From: an uncultured Maribacter sp.
GTDB lineage: Bacteria > Bacteroidota > Bacteroidia > Flavobacteriales > Flavobacteriaceae
DNA length: 64,000 nt
Assembly (NCBI RefSeq): GCF_947495965.1
Contig: NZ_CANMBB010000008.1
Span: 1-64,000 of the forward strand
Direction: 5' to 3'
The position numbers and the translations under genes were made by a program. The notes beneath the pieces are model-generated. The model did not search any database, had not been told where the DNA came from, and worked only from the letters and a program-made list of their open reading frames with translations. Below, in pieces: positions 1-64,000 of this stretch (positions are counted from its first letter, which is position 1; the number at the start of each line of letters is the position of its first letter).

Positions 1-36
1 TCTTTTTACATAACCAATCTTTACGGGTGTTTTCAT
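1..36 (-). CDS. Start of a probable IS3-family OrfA transposase (partial)
   Basis: Only twelve codons are present (MKTPVKIGYVKR). The ATG at 34-36 follows the inverted repeat and palindrome directly. The basic start resembles the N-terminus of Bacteroidota IS3 OrfA helix-turn-helix proteins, but twelve residues cannot prove it. Confidence 0.45.
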   Translation of the reverse strand, partial: MKTPVKIGYVKR

Positions 37-77
37 TACACTAAAATTTTAGTGTATCGCTATTTCAGGACGGGACA
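1..77 (-). mobile_element. Left end of an IS3-like insertion sequence (runs off the window)
   Basis: Read on the minus strand, this end starts with TGTCCCGTCCTGAAATAGC (77 to 59) and is followed by a perfect 20-base palindrome (37-56) and an ATG at 36. A terminal TG, about 40 bases of leader and then a short basic ORF is the layout of the left end of IS3-family elements. The family is inferred from this layout and from the first residues of the ORF. The element continues outside the window, so neither its right end nor any target duplication can be checked. Confidence 0.6.
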
Positions 78-88
78 AGATTTAAAAG

Positions 89-119
89 AAAAACGCCAAG
101 TGATATGCTTGACGTTTTT
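89..119. terminator. Hairpin with A/T flanks between two IS ends
   Basis: AAAAACG-C-CAAG (89-100) pairs with CTTG-A-CGTTTTT (108-119) with one C/A mismatch and a 7-base loop. The A-run before and T-run after give a bidirectional terminator shape. It is the only structured part of the 53-base spacer between the two outward-facing IS ends. Confidence 0.5.
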
Positions 120-130
120 TATTAATAAAT

Positions 131-230
131 TGTCCCGTACTGAAATAGCAATACCCTACCTAGTATAATGGAACCATGTGTAAAACATAATATACCAAGT
201 GTACTAAAAAAGACTATATACTTTTTTTAG
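131..230 (+). mobile_element. Decayed end of a second, related IS
   Basis: Positions 131-149 repeat the inverted repeat of the left IS with one mismatch. The similarity continues inward (ATAC..CTA..TAGT.TAATG) to an ATG at 168-170, which corresponds to the OrfA start in the other copy. From that ATG the frame reads MEPCVK and then diverges, stopping at 228-230. It is best read as the remnant of an IS left end, possibly truncated by later deletion. No transposase domain remains. Confidence 0.5.
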
Positions 231-594
231 GTTCAATATTGGTTAATATATTTAACTCTGAAAATTGTTTGTATATAATTTGCTTTTCTTCAATAGTAAA
301 TTTTTTATCCTGAAACCAATCTATAGCTTTTATTTTTTCATTTTCAATTTGAGCTTCTCGTATAGCTTTTAAAGAAACTACATGCCAATGTGTAGCATAA
401 TCTCTATAAACAGAAAAGCCAATATCTTCCATTATATAAGACATTTTTGGATCATTTTTTAAACGTATTCCATTTTTTAAAATAGCAAGGGTTTTCGTTG
501 TCTTTTCAACTACGGAAAAAGTATATCTTGCCAGGTCTTCAAAACCATCTCTTTTAACATTATATACTTTATCTCCTATTTTAAGTTTTTCCAT
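214..594 (-). CDS. Hypothetical protein, 126 aa
   Basis: I do not recognise this protein. The first about 50 residues (KIGDKVYNVKRDGFEDLARYT, then a stretch rich in V/T/K) look like a small beta-barrel of the SH3/KOW type. The C-terminal half is charged and probably helical. There is no signal peptide or membrane segment, so it should be cytoplasmic. It lies beside IS remnants and is transcribed away from the PhnA-like gene, which suggests accessory DNA. The ATG at 592-594 is the only sensible start. It could be a recently acquired orphan gene. Confidence 0.6.
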   Translation of the reverse strand: MEKLKIGDKVYNVKRDGFEDLARYTFSVVEKTTKTLAILKNGIRLKNDPKMSYIMEDIGFSVYRDYATHWHVVSLKAIREAQIENEKIKAIDWFQDKKFTIEEKQIIYKQFSELNILTNIEPKKSI

Positions 595-792
595 AATCTA
601 TTTAATAAACAGCATTCAAAAATAAAATGTACTACTCATTCTAGCCATTATTTTCATTTAATTTTATAAACAAAATAGTATGCACATAATTAATTTATAA
701 ACTACAAAATATCAATCAATTATATTTATTTTATTATAATTTCAATTATTTTATTAAAATAAATGCACTTTTGCATTCTAATAAAATTAGGA
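595..792. other. AT-rich divergent intergenic region
   Basis: About 200 very AT-rich bases separate two divergent genes. They should hold both promoters, but I could not place a convincing Bacteroidota -7 box (TAnnTTTG). Confidence 0.4.
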
Positions 793-1371
793 ATGTCTTT
801 AGAGAGAGAAATAAATAAAAGGTCTGGCAGCAACTGTGAATTATGTAGTTCATCTGAAAATTTACAAGTTTATGCAATTACACCTCAAAAATTAGGGAAT
901 ATTAATGATAATATTCATGCTTGTTCTACATGTATAACACAAATAGAAGATTCTGCAGTTACAGATGCAAATCACTGGAGGTGTTTAAATGACAGTATGT
1001 GGAGTGAAGTTTCTGGAGTAAAAATTATTGCATGGAGAATGCTCTCAAGATTAAAAAAAGAAGGCTGGCCGCAAGACTTATTAGATATGATGTATTTAGA
1101 GGAAGAAGAGCTTAATTGGGCACAAGCAACAGGTGAAGGAGAAGATCCAGAAGACAAAGTTATTCACAGAGATAGTAATGGTGTTGTTATTAACGCAGGG
1201 GATAGTGTTGTTCTTATTAAAGATTTACCTGTAAAAGGATCTAGTATGGTTGCTAAAAGAGGCACTGCAGTTCGTAGAGTTTCTTTAGATCATGAAAATG
1301 CTGAATTTATTGAAGGAAAAGTAAATGGCATACAAATTGTTATAATTACAAAATATGTAAAAAAGATATAA
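793..1371 (+). CDS. PhnA/YjdM-like zinc-ribbon protein
   Basis: This 192-residue protein begins MSLEREINKRSGSNCELC. Two cysteine pairs, CELC and CSTC, form an N-terminal zinc ribbon. The C-terminal half has the RDSNGVVINAGDSVVLIKDL segment typical of the PhnA/YjdM SH3-like domain. The family is named after the E. coli phosphonate locus but is not part of the C-P lyase; its biochemical role is not established. The start at 793 is preferred over an in-frame ATG at 763 because the ten extra residues (MHFCILIKLG) are not family-like. The gene stands alone, ends in its own terminator, and probably belongs to the core genome rather than the polysaccharide locus. Confidence 0.85.
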   Translation: MSLEREINKRSGSNCELCSSSENLQVYAITPQKLGNINDNIHACSTCITQIEDSAVTDANHWRCLNDSMWSEVSGVKIIAWRMLSRLKKEGWPQDLLDMMYLEEEELNWAQATGEGEDPEDKVIHRDSNGVVINAGDSVVLIKDLPVKGSSMVAKRGTAVRRVSLDHENAEFIEGKVNGIQIVIITKYVKKI

Positions 1372-1387
1372 GTTGTAATATCTTTTT
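1360..1387 (+). terminator. Terminator after the PhnA-like gene
   Basis: AAAAAGATAT (1360-1369) pairs perfectly with ATATCTTTTT (1378-1387) around an 8-base loop. The stem overlaps the stop codon and ends in a T-run. Confidence 0.65.
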
Positions 1388-1428
1388 ATTGTAATCGTTT
1401 AATAATATACTAACTAAGATCAATTTAT

Positions 1429-2169
1429 ATGTTTAGTTTTTTTGAAAAGAAAAAATATTTAATAGACCATTTAAATGGCTTTACAGACATACATAATCAT
1501 ATTTTACCAGGGATTGACGATGGAGCAAAAACAGTAAAAGATTCTATAGAACTTATTAAAGGGTTTTCTGAATTTGGTGTTACTGATTTTATTGCAACAC
1601 CGCATATAATGTATAATTATTATCCAAACAATCGTGAAAGTATTTCTAAATCTCACGCAGAATTAAAGAATGGACTTATCTATAATAATATTAAAGATGT
1701 TTCTATTTCTATTTCTGCTGAACATATGATAGATTCTAATTTTGAAACTATTTTATTAAATAATGATATAATGCCTATAGAAAAAAACTATCTTTTAGTA
1801 GAAATGTCTTATTTGCAACCATCTATAAATTTTGAAAATGCTATTCAAAAAATTAAAGAAAAATCTTTATTTCCAATACTTGCACACCCGGAACGTTATG
1901 TGTACTTACACTCTAAATTTAACACTTATAACAAGTATAAAAACCAAGGAATTAAGTTTCAACTTAATTTACTTTCTTTAAGCAATTACTATGGTAAAGA
2001 AGTGCAACAAGCAGCATACAAACTTTTAAACGAAGATTTATTTGATTATGCTGGATCAGACATTCACAACATGCGACAATTAAAAAAATTAAAAGAAATA
2101 AAAATTTCAAATAAACAATTATATAAAATACTACCTATTATAAATAAAACAACACAAAGTTTTTATTAA
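1429..2169 (+). CDS. CpsB/CapC/YwqE-type tyrosine-protein phosphatase
   Basis: A 246-residue PHP-superfamily phosphatase. Metal-binding motifs are in the family order: D20-x-H22-x-H24 with LPGIDDGA following, TPH (H59), EH (H99), HPERY (H153) and D211-x-H213. These enzymes are Mn-dependent phosphotyrosine phosphatases that dephosphorylate the BY-kinase controlling capsule or exopolysaccharide polymerisation. The gene converges on the BY-kinase at 2228-4603 and shares a terminator with it, which supports that partner. It is soluble with no signal peptide. The length is normal for the family (about 240-255). Confidence 0.9.
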   Translation: MFSFFEKKKYLIDHLNGFTDIHNHILPGIDDGAKTVKDSIELIKGFSEFGVTDFIATPHIMYNYYPNNRESISKSHAELKNGLIYNNIKDVSISISAEHMIDSNFETILLNNDIMPIEKNYLLVEMSYLQPSINFENAIQKIKEKSLFPILAHPERYVYLHSKFNTYNKYKNQGIKFQLNLLSLSNYYGKEVQQAAYKLLNEDLFDYAGSDIHNMRQLKKLKEIKISNKQLYKILPIINKTTQSFY

Positions 2170-2171
2170 AT

Positions 2172-2211
2172 AAAAAGTCCTCTAAATAAGTTTTTATTTA
2201 GAGGACTTTTT
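2172..2211. terminator. Bidirectional terminator between phosphatase and BY-kinase genes
   Basis: A perfect 18-bp stem (2172-2189 with 2194-2211), GTTT loop, A-run at one side and T-run at the other. It can end both converging transcripts. Confidence 0.85.
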
Positions 2212-2227
2212 TTATTGATTTTTTAGA

Positions 2228-4603
2228 TTAGAATTTCCACCATTTTTTCACACTCTTCCCATAACCATATCCGTATTTTCCGCCATAGCCTAGGTTTGCT
2301 TCTTTTACATCATTAACTATAAAAGATAACCCATCTAATTTACCTTCTTCTTTTAGTTTTAAAGGAAATTCTAAAACTTTAGTTTCTGTAACACCAGCTC
2401 TTGTAACATATAATATATGATCTGCATAATCTGTAAGCAATAGAGTGTCTGTAACAACCATTAAAGGAGCAGTATCTACAATTACATAATCATATTTTAA
2501 AGAAACTTCTTCTAATAGGTTTTTCATTTTATCTTTCATTAATAACTCCGCAGGATTTGGAGGTATTTTTCCAGAATAAATTACATCAATAGTACTTGTG
2601 TGTACTAACATTGGATTAATTATATCTTTAGAGGATAAAGAATCGTCATAAAGAAATTCTGTTAAACCAGCGTCTTTATTTCTACTAGGCTTTCCTAATT
2701 TATCTACATCTTTAGTATTACTAAAAAATGTATATAATTTTGGATTTCTAATATCTGCACCAATTAATAACACTTTTTTATTGGTACTTGCCAAAATCAT
2801 TGTAAGATTAGAGGAAAGAAAAGTTTTTCCTTCTCCTGGCACACTAGAAGTTACAAAAATCACATTGTTTTTTTCAGATTTCTTTGAATTTATAAGATAG
2901 TCTAAATTAGTACGCAATATTCGTAAAGATTCACTTAAAACTGACCTGTCTTCTTTTTTAACTAAAAACTCATCTTTTTTAGAAAGTTTAGGCAGCTCTG
3001 CTAAAACTGGCACACCTTTTACTAATTTCTCTAAACCTGTTTTACTATGAATTTTGTTATCTAATAATTCTTGCACATAAATTATAGAAAATGGTATTAA
3101 GATTCCTAAAACTAAGCCTGCAAAATAAATTAATGGTATTTTAGGACTAACAGGTAAGGTTCCTGCTTGATAACCATAATCTATAACTTTAGACTTGGGA
3201 GAACTTGACGCTGCTGTAATTTGAGATTCTTCTCTTTTTTGTAATAGATATAAATAAAGAGATTCTGTAGTTTGTTGTTGTCTTGTAATATCCCTTAACT
3301 GTCTTTCATTTTTAGGTGCTGAGTAAATTTTAGAATTAATTCTAGACATTTGACCAGACAAACTATTAACCTGTAAACCTAGATTACGTTCCATTCCAGA
3401 TAAACTAGATTTCATACTTTCTTTTAATCCATTTAACTGCTGGTCTAAATTTACAATAATCGGATTTTGTTCGTTAGAACTCTTTAACAATCTATTTCTT
3501 TCTAAAATAAGTTCATTATATTTTGCAGTAGTATTTGCAATAGTAGGATCTGAAAGACCAACATTAGAAGGTAAAACCTCATAACCACTCTCTCCAGATA
3601 CATAATCTTTCATAGAAGACGCTATATTTAATTGGGTACGTGCATTCTCTAATTCTTGTCTGTTAGCAGCACCTACATTTAGTGCTATACTAGCTTCATT
3701 CGCAATATCTGTTACCCCTTTACTTGTTTTAAAATCTTGTGCAGATTGATCCACTGATGTTAAGTTTGTAGATATTTTTGTAATACGATCATTAATAAAC
3801 TTAGCTGTTTTGTCTGCTATTAATTGTTTATCTGCAAGAGCATTTTTATTGTAATTATTAATTAATGAGTTTAAAATATCTACCCCTCTAGAGCTTATAG
3901 GATCCGATAACGAAATATTTATAATATTGGATAATTCTGTAGCTGGTTCAATAATTATTTTTGCTTGATACCCTTCTGCCACTGCAAAAACTGGACTTAC
4001 ATTTACTCTTATCTTATTTCCTTTATGTTTTTCAAAATAAGGTAAGTTAGGTGTTATAACTATGTCTCCAATTTCTGTAGATATATTTTTTCCAAAAGAA
4101 TATGTTTTTACAGGACTATCCTCTTCAATAGTATACCCAAAAGTGGTATTCGATGATAGCTCAATAAAAAATTCGAAACCAGAAGAATATATAACAGAGT
4201 CAGACTCAATAAAATTTATATTAAAAGGTCTATTATTATATAGCTCAGTACTTTTTACATTTCCTAAATGAGTAACATTTACATTTAATTTTAATTCTTT
4301 AACAACATCAATAAAATTGGATCTAGAATTTAAAATTTCAATTTCATCTTCAATTTTATTTTTACCTCCAACACCTAGCATACTTAAATCACTAAATGCG
4401 GATAATTCTGAAGATGCGCCTTTTTCTTCTATAACCTGAATCTTTGCTTTTGCTTCATATTCTGGTGTTGCATATCTAATCTTTAAAAAAGCTAGTGTTA
4501 AACAAATAATAGCAGAAAGTAAAAACCACTTCCACTTTTTAGTATATGTTCCAATTAATTCTTTTAAATCTAATGTTTCTGATGAAAACTCTTGAGAACT
4601 CAT
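2228..4603 (-). CDS. Wzc-like polysaccharide co-polymerase / BY tyrosine kinase
   Basis: The 791-residue protein has the fused Wzz-plus-kinase form usual in Bacteroidota. Membrane helices lie near residues 26-42 and 490-510 and bound a long periplasmic coiled-coil region. The cytoplasmic kinase has Walker A GEGKT (590-594), Walker A' LLIGADIRNP (D617) and Walker B YVIVDTAPL (D710). The C-terminus ends in a glycine/tyrosine cluster with Y773, Y777, Y779 and Y781, the likely autophosphorylation sites. It controls chain length and export of the polysaccharide together with the Wza-like protein encoded just upstream (41 bases). The convergent PHP phosphatase is the likely antagonist. Confidence 0.93.
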   Translation of the reverse strand: MSSQEFSSETLDLKELIGTYTKKWKWFLLSAIICLTLAFLKIRYATPEYEAKAKIQVIEEKGASSELSAFSDLSMLGVGGKNKIEDEIEILNSRSNFIDVVKELKLNVNVTHLGNVKSTELYNNRPFNINFIESDSVIYSSGFEFFIELSSNTTFGYTIEEDSPVKTYSFGKNISTEIGDIVITPNLPYFEKHKGNKIRVNVSPVFAVAEGYQAKIIIEPATELSNIINISLSDPISSRGVDILNSLINNYNKNALADKQLIADKTAKFINDRITKISTNLTSVDQSAQDFKTSKGVTDIANEASIALNVGAANRQELENARTQLNIASSMKDYVSGESGYEVLPSNVGLSDPTIANTTAKYNELILERNRLLKSSNEQNPIIVNLDQQLNGLKESMKSSLSGMERNLGLQVNSLSGQMSRINSKIYSAPKNERQLRDITRQQQTTESLYLYLLQKREESQITAASSSPKSKVIDYGYQAGTLPVSPKIPLIYFAGLVLGILIPFSIIYVQELLDNKIHSKTGLEKLVKGVPVLAELPKLSKKDEFLVKKEDRSVLSESLRILRTNLDYLINSKKSEKNNVIFVTSSVPGEGKTFLSSNLTMILASTNKKVLLIGADIRNPKLYTFFSNTKDVDKLGKPSRNKDAGLTEFLYDDSLSSKDIINPMLVHTSTIDVIYSGKIPPNPAELLMKDKMKNLLEEVSLKYDYVIVDTAPLMVVTDTLLLTDYADHILYVTRAGVTETKVLEFPLKLKEEGKLDGLSFIVNDVKEANLGYGGKYGYGYGKSVKKWWKF

Positions 4604-4644
4604 TCTTATTATTAAGGTTTATAATATTTGACAATTAACTAGAA

Positions 4645-5415
4645 TTATCTTGTAAGAATTAAAACTGTAGAAGTTATTAATAAAGAAGCTATAGAAACCG
4701 CAATAGAAGCCCTATTATCCAAAGCAGAAGAAGTAACCGCAGATTTATTAGGCTCTACATAAACAACATCATTTTGTGTAAGGTAATACACTGGAGAGTT
4801 TAAAGCTTCCTTTTTAGTTAAATCAACTCTTGTATAAACTTTAGTTCCGTTAAAATCTCTTATTACCAAAACATTATCCCTCATACCTTTTATTGTTAAG
4901 TCATTTGCTAAACCTAATGCTTCAAGTATAGTTATTTGTTCTCCTGCTACCGGATAAGTTCCTGGTCTATTAACCTCTCCTAATACAGTAACTGAAAAGT
5001 TTTGCAACCTTATATTAACTATTGGATTTTTTAAGTATAAACTTAATTTGTCTTTAATTAATTCTTTTGTTTCCTCTGGAGATAAACCAACTATTTTTAT
5101 AGATCCTAATACTGGAAAATCTATTTCTCCATTTTTATCAATTATATAGTCTAATTGTTGCGGTAGCCCTCCTCCACTTTCTTCTCTACCTTTAAATAAA
5201 TTAAAAGGAAGACTTGCTTCTGGGTTTAAGGTAGATACGTTTATACTAACAACATCATCAATTTTAAATTTATTGGTATGTGAATTATCACTAACAATAG
5301 TTTCGTAGTCACTAGCATTTTGAAAATATACTACATCTTTTTTGGATCCACATGATCCAAAAAACAATACTACTGCAACTAATAAAATAGGAGCTAAAAA
5401 ATTCTTAATTGTCAT
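4645..5415 (-). CDS. Wza-like polysaccharide export lipoprotein
   Basis: A 256-residue outer-membrane export protein. The signal peptide ends in the lipobox FGSC with C22 as the lipidated residue. A Poly_export domain follows (about 40-130), then an SLBB-type segment (FSVTVLGEVNRPGTYPV, about 140-220). A hydrophobic C-terminal helix (about 238-254) fits the Wza outer-membrane helix. It would form the outer-membrane channel for the polysaccharide and work with the Wzc-like protein encoded next. It is much shorter than E. coli Wza (about 380), which is common in Bacteroidota. Confidence 0.9.
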   Translation of the reverse strand: MTIKNFLAPILLVAVVLFFGSCGSKKDVVYFQNASDYETIVSDNSHTNKFKIDDVVSINVSTLNPEASLPFNLFKGREESGGGLPQQLDYIIDKNGEIDFPVLGSIKIVGLSPEETKELIKDKLSLYLKNPIVNIRLQNFSVTVLGEVNRPGTYPVAGEQITILEALGLANDLTIKGMRDNVLVIRDFNGTKVYTRVDLTKKEALNSPVYYLTQNDVVYVEPNKSAVTSSALDNRASIAVSIASLLITSTVLILTR

Positions 5416-5457
5416 AATTAAAGTGTTTATTTATAATTTTACAAGGTTAATCAAAAT

Positions 5458-7395
5458 TTATGATTGTACAATTTTTAATGTGGACTTATCTGATTTTTCG
5501 TTTTTATTCTTTTCATCTAATTCACATAATTCTGAGTTATTAGAAACATATTCAGGAACTATTTTTTTCATTAATTTAACAGTATTACCATTAAAAAACA
5601 TATTTGTAATACATAGTTCATCAATACGAGAACGAACATCTACATAGTTTAAGTCTCTAACTTTACTAATTTTTATTTTTTTATGATAGGTTGGCAAAGT
5701 ATTTTCCCCATTAGCTAATAACTCTTCATATAATTTTTCTCCAGGTCTAAGCCCTGTAATTTTTATATCAATATCATCTGGGTAGTTTAACCCAGATAGT
5801 TTTATCATGTTTTTAGCTAAGTCAAAAATCTTAACAGATTCTCCCATATCAAAAATAAATATCTCTCCTCCTTCTCCCATTGCACCTGCTTCTAATACAA
5901 GTTGAGAAGCTTCCGGAATGGTCATAAAAAATCTGGTAACATCTTTATGCGTTAAAGTTAAAGGCCCTCCTTTTTCAATTTGTTTTCTAAATAAAGGAAT
6001 TACAGAACCATTAGAGCCTAAAACATTTCCAAACCTAGTAGTTATAAATTTAGTTTTCTTTTGTTGCTGCATACAACTTATATACATTTCTGCAATACGC
6101 TTACTTGCTCCCATTACATTAGTTGGGTTTACGGCTTTATCTGTTGATACAAACACAAATTTTTCTACATTATGAGCAATAGATAAATCTGCTACCGTTT
6201 TTGTTCCTGCAATATTAATTTTTATTGCCTCATAAGAATTATACTCCATTAAAGGAACATGTTTATAGGCCGCAGCATGAAAAACCATATTAGGTTTATG
6301 TTCGTCAAAAATATTGTTTAGTCTATTTTTATCTCTAACATCACTAACAATTGGCACAAAATTATGAAATCCGTTTTGTTTTAATTCTTGTTGCAAGTCG
6401 TACAAAGCAGATTCTGCTTGATCTATAATTATCAAAGATTTGTAATCGTAAGTACATATTTGTCTTACAATTTCACTTCCTATAGAGCCTGCGCCTCCTG
6501 TAACTAAAACGGTTTTACCTTTTAGTTCATTTTCAATTTTACTGTTTTTAATCGAAATAGGTGCTCTATCTAATAAATCCTCTATCTGTACTTGTTTAAT
6601 TTGAGAAACTTTTAGTTCTCCATTTATCCAATCATCAACTGGAGGTACAATTTTTACTTGCACAGGAAAATCTACTAAACCTTCTACTAGTTTTCGTAAT
6701 TTTTTTGATTTAATATTTTGCATAGAAAAAATTACCTCATTGATATTTTTTTCTAGTATAAAATTCTCTGTTAACTCTTTTTCATTATAAACTTTAACCC
6801 CATTTATATGCTTACCAGATTTTTTGTCATCTTTATCTACATAACCAACAACCCTTATAATTCCTTTAGAACTACTTGTTAATGCATTATGAGTTAATAT
6901 ACCTGATTCGCCTGCTCCATAAATTATAACATTTTTTGTTACTTTTAAATTCCTAATCATTAAATTGGTATACAAGGATTTAAAAATAAATCTTGACGCT
7001 GTTAAACCAATAAAGCTTAGTAAACTGTGTATAATAATAATAGAAAGTGGAATAGTAAAGTTATTTAAAATTGAAACTTCTCTATTTAGTAATACCATTG
7101 ATATCATTAATATACTAGCCAAGCATATAGCATTAAAAATATTATATATATCGCGTACACCTGTATGCCTTACTACACCTTTATAAGACCCTATAAAAAG
7201 AAAAGAAATAAGCGCTATAATTGTAACAATTGGTAATTGCACTAATAGTTTATTAATCTCAAAATCAAAAGAAAGATTAAAACGTATACAATATGCTAAA
7301 ACAAATGCTATACTAACAGTTAGTACATCTATAACTAAAACTACCCATTTAGATGCAAATTTTGTAACACTATTACTTAAAATATTTTGTATCAT
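5458..7395 (-). CDS. PglF/WbpM/CapD-type UDP-HexNAc 4,6-dehydratase, membrane-bound
   Basis: The 645-residue protein has four N-terminal membrane helices (about 17-37, 52-70, 87-103, 113-131), a first Rossmann domain (NVIIYGAGESG, about 155) and a second SDR domain with VTGGAGSIGSE (about 298-308). The active-site region is STDKAVNPTNVMGASK (417-432); like other long-chain members of this family it has MGASK in place of the usual YxxxK. The family converts UDP-GlcNAc to the 4-keto-6-deoxy sugar at the inner membrane. Its ATG overlaps the stop of the aminotransferase gene by four bases, so the two are translationally coupled and probably act in sequence. Confidence 0.92.
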   Translation of the reverse strand: MIQNILSNSVTKFASKWVVLVIDVLTVSIAFVLAYCIRFNLSFDFEINKLLVQLPIVTIIALISFLFIGSYKGVVRHTGVRDIYNIFNAICLASILMISMVLLNREVSILNNFTIPLSIIIIHSLLSFIGLTASRFIFKSLYTNLMIRNLKVTKNVIIYGAGESGILTHNALTSSSKGIIRVVGYVDKDDKKSGKHINGVKVYNEKELTENFILEKNINEVIFSMQNIKSKKLRKLVEGLVDFPVQVKIVPPVDDWINGELKVSQIKQVQIEDLLDRAPISIKNSKIENELKGKTVLVTGGAGSIGSEIVRQICTYDYKSLIIIDQAESALYDLQQELKQNGFHNFVPIVSDVRDKNRLNNIFDEHKPNMVFHAAAYKHVPLMEYNSYEAIKINIAGTKTVADLSIAHNVEKFVFVSTDKAVNPTNVMGASKRIAEMYISCMQQQKKTKFITTRFGNVLGSNGSVIPLFRKQIEKGGPLTLTHKDVTRFFMTIPEASQLVLEAGAMGEGGEIFIFDMGESVKIFDLAKNMIKLSGLNYPDDIDIKITGLRPGEKLYEELLANGENTLPTYHKKIKISKVRDLNYVDVRSRIDELCITNMFFNGNTVKLMKKIVPEYVSNNSELCELDEKNKNEKSDKSTLKIVQS

Positions 7396-8522
7396 TTTAT
7401 TTGTTTTTTGATTACACTAACCACTCTAGCTAAATCTTTTTTAGTTAAATTAGACCCACTTGGTAAACAAAGTCCCCTTTCAAATAGGGTATTAGATGTA
7501 CCATTGGTATAGCTTGGGTTATTAATAAAAATTGGTTGTAAATGCATTGGTTTCCACAATGGCCTAGATTCTATATTTACTTTTAAAAGTGCTAATCTAA
7601 TTTTCTCTCTTATTTCAAATGATGGAGTTAAAATGCAACTTAACCATCTATTTGAAAAATAGTTTTCTGGCTCATCTAAGAATTCTATTTCGCTAAATTT
7701 TTGTAAGTTTTCATAATAAAATTGATAATTAGCTCTTCTGGAAGCTACGCGACTATCTAGCACTTGCATTTGTCCTCGTCCTATTCCTGCTAGTATATTA
7801 CTCATCCTATAATTAAATCCAATACTGGAATGCTCATAATGTGGCTCATTATCTCTTGCTTGTGTTGCTAAGAAAACAGCTTTTTCTTTAATATTACTTT
7901 TCTTTGTAATTAATGCTCCTCCTCCAGATGTTGTAATAATTTTGTTCCCGTTAAAAGAAAATATTCCAATATCTCCAAAACTACCACACTTTACACCATA
8001 AAAAGAACTTCCTAAAGCTTCAGCACTATCTTCTACAATTGGGATATTAAATTCTTTAGCAACTTCATTTATTTCTCTCACCTTATATGGCATGCCGTAC
8101 AAATGAACAGCGACAATTGCTTTTGGCTTTTTTCCTTTTAATATTCTATCTTCTATTGCTTCTCTTAATAATATTGGAGATATATTCCAAGTATCCTCTT
8201 CGCTATCAATAAAAACAGGAGTAGCTCCTAAATAAATAATAGGGTTTGCCGATGCAGAAAAAGTAAAACTTTGACATAAAACTTCGTCTCCCAAAGAAAC
8301 CCCTAAAATTTGTAACGCTAAGTGTATTGCTGCTGTTCCTGAACTTAATGCAGCAACATGTACATTGTTATTTATATATTGTTGTATTGAATTTTCAAAC
8401 TCGTTTACATTAGGCCCTAACGGAGCCACCCAATTTGTATCGAATGCTTCTTTTACATAATACTGCTCTGTATCTCCTATGTGTGGAGATGAAAGCCAAA
8501 TTTTCTCTTCTTTTAAACTCAT
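7392..8522 (-). CDS. DegT/DnrJ/EryC1/StrS sugar aminotransferase (PglE-like)
   Basis: A 376-residue PLP enzyme. The internal-aldimine lysine is K194 in SFNGNKIITTSGGGA and the PLP-N1 aspartate region is VEDSAEALGS (D165). The C-terminal SRPLWKPMHLQPIF segment is typical of enzymes aminating UDP-4-keto sugars. Given the coupled PglF-like dehydratase, the likely product is a UDP-4-amino-4,6-dideoxy-HexNAc. The exact stereochemistry cannot be told from sequence. It is the first gene of the leftward run 8522 to 2228. Confidence 0.9.
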   Translation of the reverse strand: MSLKEEKIWLSSPHIGDTEQYYVKEAFDTNWVAPLGPNVNEFENSIQQYINNNVHVAALSSGTAAIHLALQILGVSLGDEVLCQSFTFSASANPIIYLGATPVFIDSEEDTWNISPILLREAIEDRILKGKKPKAIVAVHLYGMPYKVREINEVAKEFNIPIVEDSAEALGSSFYGVKCGSFGDIGIFSFNGNKIITTSGGGALITKKSNIKEKAVFLATQARDNEPHYEHSSIGFNYRMSNILAGIGRGQMQVLDSRVASRRANYQFYYENLQKFSEIEFLDEPENYFSNRWLSCILTPSFEIREKIRLALLKVNIESRPLWKPMHLQPIFINNPSYTNGTSNTLFERGLCLPSGSNLTKKDLARVVSVIKKQIK

Positions 8523-9208
8523 TATTATAGAAGTAATGTTTTTAGTTTAAGTCTAACTCAAAAATTAAACAATTATTATAAAAAACAAAATTACCATGAT
8601 TTTAAATAACAAAAGACTAGAACCACCATAAATCGTTAAATATTCTTAAAAAATCGGTTAAGGGTATTGTAAGAAAAAGTTAACCTATTTTTAAACCCTT
8701 TAACTATCTTATAATTAACAAAGCTGTATTAAATTAATGATTTTATTAATTATATCATAAAAAGCTTATAGTTAATATGCTAAAAGCTTTATTTTCTACT
8801 AAAGAACACTATATTTTAGTTGGAAATAAAGATTAATAAGTAACAAATTTTAAATTTTCTATTTAAACAAAATTCAGAAGTACATAGTAACCCTACAAGG
8901 CTAAATTTTAACCCTTTAACGGAAAAACCTTACAACATAAATAATATTAATAGATAAAATTAAAACTTTACTTTCATATTTATAATTTTACAAAAATTAA
9001 AAGCTAATTATACTATAATATTTTGTCTAATTTGGAATTTACAAATAATGTAATATTTAATAAATTTTAAACTAATTCTAATAAACAATAATACTACATT
9101 AAGCTCGTTAATCTTTTTAATTAGAGAATATAAATTAAACAAACTATAAACAAAAGCTCTTAGAAGAGAAAATTTGGGAAAATACTCCTAAAATTAAAAC
9201 AACAAATA
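8523..9208. other. Long divergent intergenic region
   Basis: These 686 AT-rich bases separate the leftward aminotransferase run from the rightward dehydrogenase run. I found no ORF or RNA gene. Two copies of an AACCCTTTAAC motif (8694-8704 and 8910-8920) and a related GGTTAAGGGTA (8656-8666, reversed half-match) stand out from the A/T background. Promoters for both directions should lie here. Confidence 0.5.
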
Positions 9209-10537
9209 ATGAATTTAACAGTAATTGGAACTGGCTATGTTGGCCTTGTAAGTGGAACGTGTTTTGCAGAAATGGGTAACACTGTAACTTGTATAGATGT
9301 TGACAAAAAGAAAATAGAAAATTTAGAAAAAGGAATTATTCCCATTTACGAACCAGGTTTAGAATCTATGGTTGTTCGTAATTACGAAAATAAAACATTA
9401 CGTTTTAGCACTAAATTATCTGAAAATTTAGAAAAATGTGATGTTGCTTTTATTGCTGTTGGAACCCCCATGGGTGATGATGGGTCTGCCGATTTACAAT
9501 ATGTTTTACAAGTGGCTAAAGAAATTGGCCAAAACATGAGCCACAGCTTAATTGTTGTAGATAAATCTACAGTACCAGTTGGAACTGCAGATAAGGTTAG
9601 AGAAACTATTAAAACAGAATTAGATAAGAGAAATTTAGATTTATCTTTTGATGTGGTTTCTAATCCTGAATTCCTAAAAGAAGGAGACGCTATCAATGAC
9701 TTTATGAGACCAGACAGAGTTGTTATTGGCTCTGATAATGAAGAAGCTACTGAAAAAATGAAAGTTTTATACTCTGCATTCTTTAGAAGTAGTGCTGACC
9801 GTGTAATTACAATGGATGTTCGTTCTGCTGAAATGACAAAGTATGTTGCCAATGCAATGTTAGCAACAAAAATTTCATTTATGAATGAGATTTCAAATAT
9901 TTGTGAATTAGTTGGAGCAGATGTTAATAAAGTACGTATCGGCATAGGTTCTGATAGCAGAATTGGATATAGTTTTATATACCCTGGTAGCGGCTATGGT
10001 GGTTCTTGTTTCCCTAAAGATGTTAAGGCATTAAAGAAAACTGCAGAGGAACATGGTTACACTGCTAAATTAATTACTTCTGTAGAAGATGTTAATGACA
10101 AGCAAAAATTAGTTATTGCTAAAAAAGTAATTTCAAGATTTGGAGAAGATTTAACTGGAAAAACATTCTCTGTTTGGGGATTATCATTCAAACCAGAAAC
10201 AGATGACATGAGAGAAGCTCCTGCTATCTATATCATTAAAGAACTTGTTAAAAGAGGTGCAAAAATAAACGCGTACGATCCAAAAGCAATGGATGAAGCA
10301 CAACACTTCTATTTAAAAGATGTATCTGGAATTACGTATATGAACTCTAAATACGAAACTTTAAAAAACGCAGATGCAATGATTCTTTTAACAGAATGGA
10401 AAGAATTTAGATCTCCAGATTTTGATGAATTATTGGTACAATTAAATAATCCTATTATATTTGACGGAAGAAACCAGTATAACGATATTCGTATGAAAAA
10501 ACTTGGTTTTGAATATTTCCAAATAGGTAAAAAATAA
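9209..10537 (+). CDS. ugd: UDP-glucose 6-dehydrogenase
   Basis: A 442-residue NAD-dependent nucleotide-sugar dehydrogenase. The N-terminal Rossmann motif is VIGTGYVG, the catalytic cysteine is C267 in [10 protein letters not shown], and the C-terminal domain has [18 protein letters not shown]. The SCFPKD form around the cysteine and the total length fit UDP-glucose dehydrogenases rather than GDP-mannose dehydrogenases. The product is UDP-glucuronate for the polysaccharide. The next gene, another sugar dehydrogenase, starts four bases after the stop, so the two are co-translated. Confidence 0.9.
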
Positions 10538-10541
10538 AAAT

Positions 10542-11822
10542 CTGAAAAATATAAAAATTGGTATTATTGGCCTTGGTTATGTAGGATTACCTTTAGCTAG
10601 GTTGTTTGCCGAAAAATATCCTGTAGTTGGTTTTGATACCAATGAAAAAAGAATAAAAGAATTACAGGACGGCACCGACAAAACCTTAGAAGTAGCAGAT
10701 AGTGTATTACAAGCTGTACTTCAAAAAAATCCAAAAATGGAGAAAGGTCTTTATTGTTCCAGTACTAGTAAACATTTAGAAGATTGCAATTATTATATTG
10801 TTACTGTACCTACACCAGTAGACCGTAACAATAGACCTATATTAACACCACTTCATAAATCCAGCGAAACCGTTGGCAAAGTATTAAAAAAAGGAAACAC
10901 GGTGATTTACGAATCTACCGTGTATCCTGGTGTTACAGAAGATGAATGTGTTCCTGTATTAGAAAAAATTAGTGGCTTAAAATACAATCAAGATTTTTAT
11001 GTAGGTTACTCTCCGGAACGTATAAACCCGGGAGATAAACAGCATACAGTAGAAAAAATACTAAAAGTTACTTCTGGCTCTACTCCTGAAGTAGCGCAAC
11101 AAATTGACACATTATATAAATCGGTAATTACGGCCGGAACTTTCTTAGCAACATCAATAAAGGTAGCTGAAGCCTCAAAAGTCATAGAAAATTCGCAAAG
11201 AGATATTAATATCGCTTTTGTAAATGAACTTGCTAAAATATTCAATCTAATGGATATTGATACACAAGATGTTTTAGAAGCAGCTGGCACTAAATGGAAT
11301 TTCTTACCTTTTAAACCCGGATTAGTTGGTGGCCATTGTATTGGCGTAGACCCTTATTATTTAGCACAAAAAGCCCAAGAGTATGGATATCATCCTGGAA
11401 TAATTTTGGAAGGTAGACGTATGAATGATGGTATGGGTAGTTATGTAGCATCTGAAATAATAAAGTTAATGGTACAAAATAATTTAAAAGTAAATGGAAG
11501 TAATATTTTAATTCTTGGGATTACTTTTAAAGAAAATTGCCCAGATGTAAGAAATACCCAGTCTGTTATTGTTATTAAAAACTTAAAGAGTTATAATGCA
11601 AACATATTTGTTTATGACCCATGGCCTTCTATTGAAGAAGTAGAAAAAGAGCATCAAATTACGATTACAAACAAATTACCTAAAGAAAAATATGATGCCG
11701 TAATATTAACTGTTGCTCATAATGAATTTCTTTCCCTAGACATAAGGTCTATGTTAAATGAAAATGGGGTTATCTATGACGTAAAAGGAATTCTTCCAAT
11801 AAAAGTAGACGGAAGATTATAA
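10542..11822 (+). CDS. WbpA/TviB-like UDP-HexNAc 6-dehydrogenase with non-ATG start
   Basis: The frame contains the full NAD-binding start [18 protein letters not shown], which begins directly after a CTG codon at 10542. No ATG, GTG or TTG lies between the upstream stop (10524-10526) and this motif, and the first TTG (10602) would remove the GLGYVG nucleotide-binding loop. CTG at 10542 is therefore the best start (426 aa). The catalytic cysteine is near 266 in [17 protein letters not shown], the form seen in enzymes oxidising UDP-GlcNAc or UDP-GalNAc to uronates. It should give a second acidic sugar besides UDP-glucuronate. The start codon is inferred. Confidence 0.85.
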
Positions 11823-11856
11823 CTTTAAACCCTATTATAGTATAACTTTAGATATA

Positions 11857-12897
11857 TTACTTAAATTGTTCAGCAAGCTTATTTGTAAACACAATTGCAC
11901 CTTTTTTAGATAAATGGTGCATATCTGCCCAATACAGTCTATTCTTCAAAAAAGTATACGATTCCAAAACATATATCTTTTTTGCATCTGAATGTAGTGG
12001 AATAAAAAATGGATTTTCGCTTTTCTCTATAGAAACAACGTCAGATACTACTGGCATATATAATTGCGAAAAAGGCACGTTATTTTCTTCACAAATTTCC
12101 TTTGCCTTATTTACAAAGTTCTCTTGAGACTTCCAATTACTAACCCAGTTATTTCTTTGGTAATATTCTCTTGTAACTTTTCTTTTAAAAGTCTTTATTG
12201 TATTTAAAAAAATATTTCCAGTTTTCTCTTTCTTATACAAGTAATTTGTTTTGTGTAAATTATATCCCTCATCTTCGAAACGTAATTTTTTAACTATATT
12301 TTTCTCATTAAAAATAGTTTCTTTAAAAGGTTCGTTTTCATATTCAATACCATAAACACTACTATATAAATTTAATTCTTGATTATTTTCTGTAATAAAA
12401 AATATATACTCTAAAGCTAATTTAGTACGTTTAAATAAATAATTAACAAAACTAATATTTATTGCCTGGCCATCACCTACTAAAGTAGAAGGTTTATACA
12501 GAAGTGGAGCTAATTTATGTAAATTCTTAAATCCTGTTTTACCCTTTAAAAAGAACACTTCTTTAGGCTGTAATGGTACAATTTTTTTTAGAAAAAACAG
12601 GCTTAAATCGTTACCATTGTGCCGTACAGCAAAATTAAAAGATTTAATTTTTTTTGTATTCAAAACAGAGTCCGAAAGGCCATTTAAAACGTATGATGAA
12701 CCAAAAAATATGTTACTACCCTTTATTTCTTCTTTATAATTTTTAATTTTACTTAAATTCCAACCAACTTTATCATAAGCAGTATCTTTAGTTCTGTTAA
12801 TTAAAAAATCATCAGAAAATTCTATTTCGCTCAGTAATAAACAAATACTAAATAAAAAAAGAGTAAAAGCTAATATTTTTAAAAGAAAACTCTTCAT
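11857..12897 (-). CDS. SGNH-like membrane-anchored protein, partner of MBOAT
   Basis: A 346-residue protein with one N-terminal signal-anchor helix (about 5-23) and an extracytoplasmic body. GSS (66-68) and the C-terminal D325-M-H-H328 in WADMHHLSKKGA look like the serine block and Asp-x-x-His of SGNH/GDSL-type acyl-transfer proteins. It follows the MBOAT gene by five bases in the same direction. Such MBOAT/SGNH pairs (as in AlgI with AlgJ or AlgX) O-acylate polysaccharides. The family match is inferred from motifs and context; overall similarity is unclear. Confidence 0.65.
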   Translation of the reverse strand: MKSFLLKILAFTLFLFSICLLLSEIEFSDDFLINRTKDTAYDKVGWNLSKIKNYKEEIKGSNIFFGSSYVLNGLSDSVLNTKKIKSFNFAVRHNGNDLSLFFLKKIVPLQPKEVFFLKGKTGFKNLHKLAPLLYKPSTLVGDGQAINISFVNYLFKRTKLALEYIFFITENNQELNLYSSVYGIEYENEPFKETIFNEKNIVKKLRFEDEGYNLHKTNYLYKKEKTGNIFLNTIKTFKRKVTREYYQRNNWVSNWKSQENFVNKAKEICEENNVPFSQLYMPVVSDVVSIEKSENPFFIPLHSDAKKIYVLESYTFLKNRLYWADMHHLSKKGAIVFTNKLAEQFK

Positions 12898-12902
12898 ATC
12901 TA

Positions 12903-14336
12903 TTAAAATTGAAAATATATAAAATCTTGTTCATTGCTAACATTACCAATAATGCAAAGCAGCAAAATCATATAAAAAGACCATTTAAGCCATATATTAT
13001 TTTTAGCAAAAGTCTCTTGTATAGCATATTGGTTACTTTTTCCTTGCCATTCTAGTATTAGAAAAAAGATTAGGTATATAAAAGTTATTATTGGAAAAAT
13101 CTGTGGTTTTTCAAACAATGTTTCATTAAAAATTCCTTTAATATAACTAAGAGCATGTGTTAAATTATTTGCTCTAAAAAATATCCAAGACAACATTGTT
13201 AAAAGAAAAGTTAGGAACATTCCTCTAAATTCTAAAAAAGAAGGTATTAATTTATCTCCTGCAATAATTCCCATATTACTTCTATTTTTTTTCAAAAGTA
13301 GTAGCGGTAAAAAATACAAAGCATTTAGAGCTCCCCATACTATAAATGTCCAGTTTGCACCATGCCAAAAACCACTCACTAAAAATATTATAAATGTATT
13401 TCTTACTTTCATACCTGTACCACCTTTGCTACCTCCTAGTGGTATATATAAATAATCTCTAAACCAAGTAGAAAGAGAAATATGCCATCTTCGCCAAAAC
13501 TCTGCTATATCTCTTGAAAAATAAGGAAATGCAAAGTTTTGCATTAAATTAAAACCAAAGAGCCTAGAAACTCCAATGGCTATATCTGAATAACCGCTAA
13601 AGTCTCCATAAATTTGAAATGTAAAAAATAAAGCTCCTAACACAAGAGTAACTCCATTATAAGACTCCGAATTATTGAAAATTAAGTTTGCATATTCTGC
13701 ACACTGATCCGCTATTACAATTTTTTTAAATAGCCCCCATAAAATTTGTCGCATTCCATCTAAAGCCTGTCCTTTATTGAAAACTCTATTCTTATAAAAT
13801 TGAGGTAATAAATTAGAAGCTCTTTCTATAGGCCCAGCAACTAATTGCGGAAAAAAGCTAACAAAAGTAGCAAACGATATAAAATCTTTAGCAGGTTCTA
13901 AGTTTTTTTTATATACATCAATTGTATAACTTAAAGTCTGAAAAGTATAAAAACTGATACCCACTGGTAAAATAATATGCAATGGTTCTGCTGTAAAATT
14001 ACCTCCAAAAAAAGTAAATGCCGCTATAAAATTATCTAGAAAAAAATTATAATATTTAAAAAAGCCTAAAAATCCTAAATTAACCCCTAAACTTGTAAAT
14101 AATAAAACTTTTCTTTTTAGTAAGCTATTTTCTTTAGCCAATAAAACACCTATAGAGTAATCTAATATTGTACTAAATAAAATTAATGACAAAAAACGCC
14201 AGTCCCACCAGCCGTAAAATACATAACTAGCTATTAACATTAATATATTTTGGCTTTTTAGTTTTTTAAAAACAAACCAATATAAAATAAATACCAATGG
14301 TAAAAATATGGCAAAATCAATTGAGTTAAATAACAT
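12903..14336 (-). CDS. MBOAT-family O-acyltransferase (AlgI-like)
   Basis: A 477-residue polytopic membrane protein. The diagnostic MBOAT segments are RDIAEFWRRWHISLSTWFRD (H285) and SGFWHGANWTFIVWGALNAL (catalytic H325). The family moves acyl groups, usually acetyl, across the inner membrane for transfer to a glycan by a partner. The partner is probably the SGNH-like protein encoded next. The pair is transcribed against the flanking sugar genes, so it is a separate leftward unit whose promoter lies in 14337-14690. Confidence 0.92.
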   Translation of the reverse strand: MLFNSIDFAIFLPLVFILYWFVFKKLKSQNILMLIASYVFYGWWDWRFLSLILFSTILDYSIGVLLAKENSLLKRKVLLFTSLGVNLGFLGFFKYYNFFLDNFIAAFTFFGGNFTAEPLHIILPVGISFYTFQTLSYTIDVYKKNLEPAKDFISFATFVSFFPQLVAGPIERASNLLPQFYKNRVFNKGQALDGMRQILWGLFKKIVIADQCAEYANLIFNNSESYNGVTLVLGALFFTFQIYGDFSGYSDIAIGVSRLFGFNLMQNFAFPYFSRDIAEFWRRWHISLSTWFRDYLYIPLGGSKGGTGMKVRNTFIIFLVSGFWHGANWTFIVWGALNALYFLPLLLLKKNRSNMGIIAGDKLIPSFLEFRGMFLTFLLTMLSWIFFRANNLTHALSYIKGIFNETLFEKPQIFPIITFIYLIFFLILEWQGKSNQYAIQETFAKNNIWLKWSFYMILLLCIIGNVSNEQDFIYFQF

Positions 14337-14690
14337 TAAAAATCACTTATTTAGAATATTTATTTAAATAATTACAATTTAAAAACATGCATTTTTTTTT
14401 ACAAACTTACTTTTTAAATAGCAACACGACTACTATAAACGTACTTTTTAGCATTTATGATATATCTATTAAACTATTTTAAAAATAATTGTTACCAAGA
14501 TATTACATACTACAAGACCTACTTACTTTTTATTTAATAATAAAATTATATTTAAAAGCAAGCACTCGTTATATTTTCATTTAACTTAACGACACTAAAC
14601 TTCTATTTAGCGAAATAATTTGCCTATATATATACAATTCTTGAATTTTGCTCGTTTGAACATGTAAATAATATATAAAACCTTAACTAA
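14337..14690. other. Divergent intergenic region, no gene seen
   Basis: These 354 bases are about 80% A/T and lie between the leftward MBOAT gene and rightward gmd. A T10 run occurs near 14393. No ORF, RNA gene or clear hairpin was found. It must contain the promoter for the leftward acylation pair and probably one for gmd. Confidence 0.5.
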
Positions 14691-15803
14691 ATGAAAAAAG
14701 CTCTAATTACAGGAGTTACTGGCCAAGATGGTGCTTACTTAAGTGAATTTCTATTAAAAAAAGGATATGAAGTTCATGGATTAAAACGAAGATCTTCTAT
14801 CTTTAATACCGATAGAATTGATCATTTATATCAAGATCCTCATATTGAAAATAGAAACTTTATTTTACACTATGGCGATATGACGGATAGTACTAACCTT
14901 ATTAGGCTAATACAAGAAATTAAGCCAGATGAAATTTACAACTTGGCAGCAATGAGTCATGTACATGTATCTTTTGAAGTACCAGAATATACAGGTAATG
15001 CAGATGGTTTAGGTACTCTTAGAATTTTAGACGCTGTTCGTTTATTAGGTTTAACAGAAAAAACACGTATTTACCAAGCATCCACTTCAGAGTTGTATGG
15101 TAAAGTACAAGAAGTTCCACAAAGCGAAACTACACCATTTTATCCCCGTAGTCCATATGCAGTTGCAAAAATGTATGCTTACTGGATTACTGTAAACTAT
15201 AGAGAAGCTTATGGTATGTATGCTTGTAATGGTATCTTATTTAATCATGAATCCCCTATTAGAGGAGAAACTTTTGTAACTCGTAAAATTACAAGAGCTA
15301 CTTCTAGAATTGCATTAGGGTTACAAGATAAAATATACCTAGGAAATTTAGATGCACAAAGAGATTGGGGACATGCTAAAGATTATGTTCGTATGATGTG
15401 GATGATTTTACAAGCTGATGAAGCTGAAGATTGGGTAATTGCTACTGGAAAAACTACGCCTGTTAGAGATTTTGTACGTATGTCTTTTGCAGAAGTAGGT
15501 ATAGAATTAGAATTTAAAGGAGAAGGGGTTAATGAAAAAGGATACATTAAAGCTTGTAACAACCCTGAATATCAATTAGAAATAGGCAAAGAAGTTTTAG
15601 CTGTAGACCCTAAATACTTTAGACCAACTGAGGTTGACTTATTAATTGGTGATGCTTCTAAAGCAAACAACAAATTAGGATGGACTCCTGAATTTGAACT
15701 TAAAGATCTTGTAAAAGATATGATGCAAAGTGATGTAACTCTAATGAAAAAAGATCAGTATTTACAATCTGGTGGTTACAAAACTTTAAACTATTTTGAA
15801 TAG
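14691..15803 (+). CDS. gmd: GDP-mannose 4,6-dehydratase
   Basis: A 370-residue SDR enzyme. It starts with the Rossmann motif [12 protein letters not shown], followed by the NADP-binding GLKRRSS. The catalytic YAVAK lies in [16 protein letters not shown], and the conserved [18 protein letters not shown] is present. It converts GDP-mannose to GDP-4-keto-6-deoxymannose, the first step to GDP-L-fucose. The GDP-fucose synthase gene follows after five bases. Length and motifs are normal for the family. Confidence 0.97.
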
Positions 15804-15808
15804 AAAGA

Positions 15809-16888
15809 ATGAATAAAAATTCTAAAATTTATGTCGCTGGTCACCGTGGTTTGGTGGGCAGCGCCATTGTTAATAACCTATATCAAAAAGGTTACAATAA
15901 TATCTTAACCAAAACGCATAAAGAGCTAGACCTTACAAACAGTACTGCAGTACAAGAGTTTTTTGCTAAAGAAAAACCTGAATATGTTTTTTTAGCAGCT
16001 GCTAAAGTTGGCGGAATAGTAGCGAATAACATCTATAGAGCAGATTTTATTTATGCTAACTTAATGATTCAGAATAACGTAATTCATGAAAGTTATGTAC
16101 ATGGGGTAAAAAAATTATTATTTCTTGGAAGTACTTGTATTTACCCCAAAAACTGCCCGCAACCAATGAGAGAAGAGTATCTATTAACAGATACTCTAGA
16201 ATATACTAATGAGCCCTATGCTATTGCTAAAATAGCTGGCATTAAAACATGCGAAAGTTATAATTTACAATATAACACCAATTTTATATCTGTAATGCCA
16301 ACCAACTTGTATGGTCCTAACGATAATTTTAATTTAGAAAAATCTCATGTATTACCGGCTTTAATACGTAAAATTCATTTAGGTAAAGCTTTAGAAAACA
16401 ACGATTGGGATACTATAAAAAAAGATTTAAATAAATTACCTATTGAGGAGGTTAGCGGAAATAGCTCTGAAGAAAATATTATTAAGATTCTTGAAAAGTA
16501 TGGTATTTTTAAGCTTAACACTAAAGTTCATGTAGAAATTTGGGGAAGCGGAAAACCAATGCGAGAGTTTTTATGGTCTGAAGACATGGCTGATGCCTGC
16601 GTATTTATTACTGAAAATAGAGACTTTAAAGATACTTTCACAAACACAAAAGATATAAGAAACACGCATATTAATATTGGAACTGGAATAGATATTTCTA
16701 TAGCAGATTTAGCCAACCTAATTAAAAAAGAAATTAATTTTCAAGGAAGTTTTAAATTTAATACTGATAAACCAGATGGTACTTTGAGAAAACTTACCGA
16801 TGTAACTAAACTAAATGAATTAGGTTGGAAACATAAAATCAATTTAAATGACGGTATAAAAAAAATGTACCAATGGTATCTCTCTTAA
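15809..16888 (+). CDS. fcl: GDP-L-fucose synthase
   Basis: A 359-residue epimerase/reductase. GHRGLVGSA is the NADP-binding loop. GSTCIYP and NEPYAIAKIAG supply the Ser-Tyr-Lys triad. It finishes GDP-L-fucose synthesis from the Gmd product. Compared with the about 320-residue E. coli enzyme it carries roughly 38 extra residues before VEIWGSGKPMREFLW, around KKDLNKLPIEEVSGNSSEEN. I believe such an insertion is common in Bacteroidota versions. It forms an operon with gmd. Confidence 0.95.
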   Translation: MNKNSKIYVAGHRGLVGSAIVNNLYQKGYNNILTKTHKELDLTNSTAVQEFFAKEKPEYVFLAAAKVGGIVANNIYRADFIYANLMIQNNVIHESYVHGVKKLLFLGSTCIYPKNCPQPMREEYLLTDTLEYTNEPYAIAKIAGIKTCESYNLQYNTNFISVMPTNLYGPNDNFNLEKSHVLPALIRKIHLGKALENNDWDTIKKDLNKLPIEEVSGNSSEENIIKILEKYGIFKLNTKVHVEIWGSGKPMREFLWSEDMADACVFITENRDFKDTFTNTKDIRNTHINIGTGIDISIADLANLIKKEINFQGSFKFNTDKPDGTLRKLTDVTKLNELGWKHKINLNDGIKKMYQWYLS

Positions 16889-16925
16889 AAGATTATTCAA
16901 CATTAACATTTGAAACATTTAATGT

Positions 16926-18365
16926 ATGAAACTAGGAGATAAAATATTTTCTGGAGCTATTTGGAGTTTAGTTGAAAGACTTTCTACTCAAATAGTTCAA
17001 TTTGTATTAGGGATTTTTCTTGCCAGATTATTATCTCCTAAAGATTTTGGGCTTATTGGGCTACTTATAGTTTTTATTACTATTTCACAAGTATTTGTAG
17101 ATAGTGGTTTTACTAAAGCTTTAATTCAAAAAAAAGACAGAAATAAAAATGATATCTCTACTGTTTTTATTTTTAATCTAATAATTAGTATTGTATGTTA
17201 TATTATTTTATGGTTTATTGCTCCATTTATTGCTGATTTTTACGAAACCCCAATACTAATTTCTTTATTAAGAGTTTTATCAATTTCATTAGTAATTAAT
17301 GCTATTTTTACAGTACCAGCCACTCTTGTTACTATAGACTTAAATTTTAAATTATTTGCTAAAGCAAATTTAATTGCTGTAATAATATCAGGACTTACAG
17401 CAATTTATTTAGCATATAACGATTTTGGAGTTTGGTCTTTAGTATATCAAACATTAATTAAAGCTACAATAATTGGAATTTTATTATTGTTTTGGACAAA
17501 GTGGAAACCTTTGTTATTTTTTTCTAAAACTTCATTTAAAAAACTTTTTTCTTACGGTTCAAAATTATTATTAGGTTCGCTAATGAACACTACAGTTAGT
17601 AATGTAGCTTCATTATTCATAGCAAAAATTATTAGCACTAAAGAACTTGGGTATTATGCGCAAGGCACACAATTTACTGATTTAATTTTCAAAACAGTTA
17701 ATGCAGTAGTAGACAAAGTTTTACTTCCATCTTTATCACAAATTCAAGATCAAAAAGAGGTTTTAATAAAATATTCAAAAAATATTATAAAAATGGTATC
17801 CATTTTTATTACACCTATTTTCTTTATTTTGATTATAATTGCTGAGCCTCTTATAAAAGTATTACTAACTGAAAAATGGTTGCCTGTTGTTCCAATAATG
17901 CAACTTTTTGCTTTAGCAAGGCTTATTACTATAATATGCGGCATTAATGTTAATTTATTATATGTGCTAGGAAGAACAGATTTAGCTTTAAAACAACAAT
18001 TTTACAAAATTCCTATAAGACTGGCACTTTTGGCAGCATCCATAAAATTTGGTATTATTTACGTTGCATTAGCAGAATTAATTGCAACAACTATCCATTA
18101 TTTTTACGACTCTTATTATCCTGGAAAAATAATGCAATATGGAGCAAAAAGTCAGATAAAAGATTTATCAAAGATTTTTTTTATAAATATTTTAATTGGC
18201 ATTATTTCGTTTATAATTATGTCATACATTCCTAGTAGTATTTTAAAAATGTTAGTTACCCCTATTATTTATGTTACATTATATTTTACGGCAAACTTAT
18301 ATTTAAAAATCCCAGAATTTTTAGACCCTTTCAATAAGTTGAAAAAAATAATACTAAAGAAATAA
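16926..18365 (+). CDS. Wzx-type polysaccharide flippase (MOP superfamily)
   Basis: A 479-residue integral membrane protein with about 12-14 hydrophobic helices. The N-terminus (SGAIWSLVERLSTQIVQFV, then FLARLLSPKDFGLIGLL) is the classic start of WzxC-like oligosaccharide flippases. It would flip undecaprenyl-linked repeat units to the periplasm, where the Wzy-like polymerase (20854-22053) acts. It lies directly downstream of the fucose genes and upstream of two glycosyltransferases, all rightward. Confidence 0.9.
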   Translation: MKLGDKIFSGAIWSLVERLSTQIVQFVLGIFLARLLSPKDFGLIGLLIVFITISQVFVDSGFTKALIQKKDRNKNDISTVFIFNLIISIVCYIILWFIAPFIADFYETPILISLLRVLSISLVINAIFTVPATLVTIDLNFKLFAKANLIAVIISGLTAIYLAYNDFGVWSLVYQTLIKATIIGILLLFWTKWKPLLFFSKTSFKKLFSYGSKLLLGSLMNTTVSNVASLFIAKIISTKELGYYAQGTQFTDLIFKTVNAVVDKVLLPSLSQIQDQKEVLIKYSKNIIKMVSIFITPIFFILIIIAEPLIKVLLTEKWLPVVPIMQLFALARLITIICGINVNLLYVLGRTDLALKQQFYKIPIRLALLAASIKFGIIYVALAELIATTIHYFYDSYYPGKIMQYGAKSQIKDLSKIFFINILIGIISFIIMSYIPSSILKMLVTPIIYVTLYFTANLYLKIPEFLDPFNKLKKIILKK

Positions 18366-18379
18366 AACAATCAACAAAA

Positions 18380-19540
18380 ATGACTGTAACATTTTTTTCA
18401 AATTTTTTTAATCATCATCAAAAACCTTTTAGTGATGAGATGTTTAAACTATTAGGAAATAACTACACCTTTGTAGCAACAGAGACTATGCCCAATAGTT
18501 TTAGTAAGTCAGGTTATAAAAAATACGATGAAGCCTATTTACTATCTTCTTATACAAATAAAGAAAATTACGAAAAAGCTATTACATTAGGTATAAAGTC
18601 TGATGTAGTAATAATAGGTGCTGCTTCCTTAATTTATATTAAGGATAGAGTAAAAGAAAATAAAATAACTTTTAGATATGCAGAACGTCTTTTTAAAAAA
18701 AGTAAGCTGCAAAAATTTAATCCTAGAGCTATACTTCATCAATACAAAAACCATACGTCATTTAGAAATAAAAAAGTATACATGTTATGTGCGAGTGCAT
18801 ATACTGCTAATGATTTAAATTGGCTAAGAGCATATCCCAACAAAATGTATAAATGGGGTTATTTTACAAAAACTCCTGAATTAGATATTAAACAAATCTT
18901 AAAGAAGAAAAGAGATAAAAAATTTTCTATTATATGTGTTTCTAGATTAATCGATTGGAAACATATAGAAATGGCTGTTGAAATAGGAAAATTTCTAAAA
19001 GAAAAGAATTATAATTTTGAAATAAATATAGTTGGATCTGGAGAAATGAAAAGTGCGTTAGATGAAATGATATCTAATTATAAACTTAATAATCATATAC
19101 ATTTATTAGGCAACATAGCAAATGATGATGTTCTTACATTGATGCAAAAATCTCATGCCTTTTTCTTCCCAAGTGATAGAAATGAAGGTTGGGGAGCAGT
19201 AGCAAATGAAGCCATGGCAAATGGATGCACATTAGTTGCTAGTCATGAAATTGGTGCTATACCCTATCTAATAGAACCAAATAAAAACGGGTTAATATTT
19301 AAATCTCAAAATAATGAAGATGCTTTTAAACAAATGGAAAAGCTTTTGAATAACCCTGACTTAGGAGAGAATTTAGCTTTAAATGCATATGAAACTATAA
19401 CTAGAATATGGTCTCCTAAAAAAGCTGCTGAAAACTTTATAGAATTATACAATTCTATTTCTAAAAACAAAAATAACCCAATTAAAATTGGACCATGTAG
19501 CTCTGCTATATCTACAGAGAATAACTGGTATTTAAAATAA
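18380..19540 (+). CDS. GT4-family glycosyltransferase
   Basis: A 386-residue cytoplasmic transferase with a GT-B layout. The C-terminal donor-binding half has FSIICVSRLIDWKH, VGSGEMKSALDEM and FPSDRNEGWGAVANEAMANG, with the ExxxxxxxE-like motif typical of GT4 (GT1 Pfam clan). Donor and acceptor cannot be told. The unusual C-terminus (GPCSSAISTENNWYLK) lies after the catalytic domain. It sits 14 bases after the flippase and 4 bases before the next glycosyltransferase, so it is part of one operon. Confidence 0.88.
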   Translation: MTVTFFSNFFNHHQKPFSDEMFKLLGNNYTFVATETMPNSFSKSGYKKYDEAYLLSSYTNKENYEKAITLGIKSDVVIIGAASLIYIKDRVKENKITFRYAERLFKKSKLQKFNPRAILHQYKNHTSFRNKKVYMLCASAYTANDLNWLRAYPNKMYKWGYFTKTPELDIKQILKKKRDKKFSIICVSRLIDWKHIEMAVEIGKFLKEKNYNFEINIVGSGEMKSALDEMISNYKLNNHIHLLGNIANDDVLTLMQKSHAFFFPSDRNEGWGAVANEAMANGCTLVASHEIGAIPYLIEPNKNGLIFKSQNNEDAFKQMEKLLNNPDLGENLALNAYETITRIWSPKKAAENFIELYNSISKNKNNPIKIGPCSSAISTENNWYLK

Positions 19541-19544
19541 TAAT

Positions 19545-20801
19545 ATGAAAGTACTTTGGATTACAAACTCAATTCTACCCGAATTGGCTAAAGCTTTAAA
19601 AATTAAACATGCTCCTTTTGAAGGTTGGTTAATATTTTTATCTAACCAGCTTGCTATAAATGGAATAGATTTAACCATTGCTACAACCAAAAAAAATGTA
19701 GAACCTTTTTTCTTTAAAGGAAAGAACATTAAATATTACCTTTTAAATAGTAAAAAAAAGAAAGGGGTTTACGATAAATCATTAGAGCCGCAATGGAAAG
19801 ATATTATTAATCAAGTTAAACCAGATATAATACATTTACAAGGATCTGAAAATTCTCATGCTCTAGCTTTAATTAATACACACCCAAATGAAAAATATTT
19901 ATTATCTATTCAAGGTTTAATTTCTGTGTATGCTAGGTATTATAAAGCTGGATTATCCAATAAGGATATTTTAAAAAACCTAACTCTACGTTTTTTATTA
20001 AGAGGAGATTCTATTTTTTCTGAGCAAAAAGAATTTTACAAAAGAGGAGAACTAATTGAAAAAAAATACTTTAGGAAGATAAATAATTTTTTAGGAAGAA
20101 CAGCTTGGGACAAAGCACACACTAAATATTTAAACAGAAATTCTAATTATTTTCATTGTGGAGAAATACTACGCCCCTCTTTTTATACAGAAGAAGCCTG
20201 GAGTTTTAATAACTGTGAAGAATATTCTATATTCTTAAGTCAAGGAAATTACCCTTTAAAAGGGTTTCATCAGGTATTAAAAGCAGTTGCTTTAATAAAA
20301 AATGATTTCCCTAAAATAAAAATTTACTTTGCAGGAAGAGACACTCTACTACTCAACAAAACATTCAAAAAAAGAATAAGACAAAAAAATTATAGTAAAT
20401 ATTTAAGCAAATTAATTAAAGATTTACAATTGTCTGACAATGTAAAATATCTTGGAATGTTAAATGAGTCTGAAATGATAAGTGCTTATAAAAAAGCAAA
20501 TGTCTTTATATGTCCATCAAGTATTGAAAATAGTCCAAATTCACTTGCTGAAGCACAAATTTTAGGTGTACCATGTATTTCTTCTAATGTAGGAGGTGTA
20601 TCAGATATGATTGAAGATAAAGAAACTGGTTTATTATATAGATTTGAAGAATTTGAAGAACTTGCTGAACATATTTCATATATATTTACCAATTCTAGCA
20701 AAGCATTATCTATAGCAAAAAAAGGAAGAGAAGCAGCTTTAAAAAGACATGACAAAACAACTATAACTAATGATTTATTAAAAATTTACAAAAGCATTTA
20801 A
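19545..20801 (+). CDS. GT4-family glycosyltransferase
   Basis: A 418-residue GT-B transferase. The acceptor half carries DIIHLQGSENSHAL, and the donor half FLSQGNYPLKGFHQVLKA, IYFAGRDTLL, VKYLGMLNESEMISAYKKA and CPSSIENSPNSLAEAQILGVP, where the last block is the sugar-nucleotide binding motif. It would add one sugar to the lipid-linked repeat unit at the inner face of the membrane. The specific sugar is unknown. Confidence 0.88.
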   Translation: MKVLWITNSILPELAKALKIKHAPFEGWLIFLSNQLAINGIDLTIATTKKNVEPFFFKGKNIKYYLLNSKKKKGVYDKSLEPQWKDIINQVKPDIIHLQGSENSHALALINTHPNEKYLLSIQGLISVYARYYKAGLSNKDILKNLTLRFLLRGDSIFSEQKEFYKRGELIEKKYFRKINNFLGRTAWDKAHTKYLNRNSNYFHCGEILRPSFYTEEAWSFNNCEEYSIFLSQGNYPLKGFHQVLKAVALIKNDFPKIKIYFAGRDTLLLNKTFKKRIRQKNYSKYLSKLIKDLQLSDNVKYLGMLNESEMISAYKKANVFICPSSIENSPNSLAEAQILGVPCISSNVGGVSDMIEDKETGLLYRFEEFEELAEHISYIFTNSSKALSIAKKGREAALKRHDKTTITNDLLKIYKSI

Positions 20802-20853
20802 AAAACTCTTTTTATTAGAAAATCAAAAAAGTACCCAGTTAATAACTTTAATA

Positions 20854-22053
20854 ATGAATAACAATCCCAATTATATAAAAAAAATAGGAGTTCATATTTT
20901 TCTCTTAATGCTTTATTTAATAAACCCATTTGACAAAGGTTTTCTTGCTGGATATTTAATTATTCTTTTAATATATATTAATCCAAAGTTTATCTTAAAA
21001 AATATAGATTCAACTTTCTTTTCTCTTATATTATTTTCTCTAGTTTATGCTGGATTCTATCTTTTCGACATGAAACAAGGTGTACAATGGTTATTAATAT
21101 ACGCTCTATTTCCTAGTAGTATTTATTTATTAGGTAAAAAAGTAACCCCCTATATAAAAAAACCTATGCATTTATTTTATATAATATTTACATTAGGTTT
21201 CTTATACTCATTAACAGGTCTAATTTCTGTAGGCTTTAATTTACTAGAAGGTGGGTTTGTACAATTAGGTCGTTCAATACCAGATTTTTGGACAGGTAAA
21301 GAGAAATTAGCTACGGCAATGGGAGCCTTTTTTATTTTTAATATGGCCATACCTGGTTTATTAATTGTAGGCAAAAAAAAATTACCTCTATTTTTTAAAC
21401 TAGTTACATTTGGAATCTTTATTGCATCTTTATTGTGTGTGTTCCGTTTAGGAAGTAGAACTCAAATAAGTTTAGTAGTATTATCTATACTAATTGCTAT
21501 TGTATATTTATTAAAAAGTCAGAATACGATTAGTAATATAAAATTATTGTTGGGAATAGTGACAATTACACTTTTAGCATATAATTATTTAAGTATTGAT
21601 CTTGATGCCGATTATTTATCTTCGTTAGGTGAACGTTTACAAAGTAGTGACAACGCAAGCAGTGCCGGAGGTAGAACCCAAAGATGGGAGAAATCAATAA
21701 TTAACTTATACAAAAAACCTCTGGGATGGGATGTTAGAGAATTTGGATATTCTCATAATATGTGGTTTGATGCAGCTAGAAATGGTTCTATTATTTCGTT
21801 TATTTTACTATTAATCTTTAGTATACAATCTTTTAAAAATATTAAACAAGCAATAAACTTAAACAAACAAAATACACTTTTTAATGCTACTATTTTAATA
21901 TACAACATTGTTATATTCTCACAATTATTTGTAGAACCTGCCTTAGAATCTTTATTTATACTCTTTGCATTTTTCTGTTTTATACAAGGAGTTATTAACG
22001 CATATATAACATTAGAAGAAAAGAAAAAATTAACTAGTAATATTAATATTTAA
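20854..22053 (+). CDS. Wzy-like O-antigen/polysaccharide polymerase
   Basis: A 399-residue membrane protein with about ten hydrophobic helices. The periplasmic loop before the last helices contains SSAGGRTQRWEKSIINLYKKPLGW and then GYSHNMWFDAARNGSI, the R/H pattern of the Wzy_C/O-antigen ligase superfamily. It could be a polymerase or a ligase; being the only such protein in a Wzx locus with a Wzc co-polymerase favours polymerase. It ends six bases before the convergent acyltransferase gene. Confidence 0.8.
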   Translation: MNNNPNYIKKIGVHIFLLMLYLINPFDKGFLAGYLIILLIYINPKFILKNIDSTFFSLILFSLVYAGFYLFDMKQGVQWLLIYALFPSSIYLLGKKVTPYIKKPMHLFYIIFTLGFLYSLTGLISVGFNLLEGGFVQLGRSIPDFWTGKEKLATAMGAFFIFNMAIPGLLIVGKKKLPLFFKLVTFGIFIASLLCVFRLGSRTQISLVVLSILIAIVYLLKSQNTISNIKLLLGIVTITLLAYNYLSIDLDADYLSSLGERLQSSDNASSAGGRTQRWEKSIINLYKKPLGWDVREFGYSHNMWFDAARNGSIISFILLLIFSIQSFKNIKQAINLNKQNTLFNATILIYNIVIFSQLFVEPALESLFILFAFFCFIQGVINAYITLEEKKKLTSNINI

Positions 22054-22065
22054 AAAATATTAATA
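22041..22065. terminator. A/T-only inverted repeat over two converging stop codons
   Basis: TATTAATATT (22041-22050) pairs perfectly with AATATTAATA (22056-22065). Both stop codons (22051-22053 and 22060-22062) fall within it. It is a weak hairpin, but its position suggests a shared transcription end. Confidence 0.3.
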
Positions 22066-23088
22066 GCCTAATAAATATCTAGATTTTTTTCCAAGTATTT
22101 TTTTCGCAATAAAACAAAGTAAAACATTTACAAATATTAATAGCAATACATACACAATAGAAAGTGGTATTTTCAATAATTCCACAGTATAAGTATCTGC
22201 AATAAAATATATTTTTTTCAAATGTCTATCTACAAAGGCATGTGTAAAATACAAAGCAAAACTACAATTAGCAATTAGATTTAAAAACGGAACTTTATTG
22301 GAACTTATATTTTTAAATATATTTAAAAATATAAAAGTAATACTCATTTTTTGTATGTAAACTAAAGATTCTCGGGGACTAAATAAATTATAATAGTTTA
22401 GATCATGATTTACATATAATAATATAATAGAAGAAACTATTGCTGTAGCATAAATATAATTCTTGTATTGTTTAATAAGGCCTATAAAATAGTCATAATT
22501 TATGCTTGAATACATACCAATTAAATACGCAGGTAAAAAGTATACAAATTGCCAGAATGTAATTGATATACTTGTTCTTGTTCCTAAAATTGGAAGTAAA
22601 AAAAGTATAGGGATATATTTTATAAAAGATTCTTTTTTTATTTTAAGAAAAAAAGGAGAAATTAAAAAAACTAAAATAATAAAAGGTATATACCAAAATT
22701 GAAAAGAAGCAGTCCCTTTTATTAATTTATCCACTAGACGTAAAAGATATTCATTAAAAGATAAAGAAGTTTTTACACCAATAAAATCTTCCATAAGAAT
22801 AAAGCAAATACTTATAAATAAATAAGGAAGCACCACATTTTTAAACTTACCTAAATAGTAAGTATAGGTGCTAAACTTTTTGCTTAAGTAATGAAATAAA
22901 AAACCAGAAATAAATAAAAAATATATAGTACTACCATGAAAAAGCATGTCTCTTGTAGTATCCACAAAATTAGAACCCAATTCATATGAACTATTTGGAG
23001 GAAAACGCCATGTATGTATTAAAATAATATTTAATATTGCAAAAGCTCTAAAATAATGAAAAGACCAAAGAAATTTTTTTTTCGTCAA
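22060..23088 (-). CDS. Acyltransferase-3 family membrane protein
   Basis: A 342-residue protein with about ten membrane helices. The start FHYFRAFAILNIILIHTWRF has the family's R and catalytic H on the first helix, followed by FLFISGFLFHYLSKKF. Members O-acylate sugars of surface glycans at the membrane. It is a second, independent route of glycan acylation in this locus besides the MBOAT/SGNH pair. It lies at the end of the leftward block 27486-22060. Confidence 0.88.
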   Translation of the reverse strand: MTKKKFLWSFHYFRAFAILNIILIHTWRFPPNSSYELGSNFVDTTRDMLFHGSTIYFLFISGFLFHYLSKKFSTYTYYLGKFKNVVLPYLFISICFILMEDFIGVKTSLSFNEYLLRLVDKLIKGTASFQFWYIPFIILVFLISPFFLKIKKESFIKYIPILFLLPILGTRTSISITFWQFVYFLPAYLIGMYSSINYDYFIGLIKQYKNYIYATAIVSSIILLYVNHDLNYYNLFSPRESLVYIQKMSITFIFLNIFKNISSNKVPFLNLIANCSFALYFTHAFVDRHLKKIYFIADTYTVELLKIPLSIVYVLLLIFVNVLLCFIAKKILGKKSRYLLGY

Positions 23089-23143
23089 ACTATTTTTATT
23101 AATATTAATTAGAATTTCAAAATATAGTTCTAACTTCTATAGA

Positions 23144-24406
23144 TTATTTAATCTTCATAAAACAAAGTGCTCTTTTCTTTGTATGTACAGAGTCAAAACA
23201 AACCACATCTCCTTTATTATTCATTCTAGGATGCAAATCACAAGCCCAGTGTTTATATAGTTTAGATTGGTATTTTTTAAACGAATTTAAACTAGCTAAA
23301 AAAGTAGTTTCATTAGTTGCAACATCTACCTTATATAAATTTGCCATACGGTATTTATCTGGGTAAGTATCTGTCACAAAAGAAGCTTCATTTATAAAAC
23401 TCTGGTGTCCATCTGAATTTAATTTTGGATAAGCTACTTTTTGATACTCTTGTAAGGTAGGTTCTTTAAATAATACATGACAATCTACTTCCCCTACTCT
23501 ACAGTATGCAATTATTTGGTTTTTAGAATTCCAGACATAATGCGAAACCATATCATTAGTTGGCGAAATATGACACGTTTTAAGTTCTAAATCATATGTA
23601 AATAATCTTGAGTGCCTATTTGAAGTATCATCTTTATCTACCCAACGGTGTAAACATGAAATATACCTGCCATCTGGAGAAAATAAAGAATGCGTTACAT
23701 AATGGTGACAATTCTCGTATTCCGACGTCATTTCTCCTGTTTCAGAAAGTTCCTTTAAACTAATTAAAAGCTCTTTAGTTCCATTTTCTAAATCTCCTAA
23801 GAAAAGTCCTGTTTGTTCAGGCATTTTCTCTTCATTAAAATGGTCTACCTCAGAATAAGGAGCATAACCGTATCCGGGCATATATTTTTCTAAACGTCCG
23901 TAATTAAATGTAGATGCGTATTTACCATCTTTTGAGGTAGAATCTATTGGATAAGAAATTGTTTTTGTCTCTTTAGTATTTAAATCAAATATTCTAGACA
24001 CTAAAACATCTCCATCAGAGTCATTATACATTACTTTATTTTGCCCTAACCATTGCAGTCTACAACCTTTATGATAATTCCATGCATAAGAAGTACCTAT
24101 AGTTACAAAATTTGTAGCTTTTCCTTCTGCAAATTTAAAATAACCTACCTCTAAACCATCTTCCTTGTTTGGCATTCTAAAAGGAATTAATAATTTATGC
24201 GCCAAAACTAAATTATCTTCAGAATTAAAAGGGGTCAGGTCATGAAAACCATAAAAAAAGCCTTCTTTAACATCTATTGGATAAATAGAATAGTCTTTCT
24301 TATTTGGTAATAAATCAAAAAAGGACTGGTAAGTATTTCTTATAGTTGCTTTTAAACGTGCATTACTCTTTACTGCATCGTATACTATTTTTTCTAATTT
24401 ATTCAT
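23144..24406 (-). CDS. Predicted beta-propeller protein, oligogalacturonate-lyase-like
   Basis: A 420-residue protein with repeated propeller-type blades such as HSLFSPDGRYISCLHRW, and no signal peptide or membrane segment. Histidines recur in blade-end motifs: FYGFHDLTPF (H55), VTHSLFSPDG (H239), SDGHQSF (H334-Q335) and CDLHPRMNNKGDVVCFDSVH (H392, H408). This pattern resembles the seven-bladed oligogalacturonate lyase (PL22) fold, in which His and Gln residues bind Mn. That is my inference. In surface-glycan loci such proteins are often left as hypothetical or loosely called glycosyltransferases. It overlaps the upstream GT4 gene by eight bases, so the two are co-translated. Confidence 0.6.
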   Translation of the reverse strand: MNKLEKIVYDAVKSNARLKATIRNTYQSFFDLLPNKKDYSIYPIDVKEGFFYGFHDLTPFNSEDNLVLAHKLLIPFRMPNKEDGLEVGYFKFAEGKATNFVTIGTSYAWNYHKGCRLQWLGQNKVMYNDSDGDVLVSRIFDLNTKETKTISYPIDSTSKDGKYASTFNYGRLEKYMPGYGYAPYSEVDHFNEEKMPEQTGLFLGDLENGTKELLISLKELSETGEMTSEYENCHHYVTHSLFSPDGRYISCLHRWVDKDDTSNRHSRLFTYDLELKTCHISPTNDMVSHYVWNSKNQIIAYCRVGEVDCHVLFKEPTLQEYQKVAYPKLNSDGHQSFINEASFVTDTYPDKYRMANLYKVDVATNETTFLASLNSFKKYQSKLYKHWACDLHPRMNNKGDVVCFDSVHTKKRALCFMKIK

Positions 24407-25535
24407 TATTGGTATAAATACGCTTATAAATTTCTATTATTTTTCTCCATCTAAATTGCTCTGCAACTTCTTGGTATTGGTTATAATGTTCTTTTTCTTC
24501 TATAATTTTAATTATTCCTTCGCTAATAGAAGTTGTACTTTGAGGATTTACACCTACACCTATTTTATAGTTTTTTAAAAAACCGTCGATTCCTTCTCCT
24601 ATAGAATATAGCACCGGAACCCCTTGAGAAATAGCTTCTATATATACAAGGCCAAATAACTCATGTACAGAAGGCATCACAAAAACATCGGATTTTTTAT
24701 AAAGTTCTATTAGTTTATTTTTATCATAAATTTTCCCTTTATAATCTAACCATTCAATTTGTTTTATTTGCTCTTCAAATTTGGTAAAATAATCGGGTTC
24801 TAATGCGTTTGCACCTCCTACAATAGTTAATTTGTATTTTGGTTGCTCTTGTTTTTTGTTAAGTAGGCTAACGGCATCAATAAGGTTAAAAATATTTTTT
24901 CTATTCATAATTTGCCCCACATAAAACAAATTATAAACTTCTTTGGTATTAGTAATGCTTAATGGTGTTTCTACTTTAGAATCTAACCAAATATCATCTA
25001 TACCATTTGGAATAATAGTGGTTTTATCTGTTATTGACGAAATAAAAGAAGAAGACATCATACTAAAAAATTTATCTCTATAAGTCTCCGAAATAAAAAT
25101 TATTTTTTCTGCATTTAATAGTACTTTCTTTGCTAAACTTCGCCTATTATACATGTATTTATATTGTAATCCAATATCTGTAGACCTTATGGCTACAATA
25201 TATTTAATACCGTATTTTTTGTGTAGTTTATATGCAATGGCTCCATCTGTAAATAGATTATGCGCGTGTATAAAATTACAGTTCTCATGTAATTTATCCG
25301 CAATTAAATCTTTTGTAAGAGTTTTTATTTTAGAAAAATAATTGAACTTATGGTTTGGAGTAATAAGTTTTTTAAATGTTAATTCTGTATTCTTAAAAGG
25401 TATTACATTTTCAGGATTCCTATCCGTTTTTATTGGAATGTATACTTTTTGCGTATACTCTTCATCTAAATAAGAATAAATCTGAGAATATAAATGATTA
25501 TCTATATAATAAGAATTAATATGTAAGAGATTCAT
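24399..25535 (-). CDS. GT4-family glycosyltransferase
   Basis: A 378-residue GT-B transferase. The donor half shows NLFYVGQIMNRKNIFNLIDA, LTIVGGANALEPDY, LDYKGKIYDKNKLIELYKKS and VFVMPSVHELFGLVYIEAISQG, the usual GT4 glycine loop and ExxxxxxxE-like block. The start MNLLHINSYYIDNHLYSQIY matches the family. Its 3' end overlaps the start of the beta-propeller gene by eight bases, which suggests the two products work on the same structure. Confidence 0.87.
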   Translation of the reverse strand: MNLLHINSYYIDNHLYSQIYSYLDEEYTQKVYIPIKTDRNPENVIPFKNTELTFKKLITPNHKFNYFSKIKTLTKDLIADKLHENCNFIHAHNLFTDGAIAYKLHKKYGIKYIVAIRSTDIGLQYKYMYNRRSLAKKVLLNAEKIIFISETYRDKFFSMMSSSFISSITDKTTIIPNGIDDIWLDSKVETPLSITNTKEVYNLFYVGQIMNRKNIFNLIDAVSLLNKKQEQPKYKLTIVGGANALEPDYFTKFEEQIKQIEWLDYKGKIYDKNKLIELYKKSDVFVMPSVHELFGLVYIEAISQGVPVLYSIGEGIDGFLKNYKIGVGVNPQSTTSISEGIIKIIEEKEHYNQYQEVAEQFRWRKIIEIYKRIYTNNE

Positions 25536-25677
25536 TAAATGGATATTAAAAATATATAAAAGTTATAACGCAACAATTAAATATTTATTTAATTCCAAAT
25601 GATTTTTTTAACACTTAAAATAGAATAAAAAAGTTTGTTTTTTAAACTTAATAAAACCTATTTTATAACAAAAAATA

Positions 25678-27486
25678 TTAATTCTTAACTATATAATTTA
25701 TAGAGCTAGGAACTTCGCTATTATAAAAAGTACATTTTTCGAATGTAGTATTAGCATTAAGTTGGTAACCATTATCATTCTTATAACTATGGTCAACTAT
25801 ATTTAATATATTGTTTAAACTACAATTTTTAAAACTAAAACCACTATTAGACCTAGAAATAACGAATAAACTTGGGGCACCTGTAAAGTTACAATTCTCA
25901 AAAAAGTTATTTTGAGACAAATCATCTTTATCATTCCACCAACCTAACTCAATAGCCGCATGGCTCTTATTGTAAATACTTACGTTTTTAAAACTATTTT
26001 GCTGCCCAGCATGTTCAGGGTAAGGATTTTTACCACTATCTAAAAAACCTACACCTACAGCTCCATTTTCAGATTTTACATTTTCAATTAAATTATTTTC
26101 TGCTCCATCCATAACAATAATAGCTCCTCCTTTAAACAAACCGTAAGAGTTATCTCCCGTTACAGTAATATCATGAGCATAACATTCCGTAGCTCCATCA
26201 AAATGAATATCTGTACCATAAACTATACTTTTTTCCATTATATTTTTATTAGACAACTGGTTAAAGCATATTCCATGCCCACTATGGTTACTACTTATTA
26301 ATCTTTTAGCTCTTACATTGGTAAACAAATTATTTTTTCCTGTAGTATGAAAATAATAATCTTGTGGATTACCATTATCAATATCACTTGTAGACTCGTT
26401 ATTAGCAACCAAAGTATTTTGAGATACATTTATTGTAAACCCTCTAAAAGTCATATTGTAAGCAGCACAATTTTTTATCACATTATTTTGAGGCATTGCA
26501 TTACCATAATCATCTCCCCATATAAGAAAAGCAGTACCTTGTAAATCACTATTACTTCCTCCTTGCCCTTCAATATCTGAAAACCAACCTAAATTTGCTA
26601 CAGTAATATTTTCAAAAACAGAAGAGTCAACATTCCTCATTGAAAAGCCTCTTCTATAATATTGTATTTGCATATTTCTAAAAACGAAACCTTCTTCACC
26701 TCCATCATTATAGAATAAGGACTCATTGTCAATATATTTTGGAGCTTTACTAGTGTCCCCAGAAAAAGTAGGCATCAACGAAGCGTCTAATTGGTGAGTA
26801 CCATCCGCAGCCTGAGGTCTTTTTTTATAATCCTCCCAAGATACAGTTGAAAACTCAGAAGCATTAATATCGCCAGGAGTATCTTTATAACCTATCCAAT
26901 AACAAGGGCGAGATGGGTTACAATCAAGATTAGACAAATCATAATGTGCACCGCCCTTAGCGCTTGAAAAACCACCATACTCTCCTGACTTTATGTAAAA
27001 AACATCTCCTGATTGAACAAAATCTTTTCTAAACGCGGTATTAATATCTATAGGGCTAGATTCTTTTAAACCTGTATTACTAGATTTACCATCCACAGAA
27101 ACATAAAACACTCTGTTTGGATTACTTGGTATTAAAGGAATATTATTACCTACACTAATTTTAAAAGGAGCTAAATTATCATTAGACTCTGGCTCATTAA
27201 CAATAGGTTCTGCATCATTTGAGGAATCTAACTGAGGTTCTGGAGCAATTTGTGGAGTATCTTCAACTAAAGATGAAGTATCTGTATCCTCTAAGCCGCT
27301 ATTATCCGAAATCATTACATCATAAATTTCAAGAAATATATTACTTGTTTCATCTGACAAAACAGATTCTATTAATAAATCAGAATCTTTAGCACAAGAG
27401 GTTAAACACAAAGAAGAAGAAATTGTAGAAATAAAAACAAACAATAGCATCATATTGTTTTTGTTTAATTTGTGGGGTAAATTCAT
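25678..27486 (-). CDS. Parallel beta-helix lipoprotein
   Basis: A 602-residue secreted lipoprotein. The signal peptide ends in lipobox LTSC with C31. A Ser/Glu/Asp-rich linker follows (about 35-120), then VFYVSVDGKSSNTGLKESSP and repeated right-handed beta-helix coils rich in NN, GN and isoleucine/valine steps (about 125-590). This fold is typical of polysaccharide lyases and epimerases, but I see no decisive catalytic set. It would sit on an outer or inner membrane surface and could trim, epimerise or bind the polysaccharide made here. It stands 142 bases upstream of the leftward GT4 gene. Confidence 0.75.
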   Translation of the reverse strand: MNLPHKLNKNNMMLLFVFISTISSSLCLTSCAKDSDLLIESVLSDETSNIFLEIYDVMISDNSGLEDTDTSSLVEDTPQIAPEPQLDSSNDAEPIVNEPESNDNLAPFKISVGNNIPLIPSNPNRVFYVSVDGKSSNTGLKESSPIDINTAFRKDFVQSGDVFYIKSGEYGGFSSAKGGAHYDLSNLDCNPSRPCYWIGYKDTPGDINASEFSTVSWEDYKKRPQAADGTHQLDASLMPTFSGDTSKAPKYIDNESLFYNDGGEEGFVFRNMQIQYYRRGFSMRNVDSSVFENITVANLGWFSDIEGQGGSNSDLQGTAFLIWGDDYGNAMPQNNVIKNCAAYNMTFRGFTINVSQNTLVANNESTSDIDNGNPQDYYFHTTGKNNLFTNVRAKRLISSNHSGHGICFNQLSNKNIMEKSIVYGTDIHFDGATECYAHDITVTGDNSYGLFKGGAIIVMDGAENNLIENVKSENGAVGVGFLDSGKNPYPEHAGQQNSFKNVSIYNKSHAAIELGWWNDKDDLSQNNFFENCNFTGAPSLFVISRSNSGFSFKNCSLNNILNIVDHSYKNDNGYQLNANTTFEKCTFYNSEVPSSINYIVKN

Positions 27487-27864
27487 TGTCGTAGGTAGTT
27501 TAATTATAGTTAATTTATCAAAGATTTGGTTTTACAAAGCTAACTATCCATTTTTATTTAATAGATTAATTACCTAAATTTTCGATGAAATGCACTTTTT
27601 TAAGTAATTCCCTTTGTAAAATTCTAAAACTATGTACGCTAATCATTTAAAATTGGATTAAGAAAATTAAAAATTAACACTGCATTAACATTTAAAAAAA
27701 ATGCAGCTTGCTTTTTAACTAAACTAACATAGTCTTTACCTATTATTTAAAATAGCATCCTTTTGTTTTTAGTAATTTTGATTTTTTATAAGCATACTAA
27801 TAATAAATATGTATTTAAGCTGTTATAACAACAATAAATGAATACCTATTTTTAATAATAAAAT
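27487..27864. other. Divergent intergenic region with one short hairpin
   Basis: These 378 bases separate the leftward beta-helix gene from the rightward GT2 gene. One inverted repeat, CTGCATT (27680-27686) with AATGCAG (27700-27706), is the only clear structure. No ORF or RNA gene was seen. Promoters for both directions are expected here. Confidence 0.45.
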
Positions 27865-28731
27865 ATGACTATTGCCGTACTTTTAACCTGCCATAATAGA
27901 AAGGTCAAAACAATAAATTGTTTAAACAATCTTTACAGAGCTTATACAAAGTCAAATTCTTCAATAGAATTTGACATATATCTTACAGATGATGGCTCTA
28001 CAGATGGTACTGCTGAGGAAGTTAAAAAACAATTTCCAAAGACAACTATTTTAAAAAGCGACGGTTCTTTATTCTGGGCAAAAGGCATGAATAATTCATG
28101 GAAAGAAGCTTTAAAAAAGAATTATGATGGATACTTATTATTAAATGATGATACTAATGTATATGACAATGTATTTTCTCAAATAATAGAAACTAATACT
28201 TTCTGTATAGAAACATTTAAGCAATCTGGTGTTTATGTTGGGACTACAATAGACCCAGTAAAAAAGAAACTATCCTATGGCGGATCTGTACTTTTAAATA
28301 AATTTCTATACACATTTAAAAAGTTAAAACCTAGTGGAACACCACAACAATGTGATTTAGGAAATGCCAATATTATGTTTGTTTCTAATACTGTTGTTGA
28401 AAAAGTAGGAATTTTATCTAAAGGATATATACATGGTGTTGCAGATTATGATTACACTTTAACATGTATAAAAAACAAAATACCTGTTCTTATTACTCCA
28501 GACTTTTGCGGAGAATGTGTAAATGACCACAAAGGCTTGTATCATAACTTTCATTTAAAAACTTTTAGAGAAAGAATTAAGCACTTGTACAACCCAACAG
28601 GAATTGCATTTAAATCCAGATTACTTTTTATGAGAAAATTTTTCCCTTACCGATATCCTATTTTTTATTTAATGGGATGGTTTAAAGTTTTGTTCCCTAA
28701 ATTTTATATGAATCAATTCACAAAAAGATAA
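27865..28731 (+). CDS. GT2-family glycosyltransferase
   Basis: A 288-residue GT-A transferase without membrane helices. The start AVLLTCHNRKVKTINCLNNL, the nucleotide-binding LTDDGSTDGT and the metal-binding LLLNDDTNVY are the GT2 signature. A GGS/ADYDYT block marks the acceptor-side motif. It opens a rightward run with a GT4 transferase and the initiating phosphoglycosyl transferase. Confidence 0.9.
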   Translation: MTIAVLLTCHNRKVKTINCLNNLYRAYTKSNSSIEFDIYLTDDGSTDGTAEEVKKQFPKTTILKSDGSLFWAKGMNNSWKEALKKNYDGYLLLNDDTNVYDNVFSQIIETNTFCIETFKQSGVYVGTTIDPVKKKLSYGGSVLLNKFLYTFKKLKPSGTPQQCDLGNANIMFVSNTVVEKVGILSKGYIHGVADYDYTLTCIKNKIPVLITPDFCGECVNDHKGLYHNFHLKTFRERIKHLYNPTGIAFKSRLLFMRKFFPYRYPIFYLMGWFKVLFPKFYMNQFTKR

Positions 28732-28767
28732 ACCACTATTTTCTCTAAACCCAAGTAAAAAAAACAT

Positions 28768-29964
28768 ATGAAAATTCTTTACATACACCAATACTTTACT
28801 ACTCCAGATAAACCAGGGGGTACCAGAAGTTATTGGATAGCTCGCGAATTAATTAAAAACGGACATGAAGTTACCATGCTAACTGCTAATGGTAATATAA
28901 AAAATAAAGTTGAGTATAGTGAAGTTGTTGGCATTAAAGTAATTTCTTTAAAAGTATCTTATGATAACTCAATGGGCATTTTTAAACGCCTTCAGTCTTT
29001 CGTAAGTTTTATGTGGCTTAGTACCAAAATTGCTTATAAACAAAAAGATATAAATTTAGTTATTGCAACTTCTACCCCACTAACAATTGGGTTTCCTGCT
29101 TTAATTTTAAAGAAATTTAAGAAAACACCATATCTTTTTGAAGTAAGAGACTTATGGCCAGAGGTCCCTATACAAATGGGAGCAATAAAAAATAAGTTAG
29201 TAATAAACATTTTAAAATGGTTCGAAAAAACTATTTATAAAAATGCAAAACATGTTGTTGCTTTATCTCCAGGTATGGAAAAAGGAGTTTTAGATACCGG
29301 AATTCCTCAAAGTAAAGTAAACATGATTCCTAATATGGCTAAAATAGACCAATTTTGGTCTAGAGACATTAATTTAGAAATAGCCAAAGAATATAATATA
29401 AATACAAGTACTTTCAAGATAGTTTATTTTGGAGCATTAGGTAAAGCTAACGCTATAGAATATATATTAGATTCTGCTAAACTACTAAAACAAGAAAAAG
29501 ATATTGAGTTCTTAATTTTAGGTGGTGGTGCAATGGAAACTTTAATAAAAGAAACCGTTAAAAAAGATAATTTAACAAACGTAAAATTTTTAGGTAATTT
29601 TAAAATGGCTGTTACTTCTGAAATTGTAAATATGTGCCAAGTTTCATTAGTAACTTTTGATAATTTACCAATACTAGCAACAAATTCTCCTAACAAACTT
29701 TTTGATTCTTTATCTGCTGGAAAGCCAATTATTGTTAACTCCCCTGGCTGGACTAAAAAGCTTGCAGAAGACAATAATTGTGGTGTTTTTGTAGACCCTA
29801 CATCTCCAGAAGATTTTAAACAAAAAATAATTCAATTAAAAAATTCTCCGGAAAAACTAGTTGTAATGGGAAAAAACTCTAGACAACTTGCTGAAACCAA
29901 GTACGACAAATCTATTTTATGTAAAGAGTTTCTAGATACTGTAAATAATATTGACTTAACATAA
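28768..29964 (+). CDS. WbuB-type GT4 glycosyltransferase
   Basis: A 398-residue GT-B transferase. The start YIHQYFTTPDKPGGTRSYWI and the segment PYLFEVRDLWPEVPIQMGAI are characteristic of the WbuB-like subgroup, which often adds the second sugar next to a phosphoglycosyl transferase. The donor-binding half has IVYFGALGKANAIEYILDSA and FLILGGGAMETLIKE. The initiating transferase gene starts eight bases after its stop, consistent with consecutive steps. Confidence 0.9.
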   Translation: MKILYIHQYFTTPDKPGGTRSYWIARELIKNGHEVTMLTANGNIKNKVEYSEVVGIKVISLKVSYDNSMGIFKRLQSFVSFMWLSTKIAYKQKDINLVIATSTPLTIGFPALILKKFKKTPYLFEVRDLWPEVPIQMGAIKNKLVINILKWFEKTIYKNAKHVVALSPGMEKGVLDTGIPQSKVNMIPNMAKIDQFWSRDINLEIAKEYNINTSTFKIVYFGALGKANAIEYILDSAKLLKQEKDIEFLILGGGAMETLIKETVKKDNLTNVKFLGNFKMAVTSEIVNMCQVSLVTFDNLPILATNSPNKLFDSLSAGKPIIVNSPGWTKKLAEDNNCGVFVDPTSPEDFKQKIIQLKNSPEKLVVMGKNSRQLAETKYDKSILCKEFLDTVNNIDLT

Positions 29965-29971
29965 TTACCTA

Positions 29972-30574
29972 ATGGTATATAAATTATTTAAAGCTATAGT
30001 AGATTTTTTTGTTGCCTTAATAGCATTATTAATACTTTCGCCTGTATTTATTAGTATTACCATATTCCTATACTTTGCTAATCAAGGAAAACCTTTTTTC
30101 TATCAAGAAAGACCTGGTAAAAACGGAAAAGTTTTTAAAATAATAAAATACAAATCTATGAACGACAAAAAGGATGAATCTGGTAAACTACTACCAGATT
30201 TTAAAAGACTTACTACTGTCGGTAAATTTGTTAGAAAGTATTCTTTAGATGAAATTCCTCAATTACTAAATGTACTAAAAGGAGATATGAGTATTGTTGG
30301 GCCTAGACCTCTATTAGTATCGTATTTGCCACTTTACAATGAAAATCAAAGAAAAAGACACAATGTAAAACCAGGTATTACTGGGCTTGCACAAGTAAAC
30401 GGAAGAAATGCTTTGTCTTGGGATCAAAAATTTAAGTACGATATAAAGTATGTTGAAAATATTAGTTTTATGCTTGACGTAAAAATATTACTTAAAACCG
30501 TGAAAAAAGTATTTATTTCAGACGGTATAAATGCTAATGACAATACAACTATGAAAGAGTTTACTGGTAATTAA
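29972..30574 (+). CDS. PglC-like initiating phosphoglycosyl transferase
   Basis: A 200-residue monotopic phosphoglycosyl transferase, the short form without the WcaJ N-terminal domain. A re-entrant hydrophobic helix (about 8-35) is followed by FFYQERPGKNGKVFKIIKYK and the catalytic dyad D93-E94 in KYSLDEIPQLLNVLKGDMS, then VGPRPLL and PGITGLAQVNGRN. It moves a sugar-1-phosphate from a UDP-sugar to undecaprenyl phosphate and so starts each repeat unit. Size and dyad position equal Campylobacter PglC, which uses UDP-diNAcBac; with a PglF/PglE-like pair in this locus, a related amino sugar is a fair guess. Confidence 0.92.
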   Translation: MVYKLFKAIVDFFVALIALLILSPVFISITIFLYFANQGKPFFYQERPGKNGKVFKIIKYKSMNDKKDESGKLLPDFKRLTTVGKFVRKYSLDEIPQLLNVLKGDMSIVGPRPLLVSYLPLYNENQRKRHNVKPGITGLAQVNGRNALSWDQKFKYDIKYVENISFMLDVKILLKTVKKVFISDGINANDNTTMKEFTGN

Positions 30575-30706
30575 AATTATTAAAAACAACTAAACGTTTT
30601 ATTTTACATTTTATAGATAAATATAACTTTATAATAGAAAATATTTTAATTTTAATCTCCCCTTAGAACTGAATCCTAAAATTTCTTCAAAATGCTGTGT
30701 TAATCA
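30575..30706. other. Gap between the phosphoglycosyl transferase and the HAD cassette
   Basis: A 132-base AT-rich gap contrasts with the tight spacing upstream, so the following cassette may have its own promoter. No TAnnTTTG box was found. Confidence 0.35.
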
Positions 30707-32764
30707 ATGAAAGTTACATCAACAACCCTTAGAAAAAACTCCAATATAAATACTATATTTTGCGATTTTTTTGACACCTTAATACATAGAAACGTGCATC
30801 CAAACTATGTATATAAATTATGGAGTAAATATTTAATTCAAGAATTAGGCCTTAATATTAATATTAATGATTTATATAAGACAAGGTTACAATCTTTAGC
30901 TTATATAAGTAACAAACAACAGATTAGAAAAGTTGAAGTTTTATATAAAGATGTTATAGCAGAAGTATATAACAGATTTATAAATAATAATATTTTTCCA
31001 AACAAAATTTCATTCGAAACATTCCTTAAGTTAAGTAGTGAAGCTGATTATATTGCCGAAATAAGTGTACAGTTTACAAACAAAAATCTAATAGAGGAAT
31101 TAAGAGAATTAAAAAGTCAAGGAAAAAATATTTATTTAGTTTCTGACTTTTATTTATCTAAAACAATATTTATGAAAATCTTAAAATATCATTCTATTGA
31201 TGATATTTTTAATGATGTTTTTATTTCTTGTGCTGTAGGGCATAGTAAGGAAAACGGTTCTATATATAAATATGTACTAGATAAAACTAATTGTACTTCA
31301 GAATCTGTATTAATGATAGGAGACAATAAAAAAAGTGATGTTATAAATGCCTCTAAGTATCATATTAAAAGTATTTACCTAAAACACAGTAAACATAAGC
31401 GAAGAAACAAGCTTAATGCTATTGGAAACGATAAAAATGATTTTAATCTTATTTTAAAAGATATTGAAAAAACATGTAAAAAAAGTGATTTCCCTTATAG
31501 TCAATACATTATTTTCTTTACTATTTTTATTGAAAGATTATATAAAGAAGCCAGTAAGAAGCAAATAAAAAATATATTTTTCTTAGCAAGAGAAGGTCAT
31601 TATTTAAAAAAAATGTTTGATTATTACCAAGCAAATAACTCTCTTTTTGAGAGCCAAAAAATAAATACCCATTACTTTAAAATATCAAGGCAATCTGCAA
31701 TGCAATTTGCTCTAAAAAAATTAGATGAAGAGAAATTTAAATACTTAGAAGAAAGGTACGGAAATATGTCTTTAAGGATGTTTTTAGAAAACTTTCTATT
31801 CCCAGATTCTAAAATAGCGGAAATTGTAGAAGAGACTAAGCTAGATGAAAATGAAATTATAAAACAGTTTGTAACTTCTGAATCTATGACAGTTTTAAGA
31901 AGTAGTAATTGCTTTAAAAAATATTACGAAGAAAATAGAGTTGCTCAAAAAGAATATTTTAATGGCTATTTTAACTCTTTTGATGTAGATATTAAAAAAG
32001 AAGGTATAACGTTAGTAGATGTTGGTTGGGGAGGCAGTATGCAGCAATGGCTTAACGAATACTTTGACAAAACCGTAAGTGTTACTGGCTATTATATAGG
32101 TTTAAAAAAAATATATGATATTACAGACCAAACAAAAAGGTTTGGAATTAACTTTTCTATATACCCAAATGAGTCTTACACGGATACTTTATTAATGGCT
32201 AACTCCCAATTATATGAGCAATTACTTTCTGCTCCACATGGTAGTACCCTAGGGTATACCTCTAAGGAAAATGACTATACTATTGAGTATCATCAAGAAA
32301 ATGAAAAATATGTTTATGACAATTATTTTTCAGCCACTCAAGACTACATGTTTTCTATATATAAATTATTTTTAGAAAAACTCAAACCTATTACGTATGA
32401 GGATACTATTGTTCAAAAAAATATGACAGACTTAACAATTAGAACAGGATTATTCTCTAGAAATAAAGATTTAAAGTTTCTAAAAGATGTAACACAAGGT
32501 TTCTTCCAAAATATTGGAAACACTGAGGTAGGTATTGTTTACAAAACAGAAAAAATAGGAATGTCAAAAGCACAACTAATAAAAACCTTTTTTTTGTACC
32601 CAGAAAAAACGTTCCGATATTTAGTAAAGTTAAAACCAATGTTATACAACACAAAAAGTAAAGTAGTAGCTTGGTTATTTACCCCTTTTGTTAATGGTGT
32701 TTATTATTATATTAAATTTAATAAATACATAAGAGATTCGTTTTTTAATAAAGAACTTATATAA
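30707..32764 (+). CDS. Large HAD-domain protein (COG5610-like)
   Basis: A 685-residue protein. Residues about 15-225 form a HAD domain: motif I is CDFFDTL (D20, T24), motif II VSDFYLS (S146), motif IV GDNKKSD (D206, D211). The usual second acid at +2 of motif I is F22, as in dehalogenase-like members, so it may not be an ordinary phosphatase. The next 450 residues are an uncharacterised domain with FLAREGHYLKKMFDYY (292-307) and VDVGWGGSMQQWL (437-449). Proteins of this build are found in surface-polysaccharide loci with unproven function. It heads the ATP-grasp/HAD/GNAT cassette. Confidence 0.75.
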   Translation: MKVTSTTLRKNSNINTIFCDFFDTLIHRNVHPNYVYKLWSKYLIQELGLNININDLYKTRLQSLAYISNKQQIRKVEVLYKDVIAEVYNRFINNNIFPNKISFETFLKLSSEADYIAEISVQFTNKNLIEELRELKSQGKNIYLVSDFYLSKTIFMKILKYHSIDDIFNDVFISCAVGHSKENGSIYKYVLDKTNCTSESVLMIGDNKKSDVINASKYHIKSIYLKHSKHKRRNKLNAIGNDKNDFNLILKDIEKTCKKSDFPYSQYIIFFTIFIERLYKEASKKQIKNIFFLAREGHYLKKMFDYYQANNSLFESQKINTHYFKISRQSAMQFALKKLDEEKFKYLEERYGNMSLRMFLENFLFPDSKIAEIVEETKLDENEIIKQFVTSESMTVLRSSNCFKKYYEENRVAQKEYFNGYFNSFDVDIKKEGITLVDVGWGGSMQQWLNEYFDKTVSVTGYYIGLKKIYDITDQTKRFGINFSIYPNESYTDTLLMANSQLYEQLLSAPHGSTLGYTSKENDYTIEYHQENEKYVYDNYFSATQDYMFSIYKLFLEKLKPITYEDTIVQKNMTDLTIRTGLFSRNKDLKFLKDVTQGFFQNIGNTEVGIVYKTEKIGMSKAQLIKTFFLYPEKTFRYLVKLKPMLYNTKSKVVAWLFTPFVNGVYYYIKFNKYIRDSFFNKELI

Positions 32765-32836
32765 CAAAACAATATTTTAAAAGATAGTAATGTTATATAG
32801 TATCTTAAATAGTAATTTAGTCATTAAAACTAATAA

Positions 32837-33805
32837 ATGAACATTCTAGTAACATCTGCAGGAAGACGAGTATCTTTAGTTAGAGCATTTCAAAAAGAAT
32901 TAAAATATTTATACCCAACTGCTAAAGTTTTTGCAGCAGATGCTAACCCAAAGGAATCTGCAGCATGCCACGCTGCTGATAGTTTTTTTTTAGTTCCAAG
33001 ATTATCTGAGGATAATTATATTGAACACTTAATTGCTAAATGTAAAGAGCACCATATAAAACTTATTATACCAACTATAGATACTGAATTACTTTTGCTT
33101 GCAAAAGAAGAAGATAAATTTATAAAGAACAATATTACAGTTCTTATTTCTTCCGCTTCATTTATTCAAAAATGCAGAGATAAAAGATCTATTCATGACT
33201 TTTTTAAATCTAAAAAAATAAATATAGCAGAAGAATATAGTAAAACAGACTATAAATTACCATTATTTATTAAGCCTTATGATGGTAGCAGAAGTATAGA
33301 CACGTATTTAATTAATACAAAAGAAGACTTTACAGATTATCATTTTGAAAACGATAAATTAATGTTTCTTGAATATGTAGACCACAAACTACATGACGAA
33401 TTTACATGTGATTTATATTATGACAAAAAAAATACTCTAAAATGTATTGTACCTAGAAAAAGAGTTGAAGTAAGAGATGGAGAAGTTAATAAAGGAGTAA
33501 CTGCAAATAACGAACTAGTTTCCTACATAAAAGAAAGACTAAATCATATAGATGGTGCTATAGGTTGTTTAACTGCTCAGTTTTTCTTACACAAAACTAA
33601 TGGTAGCATTTATGGTATTGAAATAAACCCAAGATTTGGTGGTGGGTACCCATTATCCTATTTAGCTGGTGCAAACTTTCCAAAATGGATAATTCAAGAA
33701 TATTTTCAAGATATAAAAATTGAAGAAAACTTTAACTGTTGGGAAGATCAGTTAATGATGTTGAGATATGATGACGAAATTTTAGTACATGGATATAAAG
33801 GTTGA
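32837..33805 (+). CDS. ATP-grasp ligase (CarB/PylC-like)
   Basis: A 322-residue ATP-grasp protein. The N-terminal pre-ATP-grasp Rossmann part starts NILVTSAGRRVSLVRAFQKE. The ATP-binding lysine is in LFIKPYDGSRSIDTY, and the metal/phosphate residues are in IYGIEINPRFGGGYPLSYL. Such enzymes join a carboxylate to an amine or another nucleophile with ATP. The substrate is unknown. Its 3' end overlaps the following HAD gene by 17 bases, which indicates a fixed functional pair. Confidence 0.85.
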   Translation: MNILVTSAGRRVSLVRAFQKELKYLYPTAKVFAADANPKESAACHAADSFFLVPRLSEDNYIEHLIAKCKEHHIKLIIPTIDTELLLLAKEEDKFIKNNITVLISSASFIQKCRDKRSIHDFFKSKKINIAEEYSKTDYKLPLFIKPYDGSRSIDTYLINTKEDFTDYHFENDKLMFLEYVDHKLHDEFTCDLYYDKKNTLKCIVPRKRVEVRDGEVNKGVTANNELVSYIKERLNHIDGAIGCLTAQFFLHKTNGSIYGIEINPRFGGGYPLSYLAGANFPKWIIQEYFQDIKIEENFNCWEDQLMMLRYDDEILVHGYKG

Positions 33806-34445
33806 TAAAAACACTGTAGTTGTGTTTGATTTAGATGACACGCTATATAACGAAATTGACTATCTAAAATCTGCTTATATTTTTATAGCTAAAAAATTAG
33901 ACTCCAATAATTGGAAACAACTTTATAGCTTTATGTTTTCTTTATACAGGAATAAAGAAAATGTTTTTGATATTATTTCAGAAAAATATTCCATATCAAA
34001 AATAGAATTAATTGAAAGCTACAGAAATCATAAACCAAACATCACTTTATTTGATGGAGTCTTAAATGTTTTTAAAGCCATAATTAACAAAGGCGCCAAA
34101 ATTGGGATTATTACAGATGGCAGAAATATTGCCCAAACCAATAAAATTGAAGCCTTAAAAATAAAGCAATTTATAGATTTTATATGCATTTCTGAAAACA
34201 TAGGTACAGAAAAACCTAGTGAAAATAATTTTAAATTTATAGAAGATAATTTACCAGCCAAAAAGTATTATTACTTAGGAGACAACCTTAAAAAAGATTT
34301 TATTGCTCCAAATACATTAGGATGGAAAACTATAGCTCTAATAGATAATGGTTTAAATATTCATTCCAACTCTTTCAAGTATTTAACCCCCCCCCATTTA
34401 CCAGATAATTTTATACTATCCATTAAAGAGTTAAACGTAGTATAA
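33789..34445 (+). CDS. HAD-family hydrolase with a nine-C tract
   Basis: A 218-residue HAD phosphatase. Motif I is VVVFDLDDTLYNE with both acids, motif II GIITDGRN, lysine in GTEKPSEN and motif IV YYLGDNLKKDF. It resembles HAD hydrolases paired with ATP-grasp enzymes in glycan loci, so it could dephosphorylate an intermediate of that ligase. Codons 200-203 contain nine consecutive C in an otherwise AT-rich gene. A slip of one base either way would rewrite the last about 15 residues. Confidence 0.85.
   Translation: MDIKVDKNTVVVFDLDDTLYNEIDYLKSAYIFIAKKLDSNNWKQLYSFMFSLYRNKENVFDIISEKYSISKIELIESYRNHKPNITLFDGVLNVFKAIINKGAKIGIITDGRNIAQTNKIEALKIKQFIDFICISENIGTEKPSENNFKFIEDNLPAKKYYYLGDNLKKDFIAPNTLGWKTIALIDNGLNIHSNSFKYLTPPHLPDNFILSIKELNVV
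34387..34395 (+). repeat. Homopolymeric C9 tract inside a HAD gene
   Basis: Nine C in a row encode part of T200-P-P-H203. No other run of this kind was noticed in the window. With ten C the frame ends after about five further codons; with eight C it reads 14 different residues and stops. Confidence 0.9.
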
Positions 34446-34456
34446 AAAAACTCTTT
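34425..34456 (+). terminator. Possible terminator or attenuator after the second HAD gene
   Basis: AAAGAGTT (34425-34432) pairs with AACTCTTT (34449-34456), followed by TTAATTCATTT. The stem overlaps the stop codon. The 16-base loop makes it weak. Confidence 0.35.
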
Positions 34457-34489
34457 TAATTCATTTATTAATTACTTAAAATAAATTAA

Positions 34490-35527
34490 TTGTCAATAGA
34501 GATTATTACATATAAGAAAGAATGGGATGCACTGGTTACGCAATTCGAAAATTCCGATTTTTATCATACTTTCGATTATCATGAGTTATCAAAAAAAGAA
34601 GATGAAACTCCGATAATAATAAAGTATGTAGAAAATAATACTCTAATTGCTATACCTTTATTAGTACGCAAAATTAAAGACACTCCTTATTCAGATGCAA
34701 CTTCTGTATATGGCTATGCAGGTCCTTTATCTTTAAATATTCCTCATGATTTTGACAATACAAATTTCAGAAAGGAGTTTCATGAATTATTAGCACTACA
34801 AAATATTATTTCTATATTTTCTAGACTTAATCCATTTATATTACACCAAAAAAAGATTTTAAACAACTTGGGTGAAATATGCTACTCTGGTAAAATTATA
34901 TTTATAGATACCTCGCAAGAGTTAGATGTTCAAAAGGCACAGTACAAAAGAAGATATAAAACCTATATAAATAAATCTAGAAAATTATGTGCAGTCCAAA
35001 CTGCTAAGAGTAAAGAAGAAATAAAAGAGTTTATAAATATATACAATGAAAACATGGTTAGGGTTCATGCCAAAAACAACTACTTTTTTACCGAAGAATA
35101 TTTTTTTGACTTTATAAAATCTAACTCTTTTAAAACTGAAATTTTATTAGCAAAATGTACTGAAACCAATGCATTTATAGCTGGAGCTATGTTTGTTAAA
35201 AAAAATAATATAGTACAATATCATTTATCCGGAACCAAAAATAATTGCTTACAGTTAAATGCTATTAAATTACTTATAGATGAGATGAGGATAGCTTCTA
35301 CAATGCAAGGTTATGATTTTTACAATCTTGGTGGAGGGGTTAACAGCAAGAATGATAATCTTTTTTATTTCAAATCTGGTTTTTCTGAAACTACTAAAGA
35401 TTTTACCCTTTGGAAATATATTGTTAATTCAGAAATTTACAATGAATTGGTATTTAAAATAAAACAAACAAAAGCAAATGAAACTTCTTTAAATACTAAT
35501 GAATACTTTCCAAGTTATAGATCATAA
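34490..35527 (+). CDS. FemAB-like GNAT acyltransferase, TTG start
   Basis: A 345-residue protein with two GNAT-like lobes of the Acetyltransf_6/FemAB type. Visible landmarks are TSVYGYAGPLSL in the first lobe and QYHLSGTKNNCLQLNA then YDFYNLGGGVNSKNDNLFYF in the second. The frame is closed by TAA immediately before the TTG at 34490 and no ATG follows for a long way, so TTG is the start. FemAB-fold enzymes transfer aminoacyl groups from tRNA or acyl groups from CoA; which applies here is unknown. It follows the ATP-grasp/HAD pair and precedes two more distant relatives. Confidence 0.78.
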   Translation: MSIEIITYKKEWDALVTQFENSDFYHTFDYHELSKKEDETPIIIKYVENNTLIAIPLLVRKIKDTPYSDATSVYGYAGPLSLNIPHDFDNTNFRKEFHELLALQNIISIFSRLNPFILHQKKILNNLGEICYSGKIIFIDTSQELDVQKAQYKRRYKTYINKSRKLCAVQTAKSKEEIKEFINIYNENMVRVHAKNNYFFTEEYFFDFIKSNSFKTEILLAKCTETNAFIAGAMFVKKNNIVQYHLSGTKNNCLQLNAIKLLIDEMRIASTMQGYDFYNLGGGVNSKNDNLFYFKSGFSETTKDFTLWKYIVNSEIYNELVFKIKQTKANETSLNTNEYFPSYRS

Positions 35528-35553
35528 ATACTGTAAATAACAATTAACTTACT

Positions 35554-36789
35554 ATGAAAAGTAACCCTTTTTTAACGGATACATTTAAAGAAACTTGGGT
35601 TAAACATTTTAATTCTCAAAAAAAGGTTTATCATTTTCCTGAATTTAATTATGTCAATTTTGTAGAAAGTAAAAAAGGGATATCTACCATTTATAGCAAT
35701 GTTGGAAAAACACATACTAAAGGAATTTATTATACTGTAAACAAACAAAATACTACTCCTAACAACAACAATGTACTTTTAATTTATGATGTTCCAAAAT
35801 ATTATAATATAGACGTACAAAATTCATTAAAAGTAATTTCCTCTAGACAATATCCTGGCTTTTTAATTCATCTTTCAGAACATAAAGATCTAAATTCCTA
35901 TTTACTTTCTAAGTTTAAAAAAAGTAGTAGATATAAGCTTAAAAAGTATAAAAAAAGATTAGAAAGTTGTTTTAACATATCAACTAAGTCCTATTTTGGA
36001 GAAATAGAAAAAAATGAATATGACTATATTTTTGATTGTTTTAGAAAATTACTTGAGAAAAGATTTGAGGATAAGCAAACCGTAAACAACAATTTAGACA
36101 CAAAAGAATGGAATTTTTATTTTGAAGTAGCTTACCAACTAATTTTAGAAAAAAAAGCCTGTTTATTTGTAATTTATAATAATGAAAAACCCATTACTAT
36201 AACTTTAAATTACGTTTCTGATTCTATAATTTATGACGCCATAACTGTTTTTGATATTGATTATTCAAAATTTCATTTAGGGTCTGTTAACATAATGAAC
36301 TTAATTGAATGGGGAATTACAAAGGGATATAAAACGTTAGATTTTTCTAAGGGTTACTTTGATTATAAAACAAGATGGGCAGATTTAGAATATGATTTTG
36401 AATATCATATATATTACAATCCAAAATCATTAATAGCTACTTGTGTAGCTAAAACTCTAAAATATAAGTTAGACTTAAAACAATTTCTTAGAGAGCATAA
36501 AGTAAATGATAAGTTGCATGAAATAACTTATAAATTAAAAAACAGACAAGAGAAAAAAGAAGTAAATTATGAGCTTATTTTACTAGAAAATAATTCTTCA
36601 AAAGAATATAACTCACTTGTAAATATAAATAATACGCAAAATCAAATTTTAATTCCTGCTATTTATGATTTTCTTTATCTTACTCTTGAAAACATAAACG
36701 CTATTTCTGTATATAACACAAAAAACGAACCTAATAAATATCTAATTAAAGGCCAAAATAAAAGTGCAGAAATAAAAATTAACATCTAA
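35554..36789 (+). CDS. FemAB/CelD-like GNAT protein with C-terminal extension
   Basis: A 411-residue protein related to the next gene. Shared blocks are the N-terminal F-K-E-x-W-x-x-H-F, SKFKKSSRYKLKKYKKRLE and the C-terminal LDFSKGYFDYKTRWADLEY with the FEYHIYYN that follows. The latter resembles the end of the CelD/BioF2-type Acetyltransf_6 fold. Residues from about 315 onward form an extra region that the paralogue lacks and that I do not recognise. It is cytoplasmic. The substrate is unknown; transfer of an acyl or aminoacyl group to a sugar is an inference from fold and location. Confidence 0.7.
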   Translation: MKSNPFLTDTFKETWVKHFNSQKKVYHFPEFNYVNFVESKKGISTIYSNVGKTHTKGIYYTVNKQNTTPNNNNVLLIYDVPKYYNIDVQNSLKVISSRQYPGFLIHLSEHKDLNSYLLSKFKKSSRYKLKKYKKRLESCFNISTKSYFGEIEKNEYDYIFDCFRKLLEKRFEDKQTVNNNLDTKEWNFYFEVAYQLILEKKACLFVIYNNEKPITITLNYVSDSIIYDAITVFDIDYSKFHLGSVNIMNLIEWGITKGYKTLDFSKGYFDYKTRWADLEYDFEYHIYYNPKSLIATCVAKTLKYKLDLKQFLREHKVNDKLHEITYKLKNRQEKKEVNYELILLENNSSKEYNSLVNINNTQNQILIPAIYDFLYLTLENINAISVYNTKNEPNKYLIKGQNKSAEIKINI

Positions 36790-36800
36790 TTAAACGTAAA

Positions 36801-37808
36801 GTGAAAAACCACCCATACAATTCTTATATTTTTAAAGAAAAATGGATTAATCATTTTACAACCCCTGAAAATGTTACTGAATTTAATTATTTATTAGGCC
36901 CTAGTTTTTTAAAGAAAAAAAATAGTGAAACTTATTATAATACTACAAGTAGTTTTACTCTTCAAAATTATTACAAAATAAATAGGGCTTCGTCTTCTGA
37001 AGGGTTAAAAGGAAAAACTATATTAATATTTAATGTTCCTGATTATTTTAAAATAAACACAAATACAGCCTCTACAAATTTAAAAATTGTACCCGTTAGA
37101 GAATATATTGGCTATTTAATAGATTTAGATAAGGTAGATTCTTTTAAATCTTATTTATCATCAAGGTTTAATTCTAAAAAAAAGTCGCAAATAAAAGGGT
37201 ATTCTAAAAAATTAGAAAAAAATTTTAATATTAAATATAACATGTACTTTGGCGAAATAACCAAAGAAAAATATGATTATATAATGGAATGTTTTTATGA
37301 CCTTTCTATAAAAAGTTTTAAGAAAAAAGGACTTAAAAACAGAAAGCTAATTCCTAAAAATTTTAACTTCACAAAAGATATAATTTATAACTTAATTGTT
37401 AAAAAACAAGCTTGTATTTTTGTTGTTTACAAAGATGCTAAACCTATTGGTATTTCTGTAAATTATAACTCTAACAATATACTTTTTGGAGACTCAACAG
37501 TATATGACACTTTATATTCTAAATATAATGTAGGAACCATTATGCTTATGAAACAATTAGAATGGTGCTTTAGCAATAGAATAAGTACTTTTGATTTTTC
37601 TAAAGGATACTTTCCTTATAAAAAAACATGGTGTAATACTTCTTATCATTTTGAGCATCATATTTTATATGACACAAGTTCTTTTAAAGCTACATTAACA
37701 GCTTATAAAAACATATATTTCCTTAAAATAAAACAGTTCCTTAGAGAACATCCTCTAAGGAACTATTTAAAAAAAATAAAAAAACACCTTTTATTAAGAA
37801 AAGTATAA
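36801..37808 (+). CDS. FemAB/CelD-like GNAT protein, paralogue of the preceding gene, GTG start
   Basis: A 335-residue relative of the 411-residue protein upstream, aligning from NSYIFKEKWINHF to TFDFSKGYFPYKKTW and FEHHILYDTSSFKAT, but without the long C-terminal extension. The start is a GTG eleven bases after the upstream stop. The two genes look like an old tandem duplication that has diverged. A strong hairpin at 37735-37764 lies within its last codons and is probably a terminator for the opposite strand. Confidence 0.7.
   Translation: MKNHPYNSYIFKEKWINHFTTPENVTEFNYLLGPSFLKKKNSETYYNTTSSFTLQNYYKINRASSSEGLKGKTILIFNVPDYFKINTNTASTNLKIVPVREYIGYLIDLDKVDSFKSYLSSRFNSKKKSQIKGYSKKLEKNFNIKYNMYFGEITKEKYDYIMECFYDLSIKSFKKKGLKNRKLIPKNFNFTKDIIYNLIVKKQACIFVVYKDAKPIGISVNYNSNNILFGDSTVYDTLYSKYNVGTIMLMKQLEWCFSNRISTFDFSKGYFPYKKTWCNTSYHFEHHILYDTSSFKATLTAYKNIYFLKIKQFLREHPLRNYLKKIKKHLLLRKV
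37735..37764 (-). terminator. Terminator for the OmpA-family gene, inside the opposite CDS
   Basis: AGTTCCTTAGAG (37735-37746) pairs perfectly with CTCTAAGGAACT (37753-37764) over a 6-base loop. On the minus strand the stem is followed by GTTTTATTTT, as in an intrinsic terminator; the plus side has an A-run. It lies 70 bases beyond the OmpA-family stop codon and within the last codons of the rightward GNAT gene. Confidence 0.65.
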
Positions 37809-37833
37809 ATACTTTCTTTTATGTTCTTATAAA

Positions 37834-39015
37834 TTAAAACTCCAAAACAATAAACTCCGATCTTCTGTTAATCTTATGCTTACTTTCTGGACAATAAACA
37901 CCATCTCCACAATCATTTAACAACTTTTCTTCGCCATACGCTTTTGTAATAAGTCTTGAAGAGTCTACACCTTGCTTAATTAAATACTCTTTAGTAGTTT
38001 CTACACGTCTTTGAGACAGCTCTTTATTATAGCCCGAAGAACCTCTAGAATCTGTATGCGATGCAATTGTTAAATTTAAATCTGGAGTTTCCTTTAATAA
38101 GGCTGCTAAGGACTCTAATACTTTTCTAGAGTTTCTATTAATATAAGAAGAATTTAAACTAAAATACACCAAACCATAATCCTTTATTTCACCTTGTAAT
38201 TTAGCTATACGTTCTCTTTTAGCCTGTTCTATTTTTTCTTTTTCAAGAGCAGCTAATCTTGCTTGTTCTTTTTCCTTTGCTAATTTTTCTGCCAACAGCA
38301 TTTCTTCTTTAATTCTATTTGCAGTAGCTATAGAATCATTCACTCGTTGTTTCTCTGTTTCTTGAGCCTCTATTAAGGCTAACTTTTCTTCTCCTTTTTT
38401 AGATAAACCCTTCTCTATACCAAATTGATATACAACTCCAACAGAGTGTTGTAAATGGTTAGTTGCTTCGTTAGAACCCATAGTCCACTTTCCTGAAGAA
38501 TTAAAATCTAAACCTACCTTATCAGAAAACCAGGTTCTAAAACCAACAACAGCATTATAGGTACCCCTACCAACATTATTAGCCTCTGTATATCCTATAC
38601 CACCACCTACATAAGGATCAAACCAAGCTGTTTCTCCAAACAATTTATTTAAATCATAAGAAACTCGAGCATCAAAGCCTAAATAATCAGTTACATCTGT
38701 TACTTTTATCCCATCAACTACTTTACCTTCTTTATATTTGTTGTAAGTTGCTATTGCCTCTATCCCTACACCACTCTTAAAATAACGACCTATACTTAAT
38801 CTATTTGGAAAAGTTAATCCATTCCACTCTTCTTTAAAATTAAAAAGACCATCTGCAACATCACCAGAATCATCTACAAAATTGTATCCTAAGCCTAGCA
38901 TCCACGAACTTTTTACAATACTATCTTTCTTTGTTAATTTTAATTCTTCTTGCGCAAAAAATGGTATACTTAAAAACAGCGTAGCAATTAATATATAATG
39001 TTTAATATTTTTCAT
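37834..39015 (-). CDS. OmpA-family outer-membrane protein
   Basis: With the start at 39015 the 393-residue protein begins MKNIKHYILIATLFLSIPFFAQ, a clean signal peptide. An upstream in-frame ATG at 39093 would add 26 unlikely hydrophobic residues. An N-terminal beta-barrel-like domain (about 20-190) is followed by a charged coiled coil rich in E, K, A and R (about 205-275) and a C-terminal OmpA peptidoglycan-binding domain with LTIASHTDSRGSSGYNKELS and QRRVETTKEYLIKQG. It links the outer membrane to peptidoglycan. It is not obviously part of the polysaccharide locus. Confidence 0.9.
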   Translation of the reverse strand: MKNIKHYILIATLFLSIPFFAQEELKLTKKDSIVKSSWMLGLGYNFVDDSGDVADGLFNFKEEWNGLTFPNRLSIGRYFKSGVGIEAIATYNKYKEGKVVDGIKVTDVTDYLGFDARVSYDLNKLFGETAWFDPYVGGGIGYTEANNVGRGTYNAVVGFRTWFSDKVGLDFNSSGKWTMGSNEATNHLQHSVGVVYQFGIEKGLSKKGEEKLALIEAQETEKQRVNDSIATANRIKEEMLLAEKLAKEKEQARLAALEKEKIEQAKRERIAKLQGEIKDYGLVYFSLNSSYINRNSRKVLESLAALLKETPDLNLTIASHTDSRGSSGYNKELSQRRVETTKEYLIKQGVDSSRLITKAYGEEKLLNDCGDGVYCPESKHKINRRSEFIVLEF

Positions 39016-39139
39016 AATTAAGATTTTGGAACTTATTGTCCGTAAAATTATGAAAAGTAAAATGTTAGGTAAAATATAAACTTCTAAAAGCAAGGATATT
39101 CGGTAGAAAGATTAACGGTAATAATAATAGATAAAAAAA

Positions 39140-39568
39140 CTACTTTTTAAAAGTTATTTCTTTATCAGAAACAGGTATTTTATAAATTTTAAACGGACTT
39201 ACAATAGCTTTTTCTTTCTTTTTTTCTTTATTGTAAATTGTTTTTAATTGTATCTCTTCATCCGTTTCTAAAGTTAATTCCAAAGAAGAATTTAAAGTGT
39301 TCTTATGTTCTCCCGAACAAACAACAACTAAAGTCTCTTTTTTAAAATCTACATTCGGAACTGGAATTCCTGGTTTTCTGGTCTTATTAATTTTTGAAAA
39401 AAAGCTTTTTAAACTTTTTTGATCTTTAATAATAATATTTTCTTTTTTGGTTAATCCACTATAATTATCTTCTAATAATAAAACAATAGAACCTTTTGAG
39501 GTTATCATATTTTTCTGTCCTTTACACGATACTACAAATACTAAAATAAGTAATAATAAATTTTTCAT
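39140..39568 (-). CDS. Small lipoprotein with a possible PrcB-like domain
   Basis: The start at 39568 (MKNLLLLILVFVVSCKGQ) gives a 142-residue lipoprotein with lipobox VVSC; the longer in-frame start at 39625 would overlap the upstream gene and bury the signal peptide. The segment KKETLVVVCSGEHKN and the end SPFKIYKIPVSDKEITF resemble the PrcB C-terminal family, but the match is by eye. The role is unknown. It follows bshA in the same direction, eight bases downstream. Confidence 0.6.
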   Translation of the reverse strand: MKNLLLLILVFVVSCKGQKNMITSKGSIVLLLEDNYSGLTKKENIIIKDQKSLKSFFSKINKTRKPGIPVPNVDFKKETLVVVCSGEHKNTLNSSLELTLETDEEIQLKTIYNKEKKKEKAIVSPFKIYKIPVSDKEITFKK

Positions 39569-39575
39569 AAGAATA

Positions 39576-40715
39576 TTATTTATTTTCGCACCTACCATCA
39601 TATGCCCTTTGGTAAATAGCTTCATAAAGCGGTAATATATTTAAAATATCAAACTCTTCAGCTACTGCAACAGCATTTTGTTTAAATGTGTTTAACTTAT
39701 TATCATCACTTAACAACGTTATAGCATTCTCTGCCATTTCAGAAACGTTTCCTACATCACTTAAATAACCGGTAACACCATGTCTATTAACTTCTGGAAT
39801 ACCTCCTGTATTACTAGATATTACAGGGACTTTATTTATCATAGCCTCAAGTGCAGCTAAACCAAAACTTTCTGTTTCTGACGGTAATAAAAACAGATCC
39901 GAAAAACAAAGAATTTTATCAATCTCATTACTATTACCAAGAAAAATTACTTTATTAGTAATACCATATTCTTCACATAAAGCCTCTGCTTTTACTCTTT
40001 CTGGCCCTTCACCTACCATTATTAGTTTAGAAGGAACTTCTTTTTGTACTTTATTAAAAATATGAATTACATCTGGAATTCTTTTTACCTTTCTAAAATT
40101 ACTAATATGAGTAATAATTTTTTCTCCTTCTTCTGCCATAGCAGTACGTTGGCAATCTGTAAAGGAGGGTTTATATTTTGTTTTGTCTATAAAATTAGGA
40201 ACTACTTCTATTTCTCCTTTAATATTAAAAAGTTCTAAAGTACTCTTTTTAAGATTTTCCGAAACAGAAGTCACTACATCAGATTTATTAATACTAAAAG
40301 TAACCGCTGGCTTGTAAAAAGGGTGCTTACCAACCAATGTAATATCTGTACCATGTAAGGTTGTTATCATTGGTAAGCAAAGCCCTTCTTCTTCTAACAT
40401 TTTCTTTGCCATATACCCAGCATAGGCATGCGGAATCGCATAATGCACATGTAACAACTCTATTCCAAAAAGTTTTACAGTATCTACTAATTTACTAGAT
40501 AATGCTAATTCATAAGGTTGGTATTGAAATAAAGGATATTCAGGAACATTTACCTCATGAAAATGGATATTGTTACTTAAAAGCTCTAACCGAACTGGCT
40601 GTCTATAAGTTACAAAATGTATTTCGTGTCCTCTATTTGCTAACGCTATACCTAATTCTGTTGCTACAACACCACTACCACCAAAGGTTGGGTAACATAC
40701 TATTGCTATCTTCAT
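39576..40715 (-). CDS. bshA: Bacillithiol synthesis glycosyltransferase BshA
   Basis: A 379-residue GT4 enzyme. The start IAIVCYPTFGGSGVVATELG and the blocks LLHVHYAIPHAYAGYMAK, TLHGTDITLVGKHP and FLLPSETESFGLAALEAM are diagnostic for BshA, which joins GlcNAc from UDP-GlcNAc to L-malate. That is the first step to the low-molecular-weight thiol bacillithiol. BshB and BshC are not in the window. It is followed by a lipoprotein and preceded by the GH3/beta-lactamase gene, all leftward. Confidence 0.93.
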   Translation of the reverse strand: MKIAIVCYPTFGGSGVVATELGIALANRGHEIHFVTYRQPVRLELLSNNIHFHEVNVPEYPLFQYQPYELALSSKLVDTVKLFGIELLHVHYAIPHAYAGYMAKKMLEEEGLCLPMITTLHGTDITLVGKHPFYKPAVTFSINKSDVVTSVSENLKKSTLELFNIKGEIEVVPNFIDKTKYKPSFTDCQRTAMAEEGEKIITHISNFRKVKRIPDVIHIFNKVQKEVPSKLIMVGEGPERVKAEALCEEYGITNKVIFLGNSNEIDKILCFSDLFLLPSETESFGLAALEAMINKVPVISSNTGGIPEVNRHGVTGYLSDVGNVSEMAENAITLLSDDNKLNTFKQNAVAVAEEFDILNILPLYEAIYQRAYDGRCENK

Positions 40716-40731
40716 TTTACAAAGCTACCTT

Positions 40732-43641
40732 TTAATTTATAATAGCATCATAAATTAACTTTTGAATCCTTGTTCTTAACCCAGATTTAACTAAAAGTGT
40801 ATTAGATGCTGTAGGATATGTTCTATTAGAAAGAAACACATAAACTATTTCTTCTTCGGGATCTGCCCAAGTATAAGTACCTGTAAAACCACTATGTCCA
40901 AAACTTTTACGAGATACACAACCGCAGGTAGGTCCACTCTTTTCCAATTGGGGTTTATCAAAACCCACTCCCCTTCTAACATTTTTGTCACAAAAATAAC
41001 AAGTGTTAAATTTTTTCACTGTTCTAGAGTCTAAATACCTATCTCCTCCATAATAGCCATTTTGCAAATACATTTGCATAATCTTTGCTACATCATTTGC
41101 ATTACTAAAAAGACCTGCATGTCCTCCTACTCCACCTTGCATAGCTGCTCCCATATCATGTACATAACCCTGCACGGTTTGGTATCTATAATACGTATCT
41201 TCTTCTGATGGTACTATTTCTTTTTTAGAATGGTTTTCTAATGGATTATAACCCGTTTGGAAAGCTCCTATGGGTTTATATATAAAATCTGATGCTAATT
41301 CATCTAAACCTTTATTATAAGTATCTTCTATATATTTTTTCATTACATAATAAGAAACATCACTATAACGGTATCTATTAGATTTTAAATCTTGTCTTCC
41401 TATTCTGTTATAAATTGAATCTTTGTATGCATCCGTTAAGTATAAATTATCGGCTACTTTTATAGAAAAACCAGGTAATTTTTGTTCTCTATAAAACTCT
41501 TTAGATGGTTTTCTTTTTTTATCTAATGTACTTACGTAAAATGCTATCCATGCTGGTAATCTTCCGTAATGCGAAAGTGCTTTTAAAACGGTTACATTTT
41601 TTATTTCTGTATCTGCGTATGCTGGTATTAATTCTTGAAAGGTATTATTCAATTTTATTTTACCCTCTTGCTCCATTTTCATTACCATAGGCAATGTTGC
41701 TAATATTTTAGTCACGGAAGCCAAATCATAAATATGATTTGGGGTAATTTTTTCGTTAGATTTATAAGTAGGTTTCCCATACCCTTTATTAAATATAACC
41801 TTCCCTTTTCTTGCAATTAAAACCTGAGCACCAGGAAACATTAAAGAATCTAAGCCATTTTGGACTAATTTATCTACTTCTGCTAATTTAGAAGAACTAA
41901 GTCCTACTCTCTCCGGAATACTATAACCCAACCTCTTTAAAGACTTTAATTCTACACTAGTATTAACTGGCAATGTAGCATTTGCAGAAACTGGTAATTT
42001 TCCTTTTGCTGCTATTGCTCCAAATATTACTTGCGCCGTTTTTTCTTGGGCAATTTTACTATTTTGGTATCCTACTATAACACCATCTATAAAACTCAAA
42101 TCTATATTCAGAAGTGCATATGGTTTTGTAAATACGCTTAATATTACATTAGAACCTCTTTCTTTACTTATCTCTTGGAGAATATTCTTCTCGTTCTTAT
42201 TTAGCGAATAAGCTTTCCATGGACTCTCATTACTCCTATGATGCCCTATGATTACTAAGTTATACGGTTTTAATTTCTTTTTAAATGTTGCAACATCGTT
42301 TCCTTGTATATGAGTAACTTTTGCATATTTATTAAGTTCGTTTAAAAATGGTTTATGATCTGCGTCTCCAAACTTTACATAAGCTATATTTTTATTTTCA
42401 AGTTTTTTAATACCCATTAAATAAAACTTATTCTTAACTACTGTAATGGCATTCTCAATAGCCTCTTCATAAATTAAATCGTCTTCTAATGCATTTAAGT
42501 CATTATATAAATTTTTGGTTGCTATTGGTTTGTACTTATGTAAACCAACTTTATATTTTGCCAATAAAATTTTCTTCACAGAATATGCCAATCTGTTTTC
42601 AGAAATTCTACCTTTTTTATAAGCTTTTATTAATTTTTCTTTTGCCTTTTGCACTTCAGTTGGCATTAAAAGAATATCATTCCCTGCCATAAATGCAGCC
42701 AATTCTACGTCACCATTTTTTCCTTGCGTAGAAACACCTTTCATATTTAAAGCATCCGTAAAAATTAACCCTTTAAATTTTAATTTCTCTTTTAATATTC
42801 CAGTTATAATTTGTTCTGATAAAGAAGAAGGTAGATTTTTTTTTATTTCTAATCCAGGCACATTTAAATGCGCAACCATTACACTACTTAATCCTGATTT
42901 TATAAGCTGTTTGTATGGATAAAGCTCCACACTATCTAATCTTTCTTTCGTAAAATTTATAGTAGGTAGTGTTAAATGAGAATCTACAGAGGTATCTCCG
43001 TGTCCTGGAAAATGTTTACCGCTAGAAAGAACACCAGCACTTTCCATTCCCTGCATAAAAGCAATACCTTTTGCTGCAACATTAAATTTATCTTCCCCAA
43101 AAGAACGATTTCCTATTATAGGGTTTTTAGGATTGGTATTAATATCTATATCTGGCGCAAAATTAATATGCACGCCTATACGCTTAGCGTGCTTTCCTAT
43201 TTGTCTACCAACTTTTTCTACTACAGCATTATCCTTAATTGCTCCTAGTGTCATATTCCAAGGGAATGCGTAGGTAGAATCTAAACGCATTGCTAAACCC
43301 CACTCTGCATCCATACCTACTAATAATGGTAAGTCTGAATACGATTGAAATTTATTTGTAAGTTTTGCTTGTTGTACTGGTCCTCCTTTTGAAAATATTA
43401 CACCTCCAATTTTTTCAGTTTTAATTAAGGTTTTTATTTTTTCTATACTTGCTTTATTTTGATTAGAAGCTATACTAACCATAAAGAGTTGCCCTAGTTT
43501 TTCTTCTAGTGACATCTTCTCGTAGGTAAGATTTACCCACCTTTGCTGTGCCATACTATCTCTAGCCACTAAAGGATTAGATTGTCCTTGTGCATTTAAG
43601 AAGTAAAAAAATAAAAGAAAAATGGTTAGATTAAAACGCAT
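40732..43641 (-). CDS. Secreted GH3 beta-N-acetylglucosaminidase fused to a serine beta-lactamase-like domain
   Basis: A 969-residue two-enzyme protein with a signal peptide (FLLFFYFLNAQGQ). The GH3 half has the NagZ motif KHFPGHGDTSVDSH (209-222) and a nucleophile in GLIFTDALNMKG (D296). The second half (about 575-965) is a beta-lactamase/transpeptidase-like domain with S642-V-T-K645, Y759-S-D and H916-S-G. It probably works on peptidoglycan fragments in the periplasm. C881, C884, C906 and C908 form CxxC...CxC in the second domain. The fusion is known in Bacteroidota. Confidence 0.9.
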   Translation of the reverse strand: MRFNLTIFLLFFYFLNAQGQSNPLVARDSMAQQRWVNLTYEKMSLEEKLGQLFMVSIASNQNKASIEKIKTLIKTEKIGGVIFSKGGPVQQAKLTNKFQSYSDLPLLVGMDAEWGLAMRLDSTYAFPWNMTLGAIKDNAVVEKVGRQIGKHAKRIGVHINFAPDIDINTNPKNPIIGNRSFGEDKFNVAAKGIAFMQGMESAGVLSSGKHFPGHGDTSVDSHLTLPTINFTKERLDSVELYPYKQLIKSGLSSVMVAHLNVPGLEIKKNLPSSLSEQIITGILKEKLKFKGLIFTDALNMKGVSTQGKNGDVELAAFMAGNDILLMPTEVQKAKEKLIKAYKKGRISENRLAYSVKKILLAKYKVGLHKYKPIATKNLYNDLNALEDDLIYEEAIENAITVVKNKFYLMGIKKLENKNIAYVKFGDADHKPFLNELNKYAKVTHIQGNDVATFKKKLKPYNLVIIGHHRSNESPWKAYSLNKNEKNILQEISKERGSNVILSVFTKPYALLNIDLSFIDGVIVGYQNSKIAQEKTAQVIFGAIAAKGKLPVSANATLPVNTSVELKSLKRLGYSIPERVGLSSSKLAEVDKLVQNGLDSLMFPGAQVLIARKGKVIFNKGYGKPTYKSNEKITPNHIYDLASVTKILATLPMVMKMEQEGKIKLNNTFQELIPAYADTEIKNVTVLKALSHYGRLPAWIAFYVSTLDKKRKPSKEFYREQKLPGFSIKVADNLYLTDAYKDSIYNRIGRQDLKSNRYRYSDVSYYVMKKYIEDTYNKGLDELASDFIYKPIGAFQTGYNPLENHSKKEIVPSEEDTYYRYQTVQGYVHDMGAAMQGGVGGHAGLFSNANDVAKIMQMYLQNGYYGGDRYLDSRTVKKFNTCYFCDKNVRRGVGFDKPQLEKSGPTCGCVSRKSFGHSGFTGTYTWADPEEEIVYVFLSNRTYPTASNTLLVKSGLRTRIQKLIYDAIIN

Positions 43642-43747
43642 ATAAAATTCGTGTATGAAAATAACTAAAAAGAATTTACATTATTGCATTTTATTCTTTT
43701 TAAAAAGTAGTTTTAAATAATAAAGCAAGTACTATACCAAAAGGATA

Positions 43748-44230
43748 TTACATAAACCTACTATGCCAACTTTCTGATGCAGGCACTTCCCAATGTTCTA
43801 AATACTCCCCTTTATTTGTAACTAAATTATTAAACACAATTGTTTTTAAAGAAACTGCTTTCTCTTTTGCCATTTTCTTAAAATCTATAAGAGGTTTATA
43901 TGCTACATATTCTCCTTGTTTATAAGATACATTCATTTTATCTAATAAAAGCACATCATACTTTTTCTCTAGTTGCATAATAAAATGCACAGAGGCATCT
44001 ATAGAGCAACCTGTAGCAGCATTTAAAGATTGATCTAAAGCTAAAATTATAAATCTATTATACTTAATTTCAAACCCTGCTTTTAAATCACTTCCATGTG
44101 CTGTCCAATCTGAAATAAAAGTTTTAAAATCTTTATTTATATCTGCTAATTCTTGCTCAGAAAAAGACCTACTGCATTGGTAAATCCAAACTCTAGAGGA
44201 ATTAGGTAATTCTTTAAAATCTACTAACAT
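43748..44230 (-). CDS. Conserved flavobacterial protein, often mislabelled ABC transporter ATPase
   Basis: A 160-residue cytoplasmic protein with SRVWIYQCSRSFSEQELADI at the start, LDQSLNAATGCSIDASVHF in the middle and HWEVPASESWHSRFM at the end. I know the family as conserved in Flavobacteriia and often called an ABC transporter ATPase, yet there is no Walker A or ABC signature, so the name is unsupported. It lies 14 bases after the Fe-S protein gene, in one leftward operon with the electron-transfer genes. Confidence 0.75.
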   Translation of the reverse strand: MLVDFKELPNSSRVWIYQCSRSFSEQELADINKDFKTFISDWTAHGSDLKAGFEIKYNRFIILALDQSLNAATGCSIDASVHFIMQLEKKYDVLLLDKMNVSYKQGEYVAYKPLIDFKKMAKEKAVSLKTIVFNNLVTNKGEYLEHWEVPASESWHSRFM

Positions 44231-44244
44231 TTTTTAATTTAATA

Positions 44245-45039
44245 TTATAGTTCTTCTGCAGTTGCTATAATTTCAGCAATATCCATTACTTTAACTGTGT
44301 CTTCTTTTTCTTTATTTTTTACCCCATCTGTCATCATAGTTATACAATAAGGACAGCCTGTTGCTATAATGTTTGGTTTTGTGCTAAGTGCATCTTCTGT
44401 TCTTAGTACATTAATGTCTTTATCTCCTTTTTCTGGCTCTTTAAACATTTGCGCTCCACCAGCTCCACAACATAATGCAGTTTGCTTATGCCTTTTCATT
44501 TCAACAATATCTGCATCTGTATTTTTAAGAACTTCTCTTGGTGCATTGTACTCATTATTTGCTCTTCCTAAATAACAAGGGTCATGAAATGTAATGCGTT
44601 TTCCTTTATAAAGGCTTCCGCTAACATTTAATTTTTCGGAATTTATTAAATCCTGAATAAATTGGGTATGGTGTACAACTTCATAATTACCTCCTAGGCC
44701 TGGATATTCATTCTTTAAACAATTATAAGAATGAGGGTCACAGGTTACTATTTTTTTAATTCCATATCCGTTTAAAACTTCAATATTCATTAATGCTTGC
44801 ATTTGAAAAAGGAACTCGTTGCCTGCTCGTTTAGCAACATCACCAGTACAACTTTCTTCTGTTCCTAAAACAGCAAAATCTACATTGGCTTTATTTAATA
44901 TCTTAACAAAAGCTCTTGTTATCTTCTTAGCTCTATCATCAAAACTACCAGCAGAACCTACCCAAAACAATATTTCAGGTTGTTTGCCCTCTGCCATACA
45001 TTGCCCCATTGTAGGAACCCTTAGTTTATCATTACTCAT
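44245..45039 (-). CDS. CCG-domain Fe-S electron-transfer protein (HdrB-like)
   Basis: A 264-residue soluble protein with two cysteine-rich CCG-type domains: HDPCYLGRANN with ALCCGAGGAQMF, and an earlier half with ESCTGDVAKRAGNEF. These ligate non-cubane or 4Fe-4S clusters in HdrB/GlpC/LutA-like proteins. With the membrane Fe-S protein encoded upstream, it probably forms a two-subunit redox complex at the inner membrane. Its electron donor and acceptor are unknown. Confidence 0.85.
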   Translation of the reverse strand: MSNDKLRVPTMGQCMAEGKQPEILFWVGSAGSFDDRAKKITRAFVKILNKANVDFAVLGTEESCTGDVAKRAGNEFLFQMQALMNIEVLNGYGIKKIVTCDPHSYNCLKNEYPGLGGNYEVVHHTQFIQDLINSEKLNVSGSLYKGKRITFHDPCYLGRANNEYNAPREVLKNTDADIVEMKRHKQTALCCGAGGAQMFKEPEKGDKDINVLRTEDALSTKPNIIATGCPYCITMMTDGVKNKEKEDTVKVMDIAEIIATAEEL

Positions 45040-45134
45040 AAAATCAATGTTTTATATAAATACTCCAGTTTTCTTTAACACTTATAAAGTACTTAAAGAA
45101 AATATGTTTTAAATTTTTACGCTACAACTACCTA

Positions 45135-46457
45135 TTATTCCTCTACCCAATTTAACCTGTCCATCTGGTTATATGGCCAAGGTGCTCCATTATTTTCTAT
45201 ATTAGACATCATATTATTTAATTCTACTGGAGCGGCACTTTGTTCCATTACTAAATAACGACGCATGTCCTGGATAATTGATAATGGACTAATACTTACT
45301 GGGCATTCTTCTACACAAGCATTACAAGTAGTACATGCCCATAGCTCCTCATTAGTTATATAATCTCCCAAGAGTTGTTTTCCATCATCTACAAAAACTC
45401 CTTTATTAGCATCTATATTTTTACCTACTTCCTCTAGACGATCACGAGTATCCATCATAATTTTACGAGGAGATAATTTTTTTCCAGTTAAATTTGCAGG
45501 ACAAGAAGAGGTACACCTACCACATTCTGTACAGGTATAAGCATTTAATAATTGCACCCAACTTAAATCTTTAACATCAGACGCTCCAAATTTTTCTGGA
45601 ACCGAGGCATCTTCTGTTGGTGCAGCAAAAGGGTCTGCACTTGGATCCATCATTAATTTTACCTCTTTAGTTATAGCTTCTAAATTATTTAACTTCCCTT
45701 TTGGTTCAACGCTTCCGTAATACGTATTAGGAAATGCTAGTAAAATATGTAAATGCTTAGAATAGTATAAATAATTTAAGAAACATAAAATTCCGATGAT
45801 GTGTAACCACCATGCGGTTCTCTCTAATATTATTAAAGATGAGATAGACATATCTGAAAATAAAGAGGCTATAAACTGGCTTGCAGGAAAAGCTCCAGCT
45901 TTTGTATAATGCGGAGCGTCTAATAATTGAAGCTGGTAGTCTGCAGCATTCATAGTCAAGAATAAAGTCATTAATACCAATTCTATGTATAGTATTATAT
46001 TTCCATCATTCTTAGGCCATCCTTTCATTTCTGGGTTTATAAAACGTTTTATTCTAATAACATTTCTTCTAATCCAAAAAATAACAACAGCTACAATTAC
46101 CAATACAGCTAAAATCTCAAAAGAGCCAATTAAAAGATTGTATACACTCCCTAATAATGCAAATATTCTATGGGTACCAAAAAGACCATCTATAATTATT
46201 TCTAAAACTTCAAGATTAATTATTATAAAACCTACATAAACAATAATATGAAGAAAACCAGCAACAGGCCTTACTACCATTTTAGTTTGACCAAGGGCAA
46301 TTTTGGCCATATTTTTCCACCGTTGAGATTTATTATCACTTACATCTACATCTCTTCCTAGTTTTATATTTCTAGAGAGACGCAATACGTTTTTAGTAAA
46401 AAATCCAATTCCCGCAACTAAAACGATTGCGAATAAAATATTTGAAAGATATTCCAT
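45135..46457 (-). CDS. Membrane-bound 4Fe-4S protein (HdrC/GlpC-like)
   Basis: A 440-residue protein with an N-terminal membrane domain of about five to six helices (to about 250), followed by a ferredoxin-type domain with two cluster motifs, CTECGRCTSSCP and CTTCNACVEECP. The pattern matches the membrane (Fe-S)-binding oxidoreductases of Bacteroidota that act with a CCG protein. The CCG gene lies 95 bases downstream. It would pass electrons between the quinone pool and a soluble partner. Confidence 0.87.
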   Translation of the reverse strand: MEYLSNILFAIVLVAGIGFFTKNVLRLSRNIKLGRDVDVSDNKSQRWKNMAKIALGQTKMVVRPVAGFLHIIVYVGFIIINLEVLEIIIDGLFGTHRIFALLGSVYNLLIGSFEILAVLVIVAVVIFWIRRNVIRIKRFINPEMKGWPKNDGNIILYIELVLMTLFLTMNAADYQLQLLDAPHYTKAGAFPASQFIASLFSDMSISSLIILERTAWWLHIIGILCFLNYLYYSKHLHILLAFPNTYYGSVEPKGKLNNLEAITKEVKLMMDPSADPFAAPTEDASVPEKFGASDVKDLSWVQLLNAYTCTECGRCTSSCPANLTGKKLSPRKIMMDTRDRLEEVGKNIDANKGVFVDDGKQLLGDYITNEELWACTTCNACVEECPVSISPLSIIQDMRRYLVMEQSAAPVELNNMMSNIENNGAPWPYNQMDRLNWVEE

Positions 46458-46469
46458 AAAAAATGTTAG

Positions 46470-47432
46470 TTATTCTATATTTTCCGCAGGGTCTTCCTCC
46501 GGAACGGTGTATTCTTTTTGTTTTTTTCCAAATACAGATACATTTACATATCGTTTTGGATTTAATCTAAAGTCTTGAAGTAATAAATCTAATTCTTTAG
46601 ATGCACTATTGAGGTTCGTGTACAATTCCTCGTTATTCATTAATTTTCCTAAAGTCCCATCTCCCTTATCTATTTTCGCCATTAGCTTATCTAAATTAGC
46701 AACTGTAGATTCCAAATTAGAAAGAGTTCTCCCTAAGCCAGCATTATTTATAGAATCTGTAATGCTTGTTAGGTTAGAGGTTAGAGACTCAAAGTTTGTT
46801 AAAGATTCATTTAACTTATCCTCGTTATTTTTTAAAATATTATTTAAGACAGATGCACTGCCATTTAAACTAACCATAAGATCGCTTAAACCAGCGATAG
46901 CGGTTTGTAAATCTTTCTTAGTTTTTTTATCTAGAACTTTATTAACGTTTAACAAAACAGAATCTGCATCTGTTACCGCAGATTCAAATTTCTTAAATAA
47001 TGGTGTTAATTTTTGCTGCGCAAGTTCTGTTAACCCTGGCCTTGTTTCTGTTGTTAAAGTATCGCCTGTTTTGGCAATAGGAGCATCATCAAAAACCGGA
47101 ATTATTTGTAATCCTTTACCTCCTATTATACCCGTATCATAAAGTTCTGCTCTACTATTCCTAGAAAAACTAAAGTCTTTATTAACCGTAAAGGTTACTA
47201 ATAAATTACCCATCCCGTCTTTAAATTGAATGTCATTTACTGTCCCCACTGAAAAACCGTTAATAGAAACTGGAGTTCCCGGCTGCAAACCTCCAACATG
47301 AGGGTAAATTGCATAAAGCTTATTGTTATTATCAAAAAGTGGTGTAGACTTTAAATAACTAAACCCCATTATAAATAAAAGTATACCTCCTATAACAATT
47401 ATTCCTGTTTTAATTTCTCTAGATAATTTCAA
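46470..47432 (-). CDS. MlaD/MCE-domain protein
   Basis: A 320-residue protein with one N-terminal membrane helix (IKTGIIVIGGILLFIMGFSYL) and the MCE domain after it (YAIYPHVGGLQPGTPVSINGFSVGTVNDI). The remaining part is a long helical region. MCE proteins form hexameric lipid-transfer rings between membranes. The MlaE and MlaF partners are not in the window. It is 12 bases upstream of the membrane Fe-S gene and follows the amidase gene in the usual flavobacterial order. Confidence 0.9.
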   Translation of the reverse strand: MKLSREIKTGIIVIGGILLFIMGFSYLKSTPLFDNNNKLYAIYPHVGGLQPGTPVSINGFSVGTVNDIQFKDGMGNLLVTFTVNKDFSFSRNSRAELYDTGIIGGKGLQIIPVFDDAPIAKTGDTLTTETRPGLTELAQQKLTPLFKKFESAVTDADSVLLNVNKVLDKKTKKDLQTAIAGLSDLMVSLNGSASVLNNILKNNEDKLNESLTNFESLTSNLTSITDSINNAGLGRTLSNLESTVANLDKLMAKIDKGDGTLGKLMNNEELYTNLNSASKELDLLLQDFRLNPKRYVNVSVFGKKQKEYTVPEEDPAENIE

Positions 47433-47490
47433 ACGAATGGATTTTGGGTTCCTAACAAAATTAAAAATATTTTTTTGATGTCAGCTATTT

Positions 47491-48843
47491 TTATTCAGAT
47501 ATGTAAACAAGTGCTTTTTCTAAAGGAATACGAACACCGTCTTTATAAGCCACTATATAAGAGGTTGTATACCCTTTTAAGTCTGCATTTTTCTTTAATA
47601 ATTTTACTTTCTGATAAGATTCTGTATTCCCATACATATATCTAAACAAATTTTTAACTGGTTCTTTTGATAAATCATTTAAGCCGTTAAAATTTTCTGC
47701 TTCTAAAGCTATATTTTTTCCGCTAGCAAGCAGTTGTACTTTAAAAACAATATTATAATTCTTTTTAACTACTGGTTTAGGGGTTTCTATTTCTTTTTTA
47801 ACCTCTGGCATTTCTTTTTCTTCTACTTGTGTTCTTACTCCAGATGATGACCTAATAACTTCTTTAGCTGGTTTAATAACCTCTTTTTCTTTTACTTCTA
47901 CAACTTCGTCCTTTTTTACAAAAATAGGCTCTTTTTTAATTTCTACTTCAGGTACCTCCTTTTCTATAACTCTTTTCGGTTCCTCTTTTATTTTTTCTTC
48001 TATAACAGGTACAGGGGTGTTATCTACAGGGGAAGATATAGTTGTATTATTCTGCGAAATTTTAGAAGGCACCTCTTCCTTATACTTTATAATTGCAGAA
48101 GCTATAGCAGTTCCTATTTTAGATTGTCCTTGCTTAGAATTAAGGTAAGCCCCTTCCTCTTTATTTGTTAAAAAACCAGTTTCTACTAAAACACTTGGCA
48201 TAAAAGTTTGATGTAGCACTATAAAACCAGCCTGTTTTACTTTACGATCATTTCTTTTTAATTTAACAGAGAAATTTTCTTGCATAATTTTTGCTAACGC
48301 AATACTCTGATCTAAAAATTCTTCTTGCATTATAGTTAACCCTATTACTGACTCTGGAGAATTAATATCGTAATTAGCATATCTAGTCTCGTAATTATCT
48401 TCCAAATAAATTACAGAGTTTTCCTTTTTAGCTATTTCAAAATTTTGTTTGTTAGCATGTAACCCTAAAACAAAAGTTCCAGCACCATGAGCATCAGAGG
48501 TATGAGAATCGCAATGAACCGATACAAAAAGATCTGCATTTGCCTTATTAGCAATCTCTCCACGAACAAATAAATCTATAAAAGTATCATCCTTTCTAGT
48601 GTAAATTACTTTAACATCTTTATTCTGCTCTAAAATTGCCCCTACCTTTAAAACAATATTTAATGCAATATTTTTTTCTAAATACCCATTTCCTAAATTA
48701 CCAGGATCATGACCTCCATGCCCCGCATCTAAAACTACAATAAATGGGTCTTCTTGCTGTAAAACCTCAGTAGACAAGGCATAAGAAGAAAAAGAAACCC
48801 CTAAAAAAGCTATTAGTAAAAGAAAAAATAATTTAAATTTCAT
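47491..48843 (-). CDS. N-acetylmuramoyl-L-alanine amidase (Amidase_3)
   Basis: A 450-residue exported zinc amidase. A signal peptide (about 1-23) precedes the Amidase_3 domain (about 33-260). Zinc and catalytic blocks are VVLDAGHGGHDPGN, FVSVHCDSHTSDAHG and VLVETGFLTNKEEG. The linker (about 270-365) is rich in K, E, P and V, and the end may carry a SPOR-like fold (IVFKVQLLASGKNIALEAENF). It cuts cell-wall stem peptides. It diverges from lptD with 81 bases between the starts. Confidence 0.9.
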   Translation of the reverse strand: MKFKLFFLLLIAFLGVSFSSYALSTEVLQQEDPFIVVLDAGHGGHDPGNLGNGYLEKNIALNIVLKVGAILEQNKDVKVIYTRKDDTFIDLFVRGEIANKANADLFVSVHCDSHTSDAHGAGTFVLGLHANKQNFEIAKKENSVIYLEDNYETRYANYDINSPESVIGLTIMQEEFLDQSIALAKIMQENFSVKLKRNDRKVKQAGFIVLHQTFMPSVLVETGFLTNKEEGAYLNSKQGQSKIGTAIASAIIKYKEEVPSKISQNNTTISSPVDNTPVPVIEEKIKEEPKRVIEKEVPEVEIKKEPIFVKKDEVVEVKEKEVIKPAKEVIRSSSGVRTQVEEKEMPEVKKEIETPKPVVKKNYNIVFKVQLLASGKNIALEAENFNGLNDLSKEPVKNLFRYMYGNTESYQKVKLLKKNADLKGYTTSYIVAYKDGVRIPLEKALVYISE

Positions 48844-48924
48844 ATTTGTATTCTAATTAATAGTTCCTAATAAGGTTAAATTTATTGTAATACCATACAA
48901 AAGGAACAAAAAATATATGTATGT

Positions 48925-51684
48925 TTGAACTCCAAAAGTCGAGCCAAACCTTTTACAAAAATAGGATATATAGCCTTGCAATCAAATAAACATTATTTAC
49001 TTTTCTTTTTCTTGCTAGTTGCAAGCCTAATTTCTTTGCATGCGCAAGAGGATAAAGTCATTACTTTACCTATTAAAGCCGAAGCAGATTCTATTACCGC
49101 TCCACTCTTTCCTATACCAGTAGAAAGAGATAGCATTGAAAGAGACTCTATACTCCAAGACAGCCTAAATAAAAAGCCTGCTCTTTTGTTAGATAAAATT
49201 ACTTACAAAGCAAAAGACTATGTAAAACTTAGCCAAAAAGACCAAAAAATATATTTATATAACGAAGCAGAAATCTATTATCAAGATACAGAACTTAAAG
49301 CTGGTGTTATAATAATGGATTATATAAAAAATGAAGTATATGCTGGTAGATTAAAAGATTCTTTAGGAAATTATACCCAAACTCCATTTTTTAAACAAGG
49401 TACTAATGAGGTGGTTCCTGACTCAATTCGGTTTAATTTTGACACTCAAAAAGCACTAATTTGGAATTCTAGAACAGAACAACAAGCTGCTGCTGGATCA
49501 CTAGGTAGTGATGCTATGAAAGTTTATGCTAATATTACAAAAAAAGAAAACGATTCGGTTTATTTTCTAAGCGAAGGAAAACTAACTACTTCTGCAGATA
49601 CCATTAATCCTGATTATTACATTCGTATTAGAAAAGCCAAATTTGTACCAAAGAAAAAAGTAATAGCAGGTTTTAGTAATTTATACATTGCTGATGTTCC
49701 TACCCCTATTGCATTGCCTTTTGCCTATTTCCCTTTAACTGTAGGGCGATCTGCAGGTATTATGATGCCAACTTTTGGTAACGACCCTAATACTGGTTAT
49801 TTTTTACAAGATTTAGGCTATTATGTTCCTATTGGAGAAGTAGCAGATATTACTTTTAATGGTAGTTTTTACACCAATGGAAGTTATGGTGTAAGAACCC
49901 AATCTGTTTATGCAAAAAGATACAAATACCGTGGTAATGTAAATATTAGGTACGAAAACCAAGTAACTAGCCAAAAAGGGTTTGATGATTATAGTAGAAG
50001 TTCAAATTATAACATCCAAATTTCTCATTCTCAAGACACAAAATCTAGTCCAAATTCTAGGTTTTCTGCCTCTGTAAATCTTGGTAGTAGTAATTACTAT
50101 AGAAATTCACTACAACAACAAAACTTACCAAACACGCAAAATAATAATTTATCATCCTCTATATCCTATTCTAAGACTTTCCCTGCATATCCTTCTGTAA
50201 ATATGAGTTTATCGGCTACGCACAGTCAAAACACAAATACAGAAGTTATTAATATGACACTACCAACCTTACAAGCAAGTATGGAGCGTATTTTTCCTTT
50301 TGCAAAAAGAGATGGTATAAAAAAAGGGATTATTCAAAATATAAATTTTCAATACAATCTTAACGCAAGAAATACTATTGTTACAGATGATGATGGTTTT
50401 TTTAAAAGTGAAATGTTTGACAATGCTAAGGTTGGGGCACAACATTCTATTCCAATTAGCACAAACTTTAAAGTTGCAAAATTTTTTAGTGTAAGTCTTG
50501 GTGGTAGGTATGAAGATGTTTGGGCTCTTAAAACATTAGATAAGAGTTATGATTTTGAGAATGAAGTGGTAGTAACAGATACTATTAGTGGTTTTGATCG
50601 CTTTAATAAGTATAGTTTAAGTGCCAGCATAGGAACTACTCTTTATGGAACTTTTAACTTTGGAGAAGACAAAAAAATACAAGCCATACGCCATGTTATG
50701 CGACCATCTTTAAGCTACGGCTACGCCCCTTCTTTTGAGCAATTTTATGATGAATATATTGGCCCAGACGGTGCTGTACAGTTTACCAGATTTGAGAACT
50801 CTCAATTTGGTCGTCCTAGTTTAGGACAATCTAATAGTTTAAGTTTTTCTTTAGCAAATACCTTAGAAGCAAAAGTAACCGATAAAGATTCTACTGCAAC
50901 TGAAGCTAAAAAAGTACCAATCTTAAGTAATTTTAATATATCTACAGGATATAATTTTGAGTCAGACTCCTTAAGATTAAGCCCTCTAAGTGTAAATGGG
51001 GGAACCAATATTCTAGACAACAAAATGTCTATTAACTTTTCTGCAGGTTTGGACCCTTATGCTATTGATAATGCTGGAAGACGCTTTAATAAGTTTAATA
51101 TAGATAATGGAGGTAGCTTATTACGTTTAACTAGAGCTAATGTAAATGTATCCTACTCAATTGATAGTAAAACATTTGGAAAGAAAGAAGATGAAGAGGA
51201 AGAAGACGAACCAGACCCTTTTGACTATGTAGCTTCTAGTGGTGGTAGAACTGATGACCTTTTTGGAAAAGGGGATGATTTTAATGATGAAAGATACCGT
51301 GAAGATGACGATGATAAAAGAGATGGTGATGATGTTGACAACCCTATTTTTGGAACAAAAATACCATGGAACTTTCGTTTGGCTTACTCTGCCAATTACG
51401 CCAATACAGCAAGACAAAATGAATTTAGTAGCCACTCTTTAATGTTCTCTGGAGATATAGAATTATCTCCGAGATGGAAGGTTGGGGGCTCTTCTGGTTA
51501 CGATTTTAAAAATAACGGATTTACCCTTACACAATTACGGTTTGAGAGAGATTTAAAAAGTTTTACCTTACGTTTTAACTGGACGCCATTTGGCCAATAC
51601 AAGAGGTGGTATTTCTTCATTGGTATAAAGAGTTCTATTCTTAAAGACCTTAAATGGGAAAATAGAAGTCAACGAGTTAGGTAA
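48925..51684 (+). CDS. lptD: LPS assembly protein LptD (OstA-like)
   Basis: A large outer-membrane beta-barrel protein of about 919 residues. A signal region (LLFFFLLVASLISLHAQ) is followed by an OstA-type periplasmic domain (LYNEAEIYYQDTELKAGVI) and a long barrel with alternating aromatic strands; an acidic loop (about 755-800) is rich in D and E. It inserts LPS in the outer leaflet. The start is uncertain: the frame offers TTG at 48925 or TTG at 48976 (LQSNKHYLL) but no in-frame ATG near the signal peptide. Neighbours ridA, mlaD and amidase are typical. Confidence 0.88.
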   Translation: MNSKSRAKPFTKIGYIALQSNKHYLLFFFLLVASLISLHAQEDKVITLPIKAEADSITAPLFPIPVERDSIERDSILQDSLNKKPALLLDKITYKAKDYVKLSQKDQKIYLYNEAEIYYQDTELKAGVIIMDYIKNEVYAGRLKDSLGNYTQTPFFKQGTNEVVPDSIRFNFDTQKALIWNSRTEQQAAAGSLGSDAMKVYANITKKENDSVYFLSEGKLTTSADTINPDYYIRIRKAKFVPKKKVIAGFSNLYIADVPTPIALPFAYFPLTVGRSAGIMMPTFGNDPNTGYFLQDLGYYVPIGEVADITFNGSFYTNGSYGVRTQSVYAKRYKYRGNVNIRYENQVTSQKGFDDYSRSSNYNIQISHSQDTKSSPNSRFSASVNLGSSNYYRNSLQQQNLPNTQNNNLSSSISYSKTFPAYPSVNMSLSATHSQNTNTEVINMTLPTLQASMERIFPFAKRDGIKKGIIQNINFQYNLNARNTIVTDDDGFFKSEMFDNAKVGAQHSIPISTNFKVAKFFSVSLGGRYEDVWALKTLDKSYDFENEVVVTDTISGFDRFNKYSLSASIGTTLYGTFNFGEDKKIQAIRHVMRPSLSYGYAPSFEQFYDEYIGPDGAVQFTRFENSQFGRPSLGQSNSLSFSLANTLEAKVTDKDSTATEAKKVPILSNFNISTGYNFESDSLRLSPLSVNGGTNILDNKMSINFSAGLDPYAIDNAGRRFNKFNIDNGGSLLRLTRANVNVSYSIDSKTFGKKEDEEEEDEPDPFDYVASSGGRTDDLFGKGDDFNDERYREDDDDKRDGDDVDNPIFGTKIPWNFRLAYSANYANTARQNEFSSHSLMFSGDIELSPRWKVGGSSGYDFKNNGFTLTQLRFERDLKSFTLRFNWTPFGQYKRWYFFIGIKSSILKDLKWENRSQRVR

Positions 51685-51704
51685 TAATTTTAAAAAAATA
51701 AATC

Positions 51705-52085
51705 ATGAAAAAAATAATAACAACTGCTAAAGCTCCTGCTCCTATAGGACCATACAATCAAGCAATATTAAGCGGAAACACATTATATATTTCTGGACAA
51801 ATACCAATAAACGCTTCTACAGGAAAACTAGTAGAAGGCAATATAAAAGAAGAAACTAAACAATCTATGGAAAACTTAAAAGCGATACTTGAAGAAGCAG
51901 GTATGACTTTTGAACACGTAGTTAAGTCTTCTATTTTCCTTAGCGATATGAACCAATTTACAGATGTAAATGAAGTATATGGCACTTATTTTAATCCAGA
52001 AACAGCACCAGCTAGAGAAACCGTAGAGGTTGCAAATTTACCTAAATTTGTAAATGTCGAAATTTCTATGATTGCAGTAAAATAA
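51705..52085 (+). CDS. ridA: RidA-family enamine/imine deaminase
   Basis: A 126-residue protein with the complete RidA fold: APAPIGPYNQAILSGNTLYI at the start, SGQIPIN, and the catalytic arginine in PARETVEVANLPK. It hydrolyses reactive enamines and imines from PLP enzymes. The length is normal. It follows lptD after 20 bases, and ends six bases before the convergent kinase gene. Confidence 0.95.
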   Translation: MKKIITTAKAPAPIGPYNQAILSGNTLYISGQIPINASTGKLVEGNIKEETKQSMENLKAILEEAGMTFEHVVKSSIFLSDMNQFTDVNEVYGTYFNPETAPARETVEVANLPKFVNVEISMIAVK

Positions 52086-52091
52086 ACTACT

Positions 52092-52943
52092 CTATAAAGT
52101 TTGTCTGTGAAATTCTACCAAACCATCAATTGGTTTTTGACGTATTACACCTACGATTAAATCGTTTCTTTCTAAAACAGTTTTTAATTCTTCTCTTAAA
52201 AAGTATGCAACACTACCAACAAAGTTAATTGGTACTTTTGTAGCTAACTCAAATTGCATTACGTAGTTATTTATAAATTGCTGAAAACCTTTATCTATAA
52301 CTCCTTTACAATATGGATGCTCTTTATTCTCAATTAAAAAACGAGCAAATTTAGCTAAATAGGTATTTGGGTTAGGCTGTTTGTATAAATTATCCTTAAT
52401 AACATCGGCCTCTAAATCATATTCTTTACTAAACTTAATTCCTAAATCTGCAGGCATTTTATGAAAATAATAATCTCTTATTAATTTTCTTCCAAAAAAG
52501 TTTCCACTACCATCATCCATAGGAATGTAACCAAGAGAGGTAACTTTTTGAAATAATTGATGCCCATCAAAATAACTACAATTAGAACCTGTACCCAGAA
52601 TACAAACTATTCCTTGATCACCAATTTTTGTTGTAGCATAAATAGCAGCATAGGTATCCTCTTTAACATCTGCTTTTGCATTAGGAAAGTAATCTGCAAA
52701 AATTTCTTTTAAAAATTTACGCATACGGTCTGTACCACAACCTGCTCCATAAAAGAACAAATGAGTTACAGCTTCCTTGTTTTTTGAAAGTTCAAAGTTA
52801 TTTGCTAACCTATCCTCTATAACATCTCTTGTTAAAACTTCTGGACTTAATCCTAAAGTTTGTGTAAAGAAAAGTTTTTCTCCTTTTTCATCTAAAGCTA
52901 TCCAATCCGATTTTGTAGCTCCACTATCAACAATTAATATCAT
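52092..52943 (-). CDS. BadF/BcrA-type ATPase, GlcNAc-kinase-like
   Basis: A 283-residue sugar-kinase-fold protein. It starts LIVDSGATKSDWIALDEKG (phosphate-1 loop), has GIVCILGTGSNCSYFDGH (phosphate-2) and VTSLGYIPMDDGSGNFFGRK. The BadF/BadG/BcrA/BcrD family includes N-acetylglucosamine kinases, and that is the most likely role; the substrate is inferred. It is leftward, downstream of gap, but a terminator separates them. Confidence 0.82.
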   Translation of the reverse strand: MILIVDSGATKSDWIALDEKGEKLFFTQTLGLSPEVLTRDVIEDRLANNFELSKNKEAVTHLFFYGAGCGTDRMRKFLKEIFADYFPNAKADVKEDTYAAIYATTKIGDQGIVCILGTGSNCSYFDGHQLFQKVTSLGYIPMDDGSGNFFGRKLIRDYYFHKMPADLGIKFSKEYDLEADVIKDNLYKQPNPNTYLAKFARFLIENKEHPYCKGVIDKGFQQFINNYVMQFELATKVPINFVGSVAYFLREELKTVLERNDLIVGVIRQKPIDGLVEFHRQTL

Positions 52944-52965
52944 ATTATAAACTTTTAAAAAACAA

Positions 52966-52999
52966 TCCTAAAAACAAGATATAAACCTTGTTTTTAGGA
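52966..52999 (-). terminator. Terminator after gap
   Basis: TCCTAAAAACAAG (52966-52978) pairs perfectly with CTTGTTTTTAGGA (52987-52999). On the minus strand the stem runs into TTGTTTTTTAAAAG, a T-rich tail. It ends the pfkA-gap transcript. Confidence 0.8.
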
Positions 53000-53025
53000 A
53001 AAAATTGTACCAATAATTTATATAC

Positions 53026-54036
<1,011 letters not shown>

Positions 54037-54050
54037 TTATATTAATTAAT

Positions 54051-55037
54051 TTATGTTGTCATTATATCTGATACTCTAATAAGCTCTTTATCTATTTTAG
54101 TATGGCCTTTAATTGCCATTTCTAATGGAGTAAGTATTAGTTGATTGTCTTGAATACCAACCATTAAACTAGTTTTCCCTTCTAACAAAGCTTCTACCGC
54201 CTTTACTCCCATTCTACTAGCCAACACTCTGTCATAACAAGAAGGCGAGCCTCCTCTTTGCATGTGTCCTAATACAGAAACACGTACATCATATATTGGT
54301 AAATGCTTTTCTACATATTCTTTAAGTTCAAAAACATTTTTACCTGTTTTATCCCCTTCTGCAACTATTACAATACTTGAAGATTTACCAGACTCTTTAC
54401 TTCTTTTTAAAGATTCTACTAAACGTTCTAACCCTAAATCTTCTTCTGGAATTAAAATTTCTTCAGCACCTGCTCCTACTCCTGCATTTAAAGCTATATG
54501 ACCAACATCTCTTCCCATTACTTCCACAAAGAATAATCGGTTGTGAGAACTTGCTGTATCTCTAATTTTATCAATAACTTCTACAACGGTATTTAAAGCG
54601 GTATCAAAACCTAAAGTAAATGTGGTTCCAAAAATATCATTATCAATAGTACCAGGAATTCCTATTACAGGAAAATCATATTCTTGGTTAAAAACCATAG
54701 CTCCTGTAAAACTACCATCACCACCAATTACAACAAAAGCATCAATTCCTTCTGCTTTTAATTGTTGATGTGCAGCACTTCTTCCTTCTTTAGTTCTAAA
54801 ATCCATGCATCTAGCACTTTTAAGAACTGTACCTCCTTTATTTATAATATTGTTTACACTACGAGCATCCATAGGTTTAAAGTCTCCTTCAATCATCCCT
54901 TGATATCCTCTATAGATTCCTACGCAATTAATTTTATGATATGCGCAAGTACGAACAACTGATCGTATTGCTGCGTTCATTCCTGGAGAATCTCCTCCAG
55001 ATGTAAGAACGCCTATTTTTTGAATTTTTGTGCTCAT
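54051..55037 (-). CDS. pfkA: ATP-dependent 6-phosphofructokinase
   Basis: The start at 55037 (MSTKIQKIGVLTSGGDSPGM) gives 328 residues, close to the normal PfkA length; an ATG ten codons upstream is unlikely. Substrate motifs are GGDSPGMNAAIR, VIGGDGSFTGA, PGTIDNDIFGT and MGRDVGHIAL. It phosphorylates fructose 6-phosphate in glycolysis. Its promoter probably lies in 55038-55186, and gap follows. Confidence 0.97.
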   Translation of the reverse strand: MSTKIQKIGVLTSGGDSPGMNAAIRSVVRTCAYHKINCVGIYRGYQGMIEGDFKPMDARSVNNIINKGGTVLKSARCMDFRTKEGRSAAHQQLKAEGIDAFVVIGGDGSFTGAMVFNQEYDFPVIGIPGTIDNDIFGTTFTLGFDTALNTVVEVIDKIRDTASSHNRLFFVEVMGRDVGHIALNAGVGAGAEEILIPEEDLGLERLVESLKRSKESGKSSSIVIVAEGDKTGKNVFELKEYVEKHLPIYDVRVSVLGHMQRGGSPSCYDRVLASRMGVKAVEALLEGKTSLMVGIQDNQLILTPLEMAIKGHTKIDKELIRVSDIMTT

Positions 55038-55064
55038 TCTAATCTTATATATGCACGAAATTAG

Positions 55065-55072
55065 CAAACTTA
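55065..55072 (-). promoter_or_regulatory. Candidate -7 box upstream of pfkA
   Basis: On the minus strand the sequence reads TAAGTTTG, an exact fit to the Bacteroidota -7 consensus TAnnTTTG, 28 bases before the pfkA ATG. No good -33 TTG was found at the usual spacing. Confidence 0.4.
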
Positions 55073-55186
55073 ATTTAATAAATTACGGCTTGTAAGCATT
55101 AATTTTCAAGAGGATACGGGCTATAACGTTTTCGTATTGAAAATAATTTCTATTCTCAAAAAATATAACTAAAAACTGAAGTTAAT

Positions 55187-58100
55187 TTATCGCAAAATTG
55201 GATTTTCGGGCGTCTTTTTATAGAATCTTATTAGACTATCTTTTCCCATAATTGAAGTTGGAGCTACTTCTTTTTCTTCTTTAATTTTATCTTTTCCTAA
55301 AATTTTCCGAATAAGTTCTTTAAAATTATTGAAATCTACTTCATAAGATAAACCCACCCCTTGAGTATAGCCTTGGCGATCTGCTAAAAACTCTTGAATT
55401 TCATTTTCTCTATTAAAAAACTTAACACTTAAAGTTCCTTCTTCATTAAGCAACAATTGTATTTCTACATCTCCTGCTACTACGGTTTCACTAGAACCAC
55501 CTACAGGAACTCCAAACTTACCATTAATTAATACTCGGTCACTAATTTTTGTGGATACTGTTAAGCCAATTCTATCATCTGTTTCTATATCTGCGCTTTT
55601 ATCTATGATGCCCTGTTCATACGATAAGCCAAGATTAAACTTATCACTATCACCGCTCAGAACCTGATTTAATAATCCTGATGCTGATTGCAACAAATTC
55701 CCAGTAACTGCTTGTTGGTTAATTCCAGATTGATCATTAACAAAAGAGCCTTGCGCTAATAAAAACAAGGCATTTTTTTCTTCTACGGTTGGATCTTGCA
55801 ATCTATATTCCAATTCGGATTGGATAATAGAATTTGTACTTGGAAATTCTATTTCAAAATCTATTTTAGGACTTTCTAATTCTTCAGACAACTTAATAAC
55901 TACATCTGTAGGTATTCTTCTAGTTGCTGTACCTGCATTATCTAACAAAGGCGCTGGGTTAGCAGTTAAAGAATAAACGGCTTCCATATTTAATTGTGCT
56001 GCTAAAGGATCCCTCTCCCAATTAATTGTTCCTCCTGGCTTTACAATAAATGTTTTATCTATTATACCTCCAAACTTATAATGATACTGGCCTGTAACAA
56101 CAACAAAATCCCCAAACATTTCAAACTTACCTCTGGTATTAATTTGCATTAATATGGTACCTGCTCCTGTACCTTTTAAAGAACTCTTTGTTTTTTGATC
56201 GGTTACTATTTCTACTTCTGCATCTGGAGTTATATCTAAATCAAATTTTAGCTCTAATCCTTGATAATCTTTTAAAACTTTCTCATCCGCAGCATCTCTT
56301 CCTTTATTTTTACTAACAAAATTAATAAAAGAGTAATCTCCTAAGCTAGCAACATCACTTAATGGAATTTTTAACGAAGTACCCTTAGCCGTTGCACCTA
56401 TTACATCAATATTTAATGCTGTAGTTGGCCCATAAATACGTCCTGTTCCATTTAAATATCCTGTCCCATAAAAGAGCTGATCTTCATCAAACTCTTTATC
56501 TAAAATTAAGAAACGGTTATTATTTGTATCCACATCTAAATCTAAAACCCAGTTATCAAAATATCTATGCGATATTGTACCATCTATTGTTGCTTGGGTT
56601 TCCGCTTTTATATCGGTTAAATTTATATTCTCAAAATCAAAAGTTTGTTCATATAAGCGCACTTTAGAGTTTGGTGCAAAAGAATAATCTACATTTAAAA
56701 AAGGAATACTTATACCAGCATCATCTAAAGACAGTAAGCCATTAATTTCTGGATTATTTGCAGGACCTGTAATACGTGCACTACCATTTAAATTTCCGCG
56801 TATGTTCCCAATAACACCTTCTCCTAAAGGGCTAAAGGGCTGTAATTTAAAATTACCAAAATTTACTAAAAGGTTTGCCTCTGGCATTTTCCCTGTATTT
56901 AGAACATTGCCAACCACTCCTAACTTTTCTATTCCATTTTCTGTAAGCTGAGAATTAACCGAAAAATCTGTTAAATCTCTATTACCAACAATACCTATAG
57001 ACAGGTCTCCCAAAGGAAGCTTATTAATACTAAAATCTGAAATAGTTAAATTAGAAGATGGCAAATAAATATCATCCTTTTGTAATATATTTAAGATACC
57101 ATTTACCTGTCCGTTTAATTTAAGGCTATCAATAGCTGGTGTTATTTTGTCTAATGAAACTATTTTAAACTGCAGTTCTAAGTCTTTATAAGTAGAATCT
57201 GCTAATTGCCCTTTTAAACGTATTTGCTCTTCTTTACTGTTATTCATTACAATTTCTTGAATTGTAATACTATCTAATGTTCTATTAAGAATTACTTTAT
57301 TTTTAGCATCTCCAGCTTTATTCAAAACCCAAGTATTACCTTTAAAACTAATATCTGAAGTCTTTAAACCTATTACAGATTTATTTTCTTTATTAAAAGT
57401 GTGGTAAAAATTTAAATTATACGTATCGTTATACTCACTCCCTCCTTTAAATTCTGTTCTAAAGAATAAAGTATCTTTTAATGTGGTGTTTATTAAATTA
57501 AAGTCCTTAACATCATAATAGGGAGTAGACAAATCGCCTACAGAAACATAGGTATTATACAAAGGGTTTTTATTATCTATTTTTAACTCTATCCCATCTG
57601 CCTCATTACCAAAGGCTACTATACTAGGTGATTTAAAGTTTAGTTTTAAATCGCCATCATCTGCATTTATTCTCCCTCTAATAAAAGTATTAGGATCAAA
57701 CTTTACTTCTGGAAAAAATACATCGACAATCTTGTTATAAATTTTAAAATTAAAGGTTAATCTTTGCCCTTTAGAAACCTTAAAAGGTTTATAATTAGTA
57801 TAAATACTGCCTAAGGAATTTTGCACTACCCTCCCCAACTCTTTTACCTTAAAATTCCCTTTTAAATACCCCGTAATTATATCTGGAGAGTTTATATCAA
57901 TAATACGGATGCTATCATTCTCAAAACTGGAAGATATTTTAAAATCTTCAAAATAATAGGTGTCATTTTTATTTTTAAAATTAGTTTTAGAAAACTTTAT
58001 ATCCCCAACTAAATTATCTAAAGTATTTCCCGTAATATCCATATTTACATTTCCTTTAAAAATAGAAATGCTATCGTTAATAAAGTTTAGCTTTTTTAAG

Positions 58101-59656
58101 TTTGCATAGCCCACAGATGCAATAAAGTTAAAATTGTTACGCCCTTCTTCAAAATCTGCTAGTCCCTTAAAGTTAAACTTCAAGTTTTCGTCATTACTAA
58201 CCAAAGAACCATCAAAAAGTTGCTCTTTTAAAAGCCCAGACACCTTTATATCTTTATAGGTATACTTATTAAATTCTATAGAGTAAAGATCCCCTATTAC
58301 TTCTGTATTTAAATGTTCTTTTACAAACCCTTTTCCCTCTATATTAAAATCTAAATTAGCTTTTCCTACAGTTTCATTTTCTATAAAACCACCTAAATCA
58401 AAATCTATTAAAGACACAAAACCTTTGTAGGTTGCATTATCAATATTATTAATATCTGTTAACACTACATCTGCATAAGAGCTACCTATATTAGTATTTA
58501 AATTTATTTTGGCTTCTATTGCAGATTTTTCTACGGTGGTATTTCCTCTAATAGTAAACTGACCCAATTTTTGAAACGAAGTTGGTAATGTTTTCCCTAG
58601 TACATTGGGCATTAAAGCTCTCATTTCATAGTAGCTAGAGGTAATATTTTTAATCTTAGCAACCATTTTAAAAGGGTCTTTTCTTGAAAAAAGATTCTTA
58701 AAATTAAAATCGCCCCTAATTCCTGTATTATTTGTAACTAAAAAAAGTTCTTCCGTATTTAAATCGTTTAAAACACCATTAAGCGTAGTAGAAAACGTAG
58801 CCACTTTACCAGATCCAAATTCATTATAAAGTTTATTTATTTCATCTAAAGAAACCTTAGAATCTGTAAAGGTTGCCTCTACTTTTACTTTGTTTAAAAA
58901 GTCTGCAAAATCTTCTCTTTCATAATTAAAAACTAATTCTCCTATTAAATTAGAAGCTTCCGTTTTTAAGTTTAAAGAATCAAAACGCATTTGTTGTTTT
59001 GTGTAGTTAAAATCGGTTTCGAGCTTATACACATCTATGCCCCTACCACTATGAAAAGAAAGGTCGTGAATTGCCGTACCTACATTGGGTCCTTCAATAC
59101 TAAAATCTGATGAAGCAATATTTATTTTTTTAAAATCTAAAAGCTCTTCTTTTTCAAAATTTTCATTAATTAGCTTAAAGTCGCTATTTAAAATTTCTAC
59201 TTCCGATGCTGACAAATAAAATGGTGGAGTGTTCGGGTCTTTTTCTTTAGTATCTAGTTTTTTTACAAATATATCTAGATTAGTATCTGTTTGATCTTTG
59301 TAGGTTTTTAGTTTAAAATTAAGGCTATCAATTTTTACTGTACCAAACTCAAACTTTCCGTTCACAAGGTTTTGTACACTTAAGATGGATGTATTTAAAT
59401 TTGTAACATAAAAAAGAGTGTCTTTTTCATAATCTTCTACATACACCCCTTTTAAAGAAGCTTTCCAAGATATTAGAGAAATTCCTAAACGATCAATATT
59501 TATATTAGTTCCATATTTTTTATTGATAGTTTTTGTTGCGTATTCTGCAAAGCGAGTTTGTACAGACGGTAAAGCCAAAATAATGGTACCTAAAACACAT
59601 GTAACTAAAAGTACAATTAGTATTCGTAATAGTATTTTTCTTAGTTTTTTGATAAT
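55187..59656 (-). CDS. TamB-like translocation/assembly module protein (DUF490), unusual start
   Basis: A very large envelope protein (about 1,489 aa) with a repetitive beta-rich body and the C-terminal TamB/DUF490 domain (LAQGSFVNDQSGINQQ, ALNPAPLLDN-like region, EQGIIDKSADIETDDRIG). The frame stays open 5' of the first TTG (59578) and encodes IKKLRKILLRILIVLLVTC then VLGTIILALP, the N-terminal membrane anchor such proteins need. No ATG, GTG or TTG lies before that anchor. The only candidates are ATT (59656) or ATC (59653), just after an in-frame TAA. TamB proteins form a bridge from inner to outer membrane for lipid or protein transfer. Confidence 0.8.
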   Translation of the reverse strand: MIKKLRKILLRILIVLLVTCVLGTIILALPSVQTRFAEYATKTINKKYGTNINIDRLGISLISWKASLKGVYVEDYEKDTLFYVTNLNTSILSVQNLVNGKFEFGTVKIDSLNFKLKTYKDQTDTNLDIFVKKLDTKEKDPNTPPFYLSASEVEILNSDFKLINENFEKEELLDFKKINIASSDFSIEGPNVGTAIHDLSFHSGRGIDVYKLETDFNYTKQQMRFDSLNLKTEASNLIGELVFNYEREDFADFLNKVKVEATFTDSKVSLDEINKLYNEFGSGKVATFSTTLNGVLNDLNTEELFLVTNNTGIRGDFNFKNLFSRKDPFKMVAKIKNITSSYYEMRALMPNVLGKTLPTSFQKLGQFTIRGNTTVEKSAIEAKINLNTNIGSSYADVVLTDINNIDNATYKGFVSLIDFDLGGFIENETVGKANLDFNIEGKGFVKEHLNTEVIGDLYSIEFNKYTYKDIKVSGLLKEQLFDGSLVSNDENLKFNFKGLADFEEGRNNFNFIASVGYANLKKLNFINDSISIFKGNVNMDITGNTLDNLVGDIKFSKTNFKNKNDTYYFEDFKISSSFENDSIRIIDINSPDIITGYLKGNFKVKELGRVVQNSLGSIYTNYKPFKVSKGQRLTFNFKIYNKIVDVFFPEVKFDPNTFIRGRINADDGDLKLNFKSPSIVAFGNEADGIELKIDNKNPLYNTYVSVGDLSTPYYDVKDFNLINTTLKDTLFFRTEFKGGSEYNDTYNLNFYHTFNKENKSVIGLKTSDISFKGNTWVLNKAGDAKNKVILNRTLDSITIQEIVMNNSKEEQIRLKGQLADSTYKDLELQFKIVSLDKITPAIDSLKLNGQVNGILNILQKDDIYLPSSNLTISDFSINKLPLGDLSIGIVGNRDLTDFSVNSQLTENGIEKLGVVGNVLNTGKMPEANLLVNFGNFKLQPFSPLGEGVIGNIRGNLNGSARITGPANNPEINGLLSLDDAGISIPFLNVDYSFAPNSKVRLYEQTFDFENINLTDIKAETQATIDGTISHRYFDNWVLDLDVDTNNNRFLILDKEFDEDQLFYGTGYLNGTGRIYGPTTALNIDVIGATAKGTSLKIPLSDVASLGDYSFINFVSKNKGRDAADEKVLKDYQGLELKFDLDITPDAEVEIVTDQKTKSSLKGTGAGTILMQINTRGKFEMFGDFVVVTGQYHYKFGGIIDKTFIVKPGGTINWERDPLAAQLNMEAVYSLTANPAPLLDNAGTATRRIPTDVVIKLSEELESPKIDFEIEFPSTNSIIQSELEYRLQDPTVEEKNALFLLAQGSFVNDQSGINQQAVTGNLLQSASGLLNQVLSGDSDKFNLGLSYEQGIIDKSADIETDDRIGLTVSTKISDRVLINGKFGVPVGGSSETVVAGDVEIQLLLNEEGTLSVKFFNRENEIQEFLADRQGYTQGVGLSYEVDFNNFKELIRKILGKDKIKEEKEVAPTSIMGKDSLIRFYKKTPENPILR

Positions 59657-59701
59657 TCTTTATGTTTTACCTTTGTCTTTTCAATTTTTATTCCAAAACC
59701 T

Positions 59702-60724
59702 GTGCAAACTAAAACTATTTATATTCTTGCTATAGAATCTTCCTGTGATGATACTTCTGCTGCTGTTTTATGCAACGATAAAGTATTAAGTAATGTAGTG
59801 GCAACCCAAAAAATTCATAAAGAATACGGGGGTGTTGTTCCAGAACTTGCATCTCGTGCACACCAACAAAATATTGTTCCAGTAGTACACCAAGCTTTAG
59901 CTAAAGCAAATATCGATAAAAAACAGTTATCCGCCATAGCTTTTACTCGCGGACCAGGATTAATGGGCTCTTTATTGGTTGGCACCTCTTTTGCTAAGTC
60001 ATTAGCTCTAGGGTTACATATTCCTTTAATAGAGGTAAATCATATGCAAGCGCACTTACTGGCTCATTTTATTGCAGACAAAGACAACACAAAACCAACG
60101 TTCCCTTTTATTGGATTAACTATTAGTGGCGGGCACACTCAAATTGTTTTAGTCAAAAACTACTTTAAAATGGAAGTATTAGGCCAAACACTTGATGATG
60201 CTGTTGGTGAAGCCTTTGATAAAAGCGCAAAAATTTTGGGATTACCTTACCCTGGAGGTCCTTTAATTGACAAATATGCTTCGGAAGGAAATCCAAAAAA
60301 ATATGAGTTTTCTATTCCAAAAGTAGGCGAGTTAGATTTTAGTTTTAGCGGCTTAAAAACTAATATTTTATATTTTATTCAAAAAGAAGTTAAAAAAGAC
60401 CCCAAGTTTATAGCCAATAATTTAGAGGATATTTGTGCTTCTATCCAATATACCATCGTAAAAATATTACTACTAAAACTTAAAAACGCCATAAAACATA
60501 CCGGTATAAAACAAATTGCAATTGGTGGTGGTGTTTCTGCAAATTCTGGTATACGCAAAGCCCTTAAAGACAAAGAAAAAACCAATCAATGGCAAACATA
60601 CATTCCCAAATTTGAGTATTGTACAGATAATGCAGCAATGATTGGTATTGTAGGATATCTTAAATACCAAGAAGAACAATTTTCTAAACAAGATATTACA
60701 GCAAAAGCTAGGTATACTTTTTAA
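59702..60724 (+). CDS. tsaD: tRNA N6-adenosine threonylcarbamoyltransferase TsaD
   Basis: A 340-residue enzyme for t6A37 in tRNA. It starts QTKTIYILAIESSCDDTSAA after a GTG codon, with VNHMQAHLLAHF (metal-binding histidines), TISGGHTQIVLV and AIGGGVSANSGIRK. There is no in-frame ATG before the conserved ESSCDD, so GTG is the start. It diverges from tamB with only 45 bases if tamB starts at 59656. Confidence 0.95.
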   Translation: MQTKTIYILAIESSCDDTSAAVLCNDKVLSNVVATQKIHKEYGGVVPELASRAHQQNIVPVVHQALAKANIDKKQLSAIAFTRGPGLMGSLLVGTSFAKSLALGLHIPLIEVNHMQAHLLAHFIADKDNTKPTFPFIGLTISGGHTQIVLVKNYFKMEVLGQTLDDAVGEAFDKSAKILGLPYPGGPLIDKYASEGNPKKYEFSIPKVGELDFSFSGLKTNILYFIQKEVKKDPKFIANNLEDICASIQYTIVKILLLKLKNAIKHTGIKQIAIGGGVSANSGIRKALKDKEKTNQWQTYIPKFEYCTDNAAMIGIVGYLKYQEEQFSKQDITAKARYTF

Positions 60725-60735
60725 AAAAAGAACTT

Positions 60736-61083
60736 ATGTCTTTCCAAAAAGAACTAGAAAATAGAATAGATACTTCTTTAAGCATATTTCCAGAAAACAT
60801 TGCTTCTAATTTTTCTAAAAAAAGAATGTTTGGAGGTATTGCATATTTATTTCATGGAAAAATGACCGTTGGCATTATTAAAGGAAGCCTAATGGTTAGG
60901 ATTATTTCCGAGAAAATAGATGCTTTTTTACAATTAGACCATGTTAAACCTATGGATTTTACTAAAAAGCCTATGAAAGAATTTGTTTATGTATTACCCG
61001 AAGGGTTTAAAACAGAAGAAGAATTACAAAATTGGATAGAATTAGGTTTGGAACATGCCCAAAGCAAACTTAAAAGTTTATAA
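60736..61083 (+). CDS. TfoX/Sxy N-terminal domain protein
   Basis: A 115-residue single-domain protein with SKKRMFGGIAYLFHGKMTVG and MKEFVYVLPEGFKTEEELQ, the TfoX_N signature. The C-terminal TfoX domain is absent, so a role in competence cannot be assumed. It follows tsaD after 11 bases and precedes rsmE after 19. Confidence 0.9.
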   Translation: MSFQKELENRIDTSLSIFPENIASNFSKKRMFGGIAYLFHGKMTVGIIKGSLMVRIISEKIDAFLQLDHVKPMDFTKKPMKEFVYVLPEGFKTEEELQNWIELGLEHAQSKLKSL

Positions 61084-61102
61084 TTTAGTTTAAAATATAG
61101 CA

Positions 61103-61810
61103 ATGCAATTATTCTACAATCCTAATTTAGATAACACTACAATAGACTTTACCTTTAGTGAAGAGGAAAGCAAGCATATTATAAGAGTTCTTAGAAAAAA
61201 AGAAGACGATATACTTACTATAACTAATGGAAAAGGGCTTTTACTAACTTCAAAAATTACCATAGCAAATCCAAAAAAATGCACCGCTGTAATACTAAAC
61301 TCCAAAGAAAAAGAACCTAGCAGATCATGGATACACTTAGCAGTAGCACCAACTAAAAATAATGACCGTTTTGAATGGTTTTTAGAAAAAGCTACCGAAA
61401 TTGGTATAAATGAGATTACTCCTATTGTATGCGAAAATTCTGAAAGAAAAGTAATTAAACAAGAGCGTATGGAAAAAGTAATACAATCTGCTATGAAGCA
61501 GTCTTTACAAACTTTTCTCCCAAAATTTAACCCAATAATTAGTTACAAAGAGTTTATCAAAAAAGAACATAACGGTCAATTGTTTATTGCACACTGTGAA
61601 GAAACAGAAAAAATTGATTTATCAAAAAAAGCAGAAAAGCAAAAAAACACTACAATACTTATTGGTCCTGAAGGAGATTTTTCTACTACAGAAATTAAAA
61701 CTGCTTTTGAAAATAATTTTTCTCCGGTTTCATTAGGAGAAAATAGACTTAGAACAGAAACTGCTGCAGTGGTAGCTTGTACTACGCTTTCTATAATTAA
61801 CCAAGTATAA
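61103..61810 (+). CDS. rsmE: 16S rRNA (uracil1498-N3)-methyltransferase
   Basis: A 235-residue SPOUT methyltransferase. The N-terminal PUA-like part (FTFSEEESKHIIRVLRKKED) is followed by KATEIGINEITPIVCENSER and the trefoil-knot SAM site ILIGPEGDFSTTEI with LGENRLRTETAAVV. All RsmE landmarks are present. It is part of the tsaD-tfoX-rsmE rightward run. Confidence 0.95.
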   Translation: MQLFYNPNLDNTTIDFTFSEEESKHIIRVLRKKEDDILTITNGKGLLLTSKITIANPKKCTAVILNSKEKEPSRSWIHLAVAPTKNNDRFEWFLEKATEIGINEITPIVCENSERKVIKQERMEKVIQSAMKQSLQTFLPKFNPIISYKEFIKKEHNGQLFIAHCEETEKIDLSKKAEKQKNTTILIGPEGDFSTTEIKTAFENNFSPVSLGENRLRTETAAVVACTTLSIINQV

Positions 61811-61880
61811 AAATTGGAGTAGAAAAAGTAAACGCAATTAGAATAATCTCTTCTCAATATTTTTTAACCTTCATAATTGT

Positions 61881-61888
61881 TACATTTG
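61881..61888 (+). promoter_or_regulatory. Candidate -7 box upstream of the DUF4159 gene
   Basis: TACATTTG fits the Bacteroidota TAnnTTTG consensus, 23 bases before the ATG at 61912. The -33 element is not clear. Confidence 0.4.
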
Positions 61889-61911
61889 AGATATCAAATT
61901 GTAAGGTTTTT

Positions 61912-62562
61912 ATGAAAAAAATCACCATAACACTACTGTTTATAACGCTTATTACACCTATTTTTTCTTCTGCCCAAGAAATAGCTACTTTAAAATATAA
62001 TGGCGGTGGAGATTGGTATAGCAACCCAACAGCTCTTCCAAATTTAATTAGTTATTGCAATACCAATTTAAACACTACAATAAAAGAAAAACCGCAGGTT
62101 GTAGAAGTAGGTAGCTCTTCTATATTCCAATATCCTTTTATACACATGACAGGGCACGGAAACGTATTTTTCTCTAAAAGTGATGCTCAAAACTTACAAG
62201 ATTATCTAATATCAGGAGGCTTTTTACATATTGATGACAATTATGGCATGGAACCTTATTTACGAAAAGAATTAGTAAAAATTTTTCCAGATAAAGAGTT
62301 AAAAGAAATTGGAAAAAATCATGAAATATTTAAAGATAAATTTATTTTTAAAGAAGGATTACCCAAAATACACGAACACAACAGTAAAAGACCACAAGCA
62401 TTTGGTTTTTTTCATGAAGGAAGGCTTGTATTACTATTTACCTATGAATCGGACTTAGGAGATGGTTGGGAAGACCCATCTGTACATAATGACCCTAAAG
62501 AAATACGCAAAAAGGCATTAAAAATGGGAGCAAACATTATAAATTATGCATTTAAACACTAG
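61912..62562 (+). CDS. DUF4159-domain exported protein
   Basis: A 216-residue protein with a signal peptide (LLFITLITPIFSSAQ) and the DUF4159 landmarks LKYNGGGDWYSNPTALPNLI, FIHMTGHGNVFFS, GGFLHIDDNYG and YESDLGDGWEDP. The fold is glutamine-amidotransferase-like and the function is unknown. Its stop overlaps the first possible ATG of the permease gene, so the two are probably co-translated. Confidence 0.9.
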   Translation: MKKITITLLFITLITPIFSSAQEIATLKYNGGGDWYSNPTALPNLISYCNTNLNTTIKEKPQVVEVGSSSIFQYPFIHMTGHGNVFFSKSDAQNLQDYLISGGFLHIDDNYGMEPYLRKELVKIFPDKELKEIGKNHEIFKDKFIFKEGLPKIHEHNSKRPQAFGFFHEGRLVLLFTYESDLGDGWEDPSVHNDPKEIRKKALKMGANIINYAFKH

Positions 62563-63667
62563 TAAAATGACATCTAAAACAATAGCTAACGGTATTTTAA
62601 GAGCAATAGGGATTATAGTTGCAATAGCCCTTCTTATGCTCTTTCTATACAAAATACAATCTGTTATAGCCTATTTAGCATTTGCTGCTGTAATTGCACT
62701 TATAGGAAGGCCTATAGTACTATTTTTAAGACGTAAACTTAAATTCCCTAACACATTAGCCGTAATAATTTCTATGCTTTTAATGGTAGGTATTATTGCT
62801 GGCATTATAGCATTATTTGTTCCCTTAATATCTGAACAAGGAAAAAACTTATCTTTATTAGATATAGATAAGTTACAAGAGAATGTAAACACTCTTTATA
62901 AAGAAATAACAAACTATTTAGGTTTTTCTACTTCAGATGTTAACGAAGCTTTAGAAGATGCTGAAATAGAAAAAAATATTTTAGACGGATTAAATATTAG
63001 CTTTATTCCAGATTTTTTGAACTCCTTCCTAAATATCTTAAGCTCTTTAAGTATTGGATTATTTTCCGTTTTATTTATTTCTTTTTTCTTTTTAAAAGAT
63101 AGCAAACTTTTTCAAAATGGCTTATTAATGTTTGTACCAAAAAACAATGAAAAAAGAACCGTAAATTCTATAGAAAAAATAAACAATTTATTATCCAGAT
63201 ACTTTCTTGGCTTATTATTACAAATATTTATTTTGTTTGTTATCTATACCATTGTACTATTAATTGTTGGAATAGAAAATGCGATAGTAATAGCTTTTCT
63301 TTGCTCACTTTTTAACATCATACCATACGTAGGTCCATTAATTGGTGGAGTGCTAATGATAGGACTAACAATGACTAGTAATTTAGGTGCAGATTTTAGC
63401 GAGGTAATACTTCCAAAATCTGGTTATGTTTTAATTGGTTTATTAATAGGACAACTAGTAGATAATTTCTTTTCCCAACCTTTTATTTTCTCTAATAGTG
63501 TTAAATCGCATCCTCTAGAAATATTCTTGGTAATTATAATTGCCGGCTTACTTTTTGGAGTAGTAGGAATGATCGTTGCTGTACCTGGATATACTGCAAT
63601 AAAGGTTATTTTAAAAGAATTTTTATCCGAAAACAAGCTAGTAAAATCTTTGACTCATAATTTATAG
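62546..63667 (+). CDS. AI-2E/PerM-family membrane permease
   Basis: A 373-residue protein with about eight membrane helices. Family landmarks are the N-terminal hydrophobic pairs, FLCSLFNIIPYVGPLIGG and LVDNFFSQPFIFSNSVKSHP, then LLFGVVGMIVAVPGYTAIKV. The family exports diverse small molecules; the AI-2 link holds for few members. ATG at 62546 overlaps the previous gene by 17 bases; the ATG at 62567 (MTSKTIANGILRAI) is equally possible and may be preferred. Confidence 0.88.
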   Translation: MHLNTSKMTSKTIANGILRAIGIIVAIALLMLFLYKIQSVIAYLAFAAVIALIGRPIVLFLRRKLKFPNTLAVIISMLLMVGIIAGIIALFVPLISEQGKNLSLLDIDKLQENVNTLYKEITNYLGFSTSDVNEALEDAEIEKNILDGLNISFIPDFLNSFLNILSSLSIGLFSVLFISFFFLKDSKLFQNGLLMFVPKNNEKRTVNSIEKINNLLSRYFLGLLLQIFILFVIYTIVLLIVGIENAIVIAFLCSLFNIIPYVGPLIGGVLMIGLTMTSNLGADFSEVILPKSGYVLIGLLIGQLVDNFFSQPFIFSNSVKSHPLEIFLVIIIAGLLFGVVGMIVAVPGYTAIKVILKEFLSENKLVKSLTHNL

Positions 63668-63674
63668 TAAAACT

Positions 63675-64000
63675 TTGAATAAAGAAATATTAAGTACTGG
63701 TGTTCAGATTTTTATAAATAATAATATTAACACTGACACCATGTCAGTGTTATTAAAAAAGTCTCCTTTTACAGGGGTTACTTCAAAAGAACTCGTAGAA
63801 CAGATTGAAGCCAAAAAAAAATGTCAAAAAAAGCTTCCTAAATGGTTTAATACCCCTAATATTTATTTCCCAAACAAGTTAAATATTGAACAAACCTCAT
63901 CTGAAAAGACTGCAGAATATAAGGCTAGTATTTTAACCAAAAAAACCGTCATAGACATAACAGGTGGCTTTGGAATAGATTGCTACTATTTTAGTAAAAA
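63675..64000 (+). CDS. Class I SAM-dependent methyltransferase (truncated by the window end), TTG start
   Basis: The frame from TTG (63675) codes MNKEILSTGVQIFINNNI, then LPKWFNTPNIYFPNKLNIEQ and VIDITGGFGIDCYYFS, the SAM-binding motif I. The family is the flavobacterial class I methyltransferase often annotated with a THUMP-like domain. No ATG occurs before codon 23 and the conserved N-terminus precedes it, so TTG is the likely start. The gene continues past the window. Substrate unknown. Confidence 0.8.
   Translation, partial: MNKEILSTGVQIFINNNINTDTMSVLLKKSPFTGVTSKELVEQIEAKKKCQKKLPKWFNTPNIYFPNKLNIEQTSSEKTAEYKASILTKKTVIDITGGFGIDCYYFSK
63729..63751 (+). repeat. Perfect hairpin near the 5' end of the methyltransferase gene
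   Basis: AACACTGACA (63729-63738) pairs with TGTCAGTGTT (63742-63751) over a 3-base loop, inside codons 19-26, and is followed by ATTAAAAAA. It could be chance coding or could slow early translation. Confidence 0.5.

Follow-up and report, generated by a model that had tools for sequence, protein, structure and literature searches.

Gene organization of the locus

We analyzed a 64,000-nucleotide stretch of an uncultured Maribacter sp. contig (the window; NZ_CANMBB010000008.1, assembly GCF_947495965.1). Six rightward ORFs occupy positions 30707-37808, directly downstream of a gene for a PglC-like transferase, as an earlier sequence-only reading had reported. These and other relevant features of the window are as follows.

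29972..30574, + strand: PglC-like monotopic phosphoglycosyl transferase (PGT), the locus-type anchor (PF02397 Bac_transf, 211 bits)
30707..32764, + strand: ORF1, putative bipartite ribofuranosyltransferase, 685 aa (phmmer to PDB 7shg_A; HAD by Pfam/NCBIfam)
32837..33805, + strand: ORF2, PylC-like ATP-grasp, predicted amide ligase, 322 aa (PF21360, NF009405, PDB 2pn1)
33789..34445, + strand: ORF3, predicted HAD phosphatase and partner of ORF2, 218 aa (HAD_2, 69.5 bits)
34490..35527, + strand: ORF4 (Fem1), FemX-like dual-GNAT transferase, 345 aa, TTG start (FemAB; FemX profile match)
35554..36789, + strand: ORF5 (Fem2), FemX/MprF-like dual-GNAT transferase, 411 aa (Acetyltransf_6; structure model)
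36801..37808, + strand: ORF6 (Fem3), ORF5 paralogue with a shorter C-terminus, 335 aa, GTG start (Acetyltransf_6, 40 bits)
5458..7395, - strand: PglF-like 4,6-dehydratase (Polysacc_synt_2), which would start a Qui2NAc4N sugar (PF02719, 405.6 bits)
7392..8522, - strand: PglE-like DegT aminotransferase, which would add the 4-amine (PF01041, 307.9 bits; PglC-PglE-PglF neighbourhood)
9209-11822: two UDP-sugar dehydrogenases

The coordinates confirm the 17-base overlap claimed for the ATP-grasp and HAD genes (counting the stop codon), and the remaining gaps, in order from PglC to ORF6, are 132, 72, 44, 26, and 11 bases. In the family sample, 110 of 198 genomes, counting the Maribacter genome itself, have a PglC match at E ≤ 1e-55, and PglF relatives adjoin PglC/PglE in many loci. 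The six genes look like three modules placed behind the PglC-like transferase (ORF1, the ORF2-ORF3 pair, and ORF4-ORF6), rather than a single pathway.

A ribofuranosyltransferase homologue

Pfam and NCBIfam agree with the HAD, ATP-grasp, and FemAB families named previously, giving PylC-like for the ATP-grasp and Acetyltransf_6 for ORF5 and ORF6, but the supposed HAD fusion encoded by ORF1 is better described otherwise. Residues 16-555 align by phmmer with PDB 7shg_A, 'Ribofuranosyl transferase' (E 8.9e-68), with DFFDT set against DIFDT in the alignment. ORF1 opens with a HAD phosphoribose phosphatase domain at its N-terminus and continues with a gPRT domain that can be aligned to 7SHG; this gPRT+PRP architecture has already been described (PMC11127046, in the part considered here). 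Judged by its sequence, ORF1 is a homologue of the described gPRT/PRP ribofuranosyltransferases, not a generic or activating HAD, and it would attach beta-ribofuranose from PRPP, which would then be dephosphorylated. Among 141 fetched loci, relatives of ORF1 (>150 bits) are linked to the neighboring pair, being present in 9 of 38 loci with a close ATP-grasp versus 0 of 103 without.

An ATP-grasp/HAD pair as a probable substitute for PglD

The N-terminal domain of ORF2 scores 91.4 bits against PF21360 (curated score 27), and the protein matches PDB 2pn1 (E 6.6e-41) and reaches 377.8 bits for NF009405, slightly below the equivalog cut-off of 390. ORF3 carries the DxDxT, T/S, K, and acidic fourth motifs of HAD phosphatases; residues D14-x-D16-D17-T18, T109-D110-G111, K142, and D165-N166...D170 are kept in ≥95% of 40 sequences (window included). 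ORF2-ORF3 is a conserved pair: of 38 related loci with a close ATP-grasp, 36 have a HAD gene next to it.

The sequence-only reading missed that the ATP-grasp probably substitutes for PglD. Within 4 kb of PglC in 106 loci from different genomes, PglD is found in 48, a PylC-like ATP-grasp in 36, and both in one; the associated Fisher p of 1.8e-11 is overstated, because as few as 9 changes account for the ATP-grasp/PglD state on a PglC tree (shuffled mean 27.6), and an independent-pairs test, with 2 usable pairs, has no power. The replacement is visible in gene order. Many loci read PglC-PglD-PglE-PglF, two (L152 and L161) read PglC-ATPgrasp-(convergent Fem2)-PglE-PglF, and L146 is the same without Fem2. 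Because PglD and the ATP-grasp occur together in only one of the 106 loci, ORF2-ORF3 probably replaces PglD, such that the 4-amine of the PglE/PglF sugar is amidated with a phosphorylated acid and the HAD protein then dephosphorylates the product. Neither gene is present in 23 of the 106 loci, and therefore a free 4-amine, or acylation by another enzyme, is possible there. In the Maribacter genome itself, no NeuD/PglD exceeds the cut-off (best 72.4 bits versus 160.8). This genome does hold other hexapeptide transferases, which count against the replacement of PglD.

An amidoligase of the Campylobacter kind would use the same two activities differently. ORF2 would join a phosphorylated amino alcohol, such as serinol-P or ethanolamine-P, to the carboxyl of a uronic acid added by a GT2, not to a 4-amine, and ORF3 would remove the phosphate. 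In the portion of the Campylobacter literature considered here, Cj1438 (GT2 plus ATP-grasp), Cj1435 (HAD), and Cj1432 (with gPRT/PRP) bring these activities together in one locus. GT2-ATPgrasp-HAD is also a recurrent order among our loci, at times with gPRT next (L091, L093), and the two UDP-sugar dehydrogenases of the window fit such a route. Moreover, nine close ATP-grasps that form a subclade (L103-L111) lack a PglC within 5 kb, and eight of them lie beside a GT2; the PglC sugar therefore cannot be the acceptor in every case. However, this route leaves the exclusion of PglD unexplained, ORF2 has no TupA-like ATP-grasp family match at E ≤ 0.5, and four loci (L038, L039, L092, L094) place the ATP-grasp/HAD pair between PglE/PglF and PglC without a GT2 label. 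We consider it unlikely.

Three FemX-like transferases

Enzymes with the FemX-type fold hang amino acids on cell-wall precursors. ORF4 scores 24.1 bits for FemAB (threshold 24), and ORF5 and ORF6 match Acetyltransf_6. FemX is the only PDB match at E ≤ 0.1 for the ORF4 profile of 38 members (best E 4.9e-11), and K295 of ORF4, which aligns with the FemX catalytic lysine K305, is present in 38 of 38 members. At 0.001, the FemX family NF047883 is matched by 31 of the 38 Fem1 members and TIGR03019 by 27; ORF4 itself falls short of NF047883 at 0.001 (curated cut-off 500 bits; the highest-scoring family member has 35.4) and scores 20.3 for TIGR03019 (cut-off 260).

The structure model of ORF4 is poor (pLDDT 59.2), and that of ORF5 reaches pLDDT 81.1 and pTM 0.77. 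In the VIA comparison of ORF5, the 18 best matches (Z 15.4-13.6) are FemX, FemA, MprF/aminoacyl-PG synthases, and Sbb17/Sba18, the eighteenth (Z 13.6, 229 residues) being tied by Z with the nineteenth, a single-domain acetyltransferase (Z 13.1, 140 residues). The ORF5 family has no PDB sequence relative at E ≤ 1, and the placement of ORF6 on the tRNA branch rests on its 39% identity to ORF5. A profile comparison of ORF4 with ORF5/ORF6 was not significant (probability 0.2%), and by this measure ORF4 is not their close paralogue. Within the GNAT fold, all three proteins group with FemX and MprF.

Perhaps ORF4-ORF6 are instead GNAT acyltransferases that use acyl-CoA or an acyl carrier, and no tRNA, to decorate the sugar with R-groups of a fatty-acid-like or hydroxyacyl kind. 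The Acetyltransf_6 matches and the resemblance of single-domain CoA acetyltransferases to the fold agree with this, as does the 3,5-dihydroxyhexanoyl R-group of Flavobacterium psychrophilum, for which the passages considered of PMC6519341 predict an ACP-route origin. Yet the CoA motif [QR]xxGx[GA] is scarce (1 of 38 Fem1 at residue 327; 3 of 22 Fem2/3 at residues 72 to 102, two at one place), the K305-aligned lysine is invariant in Fem1, and the best structural matches are tRNA-dependent enzymes. Such chemistry has, in our estimate, a low probability.

Fem1 (E ≤ 0.001) is found in 51 of 199 Flavobacteriaceae genomes, and Fem2 directly follows Fem1 in 16 of 42 cases, which links ORF4 to ORF5. 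Among PglC loci, PglD occurs in 9 of 23 with Fem1 versus 39 of 83 without (p 0.64), and a close ATP-grasp in 5 of 23 versus 14 of 83 (p 0.55). Fem1 is an add-on, because some loci have it with PglD, others with ATP-grasp, and others with neither. PglD-Fem1 fusions also occur.

ORF4 might alternatively act like VimA: it would place a free-amine amino acid on the linking sugar that the type IX sortase PorU joins to secreted proteins. According to the account given in part by PMC7468200, VimA matches TIGR03019 and modifies the linking sugar of Porphyromonas/Tannerella with Ser or Gly; 27 of the 38 Fem1 members match TIGR03019 too. Prevotella intermedia uses an N-alanyl deoxyhexose, and the section considered of PMC11969387 says that how this sugar is made is unknown. 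However, the best T9SS sortase score in one search of the draft Maribacter genome is 39.3 bits (cut-off 420), and the limited distribution of Fem1 and its position by O-unit initiation genes also make this role highly improbable.

A proposed modular decoration of a surface glycan

These gene orders are found again in other genera, which makes the arrangement more than chance. Two bacterial families besides this one have ATP-grasp, HAD, and Fem1 genes together with PglC and PglE, in the orders PglC-sulfotransferase-ATPgrasp-HAD-Fem1-PglE-PglF (L203) and ATPgrasp-HAD-PglC-Fem1-PglE (L204). The gene-order comparison proposed in the earlier reading thus finds the genes together outside the genus. 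Its proposed co-occurrence statistics are divided: a close ATP-grasp and Fem1 co-occur in 19 whole genomes versus 6.5 expected (own included), and coordinates place them ≤3 kb apart in 8 of these 19 (own included), but among PglC loci the close ATP-grasp is equally common with or without Fem1. That result, and the ribose that ORF1 would add, tell against one joint six-gene pathway. Some Bacteroidota loci carry up to eight FemX-like transferase genes (L054; seven in L055). Swap-in modules include a decarboxylase, a TauD-type dioxygenase, and formyl- and methyltransferases.

The genes might even have no joint function, the hypervariable locus end having gathered unrelated decoration genes that each act on a different glycan residue. 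The preceding modules do vary widely between genera, and Fem1 is independent of both PglD and the close ATP-grasp among PglC loci. The fixed ATP-grasp-HAD adjacency, the Fem1/Fem2 and gPRT/close-ATP-grasp associations, the ATP-grasp-HAD-Fem1 sets in two other families, and the PglD-Fem1 fusions render this very unlikely.

The locus end probably places amino-acid-like groups on a surface glycan, and amide chemistry on a sugar, as first suggested, is still the best reading. PglF and PglE are known to yield UDP-2-acetamido-4-amino-2,4,6-trideoxyglucose. As a tentative proposal, to which we give somewhat less than an even chance, these genes form the end of an O-unit locus, where decoration enzymes are arranged as modules. 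The PglF- and PglE-family genes of the window would make this nucleotide sugar; ORF2, in PglD's stead, would activate a carboxylic acid that bears a phosphate, the simplest candidates being 3-phosphoglycerate and O-phosphoserine, and join it to the 4-amine; ORF3 would strip the phosphate, so that the remaining group is glyceramide- or seryl-like; and PglC would transfer the sugar to undecaprenyl phosphate. ORF4, then ORF5 and ORF6, would add at least one further aminoacyl group to the lipid- or nucleotide-linked sugar, at an amine or a hydroxyl, with aminoacyl-tRNA as the probable donor. Every substrate (acyl donor, acceptor, tRNA use) and the order of the steps are what we infer.

It is tempting, although distinctly doubtful, to speculate further on a ladder like that of FemX/FemA/FemB, in which the seryl (or like) group on the 4-amine is lengthened by ORF4-ORF6, per aminoacyl-tRNA, into a short peptide on the lipid- or nucleotide-linked O-unit sugar. 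If so, multi-transferase Bacteroidota loci would make peptide-bearing O-antigens, with residues tailored by the swap-in modules.

N-aminoacyl sugars are known from some O-antigens and T9SS linking sugars. If our proposal is right, Bacteroidota have an exchangeable acylation slot beside PglC, in which the acetyltransferase gives way to an ATP-grasp, either alone or with a HAD, and a FemX-like family is linked to surface glycans. The ATP-grasp/HAD and FemX-like families would be direct candidates for N-aminoacyl sugar synthesis, including that of the N-alanyl deoxyhexose mentioned above.

Comparison with known systems

The gPRT/PRP enzymes include those of Klebsiella O4/O7, CriT/CrpP of H. influenzae type b, Campylobacter Cj1432, and PDB 7SHG. 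ORF1 and 7SHG share the HAD-then-transferase order, are co-linear over ORF1 residues 16-555, and have a DxFDT motif; no difference was seen between them, and ~130 C-terminal residues of ORF1 lie outside the match.

In the partial account considered, Neisseria PglB (PGT plus acetyltransferase) and PglB2 (PGT plus ATP-grasp, glyceramide) are mutually exclusive alleles. The present locus resembles N. meningitidis PglB2 (GATDH) in that an ATP-grasp by a PglC-type transferase stands in exclusion with the 4-N acetyltransferase, in a pathway with the same dehydratase and aminotransferase steps. Unlike in PglB2, the PGT and ATP-grasp are separate ORFs; at this locus the ATP-grasp has a HAD partner. 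In F. psychrophilum, strain-variable genes are predicted to set the acyl group on the 4-N of Qui2NAc4N (PMC6519341, in part). These R-group (wfp) genes are likewise strain-variable decoration genes in a PglC/PglE/PglF locus, but are described there as PglD-type acyltransferases with an ACP route, in contrast to the ATP-grasp/HAD and FemX-like enzymes found here.

Cj1438C and Cj1435 of Campylobacter jejuni HS:2, in the descriptions considered, are similar in that an ATP-grasp ligates a phosphorylated compound, a HAD protein dephosphorylates it, and a gPRT lies in the locus; Cj1438C differs in being TupA-like with a uronate acceptor, whereas ORF2 is PylC-like and beside PglC. VimA of the Wbp/Vim pathway, as partly described, shares with the ORF4 family its relation to TIGR03019 and attaches an amino acid to the amine of a sugar; the sortase score given above may set the Maribacter genome apart from that system. 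Finally, the ORF5 model suggests the double GNAT fold of Weissella FemX (a UDP-MurNAc-pentapeptide alanyltransferase), MprF, and Sbb17/Sba18, and ORF4 shares with FemX the lysine aligned to K305. A basic stretch opening domain 2 is a further common feature. Those enzymes act on peptidoglycan, lipid, or antibiotic, whereas the acceptor here, by context, would be an O-unit sugar.

Organization and recurrence of the cassette

The sequence-only reading described six ORFs on one strand with a 17-base overlap, all of which were borne out. After the gene for a PglC-like initiating phosphoglycosyl transferase come ORF1 (a HAD and gPRT ribofuranosyltransferase homologue), ORF2 (ATP-grasp), ORF3 (HAD phosphatase) and ORF4 to ORF6 (Fem1 to Fem3, FemX/MprF-like dual-GNAT transferases, the last two paralogous). 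The cassette is followed by a leftward ORF:

37834-39093, minus strand, putative OmpA-type protein, from a reading of its translation

All six genes are present at 91-98% identity in L032, the locus of an uncultured Maribacter record. The locus varies within the genus, because at the cut-offs applied neither ORF4 nor ORF2 nor PglC had a match in the other sampled Maribacter genome (G152). Genes for gPRT, ATP-grasp, HAD, Fem1 and two more Fem proteins also occur together in L032, L035, L036, L046, L060 and L210, and only L032, the near-copy, keeps the gene order of the window. A literature search of titles and abstract openings, covering few subscription journals, returned no paper on this gene set. 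A promoter scan was uninformative, with 58 sites versus 67.6 in shuffles; terminator-like sites numbered 10 versus 2.8 expected, every one of them within ORFs. Two other proteins encoded within the polysaccharide locus have no Pfam match at 1e-4, one of 602 aa that reads as lipoprotein-like (25678-27486, minus strand) and one of 420 aa (23144-24406, minus strand).

A search outside the family recovered ATP-grasp, HAD and Fem1 together in two genomes. Their loci read PglC-sulfotransferase-ATPgrasp(52%)-HAD(43%)-Fem1(31%)-PglE-PglF (L203) and ATPgrasp(52%)-HAD(39%)-PglC-Fem1(38%)-PglE (L204), and partial versions are PglC-sulfotransferase-Fem1-PglE-PglF (L207) and PglC-ATPgrasp-HAD (L202). None of these four carries a labelled PglD, the usual 4-N acetyltransferase, over 80 bits. 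Such loci are few, with ATP-grasp relatives at E <= 1e-60 in 10 of 296 Bacteroidota genomes. Nevertheless, they tie the cassette to the pathway for the 4-amino sugar Qui2NAc4N. The sulfotransferase genes lie at L203:7668-8642, between PglC and ATP-grasp, and at L207:8035-9057, between PglC and Fem1.

Fem1 and close ATP-grasp proteins (45% identity or more) are associated when counted by genome and independent among PglC loci. This independence speaks against a single joint pathway for all six genes, as had been proposed, whereas the accompanying proposal that the cassette performs an amide decoration is still likely to be correct.

A proposed ATP-grasp substitute for PglD

Our survey was anchored on PglC, so that loci were not picked by the genes under test. 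Among 198 Flavobacteriaceae genomes, 110 were positive for PglC at E <= 1e-55, including that of the window. We scored 106 of the 109 others, leaving out G026/L126 and G058/L132 (no PglC label), G194 (not fetched) and further PglC places in some of the genomes. Loci of named records (L032-L039) were dropped from the PglC-locus counts, the paired test and the PglC tree, in which identical proteins were entered once. The PglD model was our own, derived from six sequences found in these loci.

Within 4 kb of PglC, PglD was present in 48 of the 106 loci, ATP-grasp in 36, both in one (L050) and neither in 23 (Fisher p 1.8e-11). The common order is PglC-PglD-PglE-PglF. The order PglC-ATPgrasp-(convergent Fem2)-PglE-PglF occurs in L152 and L161; L150, L155, L156 and L160 show it interrupted by additional genes, and L146 shows it lacking Fem2. 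The 36 ATP-grasp proteins comprise 19 close and 17 distant ones (26-30% identity); the latter form a separate clade, and none of their 17 loci has an ORF3 relative within 4 kb of PglC.

Placing the ATP-grasp/PglD state on the PglC tree takes 9 changes, versus 20-34 in 300 shuffles. Because the genomes are related and only these 9 changes occur, independent observations of exclusion are few; the tree tests thus weaken any strong statistical claim of exclusion, and a paired test of PglD versus ATP-grasp had no power. The clustering also fits PglC enzymes that are adapted to the acyl type, an adaptation that the authors of work on WfpB of F. psychrophilum suggest for that protein (PMC6519341).

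The genome carrying the window (99.75% complete) has no NeuD/PglD protein over the cut-off; other hexapeptide proteins are present. A group of hexapeptide acyltransferase matches at positions 138419-142411 of the same contig is perhaps another glycan locus. We also considered a T9SS linking sugar and set it aside as the main reading, as the PorU search of this genome remained under cut-off.

ORF1 to ORF3

For counts of ATP-grasp/HAD, gPRT, Fem2 and MBOAT genes and for the ATP-grasp tree, two duplicates were dropped (L032, the near-copy, and L033, the same place as L089), leaving 38 loci with a close ATP-grasp. An adjoining same-strand HAD gene is found in 36; the exceptions are L096, with no HAD ORF labelled, and L110, where it is 3.4 kb away. 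Of the 37 loci having HAD, 24 show a spacing of -14 nt when the stop codon is not counted, and the motifs of both enzymes are conserved. ORF2 is PylC-like by Pfam match; we rejected a TupA-like amidoligase, for which it gave no family match at E <= 0.5. Its sole PDB sequence match at 0.01 is 2pn1, labelled 'Carbamoylphosphate synthase large subunit', a function for which we know of no test.

For ORF1, a generic HAD identity is ruled out by its sole strong PDB match, 7shg_A, 'Ribofuranosyl transferase' (E 8.9e-68, residues 16-555). The founding study of gPRT/PRP enzymes reportedly dates from 2022. ORF1 relatives occur in 9 of the 38 loci with a close ATP-grasp versus 0 of 103 without (141 fetched loci; Fisher 3.5e-6, related loci not being independent). 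Because they are confined to such loci, ORF1 and the ORF2-ORF3 pair seem to be linked. As described in two papers, gPRT/PRP enzymes combine a HAD phosphoribose phosphatase with a PRPP-dependent glycan phosphoribosyltransferase (PMC11127046) and include Campylobacter Cj1432 and an enzyme of H. influenzae type b (PMC12096443).

The Fem transferases and their company

Fem1 keeps varied company. Among its 23 loci in the tree set, 8 have PglD, 5 a close ATP-grasp, 1 a distant ATP-grasp, 1 both and 8 none. Fem1 is fused to PglD in L050 (by Pfam) and L057 (by similarity), and to NAD_binding_9 in L051 (by Pfam) and in L055, L069 and others (by similarity). The gene preceding Fem1 can also differ, with TauD and aldo/keto reductase genes in L043 and AsnB and AMP-binding ligase genes in L042. 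L053:6635-13444 reads PglC, PLP decarboxylase, distant ATP-grasp, Fem1, methyltransferase, Fem2, formyltransferase, and is likely a different acyl module.

In 16 of 42 cases Fem1 is immediately followed by Fem2 (40% identity or more). Across 114 PglC loci, Fem2 is present in 16 of 31 with Fem1 versus 1 of 83 without, and an MBOAT gene in 16 of 31 versus 8 of 83.

Several further arrangements were seen. Fem1 stands behind the FAD-NAD binding domain NAD_binding_9, with PglD adjoining, in L051:7979-10636, L055:8373-11039, L052:6964-10656 and L066; the L052 and L066 fusions, at 1231-1236 aa, each carry a pair of Fem domains. TauD-type dioxygenase and aldo/keto reductase genes come straight after PglC in two genomes (L043:7963-9500 and L172). 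Formyltransferase and PIG-L deacetylase genes lie between HAD and Fem1 at L061:10544-12298, and relatives of both occur in L075. Five loci (L054, L055, L051, L058 and L069) carry 5 to 8 Fem-like transferase genes each, mostly consecutive. The window encodes an MBOAT O-acyltransferase and a 346-aa partner without Pfam match at 11857-14336 (minus strand).

At E <= 0.001, 51 of 199 Flavobacteriaceae genomes have a Fem1 relative; at E <= 1e-10, 16 of 296 Bacteroidota genomes do, own genome counted in both. The Fem1 structural model is too weak to stand alone (Foldseek list led by FemX, E 1.1e-4, TM 0.27), and we therefore relied on a sequence profile. Built from 38 members, this profile matched nothing but FemX in the PDB at E <= 0.1 (five sequences, best 4.9e-11). 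K295 of Fem1, present in 38 of 38 members, aligns with FemX K305 when counted by hand in the profile output; the latter residue is given as catalytic in PMC12945691. Among NCBIfam families at 0.001, FemX was matched by 31 of 38 members and TIGR03019 by 27, far under curated cut-offs; of the two, TIGR03019 is the only one to match ORF4 itself. The 18 best structural matches of the ORF5 model (pLDDT 81.1) are FemX, FemA, MprF-type and Sbb17/Sba18 entries (Z 15.4 to 13.6). We do not claim ORF5 K272 as the FemX K305 counterpart, since the profile alignment behind such a pairing is not significant. In both families the most basic stretch falls at the first helix of GNAT domain 2, and few members have a CoA motif (1 of 38 Fem1 and 3 of 22 Fem2/3). 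From such fold and residue arguments, ORF4 to ORF6 are predicted to use tRNA.

A proposed mechanism and its precedents

In the ATP-grasp tree (63 rows), the window protein falls in a supported set of 23, of which 20 have PglC within 5 kb. A subclade of nine (L103-L111, SH-aLRT 91), a second setting for the ATP-grasp/HAD pair, has no PglC within 5 kb, and a GT2 gene adjoins in eight; its acceptor must be something other than the PglC sugar. This subclade is the best evidence for a Campylobacter-like alternative, by which the ATP-grasp would join a phosphorylated amino alcohol to a uronic acid added by GT2, with dephosphorylation by HAD. In L105 a release-factor gene (RF-1) adjoins the cluster, and an equally long ORF (317-318 aa), compared by length alone, is present in the others of L103-L110.

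For the window, we favor ligation at the 4-amine of the PglC sugar. ORF2 would join a phosphorylated acid to this amine as an amide, and ORF3 would then take off the phosphate. Our guess is that the acid might be 3-phosphoglycerate or phosphoserine. We propose these steps because ATP-grasp probably replaces PglD, because it has a HAD partner, and because there are two described precedents: PglB/PglB2 of Neisseria (PMC11130364, PMC6959607) and Cj1438C/Cj1435 of Campylobacter (PMC11800379).
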